A DNA stretch of 64,000 nt from Selaginella tamariscina (Eukaryota; Streptophyta; Lycopodiopsida; Selaginellales; Selaginellaceae): NCBI GenBank assembly GCA_003024785.1, contig PUQB01000670.1, forward strand, positions 1-64,000, read 5' to 3'. Within the stretch, counting starts at the first letter, position 1. The number at the start of each line of letters is the position of its first letter. Positions 1 through 64,000 of the stretch are shown in pieces. Made by a program: the position numbers and the translations under genes. The notes beneath the pieces were generated by a model. It did no database searches. It saw nothing but the letters and a program-made list of their open reading frames with translations, and was not told the origin of the DNA.

Positions 1-563
1 TCCTGCAGTACAGGATCGTCTCCAGCATCTTCGTCAGGTACAGGATGATCTCCGGGTTCATCTTCAAGGCACAGGAACGGTACAAGCATCATGCTGATGC
101 TCACCGTCAGCCGGCACCTGCATACAAGATTGGTGATCTGTGTCGTCGTCGCACCAACAGGCCTTCTTCTAAGTTGGATTTTCAACGATTGGGCCCTTAC
201 AGGATTGTGGCGGAGGTAAATCCTGTAGCTTTCCGACTCGAGTTACCTACGGTGAAACTTCATCCTGTGTTTCACACCTCCTTGTTGGAGCCGTATCATC
301 CTTCTTCTCTTCCTGGTCGTGCTTCTTCTCCTCCCCCTCCTGTGGTCATTGCTGGTGAACCTGAGTACGAAGTTGCAGCCATCCTTGATTCTCGTCTTCA
401 TCGCCGCCAACTTCAATACTTGGTGGATTGGAAAGGTTATTTGCCTACCGATCGCACTTGGGAACCTGCATCCAACTTACTCCATGCTTCTTCCAAAGTT
501 GCTGCCTTCCATCGGCATTATCCTGCTAAACCAGGTCCTAAGACTCGTGGAACTCGTCCTTAG
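1..563 (+). pseudogene. Ty3/gypsy chromovirus integrase C-terminus with chromodomain (partial)
   Basis: This is the 3' end of a retrotransposon pol gene whose 5' part lies outside the window. The frame open from about 45 reads the integrase C-terminal segment (AQERYKHHADAHR, then LGPYRIVAEV and LHPVFHTSLLEPY) followed by a chromodomain (YEVAAILDSR, LQYLVDWKGY, TWEPASNLL). That order is diagnostic of plant chromoviruses, where the chromodomain is thought to guide integration to chromatin. Before about 70 the integrase reads in another frame (DRLQHLRQVQDDLR), so a frameshift is present. The stop is followed at once by a purine-rich tract and the 3' LTR, the normal element layout. Confidence 0.85.
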
Positions 564-574
564 GGAGGAGGTGC

Positions 575-1094
575 TGTCACAACCCGATACAGGATACAGG
601 ATTCCGGATACAGGATACAGGATGCAGGATCAGGATACAGGATACGGGTTACAGGATATGCCTGCAGGATATTCCTACAGGATATACCTACAGGATATTC
701 CTACAGGATATGCCTATAGGATATGCTACAGGATATGCCTAGAGGATAAGGGACACTATTCTTAGCTCATGACTAGATTAGACTCATGACTAGATTAGCT
801 TGGAGTTGTGAGCATAAAAGCTCCGACCTAATTGTTGTACAATCAGTTACTATCAACACCAGTCATTCTACGATTATTCTTGTTCCTTGTCTTGTTCTTG
901 TCTTACTCTTTGCCTCCTGCTCTGTCTTGTTCCTGGATCCTCCTGCGCCTCCTGTCTTGCTCCCGGATCCTATCCTGTTCCTGTCTAGCTCCTGGATCCT
1001 GTCCTGCACCTCTCTTGCTCTCAGTCCTGTTCCTGAGTCAAGCCTTCCTGTTCTGAAATCCTGCTCTCTTCCTTTCCTGGATCGTGACTTGACA
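575..1094 (+). repeat. 3' LTR of the Ty3/gypsy chromovirus
   Basis: The LTR starts TGTCACAACCCG directly after the purine tract TAGGGAGGAGGTGC and ends CGTGACTTGACA, giving short inverted ends TGTCA/TGACA. Positions about 580-740 are a degenerate array of ACAGGATA-type units. A TATA-like stretch (GAGCATAAAAGC) near 810 is a plausible promoter. The 5' LTR lies outside the window, so the target duplication cannot be tested. Confidence 0.75.
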
Positions 1095-1822
1095 ATACCA
1101 TTGCAATAAGGCATCCATCTTTACATATGCTTTACACTTTTTCTCATGTTTCTTAAAACGGTGTGTATATTCATCTATCTTTTCTGTTTTGCCTTGAAGG
1201 ATAGTCCTTAACTTCTCTAAATGTTCCTTCGGCAATTCCTCCTTTCTGAAATATTCCTTAAATGCATCAGTAACCTTCTGATAATCCTCTCTGACTTCCT
1301 TTTCTAAATCATAATACCAGTCAGAGGCATTTCCTTTCAATGTATGTGGAAATATAAGCAGCCTTTCTACATCCGTCACCTTATACAGTTTTACTACCTC
1401 TTCAAACTGTTGTAAGTGCCTTTTCGGTTTTTCTTTCTTTCCTGCAGAGAATGTGGGATACATCACCGTACCCCCAAACATTCCCGAGAAAAGTGCCATA
1501 TTTGTAATAATCTTTTGCTCTGGTGTATATCCTCTTACACCTTCCTCCCTTCCTCTTCGGGAGTTCTCAGGAGATCCTTCTCCTTGCAATCTCAGTCTAT
1601 GAACAGGCACTCCTTCCGTTCCTCTCACAGTCTCCTCTAAACCAGCTGTTTGATATTGCCTCCAATTCTCTGGATCAGCCTCAGATTTCTGTATTGTTTC
1701 TGCAATATCCTCTACTATCTTACTAAGGATATTTTGACGTCTATTTTCGTTAGTTTCAGGTTGCTGTTGGGCAGCCACTCTATTGGCCTGCCTTTGGCTC
1801 CTTTGATCAGCTAAGGCTGGTT
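1095..1822 (-). pseudogene. Retroelement gag-like fragment fused to transposon gene Y
   Basis: The minus strand encodes a gag/capsid-like domain: segments such as RHLQQFEEVVKLYKV, FPHTLKGNASDWYYDLEKEV and EYTHRFKKHEKKCKAY resemble the retrotransposon gag core. It lacks its own start. Instead the frame is continuous with the C-terminal part of phosphatase gene Y of copy A, so 2018 to about 1038 reads as one chimeric frame. The junction is near 1,822, where similarity to copies B and D stops. The plus-strand LTR abuts it on the left, so this is a rearrangement scar. Gag homology is fairly sure; expression of the chimera is unknown. Confidence 0.6.
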
Positions 1823-2693
1823 GATACGGTGGATATTGCTCACAAAAGTTTTTAAGATTCTTCTTTCTAAGGCACGTATCCAAGTAGTTCACTAGCTCAT
1901 CCATGGTATTGGTATCAGAATATGGGTCGAAAGTGATTGGATGAATACAAGCAATGTTTTGGTTAAGCATAGCCTTCTGAAGAAAGTTGTCTACCACTAA
2001 GTTATGTGCGTTCTTCATTATCCTTAACTGATTGATCTCCCCATGAAGCCCAATTATTCTTTCATTCTTGAAGAAGTATGGCTTGCTTTCCTTTCTTATA
2101 TTGTGAAATTCGAGAGGTTTCTAACATATTCGCTGGTCAAAAATCCAATCTTTACGAATCACCTCTTTTGCAACACTACAATGTTTCTTAAGAAAATTCA
2201 GCAGCGGTGTCAAGTTGTGAATCTACATGCATGACCAAATCCCCACAAGTGCACCCATCTCCTTAAGCTTTTGAAAGAGACGGTTCAACCTTGGACGAAA
2301 ATAATATCATATCGAAATTTACCATGACAAGGAATGAAATCTCCTTGTTTGATTTCTTTTTTTCTATCCTCGGGCTTGTTCAATGAAGCAAACACCATTG
2401 ACATCCAACAACACAATATGGCCATGGCTAACATGGTGTAGCGTTGCCTCTTGAATGCTTTGCAACTCACTTGTTTGCTCCCTTTCACATTTATCTATTG
2501 ACACAATATCGTTGCCTATCCCTTTATTATTTAATTGTACATCATCCTTACAAGATTCAGATATTGTAGGTGCTGAAGAAAGTGATTTAGGAACTGAAGC
2601 CAATAAAAATGATGATGAAAAAACTGAAATGGTCCCCATGGTAACAATGTTTTGAGCTGCATTATTATCCATTTCCTGTATGAACTCTGTCAT
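1822..2693 (-). pseudogene. Gene Y copy A: FCP1-like HAD phosphatase, broken
   Basis: This is the copy A version of the element's phosphatase gene. The N-terminal part (MTEFIQEMDNNAAQN to the HAD motif LLDVNGV) reads from about 2,693, is frameshifted directly after DVNGV near 2,390, and continues in pieces. The C-terminal domain (IACIHPITFDPYSD, DELVNYLDTCLRKK) is readable in the chimeric frame from 2,018. The VVDDSP motif of other copies appears here as VVDNFL, so a conserved HAD acidic residue is lost. The last about 90 codons present in copy D were replaced by the gag fragment. Confidence 0.75.
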
Positions 2694-2963
2694 TCTGACA
2701 TGTGGCACAAGAAATTTTTGCCAAACCCCTCTCTTACCTCATGGCAATGCTAAAAATCCATGTTCTCAACTATTTTCATTACATCTGCAAAATGATAGTT
2801 AGCTGACCTTATAATTATCAAGGTATATTATTTACCTTGTTAATGTGTGACCCATGTTTGAACTAAAAGCTTCATTAATCCTTGAGAATTTATTTTCTGT
2901 ACAAATATAAACGAAATATACAAAAATGCCTTATGTTACACTCATTTACAACTATTCGTCACT

Positions 2964-5900
2964 CTAAGAACTCATTAACAATTTTTCTTCGCTATTACCT
3001 TCTGAGTGAGGCGAAGAAGGTCTAAGCCGCTTGTGAGATGGTTCATGATCTTTTGTATCTTCTGTTGATGTTTCTATGGGTAATGGAGTGTGTGAATGTT
3101 CTGAACTCCTCAAGATAACTTCTGGTTTAATATCTGATTAAAGTTCGTCCTCAGACTCCGACATTGAACCAGATCGTCTTTAGAGCTATCGCACTTCTTG
3201 GGAGGGAACTTTCCCAAATATTCTTGTATGGGTTTGTTGGGGTAGTCAGTTGAGAACCTCTCTATCCACTTGTTCAAGTCCTCAACCATGGTCTTATCTT
3301 TTTCAACGGCAAACACACATGTATCCTGAAGATAACACTCCTTCAAGACAAACCCCCTAGTGCAGTAGTCAAAAACCCATGCATCACTGTGAGGACCCCT
3401 GATCAAGTTGACTATGCTCCATGCAACTTGACTTTGATGTTTCGATAACGTACATTGCCGAATACGTCACTCTCAGCTATCGATGTATCGGATGGAGGTT
3501 CAGGCCCATTGGAGTGCAGATAGATGCCTGGCCAGTCATTTGGAAGTTTGAAATTGTTTGGCACATTCCTAACAACCAAGTGAACAACCGTATCAATGCA
3601 CTTATGATTAGCATCGTTCATATAAAATCCTGTCCAATGATGTTTATTCTTCTTGGCGAAGGCAAAGGCAAAAGTATCGGTGACATGAGCAAGAATCAAG
3701 AAATAAATACCTGAAAACGTAGGTATCAGTGAACAGTGCAAGCATGAATTTAATAATAAATACCTTCTTTGTACATGCTTGCATGGCTAAGTTTCTCCAC
3801 CAAATCCTCTAGTGTCTTATCTGTCGAAGGATTTTTTGACACCCATCGATCCATCATGAACAATTGAAACAATTTCTTACAAGTAGTGATGTTACCCCAT
3901 AAAGTCTCCGAATCCAACAATAAACATCTGTAGGGCTTGTCGTGATTTGTAGCATCCTCCTTTATAAGGTTCAATTTGGTTCTCCGCTACTAAAGGACTA
4001 TCATAAGATAAGGCTTCATCGCAATGTTCTCCTTTTTGGCGTTGGCGTGCAATAAATTCTTGCCCAGATCTTCCGATTGATTCACCCATTGGACAAGCAT
4101 ATCATCGTTTGTCACATGCAAATATTTGCTGACCTCTTCGTATGTTGAGGCCGAGGTCCAACCCAGTTTGTGGTAGTGTATTCCCAACCACTCCTTGAAG
4201 TGCCTGACCGTCTTCAACTCCATTGCCTTGACATGAAAAGGAGAGGTGGGGCTGTTGTTGTTAATATGTAGTTTGCCATTAATCACTAAATCAGCCAAGA
4301 CTTCCATCTCCTCCATCGTTGTTCCATTTAAAGGCTTCAACCATGTGAGCTTGAAATCGTTGTCTACATTCTTTGTAGATTGAACAGACTTAACCTTCGG
4401 CGTCGTCTTATTAGGTTTCTTTGCAGACTTCTCTGAGGGCTCCCCTTCACTTGTCTGCTTCTTCTTCAGTGTTTCTTTTGAAAAGGATTCTATAGTCCCC
4501 AACCATTTGGCAAAGATCTTATCCTTGGGACAAGAAATCAACATCATCAAAAAGGATGTTTCCTTCTCGCCCACCTGGGCAAAATTAACTGCTACAATTT
4601 CTTCAACTCTCTGAAAAAAAAGACAGATTAATATACCGACGAGATAAATCCCACCCAAACAATTTACTTACCCGGTACATCGGACATTGTGTATTCCCTG
4701 TAGTAGCTCTTTGTGGTCGCTGAAGAGATTCCCACACAGCTCGCGTGTCTTTGAAATTTTCCCATATTTTGCTGTTGTAGTGGTTGGTGTCAACAGTGTC
4801 CCATTCCGCTGATAACTTATGGTACTACTCGATTGTGAGATTCGGCTTAGCTAAAAACGCTGATCTTTTTGTCAGCTTCTCACATGTATGCTTGGAAAGT
4901 TTTGTTGTCATCGTTCTTTTGTTGTGTTCATCGAGAAGTCATTGGGCTGCCGTTATTGTGTGCTGGCCACTAATGATGTAGTACTTTGATTTTCTATCTC
5001 CGTCTGAATCTTCGTGATTTGTTCTGGTGTTGTGATCGACACTTTGTCAACGCCTTTTTTCTTTCATAGTATGGGCATAAAACAGCATTATGGAATGGTG
5101 TAAGAATTACCGTCCTTCATCTTCTCCATAAGCTTAGCTACACGTTCCTGGTTGAGTGGCCTGTAATTAAAGTTTGGGTTGACGCTGCAATACTTAACCC
5201 TACACTCATAAATCCTATCATCCAACATCATTTCCTTGTGGCTTATTGCAGCATGGGATGCCACAGGTGCAGCTGACAAAACGACTGATGATTTTCTTTT
5301 ACGATCCGAATCAACATGTGTGATCCCCGATTGCAGCTGTTCTAATGTTCTCGGCACACTCTTCCAGCTTCCAAAAATTCTTAGGCAAATTGAATGTGAT
5401 CTGTAAAGAACTTTGGGACCGAGCCACCTTCTCAATCTCCCTAATGATGTCGCTGTGTTCTTCTTCAATGTGAAGAGGGACGATTGTTCCACTTATGGAT
5501 GTTTTGTATTGTGAAGCAATCTCTATTGAGAATACACCTACTCGATGAGTCTGAAGATCTTCGAAGTAAACATCTAATTGGATCCCCTCCATAAATGGGC
5601 TTTCTTTGAGTTGAAGAAGAACTCCACGGTCAACATCATTAGTGAACACGTGAACATCATTATCCACAAGTCGACAAGACTACTCAAGATTAATGTTGTA
5701 ACTGGCGACCTCTGGATCCGAGAACGTGACATTAGATGGAACAAGGCATATGTGTCGAGCATCGTCCAATCTGGGTTTGCACACTACTTTCGAGTGCTTG
5801 ACTAGTAAATCTACTTTCCATTGTTTTGCTTGTCCATGCGATGTGACAGAGGTTAGTTTGACAGCAACCATGGTTGCTCCAATGCGCTTCCCGTTTAGTT

Positions 5901-6085
5901 TGAAATATGGCCAAGTTGATTCCAAAATCCCCCTGCTCATGTCTTCTCCTGCTCTCGTCTTCAATGTCACCTCAATTCCATATCTGAATACAAAAATGAT
6001 TAGTTCTTTAATCACATATCCGAGTATAACAAATTTTATTATAATTCTTACCCAGAATTTAACGATGACTCCATATTAATGACTG
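2964..6085 (-). pseudogene. Gene Z copy A: ParB-like / methyltransferase-like protein, broken
   Basis: Homologous to gene Z of copy D (see 48,040-51,183) and scattered over several frames. Recognisable parts, 5' to 3' on the minus strand, are the N-terminal module (EVTLKTRAGEDMSRGILEST, about 5,990), an acidic middle (VDNDVHVFTNDVD), the start of the ParB-like region (NFNYRPLNQERVAKLMEKMK, about 5,140), a Lys/Ser-rich linker with a conserved block (WLKPLNGTTMEEMEVLADLV, about 4,330) and the C-terminal region (GPHSDAWVFDYCTRG, FAVEKDKTM, about 3,350). Many indels and stops make it non-functional. The C-terminal region has an extra frameshift near 3,150 and ends at a stop near 2,964. Confidence 0.75.
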
Positions 6086-6417
6086 AATCTCCTAATTTGA
6101 TCAAATTGTCCTTCTGCACAATAATACATTATAAATACAAATCATATAAAAACGCACACACACTTGTATAAACCCGAATATACAAAAATAATAAACTGAT
6201 AAATTCACATACATCCTGTTTTGTCTTAAAGAGAAGTGGACGGGATTAACTGTCCAAAGCTCACGTTTATCATAGTGCAAAAGATAGATAACATTTGGTT
6301 TTAGAACCACCACAAATGTGAGCTTTGGACAGTTTCACATATGGTAAAATGATAAAAGTAAATAAAATGAGATATGCAACTTATATATACTAATACACAT
6401 ATATATTCACATGGAAG
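6086..6417. other. Intergenic leader between gene Z and palindrome array (copy A)
   Basis: AT-rich DNA with two inverted copies of a short block (GTCCAAAGCTCAC near 6,250 and GTGAGCTTTGGAC near 6,320), bracketing a possible stem of moderate length. The same arrangement appears in copies B and D, so it is part of the element. It may hold the promoter and first exon of gene Z; no coding frame is convincing. Confidence 0.4.
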
Positions 6418-7403
6418 TGGGCGGGATTTATCTCGCCACACCTTTTATGCTTCTTAAAAGAGTGGGCGGGATTAATCTTGCCAGCCTTCTCGATCCCCTG
6501 AATGGGTGTGTGGGATTAATCCCGCCATTGGTCTTAGAGAGAACTGGTCGGGATTTATTTGGCACATCCATTCAGGGGAAAGAGAAGGTGGCGGGATTAA
6601 TCTCTCCCACCATAGAAGGGATGGTGGAATTAATCTCACCATCCTTCTCAATCCCCTCCATTGGTATGCTGTAACTCTTCTCCATTTCAGACAGAGGTGG
6701 TCGGGATTGATTCGACTCACCAATGAAGGAAAAAGAGAAGGGTGGGGAGAGAAGGGTGGCGGCATTAATCCCGCCACCCTTCCATGCATGTTGGGCGGGA
6801 TTAATCCCGCCCATGACACTCTCATATGGATTAAGGCGGTTAGCGGGATTACTCCCGCCACCAGGCATAGAAGGGTTGGCGAGATTAATCTCGCCGCCCT
6901 CTCGTAAATCATGCGCACACACACATATATATGGGTGGTGGGATTAATCCCCCCGCCCTCTGAGAAGGGATGGGTGAGGGCGAGATTAATCCCGCTACCC
7001 TCTGCGCAGGCATGGGCGTGTGGTGGGATTAATCCGCCACCCATAGCTTGCATGAAGGGCCTCGGTGGCGGGATTAATCCTGCGCCGCACTCCGCGCAGG
7101 GCATGGGCATGCGGCCAGATTAATCCCGCCGCCTAGGCCCCTCATGCAGGCCATGGGCGGCGGGATTAATCCCGCCGGCTCTTCGGTTAGCTTCATGGGC
7201 AACGGAATTAATCCTGCCGTTCATGAGGCTAACCAAATAGCCTGAGTGAAGGGCGGCGGATTAATCCTGCCGCTCATGACCTACATGAAGGGCCTTGGCG
7301 GTGGGATTTATCCCGCTGCTCATGAGGGTAACGGATGAGCGGCAGGATTAATCTCGCCGCCCGCGGGACTAACCAAAAGAGCGGCGGGATTAATCCTGCC
7401 ACT
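6418..7403. repeat. Palindrome array A (GGCGGGATTAATCCCGCC units)
   Basis: Degenerate array of an 18-bp palindrome centred on ATTAAT with GC-rich arms, spaced roughly 35-60 bp. Units in this copy are less perfect than in copies C and D, with arm changes such as GGCGAGATTAATCTCGCC where both arms changed together. Spacers are unique or semi-repeated GC-rich DNA (for example GCATGGGCATG, CTTCGGTTAGC). The array lies between gene Z and the microsatellite block, as in B and D. Confidence 0.9.
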
Positions 7404-7771
7404 ATAAATTAAATTAAATTATACAGATACACACACATATATATATATGTATATGTATATGTGTATGTAGGAGAGTGCGTGTGTGTGTCAAAGATAGATA
7501 AATTAGATAAAATTATAGTGATACACACACTCATATGTATATGTATATGTATATCGTATGTGTGTGCTAAATAAATTAAATTATACAGATACACACACAC
7601 ACACAGACATTATATATGTATATATATGTATATGTACATATATATATAAGAGTGCGTGTGTGTGCGAGAGATAATAAATAAATAAAATTATACAGATACT
7701 GGTATACATAATATAGTATATATATATGTACATAGGTATATATATATATGTATATGTATATCATGTGTATA
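7404..7771. repeat. Microsatellite block (copy A)
   Basis: Alternating TATATG, GTGTGTGT and ACACAC tracts joined by a recurring non-microsatellite link (ATAAATAAAATTATACAGATAC and variants). The same composite repeat follows the palindrome arrays in copies B and D. It is cut at 7,771 by the left terminus of copy B. Confidence 0.8.
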
Positions 7772-7800
7772 TGCACGTTGTAACTAAAGTGGGCATGATA
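7772..7800 (+). repeat. Left terminal inverted repeat, copy B
   Basis: TGCACGTTGTAACTAAAGTG followed by GGCATGATA. Identical over this stretch to the left end of copy D (46,315) and the reverse complement of the right-hand end of copy C (25,958). Confidence 0.85.
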
Positions 7801-8041
7801 CGTGAAAATGGGAATATAAAATAAATTACTAATTAATACTTAAGTTTTAATATTAATTAATCATTCAATTAATATGTAATTAAGCCTTAAATATTAATTA
7901 ATTAATTAATTAATCCTTCAATAACTTTACTTAGTTAAGAATATTCTTAAAATATCTTAGAATATTCATATTATTCTAAAAATAGTTTACAATAATTAAG
8001 AAATACTATCAAACATAATTACAAATGAAATCATTTCCTTA

Positions 8042-9226
8042 TCAACATGTTAATTTATTTATAAATACTTTCTTCCTAACCATACAGAGAAATCTCCTCA
8101 TTTTGTCTAAATCATCACTCTTCGGATTAATCAAATCATTTTGGTCAATATCTTGATGTTGTTGCCACCACCTAACACTCTCACGAATGCAATTGGGAGT
8201 TGTCATCCTTGTTAATACATAAGATGTAATAAGACCAGGTCTGCATAAAGGCTCATCTAAAGAATGACGTTCCTTAAAAATAATATTATAAAGCGCCCGG
8301 TTGCTATCCTTTTTTATAAAATTCAAAATCACGAGAAAGAAAAAGCTTCAGGAAAATTTGATACGGTGGATATTGCTCACAAAAGTTTTCGAGATTCTTC
8401 TTTCTGAGGCACGTATCCAAGTAATTCACTAGCTCATCCATAATATCAGTATCAAAATATGGATCGAAAGTGATTGGATGAATACAAGCAATGTTTTGGT
8501 TGAGCATAGCCTTCTGAGGAGAGTCGTCTACCACTAACATCTGTGCGTTCTTCATTATCCTTAAGCGACTGATCTCCCCATGAGTTCCAATTATTCTTCA
8601 TTCTTGAAGAAGTACGGCTTGCTTTCCTTTCTTATATTGTGAAATTCGAGAGGTTTTATAACATATTTGCTGGTCAAATCCAATCTTTACGAATCACCTC
8701 TTCTGCAACACTACAATGTTTCTTAAGCAAATTCAACAGCGGTGTTAAGTTATGAATATGCATGCATGACCAAATCCCCACAAGCGCACCCATCTCCTTA
8801 AGCTTTTGAAAGAGACGATCCAACCCTGGACGAAAAATAATATCATATTGAAATTTACCATGACAAGGAATGAAATCTCCTTGTTTGATTTCTTTTTTCC
8901 TATCCTCGGCCTTTGTCGATGAAGCAGAACACCATCGACATCCAACAACACAATATGGCCATGAGTAACATGGGATAGCGTTGCCTCTTGAATACTTTGC
9001 AAATCACTTGTTTGCTTTCTTTCACATTCATCCGTTGACACTATCTCGTTGCCTATCCCTTCATCATTTAATTGTACATCATCCTTACAAGATTCAAATA
9101 TTGCATGCGCTGAAGAAATTGATTTCGGAACTGAAGCCAATAAAAATGATGATGAAAAAACTGAAGTGGTCCCCATGGTAACAATGTTTGAGCTGCATTA
9201 TTATCCATTTCCTGCATGAACTCTGT
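8042..9226 (-). pseudogene. Gene Y copy B: FCP1-like HAD phosphatase, broken
   Basis: Same gene as at 46,602-47,767. The N-terminal frame (GTTSVFSSSFLLASVPKS to LLDVDGVLLHRQRP, ending near 8,745) is separated by frameshifts from the C-terminal frame (NAQMLVVDDSPQKAM to DTCLRKKNLENF). Here the HAD nucleophile motif reads DVDGV, the canonical DxDG(T/V) form, whereas copies C and D read DVNGV. The tail (DEPLCRPGLITSYVLTRM to the stop at 8,042) is in another frame. Confidence 0.75.
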
Positions 9227-9499
9227 CATTCTGACATGTGGCACAAGAAATTTTTGCCAAACCCCTCTCTTACCTCATGGAAATGCTAAAAATCCATGTT
9301 CTCAACTATTTCATTACATCTGCAAAATGATAGTTAGCTGACCTTATAATTATCAAGGTATTATTTACCTTTTAATGTGTGACCCATGTTTGAACTAAAA
9401 GCTTCATTAATCCTTGAGAATTTATTTTCTGTACAAATATAAACAAAATATACAAAATGCCTTATGTTACACTCATTTACAACTATTCGTCACTCTAAG

Positions 9500-12400
9500 A
9501 ACTCATTAACAATTCTTCTTTGCTATTACCTTCTGAGTGAGGTGAAGAAGGTCTAAGCCGCTTGTGAGATTCATGATCTTCTAAATCTTCTATTGATGTT
9601 TCCATGGTAATGGAGTGTGCGAATGTTCTGTACTCCTTGAGATAACTTCCGGTCTAATATTTGATTGAAGTTCGTCCTCAGACTCCGACATTGAACCAGA
9701 TTCGTCTTCAGAGCTATCGCACATCGGGAGGGAACTTTCTCAAATACTCATTATGGATTCGTTGGGGTAGTCAGTTGAGAACCTATCTATCCACTTGTTC
9801 AGGTCCTCAACCATGGTCTTATCTTTTTCAACGGCAAATACACATGTATGCCGAAGGTAACACTCTTCAAGACGGACCCCCTAGTGCAGTAGTCAAAACC
9901 CACGCATCACTGTGAGGACCCTGATCAAGTTGATGATGCTCCGTGCCGCTTGACTTGTGATGTTTGGATAACGTACATTGCCGAATACGTCACTCTCAGC
10001 TATCGGTGATCGGATGGAGGTTCAGGGCCGTTGAAGTGCAAACAGATGCCTGGCCAGTCATTTGGAAGTTTGAAACTGTTTGGCGCATTCCTAACAACCA
10101 AGTGAACAACCGAATCAATGCACTTCGGATCAGCATCATCATATAAATCCTGTCCAACGATGTTTATTCCTCTTGGCAAAGAAGAAGGCAAAGGTATCGG
10201 TGACATGAGCAAGAATCAAGAAATAAATACCTGAAACGTAAGATATCAGTCAAGAGTGCAAATATGAATTCAATAATAAATACCTTCTTTGTACATACTT
10301 GCACGACTAAGTTTCTCCACCAAATCCTCTAGTGTCCTGTCTGTCGAAGGATTTTTAACACCCGCCGATCCATCACGAACAATTGAAACGTTTCCTACAA
10401 GCAGTGATGGTACCCCATAAAGTCTCTGAATCCAACAACAAACATCTGTAGGGCTTGTCATGATTCGTAGCATCCTCCTTTATAAGGTTCAACTCGGTTC
10501 TCCGCTGCTGAAGGACTGCCATAAGAGAAGGCGTCATCGCAATGTTCTCCTTTTTGGCGTTGGCGTGCAATAGATTCTTGCCCAGATCTTCCGATTGATT
10601 CACCCATTCGACAAGCATATCATCATTTGTCACATGCAAATATTTGCTGACCTCTTCGTATGTTGAGGCGAGGTCCAACCCAGTTTGTGCAGTGTATTCC
10701 CAACCACTCCTTGAAGTGCCTGACCGTCTTCAACTCCATTGCCTTGACATGAAAAGGAGAGGTGGGGCTGCTGTTGTTAATCTGTAATTTGCCATCAATC
10801 ACCAAATCAGCCAAGACTTCCATCTCCTCCATCGTTGTTCCATTTAAAGGCTTTAACCATGTGAGCTTGAAATTGTTGTCTACATCCTTTGTAGATTGAA
10901 CAGACTTAGCCTTCGGCGTCTTACTGGGTTTCTTTGCAGACTTCTCTGAGGGCTCCACTTCACTTGTCTGCTCTTCTTTTAGTGTTCCTTTTGCAAGGAT
11001 TCCATAATCCCCAACCATTTCGCAAAGATCCTATCCTCGGACAAGAAATCAACATCATCAAAAAGGATGTTTCCTTCCCGCCCACCTGGGCAAAATCAAC
11101 TGCTACAATTTCTTCAACTCTCTGAGAAAAAAGACAAATTAATATACCGGCGAATAAATCCCGCCCAAACAATTTGCTTACCCGGTAGTCTGCAGATTGT
11201 GTATTCCCTGCGGTAGCTCTTTGTGGTCACTGAAGAGATTCCCACACGGCTCGCGTGTGTTTGAACTTCTCCCATTTTGCTGTTTAGTGGTTGGTGTCTG
11301 CAATGTCCCATTCCGTCGATAACTTATGTACTGCTCGATTGTGAGATTCGGCTTCGCTAAAAACGCCGATCTTTTCGTTAGCTTCTCACGGTAATGCTCG
11401 GAAAGTTTTGTTGCCATCGTTCCTTTGTTGTGTTCGTCGAGAAGTCATTGGGCTGCCGTTATTGTGTGTTGGCCACTAATGATGTAGTACTTAACTGATT
11501 TTCTATTCTCCGTCTGAACCTTCGTCATTTATCCGGTGTTGTGATCCACACTTTGTCAGCGCCTTTGTTTCTCTCGTAGTATGCGCACAAAACAGCATTA
11601 TGTGGAACAGTGTAAGAATTGTCGTCCTTCATCTTCTCCATGAGCTCAGCTACACGTCCTGATTCAGTGGCCTGTAATTGAAGTTTGGGTTGACGCTGCC
11701 AATACTTAACCCTACACTCGTAAATCCTATCATCCAACATCATTTCCTTGTGGCTTATTGCAGCATGGGACGCCACAGGTGCAGCTGACAAAATGACTAA
11801 TGATTTTCTTCACGATCCGAATCAACATGTGTGATCCTGATTGATGCTGTTCTAATGTTCTCGGCACACTCTTCTAGCTCCCGAAATTTGCTAAGCAAAT
11901 TGAACGTGATCTGTAAAAGAACCTGAGAACCAAGCCACCTCTCAATCTCCTTTATGATGTCGCTGTGTTCTTCTTCAATGTGAAGAGGGACGATTGCTCC
12001 ATTTATGGATTTTCTGTATTGTGAAGCAATATCTCCTGAGAATACACCTATCGATGAGTCTGAAGATCTTCGAAGTAGACATCCAGTTGAATCCCTCCAT
12101 AGATGGGCTTTTGTTGAGTTGAAGAAGAACTCCAGGTCAACATCATTAGTGAACACGTGAACGTCATTATCCACAAGTCGACAAAACCACCCGAAATTAA
12201 TGTTGTAACTGGCGACCTCTGGATCCGAGAACGTGACATTGGATGGAACAAGGCATATGTGTCGAGCATCGTTCAATCTGGGTTCACAGCTGCTTTCGGA
12301 TGCTTGACTAGCACACCCACTTTCCATTGTTTTGCTTGTCCATGCGATGTGACAGAGGTTAGTTTGACAGCAACCATGGTTGTTCCAATGCGCTTCCCGT

Positions 12401-12590
12401 TTAGTTTGAAATATGGCCAAGTTGATTCCAGAATCCCCCTGCCCATCTCTTCTCCTGCTCTCGTCTTTAATGTCACCTCAATTCCACATCTGAATACAAA
12501 AATGATTAGTTCAAGCACATATCCGAGTATAACAGATTTTATTTTAATTCTTACCCAGAATTTGACGACGACTCCATACTAATGACTCGA
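9500..12590 (-). pseudogene. Gene Z copy B: ParB-like / methyltransferase-like protein, broken
   Basis: Colinear with gene Z of copy D but split by many small indels. Readable blocks are the N-terminal module (EVTLKTRAGEEMGRGILEST, near 12,470), a middle domain (VDNDVHVFTNDVDLEFF, LHIEEEHSDIIKEIE), the beginning of the ParB-like region (near 11,700), the linker with LTWLKPLNGTTMEEMEVLAD (near 10,850), and PYRCLLLDSETLWG (near 10,440). The C-terminal region is decayed around 9,700-10,200. No intact product is possible. Confidence 0.7.
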
Positions 12591-12912
12591 TCTCCTTGTT
12601 TAATTAAATCGTCCTTCTGCAAAATAATACACTATGAATACAAATCATATAAAAACGCACACACACTTGTATAAACCCGAATATACAAAAATAATACACA
12701 GAGAGAAGTAGACGGAATTAACTGTCCAAAGCTCACCTTTGTGCTAGTGCAAAAGAAAGATAACATTTCGTTTTAGAACCACCACAAATGTGAGCTCTGG
12801 ACAGTTTTACATAGTTTCCTAGCTTTTACTCGAAATATTATGATAAGATGATAAAAGTAAATAAAATGAGATATGCAACTTATATATACTAATACACATA
12901 TATATTCACATG
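12591..12912. other. Intergenic leader between gene Z and palindrome array (copy B)
   Basis: AT-rich, homologous to 6,086-6,417 and 51,184-51,481, with the same pair of short inverted blocks (GTCCAAAGCTCAC / GTGAGCTCTGGAC). No coding capacity is evident. Confidence 0.4.
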
Positions 12913-13825
12913 GAAGGTGCGGCGGGATTAATCTCGCCACCCCTTCAATGCCTCCTGAAAGAGTGGGCGGGATTAATCTCGCCACCTTTCTGGAGGCCTT
13001 GAACGGGAGTGCGGAATTAATCTTGCCACCCTTCTCGGTCTCAGAGAGAACTGGCAGGATTTATTTGGCACACCCCTTCAGTGACTCCAGAAAGGAGGCG
13101 GGATTAATCTCGCCCACCATGTAAGGGATGGTTAAATGAATTTCGCCACCCTTCCCATTCTCTCCATTGGTATGTTGTAAACCTTCTACGTCTCAGACAG
13201 AAACGTTTGGGATTGGTCCGACTCACCAATGAGAAAAGGAAGGGTGGCGGGATTCATTCCTCCAACAGGCATTGAAGGCTCGGCGGGATTAATCCCGCCG
13301 CCCAGGGCCTTCACTGGTCCCTATGCGGCGGGATTAATCCCGCCGGACGCCAATTCCCTGCGCGAAATCGGGCGGGATTAATCCGCCGCCTAGGCCCTTC
13401 AGGCAGGCCTTTGGCGGGGATTAATCCCGCCCGATTCCGCGCGGGCAGGGATTAATCCCGCGCCCAGGCCCTTCACTCGGGCCCTAGGCGGGATTAATCC
13501 CGCCGGACGCCAATGCCCTGCGGAATCGGCGGGATTAATCCCGCCGCCTAGGCCTTCAGGCAGCTTTGGCGCGGGAAATCCCCGATTCCGCGCAGGGCAT
13601 GCGTACGCGGCGGGATTAATCCGCCGCCAGGCTAACATAGCCTGCCTAAGGCGGGATTAATCCGCCAAGGGTCTAACATATAGCGGCGGATTAATCCCGC
13701 GCGAGGGCTAACCATAGCGGCGGGATTAATCCCGCCGTACACACGTCTCACCATATAGCGGCGGGATTAATCCGCCGCTACACACGTCTCACCATAGCGG
13801 CGGGATTAATCCGCTGCTACGCACA
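12913..13825. repeat. Palindrome array B
   Basis: GGCGGGATTAATCCCGCC-type units at about 35-60 bp spacing. From about 13,280 onward the cores are nearly perfect and the spacers recur (GGACGCCAATxCCCTGCG, CCTAGGCCCTTCAGGCAGG). Several cores have lost one base from one arm (GGCGGGATTAATCCGCC), a frequent decay form here. The first half matches the start of array D1 almost base for base. Confidence 0.9.
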
Positions 13826-14692
13826 TATATATTATATATATGTATATGTGTGTAGGAGAATGGTGTGGTGCCAGAGATAGACAAATCAGATAAAATTATA
13901 CTGATACACAATTATATGTATACGTGTGTATGCGTGTGTGAAACAAATAAATCATACTAATAAACAAACAAATCAATAAAATTATAATATATATGTGTGT
14001 GTGTATATATATAATATAGGAGTGCGTGTGTGTGCGAGAAATAGATAAATAAATAAAATTATACAGATACTAGTACACAATATATGTATGTATATATGTA
14101 CATAGGTATATATATGTGTGTGTGTATATGTATATCGTGTGTATGCGTGTGTGAAACAAATAAAATCATACAGATAAACAAACACACATACACACATATA
14201 TACAGGAGTGTGTGTGTGTGCGAGAGATACAATTAACAAATAAATAAAATTATACAGATACACACACACACCACATATATATGTGTGTGGTATATATATA
14301 TATATATAATATATATAATATATATATATATATGTATGTATGTATGTATGTATAGGAGTGTGCGTGTGTGTGCGAGAAATAGATAAATAAATAGAATTAT
14401 ACAGATACTAGTACACATAATATAGTATGTATATTATATTATATAGGTATATATATATGTGGTGTGTGTGTGTGTATGTATATCGTGAGTATGCGTGTGT
14501 GAGCGAAACAAATAAAATCATACAGATAAACAGGAGTGTGCGTGCGTGGCAAGAGATAAAATTAATAAATTAATAAAATTATACAGATACACAAACACAA
14601 ACACAACAGATATATATATCTGGGTGGTATATGTATACAAGTGTGCGTGTGTGCGAGAGATAGAGATCTATAGAGAAGAGAGAGAGAGAAGG

Positions 14693-14726
<34 letters not shown>

Positions 14727-14925
14727 TGTGTGGTGTATATATATGTGTGTGTGTGGTGTGTGTGTGTGTATACGATGTGCGTGTGTGCGAGAGATAGGAT
14801 CTAAATTAATTATTAAGATACACACACATATAAATATATAAATAATATAACTCAGAGGAGTGTGCGTGTGAGAGAGAGAAAGAGATCTCACTTGTGTGAG
14901 AGAGAGAAGGAGATTTCACCGCCGC
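13826..14925. repeat. Composite microsatellite block (copy B)
   Basis: TATA, GTGT and ACAC tracts alternate with a recurring link containing ATAAAATCATACAGATAAAC and GAGTGTGCGTGTGTG. Long frames rich in Thr, His, Tyr and Ile are by-products of the repeat. A short (GCC)n run near 14,925 ends the block, as in copy D near 54,260. Confidence 0.85.
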
Positions 14926-15239
14926 CGCCGCCGCCTTACAAACCCTAGGAATATACTTAAACCCTAAAAGGAATAGAATATATATTAACCCTAATCGAAT
15001 ATTCCTTCTAAGAATATAACCCTAAAAAGATTAAACTAGTGATTCGCCCTAAATGAATATTTTTCATTATATTATCAGCGTGTGCGTGTGCGTGGGTTAT
15101 CACATACACCCCAAGAATAAATATCATGCAGGGTTTAACACGTGTGTCCATGAGAGTGTTAAAGTTTCACGTGCAACGAACATATACACACATAGTATTA
15201 TATACATAGACATAAATATATTAGTACATATTAATATTA

Positions 15240-15910
15240 GAGAGACAGAGTACAGGATCATGTATGGTGTGTATGTATGAGAGAAGAGTGACAATACATT
15301 ATGGATCATGCATGGTGTGTATGTTTGAGAGAAGAGAGACAGTACATATTTACATGGATCATGCATGGTGTGTATGTATGAGAGAAGAGTGAGAGTGTTA
15401 ACAAATTAAATTCATACACATGGATATATTAGTACACACGTGTATACACACAGACATAACATACATATTACATGTGTAAATTCAATGTGTTACATAGGTT
15501 TAGGGTTAGGGTTTAGGGTTAGATGGATCATGCATGGTGTTTATGTATGAGAGGAGTGAGTGTTATACACAGATATACATTATACATATTACATAATATT
15601 GTAACATCATACATATATGGATCATGCATGGTGTGTATGTATGAGAGAAGAGACAGGCTACATATTATGGATCATGATCATGCATGGTGTGTATGTATGA
15701 GAGAAAGGATTATGCATGGTGACACTGTGTATGTATAAGAGAAGAGATAAAGTGTTAACAAATGAAAATCGTACACATTGCATATATTATATAGTACACA
15801 TATACATACACACGTGTATACACACAGACATACATATATATTACATGTGTAAATTCAATATGTTACATACACACACACTGAGTACATATAGATCATACAT
15901 GCGTTGAACA
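15240..15910. repeat. CATGCATG-containing repeats and short TTTAGGG run (copy B)
   Basis: A unit beginning GGATCATGCATGGTGTGTAT and continuing GTATGAGAGAAGAG recurs several times with variable spacers. A degenerate plant telomere-type run (TTTAGGGTTAGGGTTTAGGG) lies at about 15,498-15,521. The unit contains a CATGCATG-type RY core, a known B3-domain factor site in plants; whether it acts here is unknown. Confidence 0.75.
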
Positions 15911-16892
15911 TGATGTTTTTCAATAAAGAAGCAACATATAATTTCTCAAGTTTAGTTTAGGGCAATGTGCATGTGTGTGCATAGTGTCTCGTAAGTGCTT
16001 CTAATGCGTGTGCACATGTATATATAAATTTATGATTGTGTTTATAATATTGTGCAAAACAAACATCGAATAATTAAGAAAATAATATTAATATAACACT
16101 ATGAACATATTTAAATTATACATAATAATATATGATTTTATCTAATATATAGCCATATATAGTTTAATAATATATATTAATTTAATATTGATAATAAGGT
16201 TTAACACTAGAATATTCTTGAAATAATAAAAATTAATTGAGAAAATCCCATTAATATATACAAATGTAAATTAAGTATTCAAATAATTAACTAAATTAAT
16301 TATGATAATCATGTTTAATATTGGAATATTCTTTGAATATTAAGAAAATAACAAAGAATATCTCATTAATAGTAGGAAATGTAAATTAATTACTCGAGTA
16401 ATTAAGAAAATAATAATAATAAATAGACTATGAATATTTAAATGATACATAATAATATATCAATTATTTATGTATAGTGTATATATATATAATATAAACT
16501 TAATAATATACTTGAATATTAAGAATGTAAATAATTAAAAAATTTCGTAATATTAAACAGCTTGAAGCATTGAATGACATTAAATGCAATTTTAAAAACA
16601 CTCATTGAAATTGGAGAGTATATATGTCAGACTGTCGGTTATTTGTTTCAACTCATCTTAAATTTTCTTTTCTGTTATTTCAAAAATTTCGAATTTCTGA
16701 CATAAGTATTGTCGGTCTGACATGTAAATTTGAAAATGCATTTAATTTCCACTCAAATTCAGATTTGGTTCTTCCGGCAAGGGTTTTCTTATTTCTATTT
16801 TTCACTCTTCAGATTTTCTTTTTTCTTTAGTGATCAGCTCAGGAGCGACATTAAATTAGGTGCGCTATTGTTTATAGGAAAGCACGCGCCTT
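15911..16892. other. AT-rich spacer of copy B
   Basis: Strongly AT-rich, with recurring phrases (TTTAATATTGATAATAAGG, AATATTCTTGAAATAATAA) that form two or three diverged direct repeats, matched in copy D at 55,260-56,600. The last 270 bp (from about 16,620) has mixed composition and in copy D precedes gene X, so it may be a leader region. No gene is visible. Confidence 0.6.
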
Positions 16893-17345
16893 ACGATTGT
16901 GAAGATTCTTTTTGTAAGCTACAAAAGTATTTGAGGTCCCCTCCAATGCTTCATTATCCAGATTTTTCTCGTCCTTTTATATTATGAACAGATGCTTCTT
17001 CCGTAGGTATTGGTGGAGTCCTAATGCAGACTGAGGTATGTAATGAGTCCGTTCGACATCCCATTGCATATGTGAGTAGGGCATTACAAGGCCATGAACA
17101 CAACTATTGTGCTTCAGATCTTAAGTGCTTAGCTGCAGTGTGGGCATTGAACGTCTTCATGTATATCTCCATGGATCTCATACGCTTTTGGAGTGTGATC
17201 TGCACTGTTTCTGCCTTATTGAAGATAAGAAGTTACCGGACGATCTACAGATAGGCACTTCGGCTCCAGATGTATGACTTTGAGGTCAAACATCGTCCCG
17301 GGGATAGTATGGTGAATGCTGATGCTCTTTCTAGTAAAAGGAAGA
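16893..17345 (+). pseudogene. Ty3/gypsy RT end and RNase H fragment
   Basis: The plus strand reads the end of reverse transcriptase and RNase H of a Ty3 polyprotein: LRSPPMLHYPDFSRPFIL, then (after an in-frame TGA) TDASSVGIGGVLMQ, HPIAYVSRALQGHEHNY and KCLAAVWALN, then the linker RPGDSMVNADALS near 17,300. The stop and later frameshifts make it a pseudogene. It starts exactly where copy B similarity stops, so it marks the breakpoint. Confidence 0.8.
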
Positions 17346-17389
17346 GCTCGATCTAGTAAGTCACCCAATATCGAGCTTCAGCATACTTA

Positions 17390-18300
17390 GGTTTGTGAGA
17401 AGCCAAACCAACTTTTGGAGGCATTCGAGGGTCTCGCCATACAATGCTTTGAATGAGACATGCCAATAGAACTTTGAATGCCAGTGTTATACAAATTCTA
17501 AGTATCGCAAATACCAATCCCAATCATTCTAAGTAGGATTTACATACTTAAAAATTCATACTTTTAAAAGTCCGATTCAAACGCTCAACTACCCATCTGT
17601 TTGTGGATGAAAGGGAGATGTGAAAGATTGTTGAATTCCCATCCGTGAAGTCAAAACCTTCAAAACTTCAGCAATAAAGGCAAGTCCATTATCTAATAAA
17701 ATCCGTTCTGGACATGAATGGCGCAAAATTACCGAGTGAGTAGAAATCAGCAAACACTATGGGCTGTGGCATCTGGTAAAGCTCCAACCTCCACCAACGT
17801 GTCAAATAATATGTTAAAACCACTACATATTGATTGCTTGCAGCTGAAGGTGGAAAAGAACCATTAAATCCATGCAACAAGTTCGAATGGCTGTTCCACC
17901 TGTATAAATTCTAAAGCACCAGTTGATCGTGAAGAGTTTCGAGTCCTGACACAATGAACAACTTCGTACGTACTGGATCACATCTTGTCGCATATTCGGC
18001 CAGTAAAAGGAACGTTGTAAGCTGTCCAAAGTTCTTTCGATAACCAAAATGTCCGCCAAAAAGTGGTGAATCATGATATGCCTGCAAGATACCTAGAAAC
18101 AAAAGTGGTTGGAATTGCCAAACGTAGTGAAGTCGTAACATCTGTGCCAATAAAATAAACCACACTTCATGTATGCGAAATTGAGAGTTGGATGGTTGAG
18201 AAGGATTGGTTAGTGCCAAACAAATAGGTTGAATCAAGCATTTGTTTTCCTGAGCCTTGAGACCTCTGTAAGAGATGGAATTATAAGATCCAATTGATTG
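17390..18300 (-). pseudogene. Ty3/gypsy integrase fragments, inverted
   Basis: On the minus strand the zinc-binding and catalytic parts of an integrase appear in pieces: FYWPNMRQDVIQYVRSCSLCQ (about 17,990), MDLMVLFHLQLQA, and toward 17,400 decayed core segments. Orientation is opposite to the RNase H fragment on its left and the integrase tail on its right, so this 1.9-kb zone is a mosaic of rearranged retroelement pieces. Confidence 0.7.
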
Positions 18301-18319
18301 GCCATAACTACACAAGGAG

Positions 18320-18619
18320 CCCTACATGCTACCTCAGCAGAACATTTAGGTCGGGCACAAGTTCAACAACAACAGGATTAAATTCTCGTCATCGGCCACC
18401 TCCTCAATTGCTATTGGTGACCTTGTTCTTGGTACATTTTTCGGAACTTCATCACAAAGGACTCACTCCAGGTTTCTTGCGGAAATGACTCGGTCCTTAT
18501 AAGATTCTTTGTCAAGTTGGCCCTCAAGTTTACCATGTGCAAGACGTTGAGTCTCGAGAAGCACCTTTGGTTGCTCACATTTTACGACTGAAAAAGTTTT
18601 TCTTACGAGGTCGGGATAA
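18320..18619 (+). pseudogene. Ty3/gypsy integrase C-terminal tail
   Basis: The plus strand reads LGPYKILCQVGPQVYHVQDV then LVAHILRLKKFFLRGRDN, the usual end of a Ty3 integrase (GPY-like module), followed by a purine-rich tract and the LTR start at 18,620. The upstream portion is disturbed. Confidence 0.65.
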
Positions 18620-18818
18620 TGTAAGGTAATTACCATGTTATATTCTAGAAGTTACTAGTGTAAGGTAATTACCATGGTATATTCTAGAAGTTACTAGAGA
18701 TATTTATGGTCGGTTAAATCCTTTATAGGATAGTCCAAAAATAACTAGAATATACCTTTTCCTTTGTATATAAAACCCTGACCTTGTATACAAAGGATAT
18801 CTGAGTTTTCTGTCTTTT
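18620..18818 (+). repeat. Ty3 LTR, 5' part, interrupted by copy C
   Basis: Starts TGTAAGGTAATTACCATG after a purine tract; a block of about 40 bp is tandemly duplicated at the start. A TATA-like motif (TGTATATAAAACCC) lies near 18,770. It stops at the copy C terminus at 18,819, and a plausible continuation (TTTTTTGTATATTTACTG) resumes at 25,959. Copy C therefore appears to have inserted in this LTR. Confidence 0.6.
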
Positions 18819-18847
18819 TGCAAGTTGTAACTAAAATGGGCATGGCT
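18819..18847 (+). repeat. Terminal inverted repeat of copy C, X side
   Basis: TGCAAGTTGTAACTAAAATG then GGCATGGCT. Matches the reverse complement of the D right end (61,160-61,188) and differs from the Y-side terminus at two positions within the core. Confidence 0.85.
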
Positions 18848-19323
18848 ATAGTCCCATTTCCTAATAATTAGCAATTTTAGCTATTTAATTAGCATTTTCT
18901 AATATTAAAGGAATATTCTTTAGAATATATGTTTGAAAAGAGAATATTCTTTAGAATATTCTATTTTGTATTCTACCCTTTAATAAATTATAGCATTCAT
19001 TGAACAAAAATTAATAACATTATAAAAGTAGAAGTATTAAATTATATAATATATTGCCTAATATAACAATTAAGGAAGAGCATAAGAGGTACATTATATA
19101 AATATTGATGTTGTTATTAAAATATTAATATTTAAATATAACATTATTAATTAAAAATTTGTAGTAGTAATAATATATATATAAAATCCTATAATAATAT
19201 AGTCAATCTTCCATATCATTTTTTAAATTTATATAGTTAAGTATACAATTTGGTACTATTATTAAAGAGTTTATAATAATTATGAATATTAAATATATGA
19301 TATTTTATAATTTTGTAATTGCT
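18848..19323. other. AT-rich subterminal region of copy C
   Basis: AT-rich sequence between the terminus and the gene X stop, matched in reverse at 60,686-61,160 of copy D. Short repeats of AATATTCTTTAGAATAT (self-complementary) occur near 18,910-18,960. It probably contains the 3' UTR of gene X. Confidence 0.6.
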
Positions 19324-22300
19324 TTAAGCTTCAGAAAACATACATTCCCTTGCAGTTTTGTTAATCGTGACTTTATCAACGCTTCTTGACATCCACCCAT
19401 ATCGAATGGATTTAACATTTATAAAACATGCTGGGTCTTTTTGATTGGGAGACCATGTTTTCTCTAGGCATCCATTATATCTTTCGCTCTCCTTCTCGTG
19501 TCGCCTTTTTTGTGGTTTGAACCATGCAACCTTAACAATACTATTTTTTGTGATTACTTCAGGTGTGTCGATAATTTGACCCATCCAAATAGGCTGATTA
19601 TATGACGCATCTGGAGTAATGAGAACCATCATTAGTTTTTGAAGATCCTTGCAGCAATCAAAGTATGCTTTAGGTTTTTGGTTCCTTTGTCCAACAAAGT
19701 GTGGGGTTTGCACTTCCACATCACTACTGGCTTCTATGTCGTCTGTGCTCAGTGATGTCATTTCAATCTCCTCTCGCCACCTTGTTTTAGGCCAGAAAGG
19801 GTGTTGCAATTCTGTACTTGTGACAGTAGGCCCTTCCAACTCTCGAACAACAGTCTCCCAATAGTTGACCACATGCTTATATAGTTCTGAGTAACCAGTT
19901 GCCTTATCAGAATTCTTTGGCATCGATTTTTGAACCCATGCCACATATTTTTTGATGCCATCAATAATAACCTCTTGTTCCTTGAGCTGGGCACTCAATG
20001 GAATAGGGTCTGGTTGTCCTTCTGGGAGAAGTGGCTTTCCATCCTCTCCACTTTTGAAGAGCATTAAGCCCTCTTTCGGTAACCACTCCTGCTCTGATGG
20101 CCGTAACTTGTACTGCATAATAGGTATACCATCTCGTATGGAGAAAAAGAATTGTAGCGGCACAAGGTGACCAACTAAAGAATCACTCCCTTCTTTTATA
20201 TACTCCTTGAGAAATTTTTTGAAGTCTGGCACCTCAGTCACAAGCAAAGCACAACTTTTTTTGGAGATGCAATTTTCAAAAAGATTCATCATATGCGGTA
20301 AGGTAAGTGCACTTGTCCTTTTTGTAGAGTTGGAGACCTTGCTGAAGAACGCATCAATATCTTCATGAGTGTGACCAACCATAAGGAAACTGAGCGTGAT
20401 TGTTTCAAACACACCTTTGGCAACAAGCATTGACAAGTATGCTAGCACATATCTAGAAAATAAAAGTAAGTATGAGCTTGAGAAACCCTTAAGTAAAATG
20501 ATTTACCTATTTTTGTTCTCGCCTGCACAATTATCCATCTGTAAAAGCAAATGACGAGGAAGCTTATTTGATGTTGAGGACACATGTACACTATTTGAGC
20601 TAGATCCCTCCACTGAACCTGAACTCTCAACAGGGCCATCTGTTTTTTGTGCAGGTTGACAATGCCTCTCATATTCCCAAGTAGCCTCAAGTGCAGACGT
20701 GTTCATGAGAGCATTATGTAAAGGTTGAAGGTGTTGTTTCTTCACTTTGAGATCACTGATAGGACTTGTCTGTGAGTGGGCTTCAAGGTTTCTGAAACAC
20801 ATGGCTAACGACCCAATAGTGAAATTGGAGTCGCTAGACCAATGTGGAAGTGAAAAGTGTCCATATGACTCACAACCGTGTCCATGTGTTAGCACACCTG
20901 TCAATGAAATCGGAAGTTTCATGACATTTCCAAGGCACTTTGGTGTTGCAAAGAGCTTTGGAATGCTGGTCTTTGAATGATCCATCTTGTCATGGATCAA
21001 GCACAGGTACTCTGATGGGCGTGACACAGAAAGCATGCGGTGTGCATAGTACTGAGACCGGCAAGTTTGTTGTGCAATCATGTGGGCCTCCATCTTCCTT
21101 TGAATGGTAGTGATCTCCACCAAGGTTTTTGCACAAGCCTCTGCAGCCTTCAATGATGTACAAGTGTCACACTTAGAAAAGCTAGAGTGTTTTGCAATCT
21201 CCACATCCTTAAAATGAGTATTCCATATGTTGTTGAAGGTACCAGTGCAGATTGCTTGGAGCCCCATCAAACTGAGGCACTTGTTCACATGTTCACACAG
21301 TTTCAATTGAGTGTAGATTGAAGGTAAAACCTTGAGATTTTCCCTGACCCCTGCATTTGTGGTTCGGCATTTGTGAGGCATCCTGTCTGCATTTGCTTCC
21401 ACAAAAGCCTTGAGTATCTCTATGGCTGCCATGATGTGAGAGCGGGTTTTGACCAAGCGAGTGTTCCCATGAACTGAGGTTCGCGCTCCATCTAGCCACT
21501 CATCCCTCCGACGGTAGAACGTGGTCTTTGGGATCCCGTATATACTGTACCAAGCTTTGAAGCAGATGGCCACCTTATTAAATACCATGGATGTACTCTG
21601 ATAACCTGTGTCCGAGGCCATTCCATCAATACACCCAGTTAGTGCAGCATATACAAACTCATGCCTTTGCTTTTGGGTGAGCATACGAAAGACATGTCTA
21701 CATTGGGTAATTTCATTCCGGTCTGCCATCTGACAACACTTCTTCTTGCAACAGTCAATCGTGGAAATGCTCGTAACACTTTCGGAAGATGTAGGATCCA
21801 TCTTTACCCTCTTGCTGAAACTTGCAGGGGAAGATCTACAACCCATGAATCGCCTTTTTCTTACAATAGGACCAATGCAAGGAACCTCTTCAAATATGAG
21901 TTGTTCTTCCGGGTTGTTATTATTGAAATCCAACCCAGAATATGTTGAACCATCTTGCCGTCTTAATTCAGATGTTCGCCACCTCACGAGGGATCCAGGA
22001 TACAATGTGCCATTAGGTGAAACCTCTGTCACAACTACACCCACGAAGTCGGACCCTAGTTTCTCTTCTGACACTGCTTCCATTGGATTTATAGCTGTGA
22101 TGATGCCTCTTCCGACTTCAATCTCACGAAGAAAGAGAATCACCTCATCCATCACAGCAGGCAAGCCATCATCTGGTAAACTCGTGCTACTATTTGTTTG
22201 TGACTCTGCATATTCTGTGTCAGCCTTGACTTCATCCAAATTCCACAATACAGGAGAACCCTCCTCAAATTCCATTCCCAGAACCTCAACATGCTTGTAA

Positions 22301-22452
22301 ATGGTGTTCACCCATACGTACACACAAGATCCTTGGGCAATATTGTGACATGATGCATTATTATCTCGAACTTCCACAGTTCCAGTGCCAACTATCTCGT
22401 TGTTCCGAAGAAGACATACTTTATCTCCAGTATTAAACATATTGTCCTGCAC
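19324..22452 (-). CDS. Gene X copy C: DDE/D-type transposase (DUF7869-like), open across one intron
   Basis: Presumed transposase. Exon 1 is 22,452-20,507 and exon 2 is 20,452-19,324, joined by a 54-bp GT-AG intron that keeps frame (ENKNR then YVLAYL). The first ATG in frame is 12 bases inside the tract, and a 3' splice-like TTATGTGCAG precedes it, so an upstream exon is possible. The product is about 1,020 aa. Residues about 9-75 form a small beta-rich domain resembling DUF8039 of plant transposon proteins. A Cys-rich patch is at 234-240, then CDTC at 428-431. Candidate catalytic acids are D488 (LCLIHDKMD), D640 (LQMDNCAGENKN) and D680/D682 (GHTHEDIDAFF), a layout typical of RNase H-fold transposases. 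Family naming is from memory; the catalytic assignment is inference. Confidence 0.8.
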
Positions 22453-22590
22453 ATAAATAATTGTATTATTTATGATATCTGTTTATGCAATATTTCTAAG
22501 AAATCTGAATTACGGTTACTTAATAATATGCATATGCAATAATACATAATTATGTTTAGAGATAATATCTCATGTTTGATTAATACAACT
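22453..22590. promoter_or_regulatory. Upstream region of gene X (copy C)
   Basis: AT-rich leader between array and gene X, conserved in copy D (57,421-57,560). It ends with a 3' splice-like TTATGTGCAG just before the open frame. No unambiguous TATA box can be assigned. Confidence 0.35.
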
Positions 22591-22862
22591 GATGGGCGGG
22601 ATTAATCCCGCCACGAATCCCTCCGACGAGGAACGGTCGGCGGGATTAATCCCGCCGCCGACTCAACCCCTTCGGAGAGAGTCGGCGGGATTAATCCGCC
22701 GCCGCTCAACCCCTTCGGAGAAGTCGGCGGGATTAATCCCGCCTTGGACTCCCTCCGACAAGGAAGAGCCGGCGGGATTAATCCCGCCGCCTCTTCCTCC
22801 TCGGGGGAGTCCGGTGGGATTAATCCCGCCGACTCTCTCCGGCGAGGATGAGTCGGCGGGAG
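22591..22862. repeat. Palindrome array C (short)
   Basis: About seven GGCGGGATTAATCCCGCC-type units, the reverse complement of the gene-X end of array D2, with recurring spacers (GACTCCCTCCGACAAGGAAG). The array ends inside a palindrome: after GGCGGGA the next bases are GAAGCCTTTAAATGG of gene Z. This junction is the internal deletion breakpoint of copy C. Confidence 0.9.
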
Positions 22863-24236
22863 AAGCCTTTAAATGGAACAACGATGGAGGAGATGGAAGT
22901 CTTGGCTGATTTGGTGATCGATGGCAAACTACAAATTAATAACAGCAGCCCAACCTCTCCTTTTCATCTCAAGGCAATGGAGTTGAAGACGGTCAGGCAT
23001 TTCAAGGAGTGGTTGGGAATACACTGCCACAAACTGGGTTGGACCTCGACTTCAACATATGAAGAGGTCAGCAAATATTTGCATGTGACGAACAATGATA
23101 TGCTTGTCGAATGGGTGAACCAATCGGAAGATCTGGGCAAGAATCTATTGCAGCCAACGCCAAAAAGGAGAACATTGGGATGACGCCTTTTCTTATGGCG
23201 TCCTTCAGCAGCGGAGAACCGAATTGAACCTTATAAAGGAGGATGCTACAAATCACGACAAGCCCTACAGATGTTTGTTGTTAGATTCGGAGACTTTATG
23301 GGGTAACATCACTGCTTGTAGGAAACCGTTTCAATTGTTCGTGATGGATCGGCGGGTGTCAAAAAATCTTTCGACAGATAGGGCACTAGAGGATCTGGTG
23401 GAGAAACTTAGCCGTGCAAGCATATACATAGAAGGTATTTATTATTGAATTCATGCTTGCGCTCTTCACTGATACCTACTTTTTCAGGTATTTATTTCTT
23501 GATTCTTGCTCATGTCACCGATACTTTTGCCTTCGCCTTCGCCAAGAAGAATAGACATCGTTGGACAGGATTTTATATGAACGATGCTAATCCCAAGTGC
23601 ATTGATACCGTTGTTCACTTGGTTGTTAGGAATGCGCCAAACAATTTCAAGCTTCCAAATGACTGGCCAGGCATCTGTTTGCACTCCAACGGCCCTGAAC
23701 CTCCATCCGATACACCGATAGGTATGAGTGACGTATTCGACAATGTACGTTATCCAAACATTACAAGTCAAGCGGCACGGAGCATCGTCAACTTGATTAG
23801 GGGTCCTCACAGTGATGCGTGGGTTTTTGACTACTGCACTAGGGGGTCCGTCTTGAAGGAGTGTTACCTTCGGCATACATGTGTGTTTGCCGTTGAAAAG
23901 GATAAGACCATGGTTGAGGACCTGAACAAGTGGATAGATTGGGTCTCAACTGAGTACCCCAACGATTCCATAAAGGCGTATTTGAGAAAGTTCCCTCCAG
24001 ATAAGTGCGATAGCTCTGAAGGTGAATCTGGTTCAATCTCGGAGTCTGAAGAACGAACTTCAATCAGATATTAGATCGGAAGTTATCTCGAGGAGTACAG
24101 AACATTCGCACACTCTAGGACCCATGGAAACATCAATAGAAGATGCAGAAGATCTTGAACCATCTCACAAGCGGCTTAGACCTTCTTCGCCTCACTCAGA
24201 AGGTAATAGCGAAGAAGAATTGATAATGAATTGATA
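22863..24236 (+). pseudogene. Gene Z copy C: 3' portion only
   Basis: The C-terminal half of gene Z remains, joined directly to the palindrome array. It reads KPLNGTTMEEMEVLADLV, a frameshift near 23,150, LNLIKEDATNHDKPYRCLLL, an intron (donor after YIEG at about 23,433, acceptor TTTTTCAG near 23,486), then GIYFLILAHVTDTFAFAFAK and the methyltransferase-like segment GPHSDAWVFDYCTRGS / FAVEKDKTMV. A further frameshift lies near 24,055 and the stop is near 24,236. The N-terminal module and ParB-like domain are deleted, so this copy cannot make the full protein. Confidence 0.75.
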
Positions 24237-24506
24237 GAGTGACGAATAGTTGTAAATGAGTGTAACATAAGGCATTTTTGTATATTTCTTTTATATTTGT
24301 ACAGAAAATAAATTCTCAAGGATTAATGAAGCTTTTAGTTCAAACATGGGTCACACATTAACAAGGTAAATAATATACCTTGATAATTTTAAGGTCAGCT
24401 AATTATCATTTTGCAGATGTAATGAAATAATTGAGAACATGGATTTTCAGCATTGCCATGAGGTAAGAGAGGGGTTTGGCGACAATTTCTTGTGCCACAT
24501 GTCAGA

Positions 24507-25672
24507 ATGACAGAGTTCATGCAGGAAATGGATAATAATGCAGCTCAAAACATCGTTACCATGGGGGCCACTTCATCATCATTTTTATTGGCTTCAATTC
24601 CGAAATCAATTTCTTCAGCGCATGCAATATCTGAATCTTGTAAGGATGATGTACAATTAAATGATGAAGGGATAGGCAACGAGATAGTGGCAACAGATAA
24701 ATGTGAAAGGGAGCAAACAAGTGATTTGCAAAGTATTCAAGAGGCAATGCTATCTTATGTTACTCATGGCCATATTGTGTTGTTGGATGTCAATGGTGTT
24801 CTGCTTCATCGACAAAGGCCCGAGGATAGGAAAAAAGAAATCAAACAAGGAGATTTCATTCCTTGTCATGGTAAATTTCGATATGATATTATTTTTCGTC
24901 CAGGGTTGGATCGTCTCTTTCAAAAGCTTAAGGAGATGGGTGCGCTTGTGGGGATTTGGTCATGCATGCAGATTCATAACTTAACACCGCTGTTGAATTT
25001 ACTTAAGAAACATTGTAGTGTTGCAGAAGAGGTGATTCGTAAAGATTGGATTTTTGACCAGCGAATATGTTATAAACCTCTCGAATTTCACAATATAAGA
25101 AAGGAAAGCAAGCCGTACTTCTTCAAGAATGAAAGAATAATTGGGACTCATGGGGAGATCAGTCGCTTAAGGATAATGAAGAACGCACAGATGTTAGTAG
25201 TAGACGACTCTCCTCAGAAGGCTATGCTCAACCAAAACATTGCTTGTATTCATCCAATCACTTTTGATCCATATTCTGATACCGATATCATGGATGAGCT
25301 AGTGAACTACTTGGATACGTGCCTCAGAAAGAAGAATCTCGAAAATTTTTGTGAGCAGCATTCACCGTATCATATATTCCTGAAGCTTTTCTTTCTCGTG
25401 ATATTGAATTTTATAAAATGAAGGATAGCAACCGGGCGCTTTATAATATTATTCTTAAGGAACGTCAGTTCTTAGATGAGCCTTTATGCAGACCTTCTCT
25501 TATCACATCTTATGTATTAACAAGGATGGCAACTCCCAATTGCATTCATGAGAGTGTTAAGTGGTGGCAACAACATCAAGATATTGACCAAAAAGATTTG
25601 ATTAATCCGGAGAGTGATGATTTAGACAAAATAAGAAGATTTCTTTGTATGATAGGAAGAAAGTATTTATAA
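24507..25672 (+). pseudogene. Gene Y copy C: FCP1/NIF-like HAD phosphatase, one late frameshift
   Basis: Cargo phosphatase. The first in-frame ATG is at 24,507 (MTEFMQEMDNN). Numbering from the open tract 15 bases upstream, the HAD nucleophile motif is at 99-103 (LLDVNGVLL), a conserved FRPGLDRLF at 135-143, IWS at 155-157 and VVDDSPQKAM at 236-245, the pattern of FCP1/NLI-interacting-factor phosphatases that act on RNA polymerase II CTD or similar phosphoproteins. The second Asp of DxDG is Asn, seen in some plant relatives but possibly lowering activity. A frameshift near 25,375 (CEQHSPYHIF) separates the last about 90 residues (KDSNRALYN to the stop at 25,672), which remain in frame in copy D. 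Confidence 0.75.
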
Positions 25673-25958
25673 AAAAATTAACATGTTGATAAGAAAAATT
25701 TCATTTATAATTATGTTTGATAGTATTTCTTCATTATTGTAAACTATTTTTAGAATAATATGAATATTCTAAGATATTTTAGGAATATTCCTTACTAAGT
25801 AAGGTTATTGAAGGATTAATTAATTAATTAATTAATATTTAAGGCTTAATTACATATTAATTAAATAATTAATTAATAATTAAAACTTAAGTATTAATTA
25901 GTAATTTATTTTATATTCCCATTTTCACGTATCATGCCCACTTTAGTTACAACGTGCA
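25673..25958. repeat. AT-rich subterminal region and Y-side terminus of copy C
   Basis: AT-rich, containing a run of ATTA repeats (AATTAATTAATTAATT) and ending with the inverted terminal sequence CTTTAGTTACAACGTGCA. Mirrors 46,315-46,600 of copy D and 7,772-8,040 of copy B. Confidence 0.8.
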
Positions 25959-26176
25959 TTTTTTGTATATTTACTGTGTTGTGTCTCGGGGTTCTCACAT
26001 ATTTACTTTAATTTTCAGGGGTTTTTTTAGTACATTTGTTAGGGTTTCTTAAATTTTATTTAAACTTTATTTATTTACATCGGTGCTGAAACATTGTGAA
26101 CATACAAATTAATGCATTCACAAAGCTTTGTAAATGCATTTCCATTACCTACAAATTTTCTACGCCACATATATTC
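25959..26176. repeat. Probable remainder of the Ty3 LTR split by copy C
   Basis: TTTTTTGTATATTTACTGTG and following bases look like the downstream part of the LTR begun at 18,620. The LTR 3' end could not be fixed. The rest is featureless AT-rich DNA. Confidence 0.4.
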
Positions 26177-26950
26177 TTAAAAATAACTATTATATATACT
26201 TTTTGTAGTTCCATACCTCGGTAATAATCGTTTAACAGCTCCCCACGTAGATTCAAATGTATTTGTGTGCACTCCAGTACTAGGATCAATAAAATTTTCA
26301 GAATGATTCACTGTGTAATGCTCAAAATTAAATTGACTTAACCATTCTGAATCATAACCTTTCCAACAATCACTTAAAATCACACTCTCAGGTTCTACAT
26401 ATTAATAAATGAAATCTGTAAGTGTCTCCTTACTTTTATTAGGTACTGGTACCATAAACATATTATTTAAATCCCTTTCTATACCACCAAACACCCATTG
26501 ACTCTCTACCTTTTTTACCTTTGTTATATTTATATTTATATTTACCAAACTTACTTTCATTTATTTTTACTATTTTTCCTGGTCCTCCAATCTTTGTATT
26601 ACTATTTAAATTAATATAACAAATATCTCTACAGAAATCAACAATAGTATGTGGAGAAACACATTCTACCATAGCAATCTGTTATTGCATTTTAGTTGAC
26701 CAATAATACATATATTAATAATTTGTTTCCATTCTAAATTACTATGAGCAAACCAAGTGTCAGTTCTAAAACCTCTAGTAGTATTACATACCTTACATTT
26801 CCATTTCATTCCATCTTTTTTACTGTTGTCTCCTCTCACTTTCATTAAACTTTTACATCTTTCACAAATACGGTCCTTTGGAAGTAAACTAAATTCAACA
26901 CAAAAATCAATTGCTTTTAATGGTTGAATTAATTCTTTCATGCAATTCAC
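26177..26950 (-). pseudogene. IS1595/ISXO2 (Merlin-type) transposase remnant
   Basis: Minus-strand pieces read as one decayed transposase. The N-terminal zinc ribbon is DRICERCKSLMKV with WKCKVCNTT, then FRTDTWFAHSNLEWKQI; next GPGKIVKINESKFGKYKY, where E in INES may stand in the usual DE/DES position; then VILSDCWKGYDSE (second acidic residue) and YTVNHSENFIDPSTGVHTN followed by FESTWGAVKRLL. This pattern (D...D..Y...VNHS..F.....HTN..E..W) is that of the IS1595/ISXO2 family, whose eukaryotic members are Merlin transposons. Frameshifts near 26,670 and a stop near 26,400 break it. Terminal repeats were not found. Confidence 0.7.
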
Positions 26951-27610
26951 GCATATTCATATTTATCTTGATGTAAATATATTTATCCACATGCTACCAT
27001 GTAAAATGTTAAAATTAATGCATTTTTCTTGTTTATAATTTTAGTCAAGAAAATCCTCAGTGAGGATTTTCATAAGAATATTCTTAAACGGTTGCACGCT
27101 CCTGCCATATGGACACTAGTCGTTCTTGCACTTAATTAACTTTGAGATCAACAAAATAGAGTATAACTTAAAATAGTTAAGTATGTAGAAGAGAATTCAT
27201 AATTATACATGAGCACCCAGGATAGTTTGCACAATGGCCCCCCCTAATTCCAATACTTTTTAGGGGGATTTAGGATGCTCGTCAAAATTGAAGGTGAGTT
27301 TTTTAAAGGTAAGTTTTAACTTTACCTAAAGTTTTTTATTATATGTTATGACATGAGAGGGAAAATGGATAATGAGACGAAAATAGAAAAACGTGATTTT
27401 GCTCAGGCAGTCTATTATTCTAAATAAAGTGATACCTTCATATAAGTTAAAAAGGTCAAAACAAATAAACAAGGTGAATGTTTTTTTAACGACACATTCC
27501 TATTTAAAGGTGTGCATTTTATCTTTAATATAAGTCAAAATAATTTTTAAAAAAAAATGTGAATCCCCATATTCCTATTTAAGGGTGTATATGTTATATT
27601 TAAGTAGTGC
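26951..27610. other. AT-rich spacer without a visible gene
   Basis: No coding or RNA feature is evident. A short near-perfect palindrome GAAAATCCTCAGTGAGGATT followed by TTC occurs near 27,050-27,075 and could be an insertion scar or a small hairpin. Confidence 0.4.
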
Positions 27611-27860
27611 ATTTCTATCATGTTTCACATAGGGGTTTTTTATTTCATTTGTTTGTGTGTTATTTCTTTTTTTTTTTCATTTTTATTATTATTCTCATAA
27701 TGTTTAATTTTTGTTCTTTTGCAAATTGTTCTTTTGTCTCACATAGGGTTTTTTCATTTCATTCGTTTGTGTGTTATTTATTTCTTTCTTTCATTTTTAT
27801 TATTATTCTCATAATGTTTAATTTTTTTTTTTTGCAAATTGTTCTTTTGATAAATAATAT
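27611..27860. repeat. Tandem duplication of an about 110-bp T-rich unit
   Basis: Two adjacent copies share TTTTTTATTTCATTTG-type, TTTTTATTATTATTCTCATA and TTTGCAAATTGTTCTTTTG phrases in the same order. Apparent open frames are low-complexity. Confidence 0.7.
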
Positions 27861-28084
27861 ATGAATAAACACTTAATACATATGGATATAAGGTGTGTAA
27901 TTGCGACTTTGGTATGTTCTTTTTATTTAAATCTTGTTACACATTAGGAAATCGTGACACTATTTTTCACATGAACCCCTACTGTAATAATACAAATGAA
28001 ACACCTGTTTAAGCAGTCTTTTATCTTGTGTTTAACAAGTTCACATTTTATTAAAATGATAAATATAAACATTCTTATTTGTTT

Positions 28085-28446
28085 TGTTTTCACATACTTT
28101 TAACTTGTTTACCCTCTCTCGTTATTGAGATGTCTTTAGGAATGGTGCAATTAAAATGTTCAACATGGTTTATGTAAGGGTATTTAAGCAGAACAATTAG
28201 ACACCATATGTTTTGTTTTCACATACTTTTAACTTGTTTACCCTTTCTCGTTATTGAGATGTCTTTAGGAATGGTGCAATTAAAATGTTCAACATGATTT
28301 ATGTGAGGGTGTTTAAACAGAACAATTAGACACCGTATGTTTTGTTTTCATATACTTTTACCCTCTCGTTAGTAAGGTGTCTTTAGAAAGGGTGCAATTC
28401 AAATGTTTAACATGGTTTATGTGGGGCAGAATAATTAGATACCATA
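28085..28446. repeat. Three tandem copies of an about 130-bp unit
   Basis: A unit containing TTTTGTTTTCACATACTTTT, GAGATGTCTTTAGGAATGG, GTGCAATTAAAATGTTCAAC and AGAACAATTAGACACCATAT recurs three times, the third copy shortened. No known satellite family is recognised. Confidence 0.75.
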
Positions 28447-29059
28447 TGAAGAGAGAGGATCTGCTCTCTTTAAAAATTCAATTTTCTAGTGCATTAAATT
28501 TGTATATTCTATTACATAGCAAGGGTTGAATAACTCGTTAAAAACTTTATTTACATGTTTCTCAAATTAGTATGCATAGATTATATTACATATGTATATA
28601 AAGAACCAGCTTACACTCATGCTTTAAATATCAGAACATGACAACAAAAGAAAACACATGTATAGTCCACAACCATAATAAAACATGTTAATCACAGCAC
28701 CATAGGCACTAAAGATTTTTCATACTTAACATGCAGTGGAAAGCTGAAATGATTCATCTCTTTAATATATCTTATTACATCTCATTGATTAGTTCTTCTT
28801 ATAAAATTAATAATAATAAGTGTTAATATTATTGAATAAGCTGAATAATAATTACTAATTAATTTTTTCATAATATGTTAATAAGTGTTATATCTTATTA
28901 TTATTATTAACACTTATAAATAGTTAGAATAAATATTATAAATGTTTAAATAAACATTAGAACAGTTATTAAGTTTTGATAAGATTTAAATAGTACGAAA
29001 TATCACCCAGCCATAACTTAAAATAATTCTTGTATTATTATTATATGCCAGTTTCTCAA
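28447..29059. other. AT-rich DNA without a visible gene
   Basis: Nothing supportable beyond AT-richness and short ATTA/TAAT runs. Confidence 0.4.
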
Positions 29060-29365
29060 ATACACAATCACTGCATATGACATAGCAAACGCTAGAAAGC
29101 TCTTTGAGGAAATCCCAGACCGGAGTTTAATATCATTGAGGAAGCAGCTCGTTTCTTTTGCGACATTAGGAAGCTAAACATGTGTTCGACTGGACAGCAG
29201 AGTATGCAGCAGCGGAATGTATACTCGTCGACTGCGATGCTTGCAGCTTATGCTTAAAATGGGCATGTGAATGAAGCATTCAAGCTGTTGCAGAGCATGC
29301 CCGAGAGGAACAGTGTAACTTGGAGGGGTTTTAGCTGCATACGCACAGAATGGTGGGCATATACA
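29060..29365 (+). pseudogene. PPR-like gene fragment
   Basis: Plus-strand frames contain two pentatricopeptide-repeat signatures: ANARKLFEEIPDRSL near 29,085, then QQRNVYSSTAMLAAYA, an in-frame TAA, and NGHVNEAFKLLQSMPERNSV with TWRG near 29,210-29,330. The spacing and motif MPERNxVTW are typical of plant PLS-class PPR proteins, which bind organellar RNA. Frame changes and the stop show it is a fragment. Confidence 0.7.
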
Positions 29366-29504
29366 TGTGTTCAAGCTTTATAATTCAATGAATCTATAGT
29401 GAGTGTATGTATGTCTCTTATAAACTGTAATTATGCACACACGAAATGGAAAACAAAGAGGAAGTACATTTCATATACTGGATAACACATAGATCTAAAA
29501 CACA

Positions 29505-31633
29505 CTAAGCTTTCACAGTTTTAAACTCCAGTACATACTGGTCTAAATTTGCAACTGCGGTCGGAAGTCTCTTATATTCCTGATCCATCTTGCCGAGGAA
29601 GCTTTGCGCCTTCTTAAAGTCTGCAAACTTGTCGACGGGCACTACAAAAACAAGCACGAAGCTTGCAATCAAAGGCTGTAAGGCACCAGTCAACATGCTC
29701 ATAAGCTCAGAGATACCATCCCACTTCACTGGATTGGAGAGTCTTACAGTCACTTGGTATATGTGGACCACAACCTTACCGTCTGCTTCTACCTTAATCC
29801 TGAAAGAGTCCCACGCCATCTGATTTCTGGATACAGCCTTCACATAAGAATCGGTACCCAGTGATTTAAGCCCCTTCCTTGGAAGTTTGGAAAAGTTAGG
29901 ATCAGACAATGTCGCAAGAGAATCCATGAGTTGCCATTTGTGAAGTGTGTGATTTGTAGCCGGCCGTGTGATTTCCCACTCTTCTGTTTCTCCCACTGCT
30001 GCTATGTTCCTAGACTGACGCAAGCATCTACAGCGGAACTTACCTCCGACATCCACCATCTTTTCATGAACCCTCCTTTCAAAAAGTTTACCCTTCAATA
30101 CTGCTACTTCAGAGCCAGTTGAAGAGGTAAGCCATGCATCAGCTTTATCCTGCATTGAGAGTTTTAGAAATTCGTCTGCCTTCTCAATAACATAATCAGA
30201 AACAGGAACCAGCTCCTTTCTCACTAAAAGATACTTCTCATCAAAAAAATCCGGCGCGTATCTGCAAACAGCACAAGGGAGGTGTTGATAATATACAGCA
30301 CAATGTTTTTGAGCAACAGTACCTGTAGTGGAATAGTTTGTCCGATATATCATTTATGGTCCATGGATTACAGAGCAAGGCCCTGAACCGTTTCGGATCA
30401 AAGGCCGCGTCAACTAGCATTTTTGCTTGAGTAACACCCTCACCAGGCTCACCAGGCTCAAACAGGTAGCGCGGCACACCTCCAATATAGTAAAAACGTT
30501 GAAGAAGATCGGTAATCTCCCAACCACAGTCTTCAGCGGCCTGTTCACACTCTTCAAGTGTCCATGCAGACATGTACAAGTATATACCATTCTTGGCAAA
30601 CTCGTGGTGGTTTTGCTTCTGGTCCGAAACGCATTGGAGAACTGGACCAGGATGAACTACGGGACCCGAAGCACCATCCACTATCAGCCACGTCTGGTCG
30701 TTTAATAGCCCAGCGATTGAGAACGAGGAGCGTGATTCGGCTTGCAGTACCTGCAAATCCTCGCCTGAGAAGTCAAAGAAAACCCAACTCGTCCCGTCCT
30801 TCGCCCTGAACAGTACTTTCTGACGCTGGCATGCCAGGTAGTATAGCCAAAGAAACCCAAATGCCGACTTGCCACAACCTGCTGTCCCAATCAGGTGAAA
30901 CCTGTCCCTTCCCTTTCCTTCAACCGCAACATGCGATTCACCAGAGTCACGTAACTCCAATGAACCCATAAAGCTCCACGGGATTCCTCCATCCCTGGCA
31001 ATTTAGTATCCAGCCGGACAATGTTGCGTTCCACAAAGACCCCAGCCGCATCACGTACCTGCTGTTTCATGGCCCGAGCGAGACGTACCCATTCACTACC
31101 TGCAACATCGAAAATTAGAATCAGAAAGAAAATACAAGCACAGCTTCTTACCAGCAGGTGTTACACCAAGACTCGCCGGAGGAAGGACTGCAAGAACAGA
31201 CACAAACTCGTCAGATCGAAGAAAGAGACACCTAAACCACATAGAAAATACAAGCACAGCTTCTTACAGTCCATTTCGCAACCAGAACATAGCCAAGAAG
31301 CGTGCGGAAACTGAAAAACTATTAAACATTCACACATGTATGGGAAAAGGCTTACCTTTAAATTTAAGTAGGAGGAGCTCCTTCTCCCGCAGCTGCTCCT
31401 TCTCCTTTCCGCAGCTGCTCCTTCTCCTTCCGCAGCTGCTGCTTCTTCTTCCGCAGATACCGCCGCTCTTCTGGATCTTGCTCGCTCGTCAGTTGTTTCT
31501 CCACTTCCTCGATTTTAGCTTCCACAGCCCTGATGGAACGCTCAGCCTCCTGGAAAGGAGAGTCGTGAATATCCATAGCCGCGGAAGACGATGCGCAGGG
31601 AGCGTCAATCTCCATAGCCGCGGAAGATGCCAT
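29505..31633 (-). pseudogene. Crinkler/RHS-type NTPase-nuclease gene (intron-bearing, two apparent frameshifts)
   Basis: Exon 1 (31,633-31,356) encodes an acidic start and a coiled coil (AERSIRAVEAKIEEVEKQL, YLRKKKQQLRKEKEQLRK) with a one-base insertion near 31,420. A small exon (31,187-31,152) joins 31,099-30,323 (GSEWVRLARAMKQQ; a one-base loss near 30,994; then WSFMGSLELRD). The NTPase has Walker A GTAGCGKSAF, Walker B-like TWLIVDG, and the family signature MSAWTLEECEQA / GGVPRYLFE. After a GT-AG intron (30,322-30,262) the last exon ends in a REase-like domain (WDSFRIKVEAD, HIYQVTVRLSNPVKWDGIS). This order matches Crinkler/RHS (CR-type) proteins of oomycetes, chytrids and other protists. 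All introns obey GT-AG. Role here is unknown. An alternative is that sequence errors mimic the frameshifts. Confidence 0.75.
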
Positions 31634-31696
31634 AGAGATTGGCGGACGGCTGCCGTGGCAGACCTAGGGCTAAACCGATGCCATTAATAGGTTATT

Positions 31697-32870
31697 TTAT
31701 AAATTAAAAACCTGTAGCACAGATACAGCATCACGGTTGTTAAGTCGGTGTGCTACATAGCTAGACACAGAATTGAGATGTTGCGAGCAGCTCCAGCAGA
31801 TGTACACATATCCCAGCTCTACAACCGGGGCGCTCTCGCCACACCTCTGGCGTGAAAACTTGCCACAGTTTAGGCAGTAGCGCTTGAGTTGAGCAACGTC
31901 CAGAACATCCTGGCACCACGGGCATGTGTCGGGCTGCAAGCAGAAAGAGTTAAAGCTTGAGAAGCTTCGACAAACAAAGATAAAAACTCTACCTGGACGC
32001 TGGACTCAAGAGGTGACATCTGAACACCGGGGTCCAATCGTCCACAACGCTATCTGCGCTTTGGTAGCCCGCTCATACCCCGTCCGCTGCGTAAGGACCT
32101 TTGCCAGAATCTCGCTCCGTCTTGTCCTCCGTTCTGCTCGAACTTCTTCCGTGGCGGGCCAGACAAAGTCTGAGGGAGGATCATCATCCCTAAATCATCT
32201 GGAAGAGCAGCCCCCATATTAGACAAGAATTCCTCAACTTCATCCATGTTTCTGAGCACCAAAATTGCTACTCCTCCTCGTGAAATGCAGGCCCTCAAAC
32301 TTTGCCGCCGTACAGTTTCCCGGTTCCCGTTCACCCATCTGATGCATCTGTGAACTCTCTTGCTTGCCACCCAGCCCTCCACGGTTTACAGTATCTAACT
32401 CGCTGTTGCTCCTCGTACCTCTCACCCATAACTGCTCGTCTCCCAAAAGTTTCGTCGCTTAAAATGTTCCCAAATTTGTCTTCGTTGAGAGGCCCGACGA
32501 TTTTCAGCGCCTTGCGTACTAACTCGACATCAGCATTGATACCAGAGGCACTTCGTGTAGCGGAAACTTCCCGTTCCAGAGTGTCAAGCTTCTGAAGAAC
32601 GTAGCACCGAAGCAAGATATGCAAAAATAAACAAAACACCTTATCAAGATCAGCTTCAAAACAAACCATGTCCACTGAAAACGTGTCACTGGCAACTCCA
32701 GAATGCACAAATCAATCAAGGAGGCAAAAGAAAAAGAGATGACACAGAAAGCAGAGCAGACAAGGCGAGAAGAGCACAGCAAGGAGTGGTGAAAAATCGA
32801 CCCAGCAGTATGAAGAAACACAAATTTGTCAGCAGAACATGACATCAAGCAACCGGCATGGAGCACAACA
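31697..32870 (-). pseudogene. Unrecognised gene W1 with a zinc-ribbon-like 3' exon
   Basis: Family not recognised. The 5' part parallels gene W2 at 44.6-45.4 kb (KLDTLEREVSATRSASGINA, ALKIVGPLNEDKFGNILSD, RYEEQQRVRYCK, MDEVEEFLSNMGAALPDDLG, TLSGPPRKKFEQN) but is split across frames, and an internal segment of about 150 bp is missing. A GT-AG intron (donor CCAG/GTAGAG near 31,993, acceptor CTTGCAG near 31,933) leads to an exon with paired cysteines (CPWC, CLNCG, CWSC), a plausible zinc ribbon, ending at a possible donor near 31,712. That exon has no counterpart at W2. Its end is about 65 bp from the Crinkler-type gene start on the same strand, so read-through or fusion is possible. Confidence 0.5.
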
Positions 32871-32960
32871 AGAAAATCACATCAAGCAACCGGCATGGAG
32901 CACAACAAGAAAATTACATCAAGCAACCGACATGGAGCACAACAAGAAAACGCACGCAGA
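32839..32960 (+). repeat. Minisatellite, about 38-bp unit, three copies
   Basis: Unit containing ACATCAAGCAACCGGCATGG and AGCACAACAAGAAAAT is repeated about three times upstream of W1. It is absent at the equivalent position of W2, so it expanded after the duplication. Confidence 0.8.
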
Positions 32961-33655
32961 AAATCACACAAAGTCTATACACCAGGGAGATTTGTTACAT
33001 ATATGTATTGACCCTATCGGCCTTTCACTTTCACACAATGAAATGGAAAGAGAGCCATAGCCAAGGGACAAACAAGGGGCAAAAGCACATGTGCGTGTCC
33101 CTCCCTCTCTACTTATACAGGGAGAAAGTGGTATTATTCGGCTCTTGTACCCCTTGGCTATTCCTTTGATGTGATGCATTTGGAACGACGTTTACTGTAA
33201 CGATTACGTGGTTGATAAGCTGCATGTCCAGACTTGGGCCATCCCCAGATTTAATTCCACGTAAGCAAACATTGGTATGCATACACACATACTACTATAC
33301 GTGTCCGTGTGCCTATAAGTCTTGTGTTTCTTATGTTGTACGATGTGTATCCAGTATTCCTTGTCATGGGAGAAATCAAGGATCAATATGCTTATTGAGA
33401 AGGCTATCCTTGCTGCACAAGAGAATGGAGCTAAGGTTATATACCTTGGAATGGACAACAAGGTAATTGCTATTATATATCCTTTAATACACTATTGTAC
33501 TAAGTACAATGACGTTTTATCTCTCTCTCTCCATCTGGGTGTATATGTGTTATATATACTAACTTCTTGAAAACACACGCACAAGCTCACGACGTGAATG
33601 AGGTTTTCTTTAACTGGGGCTGAGGTTAAAAGTTGGGCGTGCAATTGCAAGTTAC

Positions 33656-33868
33656 TGTTGTGAAAAGGTGTTAAAGCACGAGCCGAGCCGAATATCAACT
33701 AACCTATGTTTTTTATTTTTGAATCTTATTTATACAATTTTCTTTATAACCATATATGGTAATTCTCCATATATGGTAGTTCTCCGTAAGTATGTACGGC
33801 ATAAGATATATATGGCCTAAACCATATATAACTCTTCCAGCTTGGACTCCACGCTGGATATCTCAACA
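33656..33868 (-). repeat. Copia 3' LTR
   Basis: 213 bp, ends TGTTG and CAACA. A purine tract (GAGTGGGAG on the minus strand) adjoins it. Contains the short palindromic motif CCATATATGG twice. Confidence 0.9.
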
Positions 33869-33898
33869 CTCCCACTCAGCCGTGAGAGTTCAAGATTG

Positions 33899-36839
33899 TC
33901 ATTCGAGACCGGTGTCGTTGGAAATATCCCTGCTCAAAGCTTTGGTCATAATATCTGCAACCATCTCGATACTAGACACATGTTTGAGTTTGATATTCCC
34001 GGCTCGAACCTCTTGTCGGATGAAGTGATACTTCACATCGACATGCTTGACTTTGTCATGATGTCTGGGGTTCTCTGAAGTAGCTATGGCACTAGTGCTG
34101 TCACAATATATTGTGATTGGCCTTGGAAATGAAATTCCCATGTCCTTCAACAACTTCATTAACCATGTTGCTTCCTTGGCTGCCTCTGTTGCTGAAATGT
34201 ACTCGGCCTCCATCGAGGAGAGTGCAATCACTCGCTGCAGTCTGCTCATCCAACTGATAAGCCCATCATCCAGAAGAAACACATATCCTGAAGTGGACTT
34301 CCTAGTCTCCCTGTTTCCTGCCCAATCTGAATCTGTGAAACCCACTAGATCCATTACCATGTGATCTCCTGTAGAGCTCCCACTAGCTGAATATGTGAGA
34401 CAAAACCCGATTGTGCCTCGCAAGTATCGTAAGATACGTTTGACTGCTGTCCAATGAACCTCTCCTGGATTCTCTACAAACCTAGAAACCACTCCGACTG
34501 CAAAAGCCAAGTCTGGTCGAGTCGAAATGGCTAGATATAACAAACAACCAACTATCTGCCTATAAGGAATCTGTGCCATGACTCGTCTCTCCTCAGACGT
34601 CGGCTGTTGATCTTTTGAAAGTTGTGTGTGTATGTCCATGGGGGTGCTGACAGGGTTGCTGTCGGCCATGTCATACTTCTGAAGTATCTCTTGCACATAG
34701 TGTGCTTGAGATAGCTGAATCACCCCTGCAGCTCTATCCCGGAACACCTGAAATGCCCAAACAATAGCATAGATCGCCGGCTGCAGAGATCTCAAACTGA
34801 GATCGAAATGGTGTTCAAGAATTGAACAAGCCGAAACTGGCTAGCAGCCATGATGTTGTCATCAACATATAATGCCAGGTATGCAAAGTCCACTCCCTGT
34901 CGAAAGACATATACGTTTCCATCTGCAGTGGACTTCTGGAAACCGATGGAGGTGAGAAACCTGTCTACATGATCATACCAGGCTCGTGGTGACTGCTTCA
35001 AGCCATACAGGGCCTTTCGAAGACGACAAACGTTGTGTTCTTGTCCTTGTACCACGAATCCCTCAGGCTGTGTAGTGTAGACTTCCTCCTTCAGCTCTCC
35101 ATACAGGAAAGCAGTCTTTACATCAAGCTGGTGAACTTCCAGATTCAAGCTAGTTGCTATCCGAAGAATGAGACGAATGGAAGCCATCTTCACCACTGGT
35201 GAATACGTCTCATAGAAGTCAACTCCAGCGATTTGTGAGAATCCTCGTGCAACAAACCGAACCTTGTATCGAAGTACTTCGCCATGTGCATCCAGCTTCT
35301 TCTTGAATAGCCACTTGGTACTTACAGTGCGACGACCGTGGGGAAGAGTAACAAGCTCCCAAACCTGGTTCTTGAGGAGAGAAGCATATTCCTCTTCCAT
35401 GGCAGCCCTCCATTCTGCTGCCTCTTGTGATTGCATAGCTTCATGCACTGTTCGGGGCTCCCGAGGATACCTGGAGGTGAAGAAGGAGGTTGAAGACTCA
35501 TCAGCTTCTCTTGCCTTTCGTGACTTGTAGCTAATTCTCCCACTTCTCGTGATTGTGTTGATGGGTCGGTCTGGATTAGGTACCTGCGAAGGTGCTTGCT
35601 GAAGTGGAGGAATCTCCTCCTCGCTTTCATGCTCCTCCTCACTCAGATCTGTATCTGCTGCAATCTGCAGTCCTGGATCTTCCCCAATCTGCCCTGGATC
35701 ATGCCCATGTGCTGGTGGATCCTGTGGTTGCTCTTCCTCAAGAATATAAGCTGTCGGATTAACTTGAACTGTAAACCTATCTTTGTAAAGCATATCCTCA
35801 TTAAACTTAACGTCTCGGCTCACAACAATTTTCTGGTGAGTGGGATCGTAAAGCCTATATGCCTTGCTCTCATGGCAATATCCCACCATGATATACATGT
35901 TACTCTTCTGTTCCAACTTACGACGGAGTTCGTTTGGAACATGTGCATATGCCAAGCACCCAAACACACGAAGGTGTTTCAACTGACTCGCTTCCCAGTC
36001 CATCGGGTGAATGGAACTTCTCCACCAATGCTACTTGCAGGAAGTCGATTCCGGATGTAGCTGGCTGTGCTTAAGGCCTCTGCCCAATAATTGAGCGGTG
36101 TTCCTGCATGCATAAGCATGCATCTTGTCGTCTCCACTAGAGTTCGATTCATTCTCTCCGCCACTCCATTTTGCTGAGCTGAGTATGGGGCTGTAAACTG
36201 CTGTTGAATCCCAGATTCTTCACACAACTTCTTAAGCACACTTGCTTGATACTCCCCACCTCTATCACTCCTAAGTACGCGGATTTTCAAATTCTGCCAC
36301 ACGTTTTCTGCAGCAATCTTATATAACCGAAACATTTCTGCTACTTCTGATTTGTTAATCAAGAATTTCACCACTGTGTAACGAGTATAATCATCTATAA
36401 ACGTCACAAAATACCTCCTTCTATTCAATGACTGAACATGCATTGGTCCACACACGTCTGTGTGCACTAATTCTAGAGGTTGAGTGGTCTTACAGCAGAT
36501 GCCCTTACTGGGGAATGGTTGCTATGCTGTCTTCCAACCGATGATGCCTTGGTTGGTTGCTTGTCAGTGTAAGTGATCTTGTCCTTATCGATCTGACTTT
36601 TCCAACCTGCATCTACTATCTTCCCAACCGAGATAAGAGTTTTGCTGAGTGTGGGGACATAGTGAACTTGTCGGATCGACAATCTCACCATTCTGGAGTT
36701 GAATCTCTACTGTCCCGACTCCTGCAATGCTCAATGGTTGATGATCTCTCGTGTAGACTCCTTCTCCCACTGGGATTGCCTGATATGTCTTAAAAGCGGC
36801 AAATACTGGAGTACAGTGAACATTGGCACAACTGTCCAA
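33899..36839 (-). pseudogene. Copia polyprotein: protease, integrase, RT, RNase H (frameshifted)
   Basis: In 5'-3' order: a protease-like start with DSCANVHCT (36,839-36,585); GAG-preintegrase-like VHYVPTLSKTLISVGK; integrase (36,467-35,979: HTDVCGPM, DDYTRY, LRSDRGGEY, NGVAERMNRT); reverse transcriptase (36,003-34,792: VRFVARGFSQ, QLDVKTAFLYGEL, LYGLKQSPRAWY, LYVDDN); RNase H (34,795-33,899: GFTDSDWAG, KSTSGYVFLL, SSMEAEY). Integrase before RT is the copia order. Frame changes occur at about 36,500, 35,990 and 34,795, so at least three indels interrupt it. Confidence 0.9.
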
Positions 36840-36944
36840 CCAAAGGATATTTTTTCCTTGAAGGACTGAGGTTAGTGGTTACCATGAGTGCACTTGCTAC
36901 TTTCTATGACCCTTGAACTGCTGTTGTTCTTGCCTCCGATACCA

Positions 36945-37158
36945 TGTTGTGAAAAGGTGTTAAAGCACGAGCCGAGCCGAATATCAACTAACCTATGTTT
37001 TTGTATTTTTGAATCCTATTTATACAATTTTCTTTATAACCATATATGGTAATTCTCCATATATGGTAGTTCTCCGTAAGTATGTACGGCATAAGATATA
37101 TATGGCCTAAACCATATATAACTCTTCCAGCTTGGACTCCACGCTGGATATCTCAACA
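36945..37158 (-). repeat. Copia 5' LTR
   Basis: 214 bp, differing from the 3' LTR by only a few bases (for example one extra base near TATGTTTTTGTATT). Confidence 0.9.
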
Positions 37159-37200
37159 GTTACCTCTGCAGTTACCGCGACAATATCACCTCACTGGAGG

Positions 37201-37565
37201 TAAAGCTTGTGTATCATGTGTGTGTGTGTGCGCGCGCGCGTGTGTATCCTGTGTGTGTGCGCGCGCGCGCGCGTGTATCTGTGTTTTTGTATATAGAGAA
37301 TGATGCATATTTATACATAGTACATATGCATATCGTACATGTTTTATATTAATTATCCGCAAACAATGCTATTGGTCGAGGTCATGGTTAAGTCTTTGCA
37401 TGTTTTCGAAGCTTTGAAGAAGTCAATCCTTGGGAGTTTCATCATGGTGGGAAACAATGCAAGGTGTGCGTGTATGCGTGTGTGTGTTTGTGTGGTGGTG
37501 TAGGTATCGTCTTGATCTTATATTTTTACTTTGATAAAGTTATAACCAGAATGTATGCATGCATA

Positions 37566-37604
<39 letters not shown>

Positions 37605-38605
37605 TGTGCAGACCACCAGCAGTCTTTAAAAAAGAATATGCTCTCCTTGAACACACTTTTACGAACAATGACTGAACCATGGGCATGTGAGGTAATTATT
37701 TATTAATTTGTATTTTTTTCTAAATTTATTATTTTCTTTTATATAAATCTTTAAAACATTTTAGTGTCTTTAAATTATTTAACATGCACAAATGCTTAAT
37801 TTATGAAAAGTTTATGATGTTTTTTAAGGAGGAAACTGCACGTGGAGTCATCCAAGGTAGCCACGCAGAAGGCATCCCGATACATATATAGTAAAGATTA
37901 GTATTTATAGTTTTCTGTTTTATTTTTATAAATTAAAAAATTATGTTACTGGATTCCATTGTTTAATGGTATTAGTTAATTCTCAACTTGTGTAAGCATA
38001 CATTTTAAAGAAAAGATTTCACATACCAGGTGAATTCTTAATTAAGAGATTTTATATGTTACAAAAGGCAAAAAGAATTATGTATATAATTATTTTATAT
38101 ATTTAATTTTAAATTTATATTATGTTAAATAATAAAATAAAGTAAAACTACATTTTGAAAAAGATTTTATAAAATTAAAATGAAAATTAACTAGGTACAA
38201 CCGTACAACAGTATATGAAAATGTTGTTTTTTTAAGTTTTCAAAATGGAACTTTTCAATTTATGTTTTCTATAATATATATATTTTTATAAGGAGGATTA
38301 TGTATATTAATTTAACATATTATACAATTTAAAAATAATAATGTAAATGTTTAACATTCGTTTAATAAATTATGAAGAAATCCCTTTAATAAATTTAATT
38401 AATTAATTTGAAGGCAAACAGTCGTGAACAAAATATGTGGTGAAAGGAAATTTTAAATGTGTACGAGCATAATTCATTATACACACACGCATAGACACAC
38501 AAGTGGATGTTGATAGTGTTATCTCTAGACTGTGCTTTCTCCCTCACTATCACTATTGATAATAAATATAATTGTGTGAGTTGTGTGAATAAATAATGTA
38601 TATAT
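37201..38605. other. Low-complexity and AT-rich region
   Basis: Contains GTGTGCGCGCG tracts (37,210-37,275) and a pure (GT)n run near 37,570-37,600. Short exon-like stretches bounded by splice-like signals lie near 37,360-37,470 and 37,610-37,690 and may be further CER1-like exons, but I could not match them. The rest is AT-rich with no visible gene. Confidence 0.45.
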
Positions 38606-38800
38606 TGAAAGAACGGATAAATATGCACAGAACGTGATACCTTATTCATGTACAAAACCCCTGCTTATATATAAGAGACCTTCTGCCACATGGCACACAT
38701 GCGACCTGTGGTGCTGATACATGGGGCTAGATCACCACCCATGTGTCACTACGCATGTGTGTATATACACATGCATATATACAATATATAACATCTTACA
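38606..38800 (-). repeat. 3' LTR of the 38.6-44.1-kb Ty3 element
   Basis: In element sense begins TGTAAGATGTTATATATTG and ends GTTCTTTCA. The purine tract CAAAGGGAAGGATAA adjoins it. Related copies are at 43,961-44,146 and 61,561-61,755. Confidence 0.8.
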
Positions 38801-39204
38801 TTATCCTTCCCTTTGCGGCTGTGTAGATGGTGATGGATCTGATGCTCTTAGATCTGCATGAGCTGGCTTATTTAAGGTATGACCGAATGTACTCAATGGG
38901 TCTTGAACGACAAACCGTTTCATTCGAACTATGTGAACTATTTCAACCTCATGAGATCCCACTAACTGTACTTGATACACCTAAGGACCAACCTTTCGAA
39001 GTACTCGGTAGGGACCAAGCCACTTATGTAATAAGCCAGTTGCAAGCCCATGTGCAGTCAGCTTGGAAAAATGTACCAGGACTAAGTCATCGTCAGCAAA
39101 ATCTAGTGGAATTTAATGTCGTACATTGTAAGAAGATTGCTACCGTATTTGAGTTCGACCAAGATGTTCAACAGACTCTGCATGTAGAAGAGGCAAAACA
39201 GCAT

Positions 39205-40100
39205 TCAAATGTCGAGCCCACATCTTTGCATCCTCGGCACGTGGCAAATTCGATGATAACCCAATTCACTAGGCAACTTAGGATCATATCCATATAATGC
39301 CTTGAATGGAAAGATACCAATCGAACTCTGAATGCCTGTTATATAAGCAAATCTCAAGCATTGCAAATACCAATCCCAGTCAGTGTGATTAAAATTCACA
39401 TACTTCGAGATCATACTTTTGAATGTCTGATTCAATTGCTCCACCAAACCGTCAGTTTGTGGATGATATGGAGAGGCAAATGAGTGTTTTACCCTAACCT
39501 CTCACACAACACTTGGAATACCTCAAAGCGGGGCCATTATCTGATAACATCTGTTCTAGACAAAAATGCTGCAAAACCACATTATTGAACAGAAAAAAGC
39601 TGTTAACATGGCAGTTGCATCCAAAAGGGCACCAACCTCTACCCAACGAGTTAAATAATCAGATACCATAATGATGTACTAATTACCTTGAAAAGAACGT
39701 GGAAAAGGTCCCATTAAATCCACTACAATTAATTCAAAAGGGCGAGAGACACTAATGGATTATAACACCCCCATGGCCCAAGTCGTACAGGAATTCCGAG
39801 TTTGACAAATGGGACAGCTTTGGATATACCTGATCACATCACCACGCATGCTGGGCCAATAAAAGGATCGGCAAAGCTTCTCCAACACTCATTGGTGACC
39901 AAAATGACCTCCAACAATAGGTGAACCATGATATGCTCAAAGAAGGTGTGGAATATATGTAGAAGGTACAACCAAACACCATCTGTCTCCTAGATTTGTC
40001 CCAATAAAATACAATAAACATCATGAAGTCAAAATTGAGCATGATATTGTCGAAACCGAGGTTTGGAAGACAGATTTACAAACGCATCACATAATTGCCT
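39205..40100 (-). pseudogene. Ty3 integrase, decayed
   Basis: Segments of integrase: SFYWPSMRGDVIRYIQSC-like zinc-binding region near 39,850, a catalytic-core stretch near 39,650-39,740, and VEQLNQTFKSMISKYVNF / FAYITGIQSSIGIFPFKALY (39,447-39,205). Multiple frameshifts are present. Confidence 0.7.
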
Positions 40101-40106
40101 CATCCA

Positions 40107-40815
40107 TGGTTCATGTTTTTAGCATCCTGCCACTGTTCTGGTCGTTGGGGACTTTGCAGGCCAAATGTGGTGCTTCCTTAGGAAGCCTCAATGGTTGCCA
40201 GGACGTTGTGGATAGCGTCCAACTCTGGGGTCCGAACTGGCAAGCCGGCCTTACCTCGGAAGTAATGGAAGGTGCTGAATGGCCTCTACCCGAACGCCGC
40301 GAGGGTCCATGTACAGGGTGGGGGAGTTCTACTAGGGCCTAGCTGTGGTGGTTTTGCTCAGCCTAGGAGTGGGACAAGCGGGGAATCCCCGCTTGTAAGG
40401 TGAATAGAAGGAGTATGGATATATTTATAATGCTTGCCTGAGTATAAACTATCTCCGATAGAAGAGCAAGATACAAGATGCATATCTGACTCCCAAAAGA
40501 CCCCGACCCACTACTAGCCTTCCTGCTTATATAGTGGATCACCTAGTGTTAAACCCTAGGTACAGGTGGCGCTTCCTTACTGGTTTGCTACCCTGTGACA
40601 GAGTCTTGTCTGACTCATTTATGTGCCTCCCTTACGCATACTGTCTTGTGTACCCTGGGTAGTTGGTTCGGACGGTTGGATCTACGCCTAGTTACGCCAC
40701 CGCCTGACATCTGTTGCCATCAGTCCGTACCTACAATACCTTCCTTATCTGGTGCTTCATCCCGTCACTCATCCACGCTGACTGGCTGTTTGATGGTGTC
40801 GACCACCATCAACCA
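40107..40815. other. Unidentified insertion in the Ty3 element
   Basis: GC-richer DNA that interrupts the RNase H to integrase spacer; polyprotein similarity resumes near 40,830 (HRHGQTMVDVDALSRAP on the minus strand). Could be a solo LTR or short non-coding element. Ends were not resolved and no gene is supported. Confidence 0.4.
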
Positions 40816-40985
40816 TGTTCCAAGGATGGTAAATCATCATCGAATACATGAGGGGCTTGTATCAAACCAAACGCTGCAACTACTGCATGAGCAGGCAAAG
40901 TGGAATCAGAAAAGGGTGCTCGAGAAAGTGCATCCACATCCACCATTGTTTGCCCATGCCTATGCACCACCTTAAAGTTATATAC

Positions 40986-42290
40986 CTAGAAATGTAATGC
41001 CCATTTGGCTACACGACCCATTAAATTCTTCCGTTTTAATAAGGAAGTGACAATAACATGATCACACTCCAAAAGTGTTTCACTCCCATGTAAGTAGGCA
41101 TGAAGTCGTTTAAAACCCCAAACAGTAGCAAGGCATTCTTTTTCAGTAGTGGAATAATTCCGCTCAACAGGCTCGAATACTCGACTAATGTAAGCCACCG
41201 GGTGTCGAATTGAAGAATCTGTGCATTGGTTTGCATCAACACACCACTAATACCAATATCTGAGGCATTTACCCATAAAATGAACGGACGAGTAAAATCT
41301 TGGTATTGAAGCAATGGTGGAGTTGTCAGGAACTTTTTTAATTGGTCAAATGCCTGCTGACACCTGTGAGTCCACTTGAAAGGTACCTGTGGATGAACTA
41401 ACTCCCAAAGAGGGGCAGTTCGATCAGCAAGATAATCGATGAATTGACCCAAGTATGCACCTTTCCCAAGAAACGTTGGACTTCATGTATCGTACGGGGA
41501 TGAGGGAACTCTCAAACAGCTCGCAACTTTGTTGGATCCACCTGTAAACCTCTCGAGATATACGGTAACCCAAGTCAGTGGTGTCGGTCAATCCAACACA
41601 CACTTCTCAAGTTTCAACTTCAAGCCGACTTTGCGAAATCGATCAAGAACTCACTGTACATCACGAATGTGATCCTCCCAAGAACCAGACCCATGAATTA
41701 GCACATCATCAATGAAATCGGTAGTGATATCAAGCATATCTGAAAGAAGCTCATCCATTATGCGTTGAAAGGTAGCAGGAGCTGAAGTCAATCCAAAGGG
41801 CATGACCAAAAATTCGTAAAGACCAAAAACTCGTAAAGACCAAATGGTGTCCGAAAGGCCGTTTTTGGAATATCCTCCTCAGCCATAAGAATATGCCAAT
41901 ATCCTGATGTCAAATCCAACTTAGTAAACCATCGACTCTGACCCAAATGATTTAATATATCAGTAGAGTTTGGAAGTGGATAAACATCTTTGATGGTAAC
42001 ATCATTGAGAGGTCAGTAATCCACATAGAATCGGAGAGATCCATCAGGCTTGGGAACCAAATGAGGTTCACATGCCCATGGACTCACTGATGGACGACAC
42101 ACTTGCTTATCAATCATATCGATAACAGCTGTTCGCATGGATGATAACTCTTTTGGTGACCTGCGTTAAATCGAAACTTTGAAAGGCTTTGCATTGCCGG
42201 TAGGTATACAGTGTTAAGTCTTCACATGTGCACTTTGGGACAGATCAAATTTGAACAAACTTGCATGCTGCTGCTTAAGTTGTTTGATGC
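40986..42290 (-). pseudogene. Ty3 reverse transcriptase and RNase H, decayed
   Basis: RNase H blocks FDQLKKFLTTPPLLQYQDF, RPFILWVNASDIGISGVLMQ, MAYISRVFEPVERNYSTTEK and ECLATVWGFKRLHAYLHG are clear between 41,452 and 40,986. RT core pieces lie at 41,460-42,200 in changing frames. Frameshifts near 41,195 and 41,453 and further stops prevent a product. Confidence 0.8.
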
Positions 42291-42304
42291 AGTGTGCTCG
42301 ATAC

Positions 42305-43292
42305 TCAGGTGACAGATTCAGCATTTGAACTTTGTTGCCACCCCAAGACCGGAATCAAAGGAGCTATATGCATGATACAAATAGCAACAAGCTTCTCTGG
42401 ACATAAAGGAACAGACTGCAAAGACACAAACTCCAAGTGTAATACGGGAGGAGAGAGTGAAAAATCACACATACCTTTCGACTGCTTTAACCAATCACAT
42501 CCCAGAATAAAGTCAAAGACCTGGGAAGGAATAACCCTAAGAAACCCAAAGGGAAACTTACAGTTGGCACCCATAACCAGTGTAGTTGAAGTGTATATAT
42601 TGTGATACTGCACGAGACTGCCCATTACCATATAAAATGTGCAAGACCTTATCTACACGTCTCAAGGGTAATGAACATCAATGCTCCAAAGAAGTAGTTA
42701 TGGAAGATTACTGGATCTTGTATCCACAAGCACTCGTGCATTAAATGTGAAAACTGGATGATCTGGTGGAACTTGCAATCCTTGATATGCATAGCAGAAA
42801 AAACATGGAGGTGAAATCTCCATCGCACGGGATCCCTCCGTCGCTTGTACGATTATTGGTTTTCTACAACAGACCTACCTGTAAGAGAGGCTTCGTCATC
42901 TGGAAGCTCATCATCAGACATAATGGCCGCCATAGGCACACCATCCGAACATATGGTCGCCAGCCCGGATGTGGTGGATGCCAATTAGGATACACATCGT
43001 ATGCCTGCCAAGTATGTCCAGGTGCCCAACATGCCCAACAATGAACTTGATTGGGTCGACCTGCATTGTTCTGATTCCTCTTGTCACAAATCCGTGGATT
43101 TTGACCACCACGGGCAGGAACTGGAGCACGTGTAGGATGATTTTGTGGAGGTGGTCCACAGGGGGGCCCTGAGGTTGACCACAAAGGCTTGTCATGCGGG
43201 CACATATGCAGCAGCGTCCACCTCCATTGGATCAACATGCTAATAGGAGAAGCAGGTAACCCAAGGGGACCACGGCCCTCACCAGGCACCAA
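42305..43292 (-). pseudogene. Ty3 protease and gag zinc-knuckle region, decayed
   Basis: 42,631-42,305 includes FDFILGCDWLKQSKG, a protease C-terminal signature. 43,292-42,864 includes a Pro-rich stretch and CWACWAPGHTW, a degenerate CCHC knuckle. Frames are interrupted between them. Confidence 0.65.
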
Positions 43293-43559
43293 GTCAAATC
43301 ATTGAGCTAGTGTAAAAGCTTCCTCCAATGTGGTAGGACGAAGACCTGAATGAATCGAACGAGTTCGGGTCACATAATCAACCATAACATACCGAGCTTA
43401 ATGGGCTCATGCATGTTAGGATATGCATGCTGAGCTAAATCCCCAAATCTAATACTAAACCGCATAACAGACTCACCAAGATGTTGTCGTATCGCATGCA
43501 GTTGTTGGAAAGCATCATTGAATCCTCAACTTTGCCAAACGTACGTTTGAGGCATTCCG

Positions 43560-43886
43560 TCAACCAATTATTATTGGTTGAATCTCCACAACCAATCCAT
43601 TATACCATTTGAGCGAAGGGCCTTCAAACATGTAGGAAATTCTCTGAAGCACAGGCCCATCCCAACCATGGTAACGAACAATAACTTGGAAATGATCAAA
43701 CCAGTGGTATACATCATCTCCCGGATCACCACAAAAAGATTGGGGTCGAACCCTCGATTTGTGATTTGTGAAGAAGATGAAGAGTATTACAAACAAATCC
43801 CCCGGCAGGAGGCTCAGGGAGAAGAGGAAACAGACCCTCAACAAAGTGCTCCAACAACTTAGTTTGTGCATCAATAGCAGTAACAA
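43560..43886 (-). pseudogene. Ty3 gag (capsid region), partial
   Basis: Reads QSFCGDPGDDVYHWFDHFQ and ISYMFEGPSLKWYNGL, typical of Ty3 gag. The same protein recurs on the plus strand at 63,580-63,960, so both belong to one family. Confidence 0.75.
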
Positions 43887-43960
43887 TAACTAAAAGCCGT
43901 CTCCATATTCAATAAGAAAAGGAAGAGCAAAAGAAAAGGAATTCCCAACTTCTCCACCGA

Positions 43961-44146
43961 TGAAAGAACAGATAAATATGCACAAAACGTGATACTTTAT
44001 TCATGTACAAAACCCTGCTTATATACAGGAGACCTTTACCACGTGGCACACATGCAACACATGGCGCTGACATATGGGGCCAGATCACCACCCATGTGTC
44101 ACTACACGTGTATATACAATGCATATACAGTATACAACATCTTACA
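43961..44146 (-). repeat. 5' LTR of the 38.6-44.1-kb Ty3 element
   Basis: Direct-repeat partner of 38,606-38,800, diverged at many positions, indicating an old insertion. Adjacent leader TCGGTGGAGAAGTTGGG is shared with the copy at 61.77 kb. Confidence 0.8.
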
Positions 44147-44569
44147 ATATTTATATTTTTTTTAAAATGGATTTTTTAATAAAAAAAAACTTCTAACTTA
44201 TAGCATTTATATAATATATTGTATCTTAATTCTATTGTAGGACATTTATATTTATATTTAGAATTTCTTAATCTGAAAATATATATCCCACATTAAAATA
44301 TATATTTTCAGATTAAGAAATATATAAAGAGAGAGCAGTCGAAAATGATAAATCTAATTTAGAGATTTTAGTTTCCATATGTAAATATATAAACGAATTT
44401 TTTCTCAAGGTTATTTCATAATGAAAATTTAAGATAAAACTTATGATGCATACACACATGCATATTTGAAGCAGCATATACGTTTGCTATAGTTTTAACT
44501 ACACTATAATATTATAATTAGTAAATTTATAACTTCTAATATATATTTTTTAACCTTGAGAAACACTAA
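44147..44569. other. AT-rich DNA without a visible gene
   Basis: Contains an inverted pair (ATATATTTTCAGATTAAGAA near 44,305 and TTCTTAATCTGAAAATATAT near 44,265) that could form a stem; nothing else is supportable. Confidence 0.4.
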
Positions 44570-45440
44570 CTAGTAGGCCTCGCCAAGCTCCTGCTGGAAT
44601 GAGTCCAGGTCTGCCAAGTTGGCAACATCGCCATCATTTTCCAGAAACCGGGCTCCAATCGTCCACAACGCTTTGGTACGCTCGCTGCTTGAACTTCTTC
44701 CGTGGTGGGCCAGACAAAGTCTGAGGGAGGATCACGCCCTCCGGACCATCATCCCCAAGATCATCTGGAAGAGCAGCCCCCATACTAGACACAAATTCCT
44801 CAACTTCATCCATGTTTCTGAGCACCACCTGCCTCAGTTCAATGCCAGTTACAGCATCTATCCGCTTGCAGTAAATTGCTACTCCTCCTCTCTGCATATC
44901 CGTGATGACCTGAACAAACGGAACGCACGATTCATCAGCCCAGAGAATGAACTCCATATACGCCTGCCGTAAGGAACTCCTTGTCAAAGTCTTCCGTTTC
45001 AGATCCACACCCAGCACAGCTTCCTGTGAAAAAAGGTTCCCGAAAATTTTTAACACTGCAACCAGATCGTTCTTCGAGCTGAGCGTGAAACGCAGGCCCT
45101 CAAACTTGCGGTTCTCGTTCACCCATCTGATGCATCTGTGAAATCTCTTGCTTGCCACCCAGCCCTCCACGGTTTTACAGTATCTAACTCGCTGTTGCTC
45201 CTCGTACCTCTCATCCCAGAACTGCTCGTCTCCCAAGAGGTTCTCTAGAACGTCAGTATTGTCGCTTAAAATGTTCCCATTTTTGTCTTCGCTGACAGGC
45301 CCCATGATTTTCAGCGCCTGACGTACTAACTCAAACTCAAAGTCATCAGCATTAATACCACCAAAGGCGCTTCGTATAGCGGAAACTTCCCGTTTCAGAG
45401 TGTCAAGTTTCCGAAGAACGTGAGTAAGTAGCAGTGAAGC
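44570..45440 (-). CDS. Unrecognised gene W2
   Basis: I do not recognise the family. The longest frame (45,305-44,634) is a mixed alpha/beta protein with no membrane segment. Upstream the frame extends as KLDTLKREVSAIRSAFGGI, so the start is earlier than the first internal Met. Conserved with W1: RYEEQQRVRYCKTVEGWVAS, FHRCIRWVNENRKFEGLRF and RNMDEVEEFVSSMGAALPDD. A basic patch PPRKKFKQR near the end could be a nuclear signal. The first stop is at 44,634, but one base later an acidic tail (FLENDGDVANLADLDSF, ending EAY at 44,570) is open, hinting at a recent one-base frameshift. W1 and W2 are paralogous segments, with similarity extending upstream to about 45,770. Confidence 0.5.
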
Positions 45441-45772
45441 AGGAGGGTCTGCAAGAAAGAATCCGCTTTGTTTTAGGTCAGACTTATGAAGAACGTGAGT
45501 AAAACACCTTATCCAGAATCAGCTTCGAAACAAACCATGTCCACCGAAACGTGTCACCAACAACTCCAACCATATCCAGAATGCACAAATCAATCAAGGG
45601 GGCAAAAGAAAAACGCCTGACACAGAAAGCAGAGAAGAGTAGACAAGGAAGCACCCACTACTAAACGCAGATATAATAAGAGAAAGCAAGGAGCAGACAC
45701 TGAAAAATCTACCAAGAAACACAAATTTGTCAGCTATATGTATCGACCCTATCGGCCTTTCACACACAGGCA
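45441..45772. other. Upstream region of W2
   Basis: Parallels 32,590-33,030 upstream of W1 (shared phrases CACAAATTTGTCAGC and GACCCTATCGGCCTTTCAC). It contains a possible 5' exon but no firm start. Confidence 0.4.
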
Positions 45773-45851
45773 CAAGCAGATCAACATGGAAAGAGATGCC
45801 ATGGGGTAAAACTTTTACCCCATGGCGTCTCTTTCCATGTTGATCTGCTTG
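45773..45851. repeat. Near-perfect 39-bp inverted repeat with 1-nt loop
   Basis: The left arm begins CAAGCAGATCAACATGGAAA and ends GGGGTAAAA; the right arm is its reverse complement with a single mismatch (A in the left arm opposite G, a G-for-A change on the right). Total 79 nt. The W1 locus has only one arm-like sequence (AATGGAAAGAGAGCCATAG), so the fold-back arose by inverted duplication. Confidence 0.9.
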
Positions 45852-46314
45852 TTGCAATTCAGTTGCAAGTAAATTTGCTGCCGTACAGTGGTCTGAAAGC
45901 AAATTTGCTTTCGTATTAACGAGTAATTTATTATAAAATATTCTGTCTATATTAGATTCTTTATTATATTTTGTGAACTGGTGTATATTTTGCTGCATTA
46001 ATCTCACTTGTTTGAGTGAGATACTCGCTACTGTTTGTTCTTCTATCTGCATTTTTATATCATATACATATAGTAACACTGAATTATAATAAGCAAAAAA
46101 ACTTAATTTTAATTAAATATAATTAATTGTGAAAGATTTTTTTCTGCCGAACAAAGTCACTGGGTAAAAGCACATCTTGGGCAAATAAGAAGAAGACATA
46201 CACTCAAGACGCCATAGCCAAAGCATGTGAGCAACCACAGGGCGAAATCAAGACTCACAAATCGGATATAGAAAGAGGGCAAAAACATGGAGAAACCAGT
46301 TGGAAGGCCAAACA
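45852..46314. other. Flank left of copy D without a visible gene
   Basis: No supported coding region or RNA gene. Confidence 0.4.
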
Positions 46315-46343
46315 TGCACGTTGTAACTAAAGTGGGCATGATA
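46315..46343 (+). repeat. Left terminal inverted repeat, copy D
   Basis: TGCACGTTGTAACTAAAGTG then GGCATGATA. Pairs with 61,160-61,188 over about 27 bp with two differences; similarity fades further in. Confidence 0.88.
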
Positions 46344-46601
46344 CGTGAAAATGGGAATATAAAATAAATTACTAATTAATACTTAAGTTTTAATTATTAA
46401 TTAATCATTTAATTAATATGTAATTAAGCCTTAAATATTAATTAATTAATTAATTAATCCTTCAATAACCTTACTTAGTAAGGAATATTCCTAAAATATC
46501 TTAGAATATTCATATTATTCTAAAAATAGTTTACAATAATGAAGAAATACTATCAAACATAATTACAAATGAAATCATTTTCTTATCAACATGTTAATTT
46601 T

Positions 46602-47767
46602 TTATAAATACTTTCTTTCTATCATACAAAGAAATCTTTTCATTTTGTCTAAATCATCACTCTCCGGATTAATCAAATCATTTTGGTCAATATCTTGATG
46701 TTGTTGCCACCACTTAACACTCTCACGAATGCAATTGGGAGTTGCCATCCTTGTTAATACATAAGATGTGATAAGAGAAGGTCTGCATAAAGGCTCATCT
46801 AAAAACTGACGTTCCTTAAGAATAATATTATAAAGCGCCCGGTTGCTATCCTTCATTTTATAAAATTCAATATCACGAGAAAGAAAAGCTTCAGGAAATG
46901 TATGATACGGTGGATACTGCTCACAAAAATTTTCGAGATTCTTCTTTCTGAGGCACGTATCCAAGTAGTTCACTAGCTCATCCATGATATCGGTATCAGA
47001 ATATGGATCGAAAGTGATTGGATGAATACAAGCAATGTTTTGGTTGAGCATAGCCTTCTGAGGAGAGTCGTCTACTACTAAGATATGTGCATTCTTCGTT
47101 ATCCTTAAGCGACTGATCTCCCCATGAGTCCCAATTATTCTTTCATTCTTGAAGAAGTATGGCTTGCTTTCCTTTCTTATATTGTGAAATTCGAGAGGTT
47201 TATGACACATTCGCTGGTCAAAAATCCAATCTTTACGAATCACCTCTTCTGCAACACTACAATGTTTCTTAAGTAAATTCAACAGCGGTGTTAAGTTATG
47301 AATCTGCATGCATGACCAAATCCCCACAAGCGCACCCATCTCCTTAAGCTTTTGAAAGAGACGATCCAACCCTGGACGAAAAATAATATCATATCGAAAT
47401 TTACCATGACAAGGAATGAAATCTCCTTGTTTGATTTCTTTTTTCTATCCTCGGGCCTTTGTCGATGAAGCAGAACACCATTGACATCCAACAACACAAT
47501 ATGGCCATGAGTAACATGAGATAGCGTTGCCTCTTGAATACTTTGCAAATCACTTGTTTGCTCCCTTTCACATTTATCCGTTGCCACTATCTCGTTGCCT
47601 ATCCCTTCATCATTTAATTGTACATCATCCTTACAAGATTCAGATATTGCATGCGCTGAAGAAATTGATTTCGGAATTGAAGCCAATAAAAATGATGATG
47701 AAGTGGCCCCCATGGTAACGATGTTTTGAGCTGCATTATTATCCATTTCCTGCATGAACTCTGTCAT
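46602..47767 (-). pseudogene. Gene Y copy D: FCP1/NIF-like HAD phosphatase cargo (one frameshift)
   Basis: Start chosen at ATG 47,767 (MTEFMQEMDNN). A one-base deletion near 47,440 (after LLHRQRPEDRKK) splits it. The N-terminal part holds LLDVNGVLL; the C-terminal part runs open from DRLFQKLKEMGALVGIWSCM through VVDDSPQKAMLNQ to the stop at 46,602. The roughly 130-residue tail beyond the phosphatase domain (PEAFLSRDIEF, SLITSYVLTRMATPN, WWQQHQDIDQNDLINPESDD) is intact here and has no match I know. FCP1-like enzymes dephosphorylate Ser/Thr on RNA polymerase II CTD or transcription factors. The gene is present in all four copies, so it is stable cargo. Confidence 0.8.
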
Positions 47768-48039
47768 TCTGACATGTGGCACAAGAAATTGTCGCCAAAC
47801 CCCTCTCTTACCTCATGGCAATGCTGAAAATCCATGTTCTCAATTATTTCATTACATCTGCAAAATGATAATTAGCTGACCTTAAAATTATCAAGGTATA
47901 TTATTTACCTTGTTAATGTGTGACCCATGTTTGAACTAAAAGCTTCATTAATCCTTGAGAATTTATTTTCTGTACAAATATAAAAGAAATATACAAAAAT
48001 GCCTTATGTTACACTCATTTACAACTATTCATCACTCTA

Positions 48040-51000
48040 TCAATTCATTATCAATTCTTCTTCGCTATTACCTTCTGAGTGAGGCGAAGAAGGTCTAAGC
48101 CGCTTGTGAGATGGTTCAAGATCTTCTGCATCTTCTATTGATGTTTCCATGGGTCCTGGAGTGTGCGAATGTTCTGTACTCCTCGAGATAACTTCCGGTC
48201 TAATATCTGATTGAAGTTCGTTCTCAGACTCCGAGATTGAACCAGATTCACCTTCAGAGCTATCGCACTTATCTGGAGGGAACTTTCTCAAATACGCCTT
48301 TATGGAATCGTTGGGGTACTCAGTTGAGACCCAATCTATCCACTTGTTCAGGTCCTCAACCATGGTCTTATCCTTTTCAACGGCAAACACACATGTATGC
48401 CGAAGGTAACACTCCTTCAAGACGGACCCCCTAGTGCAGTAGTCAAAAACCCACGCATCACTGTGAGGACCCCTGATCAAGTTGACGATGCTCCGTGCCG
48501 CTTGACTTGTAATGTTTGGATAACGTACATTGCCGAATACGTCACTCATACCTATCGGTGTATCGGATGGAGGTTCAGGGCCGTTGGAGTGCAAACAGAT
48601 GCCTGGCCAGTCATTTGGAAGCTTGAAATTGTTTGGCGCATTCCTAACAACCAAGTGAACAACGGTATCAATGCACTTGGGATTAGCATCGTTCATATAA
48701 AATCCTGTCCAACGATGTCTATTCTTCTTGGCGAAGGCGAAGGCGAAGGCAAAAGTATCGGTGACATGAGCAAGAATCAAGAAATAAATACCTGAAAAAG
48801 TAGGTATCAGTGAAGAGCGCAAGCATGAATTCAATAATAAATACCTTCTATGTATATGCTTGCACGGCTAAGTTTCTCCACCAGATCCTCTAGTGCCCTA
48901 TCTGTCGAAAGATTTTTTGACACCCGCCGATCCATCACGAACAATTGAAACGGTTTCCTACAAGCAGTGATGTTACCCCATAAAGTCTCCGAATCTAACA
49001 ACAAACATCTGTAGGGCTTGTCGTGATTCGTAGCATCCTCCTTTATAAGGTTCAATTCGGTTCTCCGCTGCTGAAGGACTGCCATAAGAGAAGGCGTCAT
49101 CCCAATGTTCTCCTTTTTGGCGTTGGCGTGCAATAGATTCTTGCCAGATCTTCCGATTGGTTCACCCATTCGACAAGCATATCATCGTTCGTCACATGCA
49201 AATATTTGCTGACCTCTTCATATGTTGAAGTCGAGGTCCAACCCAGTTTGTGGCAGTGTATTCCCAACCACTCCTTGAAATGCCTGACCGTCTTCAACTC
49301 CATTGCCTTGAGATGAAAAGGAGAGGTTGGGCTGCTGTTATTAATTTGTAGTTTGCCATCGATCACCAAATCAGCCAAGACTTCCATCTCCTCCATCGTT
49401 GTTCCATTTAAAGGCTTCAACCATGTGAGCTTGAAATCGTTGTCTACATCCTTTGTAGATTGAACAGACTTAGCCTTCGGCGTCTTACTGGGTTTCTTTG
49501 CAGACTTTTCTGAGGGCTCCCCTTCACTTGTCTGCTTCTTCTTCAGTGTTCCTTTTGAAAAGGATTCCATAATCCCCAACCATTTGGCAAAGATCCTATC
49601 TTCGGGGCAAGAAATCAACATCATCAGAAAGGATGTTTCCTTCCCGCCCACCTGGGCAAAATCAACTGCTGCAATTTCTTCAACTCTCTGAGGAAAAAGA
49701 CAGATTAATATACCGGCGAGATAAATCCCGCCCAAACAATTTGCTTACCCGGTATTCCGCAGATTGTGTATTCCCTGCGGTAGCTCTTTGTGGTCGCTGA
49801 AGAGATTCCCACACGGCTCGCGTGTGTTTAAACTTCTCCCATATTTTGCTGTTGTAGTGGTTGGTGTCGGCAGCGTCCCATTCCGCCGATAACTTATGGT
49901 ACTGCTCGATTGTGAGATTCGGCTTAGCTAAAAACGCCGATCTTTTTGTCAGCTTCTCACGGGTATGCTCGGAAAGTTTTGTTGCCATCGTTCCTTTGTT
50001 GTGTTCTCGAGAAGTCGTTGGGCTGCCGTTATTGTGTGCTGGCCACTAATGATGTAGTACTTGATAGATTTTTTATTCTCCGTCTGAATCTTCATGAGTT
50101 GTTCTGGTGTTGTGATCCAGACTTTGTCAGCGCCCTTCCTTCTTTCATAGTATGGACACAAAACAGCATTATGTGGAACGGTATAAGAATTGTCGTCCTT
50201 CATCTTCTCCATGAGCTCAGCTACACGTTCCTGGTTGAGTGGCCTGTAATTGAAGTTTGGGTTGACGCTGCAATATTTAACCCTACAAGGATAAATCTTA
50301 TCATCCAACATCATTTCCTTGTGACTTATTGCAGCATGAGATGCCACAGGTGCAGCTGACAAAACGATTGATGATTTTCTTTTGCGATCCGAATCAACAT
50401 GTGTGATCCCCGACTGCAGCTGTTCTAGTGTTCTCGGCACACTCTTCCAGCTCCCAAAGCTTCCTAAGCAAATTGAACGTGATCTGTAGAGAACCTGAGA
50501 CCGAGCCACCCTCTCAATCTCCTTATGATGTCGCTGTGTTCTTCTTCAATGTGAAGAGGGAAGATTGCTCCACTTGCTGATTTTCTGTATTGTGAAGCAA
50601 TATCTCCTGACAATACACCTACTCGATGAGTCTGAAGATTTCGAAGTAGACATCCAGATGGATCCCCTCCATAGATGGGCTTTCGTTGAGTTGAAGAAGA
50701 ACTCCAAGGTCAACATCATTAGTGAACACGTGAACGTCATTATCCACAAGTCGACAAAACCACCCGAATTAATGTTGTAACTGACGACCTCTGGATCCGA
50801 GAACGTGACATTGGATGGAACAAGGCATATGTGTCGAATCGTCCAATCTGGGTTCGCAGCCTGCTTTCGGGTGCTTGACTAGCGAATCTACTTTCCATTG
50901 TTTTGCTTGTCCATGAGATGTGACAGAGGTTAATTTGACAGCAGCCATGGTTGCTCCAATGCGCTTCCCATTTATCTTAAAATATGGCCAAGTTGATTCC

Positions 51001-51183
51001 AGAATCCCCCTGCCCATCTCTTCTCCTGCTCTTGTCTTTAATGTCACCTCAATTCCACATCTGAATACAAAAATGATTAGTTCAAGTATCCGAGTATAAC
51101 AGATTTTATTTTAATTCTTACCCAGAATTTGACGACGACTCCATACTAATGACTCGATCTCCTTGTTTGATCAAATCGTCCTT
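48040..51183 (-). pseudogene. Gene Z copy D: N-terminal module, ParB-like domain, methyltransferase-like C-terminus (frameshifted)
   Basis: Exon KDDLIKQGDRVISMESSSN (51,183-51,122) with GT-AG intron, then EVTLKTRAGEEMGRGILEST; an acidic middle domain; a ParB/Srx-like domain (NFNYRPLNQERVAELMEKMK ... KYYIISGQHTITAAQRLLE, 50,270-50,030), with GQHT in place of the usual GxRR/GQHR; a linker; LTWLKPLNGTTMEEMEVLAD; PYRCLLLDSETLWG; an intron at about 48,794-48,841; and a C-terminal part with GPHSDAWVFDYCTRGSVLKE / CVFAVEKDKTM, resembling the SAM-binding motif of N6-adenine methyltransferases (lD.F.GSG...E.D). No clear DPPW/NPPY catalytic motif is seen, so methylation is uncertain. The acidic tail ends EEELIMN at 48,040. 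Frameshifts near 50,850, 50,520, 49,985 and 49,150 disrupt it. ParB assignment is fairly strong, methyltransferase weaker. Confidence 0.65.
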
Positions 51184-51481
51184 CTGCAAAATAATACACT
51201 ATAAATAAAATATATAAAAACGCACACACACTTGTATAAACCCGAATATACAAAAATAATACACAGAGAGAAGTAGACGTAATTAACTGTCCGAAGCTCA
51301 CATTTGTGTTAGTGCAAAAGAAAGATAACATTTCGTTTTAGAACCACCACAAATGTGAGCTCTGGACAGTTTTACATAGATTCCTAGCTTTTACTCGAAA
51401 TATTAATAAGATGATAAAAGTAAATAAAATGAGATATGCAACTTATATATACTAATACACATATATATTCACATGGAAGGT
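51184..51481. promoter_or_regulatory. Leader of gene Z (copy D)
   Basis: AT-rich region between gene Z and array D1, with the inverted blocks GTCCGAAGCTCACATTTGTG and CACAAATGTGAGCTCTGGAC (51,289-51,367), which pair except for two bases and could form a stem of about 20 bp with a 40-nt loop. Conserved in A and B. Confidence 0.45.
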
Positions 51482-53000
51482 GCGGCGGGATTAATCTCGC
51501 CACCCCTTCAATGCCTCCTGAAAGAGTGGGCGGGATTAATCTCGCCACCTTTCTGGAGGCCTTGAACGGGAGTGCGGAATTAATCTTGCCACCCTTCTCG
51601 GTCTCAGAGAGAACTGGGCAGGATTTATTTCTCACACCCCTTCAGTGACTCCAGAAAGGGGCGGGATTAATCTCGCCCACCATGTAAGGGATGGTTAAAT
51701 GAATTTCCCCACCCTTCCCATTCTCTCCATTGGTATGTTGTAAACCTTCTACGTCTCAGACAGAAACGTTTGGGATTGGTCCGACTCACCAATGGAGAAA
51801 AAAGGAAGGGTGGCGGGATTCATTCCTCCAACAGGCATTGAAGACTCGGCGGGATTAATCCCGCCGCCCAGGGCCTTCACTCGGTCCCTATGCGGCGGGA
51901 TTAATCCCGCCGGACGCCAATTCCCTGCGCGGAATCGGGCGGGATTAATCCCGCCGCCTAGGCACTTCAGCAGGCCAATGGCGGCGGGATAAATCCCGCC
52001 CGATTCCGCGCAGGGAATTGGCGTCCGGCGGGATTAATCCCGCCTCCCAGGCCCTTCACTCGGGCCTTAGTCGGCGGGATTAATCCCGCCGAACGCCAAT
52101 GCCCTGTGCGAAATCTTGCGGGATTAATCCCGCCGCCTAGGCCCTTCAGGCAGGCCAATGGCGGCGGGATAAATCCCGCCCGATTCCGCGCAGGGCATGC
52201 GTACGCGGCGGGATTAATCCCGCCCACCATGTAAGGGATGGTGAAATTAATCCCACCACCCTTCTCAGTTCCCTCCATTGGTATTTTGTAAACCTTCTCC
52301 GTCTCAGACAGAGTTAGTCGGGATTGATTCAACATACCAATGGAAAAAAAGAAGGTGGCGGGATTAATCCCGCCACCGGGCAATGAAGGTTCGGAGAGAC
52401 TAATCCCGCCGCCCTCTCGTAAATCATGCGCTCACACATATATATTGGCTGCGGCATTTTGAACAGGGATGGGTGGGGGCGGGATTAATCCCGCCGCTTA
52501 TATCCTGCGGAAGTGCCTGAGCGGCGGGATTAATCCCGCCGCCCTCCGCGAAGGGCATGAGCGTGGGGGGATTAATCCCGCCGTTCATGTCCTGCGTGAA
52601 TTCCCTGGCGGCGGGATTAATCCCGCCGCCTTACGCAGGACATGTCATGCAGGCTCTTCGGTTAGCCTTCCGTGCAGGATCTTTCATGCAGGCTCTTCGG
52701 TTAGCCTCATGAGCGGCGGGATTAATCCCGCCGCCCATCCCCTGTAAATGCCCTGCGCGGAATCCGCGGGATTAATCCCGCCCATTAGGGCCTTCACACA
52801 GGCCATTGCCGGCGAGATAAATCCCGCCGCATTCCGCGCAGGGCATGGGTGAGCGGCGGGATTAATCCCGCCGCCGAGGCCCCTCACGCAGGCCATGGGC
52901 GGCGGGATTAATCCCGCCGCTCTTCGGTTTGTCCTAGAGCGGCGGGATTAATCCCGCCGCCATGGCCAACCTATAGCGGCGGGATTAATCCCGCCGCTCG
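51482..53000. repeat. Palindrome array D1 (long)
   Basis: About 1.5 kb of GGCGGGATTAATCCCGCC units with 20-40-bp spacers. Cores become more perfect toward the right; the last units (52,850-53,000) extend to GCGGCGGGATTAATCCCGCC plus GC. Spacers occur in both orientations: the spacer starting GGACGCCAATTCCCTGCGCG at about 51,911 reappears reverse-complemented at about 52,003-52,030. Frames across it read GGINPA and AGLIPP by symmetry and are not genes. Confidence 0.93.
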
Positions 53001-53080
53001 AGGGGCTTAGCGTGTGTGCGAGAGATAAAATTAATAAATAAAAAAATTATACAGATAAAAACACACACATATATATATGT

Positions 53081-53154
<74 letters not shown>

Positions 53155-53866
53155 TGTATGTAGTATGTATAGGAGTGTACGTGTGTGTGCAAGAGATAGA
53201 TAAATAAATAAAATTATACAGTACTGGTACACATAATATATGTGTGTACATAGGTATATATATGTGTGTATATGTATATCGTGTGTATGCGTGTGAGCGA
53301 AACAAATAAAATCATACAGATAAACAAACACACACACACACATATATATACACAGGAGTGTGCATGTGTGTGATAAAAATAAAAATTATACAGATAAACA
53401 CACACATATATATGTGTGTATATAGATATAGAGAGTCTGTGAATATATAAGCATATATATAAACTAGTGTTGTATACTATTTGTTAATATGCATTGATAT
53501 ATATATATATGTAAAGCAGTGTGCGTGTGTGTGGGAGAGATAGATCAAAAAAAAAATTATATAGATACTGGTACACATAATATATGTATGTATATATGTA
53601 TATAGGTATATATATATGTATATGTATATTGTGTGTATGCGTGTGTGAGCGAAACAAATAAAATCATACAGATAAACAAACACACACACACACATATATA
53701 TATACACAGGAGTGTGCGTGTGTGTGCGAGAGATAAAACTAATAAATAAATAAAATTATACAGATAAACACACACATATATATATGTGTGTATATATATA
53801 ACCCATATGAATATATAAGCATATATATAAACTAGTGTTGTATACTATTTGTTAATATGCATTGAT

Positions 53867-53920
<54 letters not shown>

Positions 53921-54182
53921 GCAGTGTGCGTGTGTGTGGGAGAGATAGATCAATAAAAAAAATTTATAGATACTGGTACACATAATATATGTATGTATAT
54001 GTATATAGGTATATATATATATGTGTATATGTATATCGTGTGTATGCGTGTGTGAGCGAAACAAATAAAATCATACAGATAAACAAACACACACCCACAC
54101 ACACATATACATACACAGGAGTGTGCGTGTGTGTGCGAGAGATAAAACTAATAAATAAATTTATACGCACACTCCTATACAT

Positions 54183-54223
<41 letters not shown>

Positions 54224-54265
54224 GATCTCACCTGTGTGCACAGCCCCGCCGGATTTCACAGCCGC
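53001..54265. repeat. Composite microsatellite block (copy D)
   Basis: (TA)n near 53,083-53,140, (GT)n near 53,880-53,918, and three or more long direct repeats of about 350 bp sharing links such as AAATAAAATCATACAGATAA and GAGTGTGCGTGTGTG. Ends near a short GCCGCCGCC tract, as in copy B. Confidence 0.88.
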
Positions 54266-55260
54266 CGCCTCTTGAAACCCTAAGAATATACCTAAACCCT
54301 AAAGGAATTAAATATATATATTAACCCTAATAGAATATTCCTTCTGAGAATATACTTAAACCCTAAAAAGAATAAAATATAGATTCGCCCTAAACGAATA
54401 TTCTTTCATTATATTATTAGCGCGTGCGTGTGCGTGGGTGTATCACATACACCCCAAAAATATAAATCATGCAGGGATTTAACATGTGTGTGTCCATGAG
54501 AGTGTTAAAGTTTCATGTGTATCAATACATACATACACATTGCATATATTAATACACATAATATATACATACACACGTGTATACACACAGACATACATAC
54601 ATATTACATGGGTTTAGGGTTTAGGGTTTAGGGTTTTGGATTTAGGATGGATCATGCATGGTGTGTATGTATGAGAGAAAGAGAGAGTGTTGAAAAATTA
54701 TTTTTGTACACATTGCATATATTAGTACACATATATACTTACACATATTATACACAGATATACATACATAGTATATGAGAGAAGAGAGACAGTACATATT
54801 ATGGATCATGCATGGTGTGTATTATACACACAGACATACATACATATTAGTACATAATATTAGAGACCGAGTACATATTATAGATCATGCATGGTGTGTA
54901 TGTTTGAGAGAAGAGACACAGTACATATTAACATGGATCATGCATGGTGTGTATGTATGAGAGAAGACAGAAAGTACACATATATACATACAGAGTACAC
55001 ATATATACATACACACGTGTATACACACAGACATACATACATATTACATGAGTAAATTCATTGTGTTACATATTAGGGTTTAGGGTTTAGGGTTTAGGAT
55101 GGATCATGCATGGTGTGAAGAGAGAGTGTTGAAAAATTATTTTTGTACACACATGTATACACAGGGTTTAGGGTTTAGGGTTTAGGGTTTGCTCCCAACA
55201 AGCTTAATATAAATATTACACATGTAAATTCAATGTGTTACATACACACAGATTGAGTAC
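54266..55260. repeat. CATGCATG-type repeats with perfect TTTAGGG runs (copy D)
   Basis: The unit GGATCATGCATGGTGTGTAT plus GTATGAGAGAAGAG recurs at about 54,648, 54,803, 54,884, 54,935 and 55,100. Three short runs of the plant telomere repeat TTTAGGG (three to four units each) lie at about 54,610-54,635, 55,073-55,098 and 55,163-55,190, all on the same strand. Confidence 0.85.
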
Positions 55261-56777
55261 ATATATCATACATGCGTTGAACATGATGTTTTCAATAAAG
55301 AAGCAACATATTTCTTCAGTTTGGTTTAGGGTTGTGCATGTGTGTGCATATGTGTTTTTGTAAGTTCTTGTAATGCGTGTGTAAATTTATGATTGTGTTT
55401 ATATATGTGTGCAAAACAAACATCGAATAATTAAGAAAATAATATTAATAAACACACTATGAACATATTTTAAATTATACATAATAATATATGATTTTAT
55501 TAATATATAGCCATATATAGTTTTAATAATATATATTAATTTAATATTGATAAAAAGGTTTAACATTGAAATATTCTTGAAATAATAAGAAATTAATTGA
55601 GAAAATCCCATTAATATATACAAATGTAAATTAAGTACTCAAATAATTAACTAAATTAATTATCATAATCATGTTTAATATTGGAATATTCTTGGAATAA
55701 TAAGAAAATAATAAAGAATATCCCATTAATATAAAGAAGATTAATTACTCAAGTAATTAAGGAAATGATATTAATATACACACTATGAACATATTTAAAT
55801 TATACATAATATACATATTTTATCTATATATAGTCATATATAGTTTTAAAATATATTAATTTAATATTGATAATAAGGTTTAACACATGAATATTCTTGA
55901 AATAATAACAAATTAATTGAGAAAATCCCATTAATATATACAAATGTAGAATAATTACTGCAATAATTAAGAACAAGACTAATTTAATTATGATAATCAG
56001 GTTTAATATTAGAATATTCTTCAAATATTAATAAAATAATAAAGAATATCCCATTGATACTAGGAAATGAAAACTAAATACTCGAGTAATTAAGAAAATA
56101 ATAATAATAAACAGACTATGAATATATTTTAAATGATACATAATAATATATCAATTTATTTATTGTATAAGTATATATTTATATATATATATAATATAAA
56201 TATACTTGAATACTAAGAATGTAGAATATAGTCTAAAATTTCGTAATATTAAACAGCTTGAATCACTTGAATAACATTAAATGCAATTTTAAAATACTCA
56301 TTGGAACTGGAGAGTATATATGTCAGAGTGTCGGATATTTGTGTCAACTCATCTTAAATTTTATTTTCTGTTCTTTTTAAAAAATTTGAATTTCTGACAT
56401 ATGTATTGTCGGTCTGACATGTAAATTTGAAAATGCATTTAATTTCCCACTCAAATTCAGATCTGGTTCTTTCTCCGGCAAGGGTTTCTTCATTTCTGTA
56501 TTTTTCACTCTTTAGATCTTCTTTTTTCTTCATAGTGATCATCTCAGGAGCGAGATTAAATTGGGTGCTATTCTTTATAGGAAAGCACGGCGCCTTCAGT
56601 GCTGTTTACAAGTAAGTATTATAAACAAATTTAAAAATACTTATAAAGATTCACTCTCTTACATTCTCTCTTAAAATTACAATTTAGGGTTTAGGAATGC
56701 ATTAGGATTATAATATATTCCGTTAGGGATTTATCCCGTTTAAATATCCTTTTAACTTAATATTCTAGGTTAACCGG
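55261..56777. other. AT-rich spacer and putative leader before array D2
   Basis: Diverged direct repeats about 350-400 bp long (phrases TAATTTAATATTGATAA and GAGAAAATCCCATTAATATA occur at about 55,535 and 55,855). From about 56,310 composition becomes mixed and contains TTCTCCGGCAAGGGTTTCTT and a splice-donor-like CAAGTAAGTATT at about 56,608. This could be a 5' UTR exon of gene X (inference). Confidence 0.5.
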
Positions 56778-57420
56778 GGCGGCGGGATTAATCCGGCCAT
56801 TTCTTTTTCGCCTCTTCGAAGAGGTGGCGGGATTAATCCCGCCACCATCTCTCGGGCAATGCTTCTCCGCCACTGAAAAAGAGTGGCGGGATTAATCCCG
56901 CCGATAACCTTCTCAACTGATGAAGAGTTACCAGAATTTATTAGAAAGAGTTGTCGGCGGGATTAATCCCGCCAACCATTTTAGGAGGCAGGGAAGGGGT
57001 GGCGGGATTAATCTCGCCACCACATCCCTGTTTTAAGGATTTGGGGACAGGATTTATCCCGAGATCTCTTTGAAATCATAGTTTTGGAGAGAGTTATGTG
57101 CGGGTTTAATCCCGCCACCCATTCCCCGTCGTAAGAATTGTGGGCGGGATTAATCCCGCCGACTCCCTCCGACAAGGAAGAGCCGGCGGGATTAATCCCG
57201 CCGATCTCCTCGTCGGAGAGAGTCGGCGGGATTAATCCCGCCGGACTCCCCCGAGGAGGAAGAGGCGGCGGGATTAATCCCGCCGGCTCTTCCTTGTCGG
57301 AGGGAGTCCAAGGCGGGATTAATCCCGCCGACTCTCTCCGAAGGGGTTGAGTCGGCGGCGGGATTAATCCGCCGACCGTTCCTCGTCGGAGGGATTCGTG
57401 GGCGGGATTAATCCCGCCCA
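56778..57420. repeat. Palindrome array D2
   Basis: I count about 13 units, nine with a perfect 18-bp core. Arm extensions vary but stay symmetric (GGTGGCGGG/CCCGCCACC, GTCGGCGGG/CCCGCCGAC). The spacer GACTCCCTCCGACAAGGAAG near 57,160 recurs in reverse complement near 57,285. Array C of copy C derives from this end. Confidence 0.93.
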
Positions 57421-57560
57421 TCAGTTGTATTAATCAAACATGAGATATTATCTCTAAACATAATTATGTATTATTGCATATGCATATTATTAAGTAACCG
57501 TAATTCAGATTTCTTAGAAATATTGCATAAACAGATATCATAAATAATACAATTATTTAT
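57421..57560. promoter_or_regulatory. Upstream region of gene X (copy D)
   Basis: AT-rich, nearly the mirror of 22,453-22,590. Ends in a 3' splice-like TTATGTGCAG. Close spacing to array D2 means palindromes lie within 150 bp of the X frame. Confidence 0.35.
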
Positions 57561-60500
57561 GTGCAGGACAATATGTTTAATACTGGAGATAAAGTATGTC
57601 TTCTTCGGAACAACGAGATAGTTGGCACTGGAACTGTGGAAGTTCGAGATAATAATGCATCATGTCACAATATTGCCCAAGGATCTTGTGTGTACGTATG
57701 GGTGAACACCATTTACAAGCATGTTGAGGTTCTGGGAATGGAATTTGAGGAGGGTTCTCCTGTATTGTGGAATTTGGATGAAGTCAAGGCTGACACAGAA
57801 TATGCAGAGTCACAAACAAATAGTAGCACGAGTTTACCAGATGATGGCTTGCCTGCTGTGATGGATGAGGTGATTCTCTTTCTTCGTGAGATTGAAGTCG
57901 GAAGAGGCATCATCACAGCTATAAATCCAATGGAAGCAGTGTCAGAAGAGAAACTAGGGTCCGACTTCGTGGGTGTAGTTGTGACAGAGGTTTCACCTAA
58001 TGGCACATTGTATCCTGGATCCCTCGTGAGGTGGCGAACATCTGAATTAAGACGGCAAGATGGTTCAACATATTCTGGGTTGGATTTCAATAATAACAAC
58101 CCGGAAGAACAACTCATATTTGAAGAGGTTCCTTGCATTGGTCCTATTGTAAGAAAAAGGCGATTCATGGGTTGTAGATCTTCCCCTGCAAGTTTCAGCA
58201 AGAGGGTAAAGATGGATCCTACATCTTCCGAAAGTGTTACGAGCATTTCCACGATTGACTGTTGCAAGAAGAAGTGTTGTCAGATGGCAGACCGGAATGA
58301 AATTACCCAATGTAGACATGTCTTTCGTATGCTCACCCAAAAGCAAAGGCATGAGTTTGTATATGCTGCACTAACTGGGTGTATTGATGGAATGGCCTCG
58401 GACACAGGTTATCAGAGTACATCCATGGTATTTAATAAGGTGGCCATCTGCTTCAAAGCTTGGTACAGTATATACGGGATCCCAAAGACCACGTTCTACC
58501 GTCGGAGGGATGAGTGGCTAGATGGAGCGCGAACCTCAGTTCATGGGAACACTCGCTTGGTCAAAACCCGCTCTCACATCATGGCAGCCATAGAGATACT
58601 CAAGGCTTTTGTGGAAGCAAATGCAGACAGGATGCCTCACAAATGCCGAACCACAAATGCAGGGGTCAGGGAAAATCTCAAGGTTTTGCCTTCAATCTAC
58701 ACTCAATTGAACTGTGTGAACATGTGAACAAGTGCCTCAGTTTGATGGGGCTCCAAGCAATCTGCACTGGTACCTTCAACAACATATGGAATACTCATTT
58801 TAAGGATGTGGAGATTGCAAAACACTCTAGCTTTTCAAGTGTGACACTTGTACATCATTGAAGGCTGCAGAGGCTTGTGCAAAAACCTTGGTGGAGATCA
58901 CTGCCATTCAAAGAAGATGGAGGCCCACATGATTGCACAACAAACTTGCCGGTCTCAGTACTATGCACACCGCATGCTTTCTGTGTCACGCCCATCAGAG
59001 TACCTGTGCTTGATCCATGACAAGATGGATCATTCAAAGACCAGCATTCCAAAGCTCTTTGCAACACCAAAGTGCCTTGGAAATGTCATGAAACTTCCGA
59101 TTTCATTGACAGGTGTGCTAACACATGGACACGGTTGTGAGTCATATGGACACTTTTCACTTCCACATTGGTCTAGCGACTCCAATTTCACTATTGGGTC
59201 GTTAGCCATGTGTTTCAGAAACCTTGAAGCCCACTCACAGACAAGTCCTATCAGTGATCTCAAAGTGAAGAAACAACACCTTCAACCTTTACATAATGCT
59301 CTCATGAACACGTCTGCACTTGAGGCTACTTGGGAATATGAGAGGCATTGTCAACAGCCTGCACAAAAATAGATGGCCCTGTTGAGAGTTCTGGTTCAGT
59401 GGAGGGATCTAGCTCAAATAGTGTACATGTGTCCTCAACATCAAATAAGCTTCCTCGTCATTTGCTTTTACAGATGGATAATTGTGCAGGCGAGAACAAA
59501 AATAGGTAAATCATTTTACTTAAGGGTTTCTCAAGCTCATACTTACTTTTATTTTCTAGATATGTGCTAGCATACTTGTCAATGCTTGTTGCCAAAGGTG
59601 TGTTTGAAACAATCACGCTCAGTTTCCTTATGGTTGGTCACACTCATGAAGATATTGATGCGTTCTTCAGCAAGGTCTCCAACTCTACAAAAAGGACAAG
59701 TGCACTTACTTACCGCATATGATGAATCTTTTTGAAAATTGCATCTCCAAAAAAAGTTGTGCTTTGCTTGTGACTGAGGTGCCAGACTTCAAAAATTTCT
59801 CAAGGAGTATATAAAAGAAGGGAGTGATTCTTTAGTTGGTCACCTTGTGCCGCTACAATTCTTTTTCTCCATACGAGATGGTATACCTATTATGCAGTAC
59901 AAGTTACGGCCATCAGAGCAGGAGTGGTTACCGAAAGAGGGTTAATGCTCTTCAAAAGTGGAGAGGATGGAAAGCCACTTCTCCCAGAAGGACAACCAGA
60001 CCCTATTCCATTGAGTGCCCAGCTCAAGGAACAAGAGGTTATTATTGATGGCATCAAAAAATATGTGGCATGGGTTCAAAAATCGATGCCAAAGAATTCT
60101 GATAAGGCAACTGGTTACTCAGAACTATATAAGCATGTGGTCGACTATTGGGAGACTGTTGTTCGAGAGTTGGAAGGGCCTACTGTCACAAGTACAGAAT
60201 TGCAACACCCTTTCTGGCCTAAAACAAGGTGGCGAGAGGAGATTGAAATGACATCACTGAGCATAGACGACATAGAAGCCAGTAGTGATGTGGAAGTGCA
60301 AACCCCACACTTTGTTGGACAAAGGAACCAAAAACCTAAAGCATACTTTGATTGTTGCCAGGATCTTCAAAAACTAATGATGGTTCTCATTACTCCAGAT
60401 GCGTCATATAATCAGCCTATTTGGATGGGTCAAATTATCGACACACCTGAAGTAATCACAAAAAATAGTATTGTTAAGGTTGCATGGTTCAAACCACAAA

Positions 60501-60685
60501 AAAGGCGACACGAGAAGGAGAGCGAAAGATATAATGGATGCCTAGAGAAAACATGGTCTCCCAATCAAAAAGACCCAGCATGTTTTATAAATGTTAAATC
60601 CATTCGATATGGGTGGATGTCAAGAAGCGTTGATAAAGTCACGATTAACAAAACTGCAAGGGAATGTATGTTTTCTGAAGCTTAA
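57561..60685 (+). pseudogene. Gene X copy D: DDE/D-type transposase, several small indels
   Basis: Same gene as 19,324-22,452, in the opposite orientation. The first 384 codons are open (to about 58,712). Comparison with copy C shows one- to three-base indels near 58,712, 58,842, 59,355, 59,716, 59,795 and 59,942; the reading frame is again open from 59,924 to the stop at 60,685. The intron (GTAAATC to TTTTCTAG, about 59,506-59,560) is conserved. The candidate catalytic motifs LIHDKMD, MDNCAGENKN and GHTHEDID are all still encoded. The scattered small indels without large deletions suggest recent loss or sequencing/assembly errors. Confidence 0.85.
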
Positions 60686-61188
60686 AGCAATTACAAAATT
60701 ATAAAATATCATATATTTAATATTCATAATTATTATAAACTCTTTAATAATAGTACCAAATTGTATACTTAACTATATAAATTTAAAAAATGATATGGAA
60801 GATTGACTATATTATTATAGGATTTTAATATATATTATTACTACTACAAATTTTTAATTAATAATGTTATATTTAAATATTAATATTTTAATAACAACAT
60901 CAATATTTATATAATGTACCTCTTATGCTCTTCCTTAATTGTTATATTAGGCAATATATTATATAATTTAATACTTTACTTTTATAATGTTATTAATTTT
61001 TGTTCAATGAATGCTATAATTTATTAAAGGGTAGAATACAAAATAGAATATTCTAAAGAATATTCTCTTTTCAAACATATATTCTAAAGAATATTCCTTT
61101 AATATTAGAAAATGCTAATTAAATAGCTAAAATTGCTAATTATTAGGAAATGGGACTATAGCCATGCCCATTTTAGTTACAACTTGCA
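60686..61188. repeat. AT-rich subterminal region and right terminus of copy D
   Basis: Reverse of 18,819-19,323. Includes self-complementary AATATTCTAAAGAATATT motifs (near 61,045 and 61,080) and the terminal inverted repeat ending CAACTTGCA at 61,188. Confidence 0.8.
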
Positions 61189-61560
61189 TAACGCTTTCTC
61201 TTAGTCAGATCTTGGGGACGAATAACTGCTTCACATCAAGGTTGTGGTTGAGGCTTGCGTTATGGAGTCGTTGAAGTGCAGTATAACCCCAACACGAACT
61301 GAGTTGATGCATACATGACGGGAAAGGATGGCAAACTTTATGTGCACCCAACCGAGGCATCGCCCACGTGCGCTGGTTATGTTTTCAAGTGTACACTGTA
61401 GAAGGAGGATGGTTTATGTATTGGGCAGTAAGCAAGGCTTCAGTTTCCAAGGACATGCAGGGTGATGTGCTGCTCTTGGATCTTGTTAATAAAATCAATA
61501 TGTTCAACATAACCTGTATTAACTTATGTGTTAAAAAATATTAATTACGTGTGTTATGTC
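61189..61560. other. Right flank of copy D without a recognised gene
   Basis: Mixed composition; a short plus-strand stretch reads KDGKLYVHPTEASPTCAGYV near 61,325-61,390 but is too short to assign. Confidence 0.35.
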
Positions 61561-61755
61561 TGTAAGATGTTGTATACTATATATATACGCATGTGTATAT
61601 ACACACATGCGTAGTGACACATGGGTGGTGATCTGGCCCCATGTGTCAGTGCCACATGTTGCATGTGTGCCACATGGCAGAAGGTCTCCTATATGTAAGC
61701 AGGGTTTTGTACAGGAATAAGTATCACATTTTGTGCATATTTTATCTATTCTTTC
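61561..61755 (+). repeat. LTR of a second Ty3 element (family of 38.6-44.1 kb)
   Basis: Begins TGTAAGATGTTGTATACT and ends CTATTCTTTC; homologous in reverse to 38,606-38,800 and 43,961-44,146. Followed by the family leader (CTCGGTGGAGAAGTTAGG), so it is the 5' LTR of an element running off the window. Confidence 0.8.
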
Positions 61756-61829
61756 GTTAGAAAACTCGGTGGAGAAGTTAGGTATCCCTTTCTTCTGCCT
61801 CTTCCTTTTCTTGTTTCAATGACAATGAA

Positions 61830-63576
61830 TGTCAGAGTTTTAACCTAAAGGGCCAACACGTGGCAACACGTGGCTGTTAGGTGGCCATTTAGCGTCATCA
61901 CTCTGTGTGAGCAACGGTAAGTTCCCAGAACAACCCCAACGACCCCTAGGGTTAGACTCTAATGCCCAAGTGGACAGGAGACTTAGGGTTTAGCCTAAGT
62001 CTCCTTAGAATGTTGCCCCCAGAACCCTTGAGGGATAACCCTAGTTAACTTAGGATTTAGCCTAAGTCTCCCTAGAGTGTCTACCCCAAAACCCTTGAGG
62101 GATAACCCTAGTTGACTTAGGATCTTGTCCTAGAAGACCTAGACAGGCTCATGCCCTAACTCCTATCAAGGAGACGTGTGTTCCACACATACCCTGGACA
62201 GAGCTAAGGATCGTCACTTACCCCTTGAGGAATCACCTCATCCGGGAGTACAACCCTTTTAGGGCGACAAGGGGTACCCTGAACCCGACTAACCCCTAAG
62301 GGTTTGAGTGGCCAAGTTATTACCCTAGACCTAAGGCTAGTAACTTAGTGAGGACACGAGTGTGCGCCGTAGGCAAACACGAGTTGTTCTGCTAAGCAAA
62401 CCCCTAAGTAGGTTTGGGATAACCCTAAGTACATGACCTTGTGAGTGCCTCACGAAAGGGCTCTTGCTAACATGTTTAGGTTGTTCAACCCTTGAATTCC
62501 AAGGAGAACACTCCCCTAGCCAAGTGTGCCAAAGCACACCTAGTTATGAGACCTAACCTCCCTTGGAGATGCCCAAGGCTTAGCACCCTAGTGCAACACA
62601 AGCATGTCTGTTTGCTAAAGTATCCAACCCTTGGCGACAAGCCCTTGACATAACTCCAAAGGCATGTCTCGAGTGTGTACCATGTGACATTTAGCCTAGT
62701 GTCACATCTCCATGTGACACTGCCTTCCCCGATGTGGGCTATCATGCCATAGCCCTTAGATTCAAGAGTTGCACCAAGTGCCACAAACGTGACTCTTAAA
62801 TGCCGACTCTAGAACCCTCAATGAACCCTCAAAACCAAGTAACATGAACCTGTCAAATAAGATCCCACGCTCACAGTTGGACAAGGACACGGATGTGCCT
62901 TACTTGGCCGTGAGTGCTACACCTAGCTTGACATGAAGGAGGAGCTGGAGACAAGCCTCAACCTCTGCCTCTTGGAACGTGCATTCTGACAAGACCTTTA
63001 GGCATGGATTCGCCAACGTTAAGGGTAGGCCCCCGAAGGTGGGACGTACCCCTGGCATCTGGTTAGGGCGACACAACAGAGGGTTGTGCCTTAACGACAC
63101 AAGCTAGAGCTTGCACCGGCAGAAGAGCAACAACTCGTCATGAACCCAGGAGCTCTCCCACTACATACTACCTTATTTTGTGACAGAGGCCCCCCCCTGT
63201 TTTCCTGTTTACATAAGTGGCTAGCACTGAAATCTCATTCCCAAAGGAAATATACTTGGTGAGTTATCCATCGACCCCTAAACCCTAACCTGTCAAACCT
63301 AGGGGTATTTTAAGCATATCCGACATGCCGAACTCACCAAACTAGCCATTAACCCAACCGGGACACGGAAACCAAGGTAAAAGTTTTCTAGATGGAAGTG
63401 CTAGCTTTGCCTAGAGTTTCTTGCAAATACCTAATGACACCCGGCCGGACCATCACTAGATATCCAAGTGCACTAAGCGGGCCTGTTTCTTCTACACCTA
63501 GGGCTTATTAACATAGTACAGTAGGTAACAACAATCAACGTCCAAGTAAGAGGAGTCATAGTAAAAAACTATGACA
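61830..63576. repeat. Probable solo LTR (1.75 kb) in the Ty3 leader
   Basis: Begins TGTCAGAGTTTTAACC and ends ACTATGACA (TGTCA/TGACA ends), flanked by ATGAA at 61,825-61,829 and 63,577-63,581. The leader of the surrounding Ty3 element continues on both sides. The interior repeats CCCTAGTTxACTTAGGAT and similar phrases and has no coding frame. A longer direct match (ATGACAATGAAT) at both edges is an alternative reading of the duplication. Confidence 0.6.
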
Positions 63577-64000
63577 ATGAATATAGATACGGCTTTTAGC
63601 ATTATTGCTATTACTATTGATGCACAAACTAAGTTGTTGGAGCACTTTGTGAGGGTCCGTCCTCCTCTTCCCCGCCTGAGCCTCATGCCGAGGGTCTGTT
63701 TCTACTCCTTCATCTTCTACATGCCACAAATCCGAGGGTTCGACCTCGAATCTTTTTGTGGTGATCTGGAAGATGATTATACCATGGTTTATCATTTCCA
63801 AGTTATTTCTCGTTACCATGGTTGAATGAGGCCCGTGCTCTCAGAGAGTTTCCTACATGTTTTGGAAGTCCCTACACTCAAGTGGTATAATGGACTGGCT
63901 GCAAAGATTCAAACCAATAATAATCGGTGATGGAATCCTCAAACGTACGTTCGGCCAGAGTTGAGGATTCAGATGATGCTTTTTAACAATTGCTGCGATA
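63577..64000 (+). pseudogene. Ty3 gag, partial, running off the window
   Basis: Plus strand reads a start near 63,571, then FDLESFCGDLEDDYTMVYHF and VISRYHG, an in-frame stop, and LKWYNGLAAKIQTNNN in shifted frames, matching gag at 43,560-43,886. It is already decayed. Confidence 0.7.

Follow-up and report, generated by a model that had tools for sequence, protein, structure and literature searches.

The window analyzed here, a 64-kb stretch of Selaginella tamariscina DNA, carries a 14.9-kb member (copy A) of a family that is virtually certain to be a real, abundant, and recently active DNA transposon. Our overall reading, to which we assign a probability of roughly 0.6, is that this is an abundant 15-kb transposon with a likely transposase gene (X), two extra genes (Y and Z), and arrays of a short palindrome, akin to giant elements that have already been published.

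The end motif GTTGTAACTAAARTGGGCATG was matched five times in the window (mean for shuffled sequences, 0.00), namely, at both ends of A, at both ends of copy B, and at the left end of copy D. With the six bases that precede this motif, the terminal repeat reads ATGCAMGTTGTAACTAAARTGGGCATG (27 bp), and the boundaries of the element take the form ATGCA...TGCAT. Self-comparison of the window recovered all four related copies (A to D) proposed in an earlier note on this DNA, although C lacks its left end and D lacks its right part; the matching inverted ends claimed there are thus found in full for A and B but not for D (left end only) or C. The internally deleted copy that was said to retain both ends is B. 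Gypsy-like sequence truncates C on the left, and D splits C. As a result of the truncation and replacement of C and D, X is present only in A and B among the copies in the window.

Table 1. Positions of the element copies, genes, and repeats in the window
Feature	Position	Strand	Description
Copy A	46314-61189		14.9 kb; bounded by 27-bp terminal inverted repeats
Left terminal inverted repeat of A	46314..46340	+	ATGCACGTTGTAACTAAAGTGGGCATG
Gene Y	46602..47767	-	FCP1/NIF-type HAD phosphatase domain; one frameshift indel in A
Gene Z	48040..51017	-	Three inferred exons with 6 frameshift indels in A; product of ~950 aa with motifs resembling ParB and methyltransferases
Array 1	51484..52995	.	28 units (≤4 mismatches) of the perfect 18-bp palindrome GGCGGGATTAATCCCGCC; located 5' of Z
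Central region of A	52996..56780	.	AT-rich, microsatellite-rich; between two divergent transcription units
Array 2	56781..57418	.	Palindrome GGCGGGATTAATCCCGCC; 5' of X; 13 units (≤4 mismatches)
Gene X, copy A	57573..60685	+	DUF7869 protein; 7 frameshift indels
Right terminal inverted repeat of A	61163..61189	-	ATGCAAGTTGTAACTAAAATGGGCATG (inward reading)
Copy B	18818..25959	-	7,142 bp; inverted, internally deleted, both ends present
Gene X, copy B	19324..22440	-	Open in two exons; inferred ~50-nt intron near 20,506-20,455
Copy C	1821..7770	+	Without left end; D inserted within
Copy D	7771..16892	+	Left end present; Gypsy-like pol in place of right part and X

A search of the genome (300.7 Mb in 1,391 contigs) with a 21-base end pattern, a kind of query that the earlier note had called for, detected 4,674 occurrences with at most 2 mismatches, compared with 0 for the reversed control. 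Among the first 100 places listed, 21 of 28 facing pairs of neighboring ends were 11 to 19 kb apart, compared with 4 of 18 divergent pairs and 3 of 19 same-strand pairs. Paired inverted ends bound the unit in many copies, as is characteristic of cut-and-paste transposons with terminal inverted repeats. Rough extrapolation, which is only a guide given that its 100 listed places run in contig order, yields approximately 980 near-full copies (perhaps a thousand), or approximately 14 Mb. The left parts of two further elements, E6 and E10, were 99.6% identical to A; the spread of the family was therefore recent.

We examined 24 end pairs (those of A and B and 22 fetched ones); an exact 4-bp target duplication was present at 11 of them, compared with 6 of 552 mispaired combinations. 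The remaining 13 pairs had no exact 4-bp duplication, and A and B showed 3 bp each. All 24 sets of joined flanks were searched for empty sites, another check proposed earlier, and two clear cases were found. The joined flanks of C80 and C2b matched other copies of the element at 97% and 87%, respectively, and exactly 4 nt were absent in both cases. Those of C2c matched a diverged repeat at positions 778 to 957 of the window (79%); it is this repeat that lacks 4 nt at the insertion point, and the alignment has further small gaps close by. The C69a flanks were a misfit (positions 63035 to 63574 of the window; 67% identity; a gap of 7 nt against an expectation of 4 nt), and the C77 flanks fall in a microsatellite and decide nothing. 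The empty sites of C80 and C2b directly attest to an insertion that duplicates 4 bp, and C2c agrees with them.

The genes Y, Z, and X occurred in constant order and orientation in all 10 elements that were fetched end to end. These elements were chosen by hand from the 21 listed facing pairs 11 to 19 kb apart; for several of them, the end sequences were already known. In one, E2, which contains 2,500 Ns, Z is covered over half of its length only. Moreover, Y followed all 20 further left-type ends (hand-picked; 1.5 kb read inward), with 323 to 388 of its 388 residues represented. Well beyond the window, these counts support the proposal of a separate large element, a DNA transposon that constantly carries two companion genes, as well as the expectation that its ends would co-occur with X, Y, and Z outside the window. 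When 20 hand-picked A-type ends were read 1.2 kb inward, X (counted at ≥44 residues) followed 16, Y followed 2, and neither followed 2. Some of these 20 ends appear to sit in nested or rearranged copies.

Judged from its sequence, X is very probably the transposase of the element. The two parts of X in B matched DUF7869 in a profile search (E values, 2.6e-12 and 1e-26). Five protein clusters resemble X, with PF26133 listed for four of them, and the two full-length relatives (1,055 and 1,060 aa) align to X through the inferred exon junction. Three acidic motifs (HDKMD, DNC, and GHTHED) are conserved in X and in both full-length relatives; 38 residues separate the DNC aspartate from the GHTHED glutamate in both relatives and, if the inferred splice holds, in X. 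No solved structure matched X in sequence, and its catalytic fold is therefore a prediction. In a profile comparison such as the earlier note recommended, DUF7869, a domain of unknown function, was the only domain above the cut-off in X or its relatives, and no profile or homolog linking X to a named transposase superfamily was found among the profiles compared, which included no Sola reference set.

On balance, we lean slightly toward a Sola-type element. The 4-bp target duplication characteristic of Sola was found here both at end pairs and at empty sites. According to the consulted portions of the literature, Sola elements duplicate 4 bp of the target (PMC10741241); the present element shares this duplication and the inverted ends with Sola, some members of which are larger than 15 kb (PMC10741241, PMC3627910, PMC9033089). 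The same excerpts describe Sola2 elements that carry captured Fanzor genes and list Sola1 for the moss Physcomitrella (PMC10741241, PMC3627910, PMC9033089). A list of plant superfamilies given in one of them comprises Tc1, hAT, Sola, MuDR, PIF, and CACTA (PMC9033089), and the duplication of Academ is given as 3 bp in an excerpt of PMC5199201. Considerably less probable is that the DUF7869 proteins, including X, constitute an unnamed transposase superfamily of their own with a 4-bp duplication. Such a superfamily would explain why DUF7869 alone passes the cut-off, and no mention of the name DUF7869 was found in the literature searched. However, the 4-bp duplication, the size, and the Z gene all parallel Sola1, and the lack of a Sola match for X says little given the profiles that were compared.

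The Y consensus is a single open reading frame of 388 to 391 aa that matches PF03031 (E value, 6.1e-13; 49.2 bits; curated cut-off, 21.8), in agreement with its previous description as FCP1-like. FCP1-type phosphatases usually have the active-site motif DxDx(T/V). The Y consensus, however, reads DVNGV at this position, which makes phosphatase activity uncertain. The labels for Z were assigned by eye from two motifs, of which YYIISGQHTITAAQRLL is ParB-like and WVFDYCTRGSVLKECY...FAVEKD is methyltransferase-like. No match to Z was found in Pfam, PHROGs, NCBIfam, PDB, phage records, or 5.8 billion proteins, apart from chance-level hits to one Pfam entry (E value, 0.08) and two designed PDB chains (E values, 2 to 7). 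The methylase motif [DNS]PP[YFW] is absent from the Z consensus, and an active methyltransferase is thus doubtful. The earlier ParB/methyltransferase-like assignment of Z accordingly holds at the level of motifs, with a parallel in the available text of PMC12477816, but not at the level of profile matches.

The earlier note also argued that the two cargo genes are retained and hence useful. We analyzed selection using 12 rows for X and 14 each for Y and Z, and later 34 for Y. Variants confined to one copy were near neutral (omega, 0.97 for X, 0.84 for Z, and 0.91 for Y). For variants common to at least two copies, omega was 0.35 for X (P = 5e-5) and 0.50 for Z (P = 2e-6), indicating that both genes were constrained during the spread of the family. 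The corresponding values for Y were 0.76 with 14 rows and 0.81 with 34 rows, neither of them significant; i.e., no purifying selection on Y was detectable in either set (omega, about 0.8). The argument from retention thus stands for Z, as it does for X, but not for Y. Frameshift indels were present in every gene copy read except X of B, and many of them are single bases that may be assembly errors. None of the copies read had all three genes unbroken, and none can accordingly be presented as autonomous today. It seems unlikely that Y and Z are mere passengers, i.e., genes captured a single time from the host or a foreign source and of no use, and that the palindromes are an expanding minisatellite. 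The lack of detectable constraint on Y suits this explanation, whereas the constraint on shared variants in Z speaks against it.

The palindromes themselves also point in both directions. Copy A contains 24 exact copies of GGCGGGATTAATCCCGCC and 42 with ≤4 mismatches, which form the two arrays and a single unit at 49,715; all 87 sites in the window (≤4 mismatches) lie within A to D. The number of exact copies per element ranged from 7 to 30, a minisatellite-like variation, across A and nine fetched elements that are all full and nearly free of gaps, and was 12 in the N-containing E2. Against a minisatellite, the spacers diverge, whereas the palindrome is exact in 205 of 432 units pooled from 12 elements. 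Column agreement was 88 to 100% inside the unit and 31 to 60% outside it, with the inside value inflated by the selection of units at ≤4 mismatches. One unit was detected outside an element, in the flank 349 bp left of E3; this flank also matches a stretch of another fetched element, suggesting that the stray unit probably belongs to another copy.

Binding of Z to the palindromes is conceivable, although we rate it at somewhat below an even chance. More speculative, and on present evidence improbable, is that this eukaryotic element is equipped with a ParB/parS-like system of its own. Z, as a ParB-type protein with a methyltransferase-like part lacking the catalytic motif, would load onto the palindrome arrays at the two divergent promoters and keep these open against silencing, or would tether the element, and Y would be a partner enzyme. 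If this were true, a plasmid-partition fold would have been reused as an antisilencing device of a transposon. The constrained gene Z is here paired with a concrete and countable candidate target, a perfect palindrome that occurs tens of times before the genes of the element.

CACTA elements have CACTA ends, duplications of 2 to 3 bp, a Transposase_21 domain, and subterminal TNPA sites. A giant En/Spm (CACTA)-type element with accessory genes, in which the palindrome arrays would be subterminal TNPA sites, is the least probable explanation: two relatives of X (P0003 and P0007) match Transposase_23 (TNP1/EN/SPM) in their N-terminal parts, but weakly (E values, 7e-4 and 3e-3; 19.9 and 17.8 bits; cut-off, 21), while the ends here read ATGCA rather than CACTA, the duplication is 4 bp, and neither X nor its relatives match Transposase_21. 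Giant EnSpm elements with accessory genes have been published for red algae (cited in the available part of PMC12477816).

The function of accessory genes in giant eukaryotic transposons is mostly unknown. Their rarity was overstated in the earlier note, since giant algal elements with such genes had already been published. The closest likeness to the present 15-kb transposon in the excerpted literature is Sola1-1_Ec32 of Ectocarpus, likewise a giant element, in which a large ParB-like and DNA methyltransferase-like gene lies opposite the transposase (PMC12477816, which cites Iyer 2011 and Petroll 2025). Z, whose domains are assigned by motif alone, is likewise on the strand opposite X. The two elements, compared by description only, differ in size (21.5 kb versus 14.9 kb here), and the FCP1-type gene and the palindrome array found here do not appear in the available description of Sola1-1_Ec32 (PMC12477816). 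No report that jointly concerns ParB, FCP1, and a transposon was found in the literature searched. If the kinship of Z is confirmed, the algal ParB-methyltransferase observation would be extended to another genome, with the addition of a phosphatase-type gene. For the arrays, the comparison is with VANDAL elements, whose transposase gene is VANA21. In the accessible sections, the antisilencing VANC proteins are described as binding to densely arrayed motifs in the noncoding DNA of VANDAL elements (PMC5735166). Both systems encode an accessory protein, and in both a short motif forms arrays that are dense and variable, in VANDAL elements also upstream of VANA21 (PMC5735166, PMC10398659). VANDAL elements are MULE-type, however, and their motif is a nonpalindromic 9-base sequence for which binding has been demonstrated (PMC5735166), whereas the motif here is a palindrome and its binding is a prediction.

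At one transposon-end locus elsewhere in the S. tamariscina assembly (L092; contig C1, 1442173-1443373), 127 bp of the right end is followed directly by ~107 bp resembling the left end, an arrangement that may represent either a small derivative left by internal deletion or a piece of one transposon copy nested in another. On contigs C80 and C2 (L059/L060 and L063/L064), transposon copies are inserted within other copies of the same element, and copies of the element served as the empty sites (i.e., matching sequence without the insertion) for these insertions.

Gypsy-like stretches, recognised by eye, cut copies C and D of the window, and the central regions of D and A contain short telomere-like repeats. 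The Ty1/copia-type pol (RVT_2, E = 2e-57; integrase core, E = 3e-14) has its coding spread over more than one frame. A Pfam search of the ORFs with a P-loop-like stretch returned no match; a resemblance to Crinkler/RHS-type proteins is tentative.

Other features in the window
Feature	Position	Strand	Basis or location
Gypsy-like stretches	1-600, 16892-17340		chromodomain and RNase H-like, by eye
Telomere-like repeats	15497-15522		TTTAGGG units, copy D
Telomere-like repeats	54610-54646, 55073-55190		TTTAGGG units, copy A
P-loop-like ORFs	29508-31002	-	sequence stretch GTAGCGKSAFG
Ty1/copia-type pol	33902-36521	-	RVT_2 and integrase core matches
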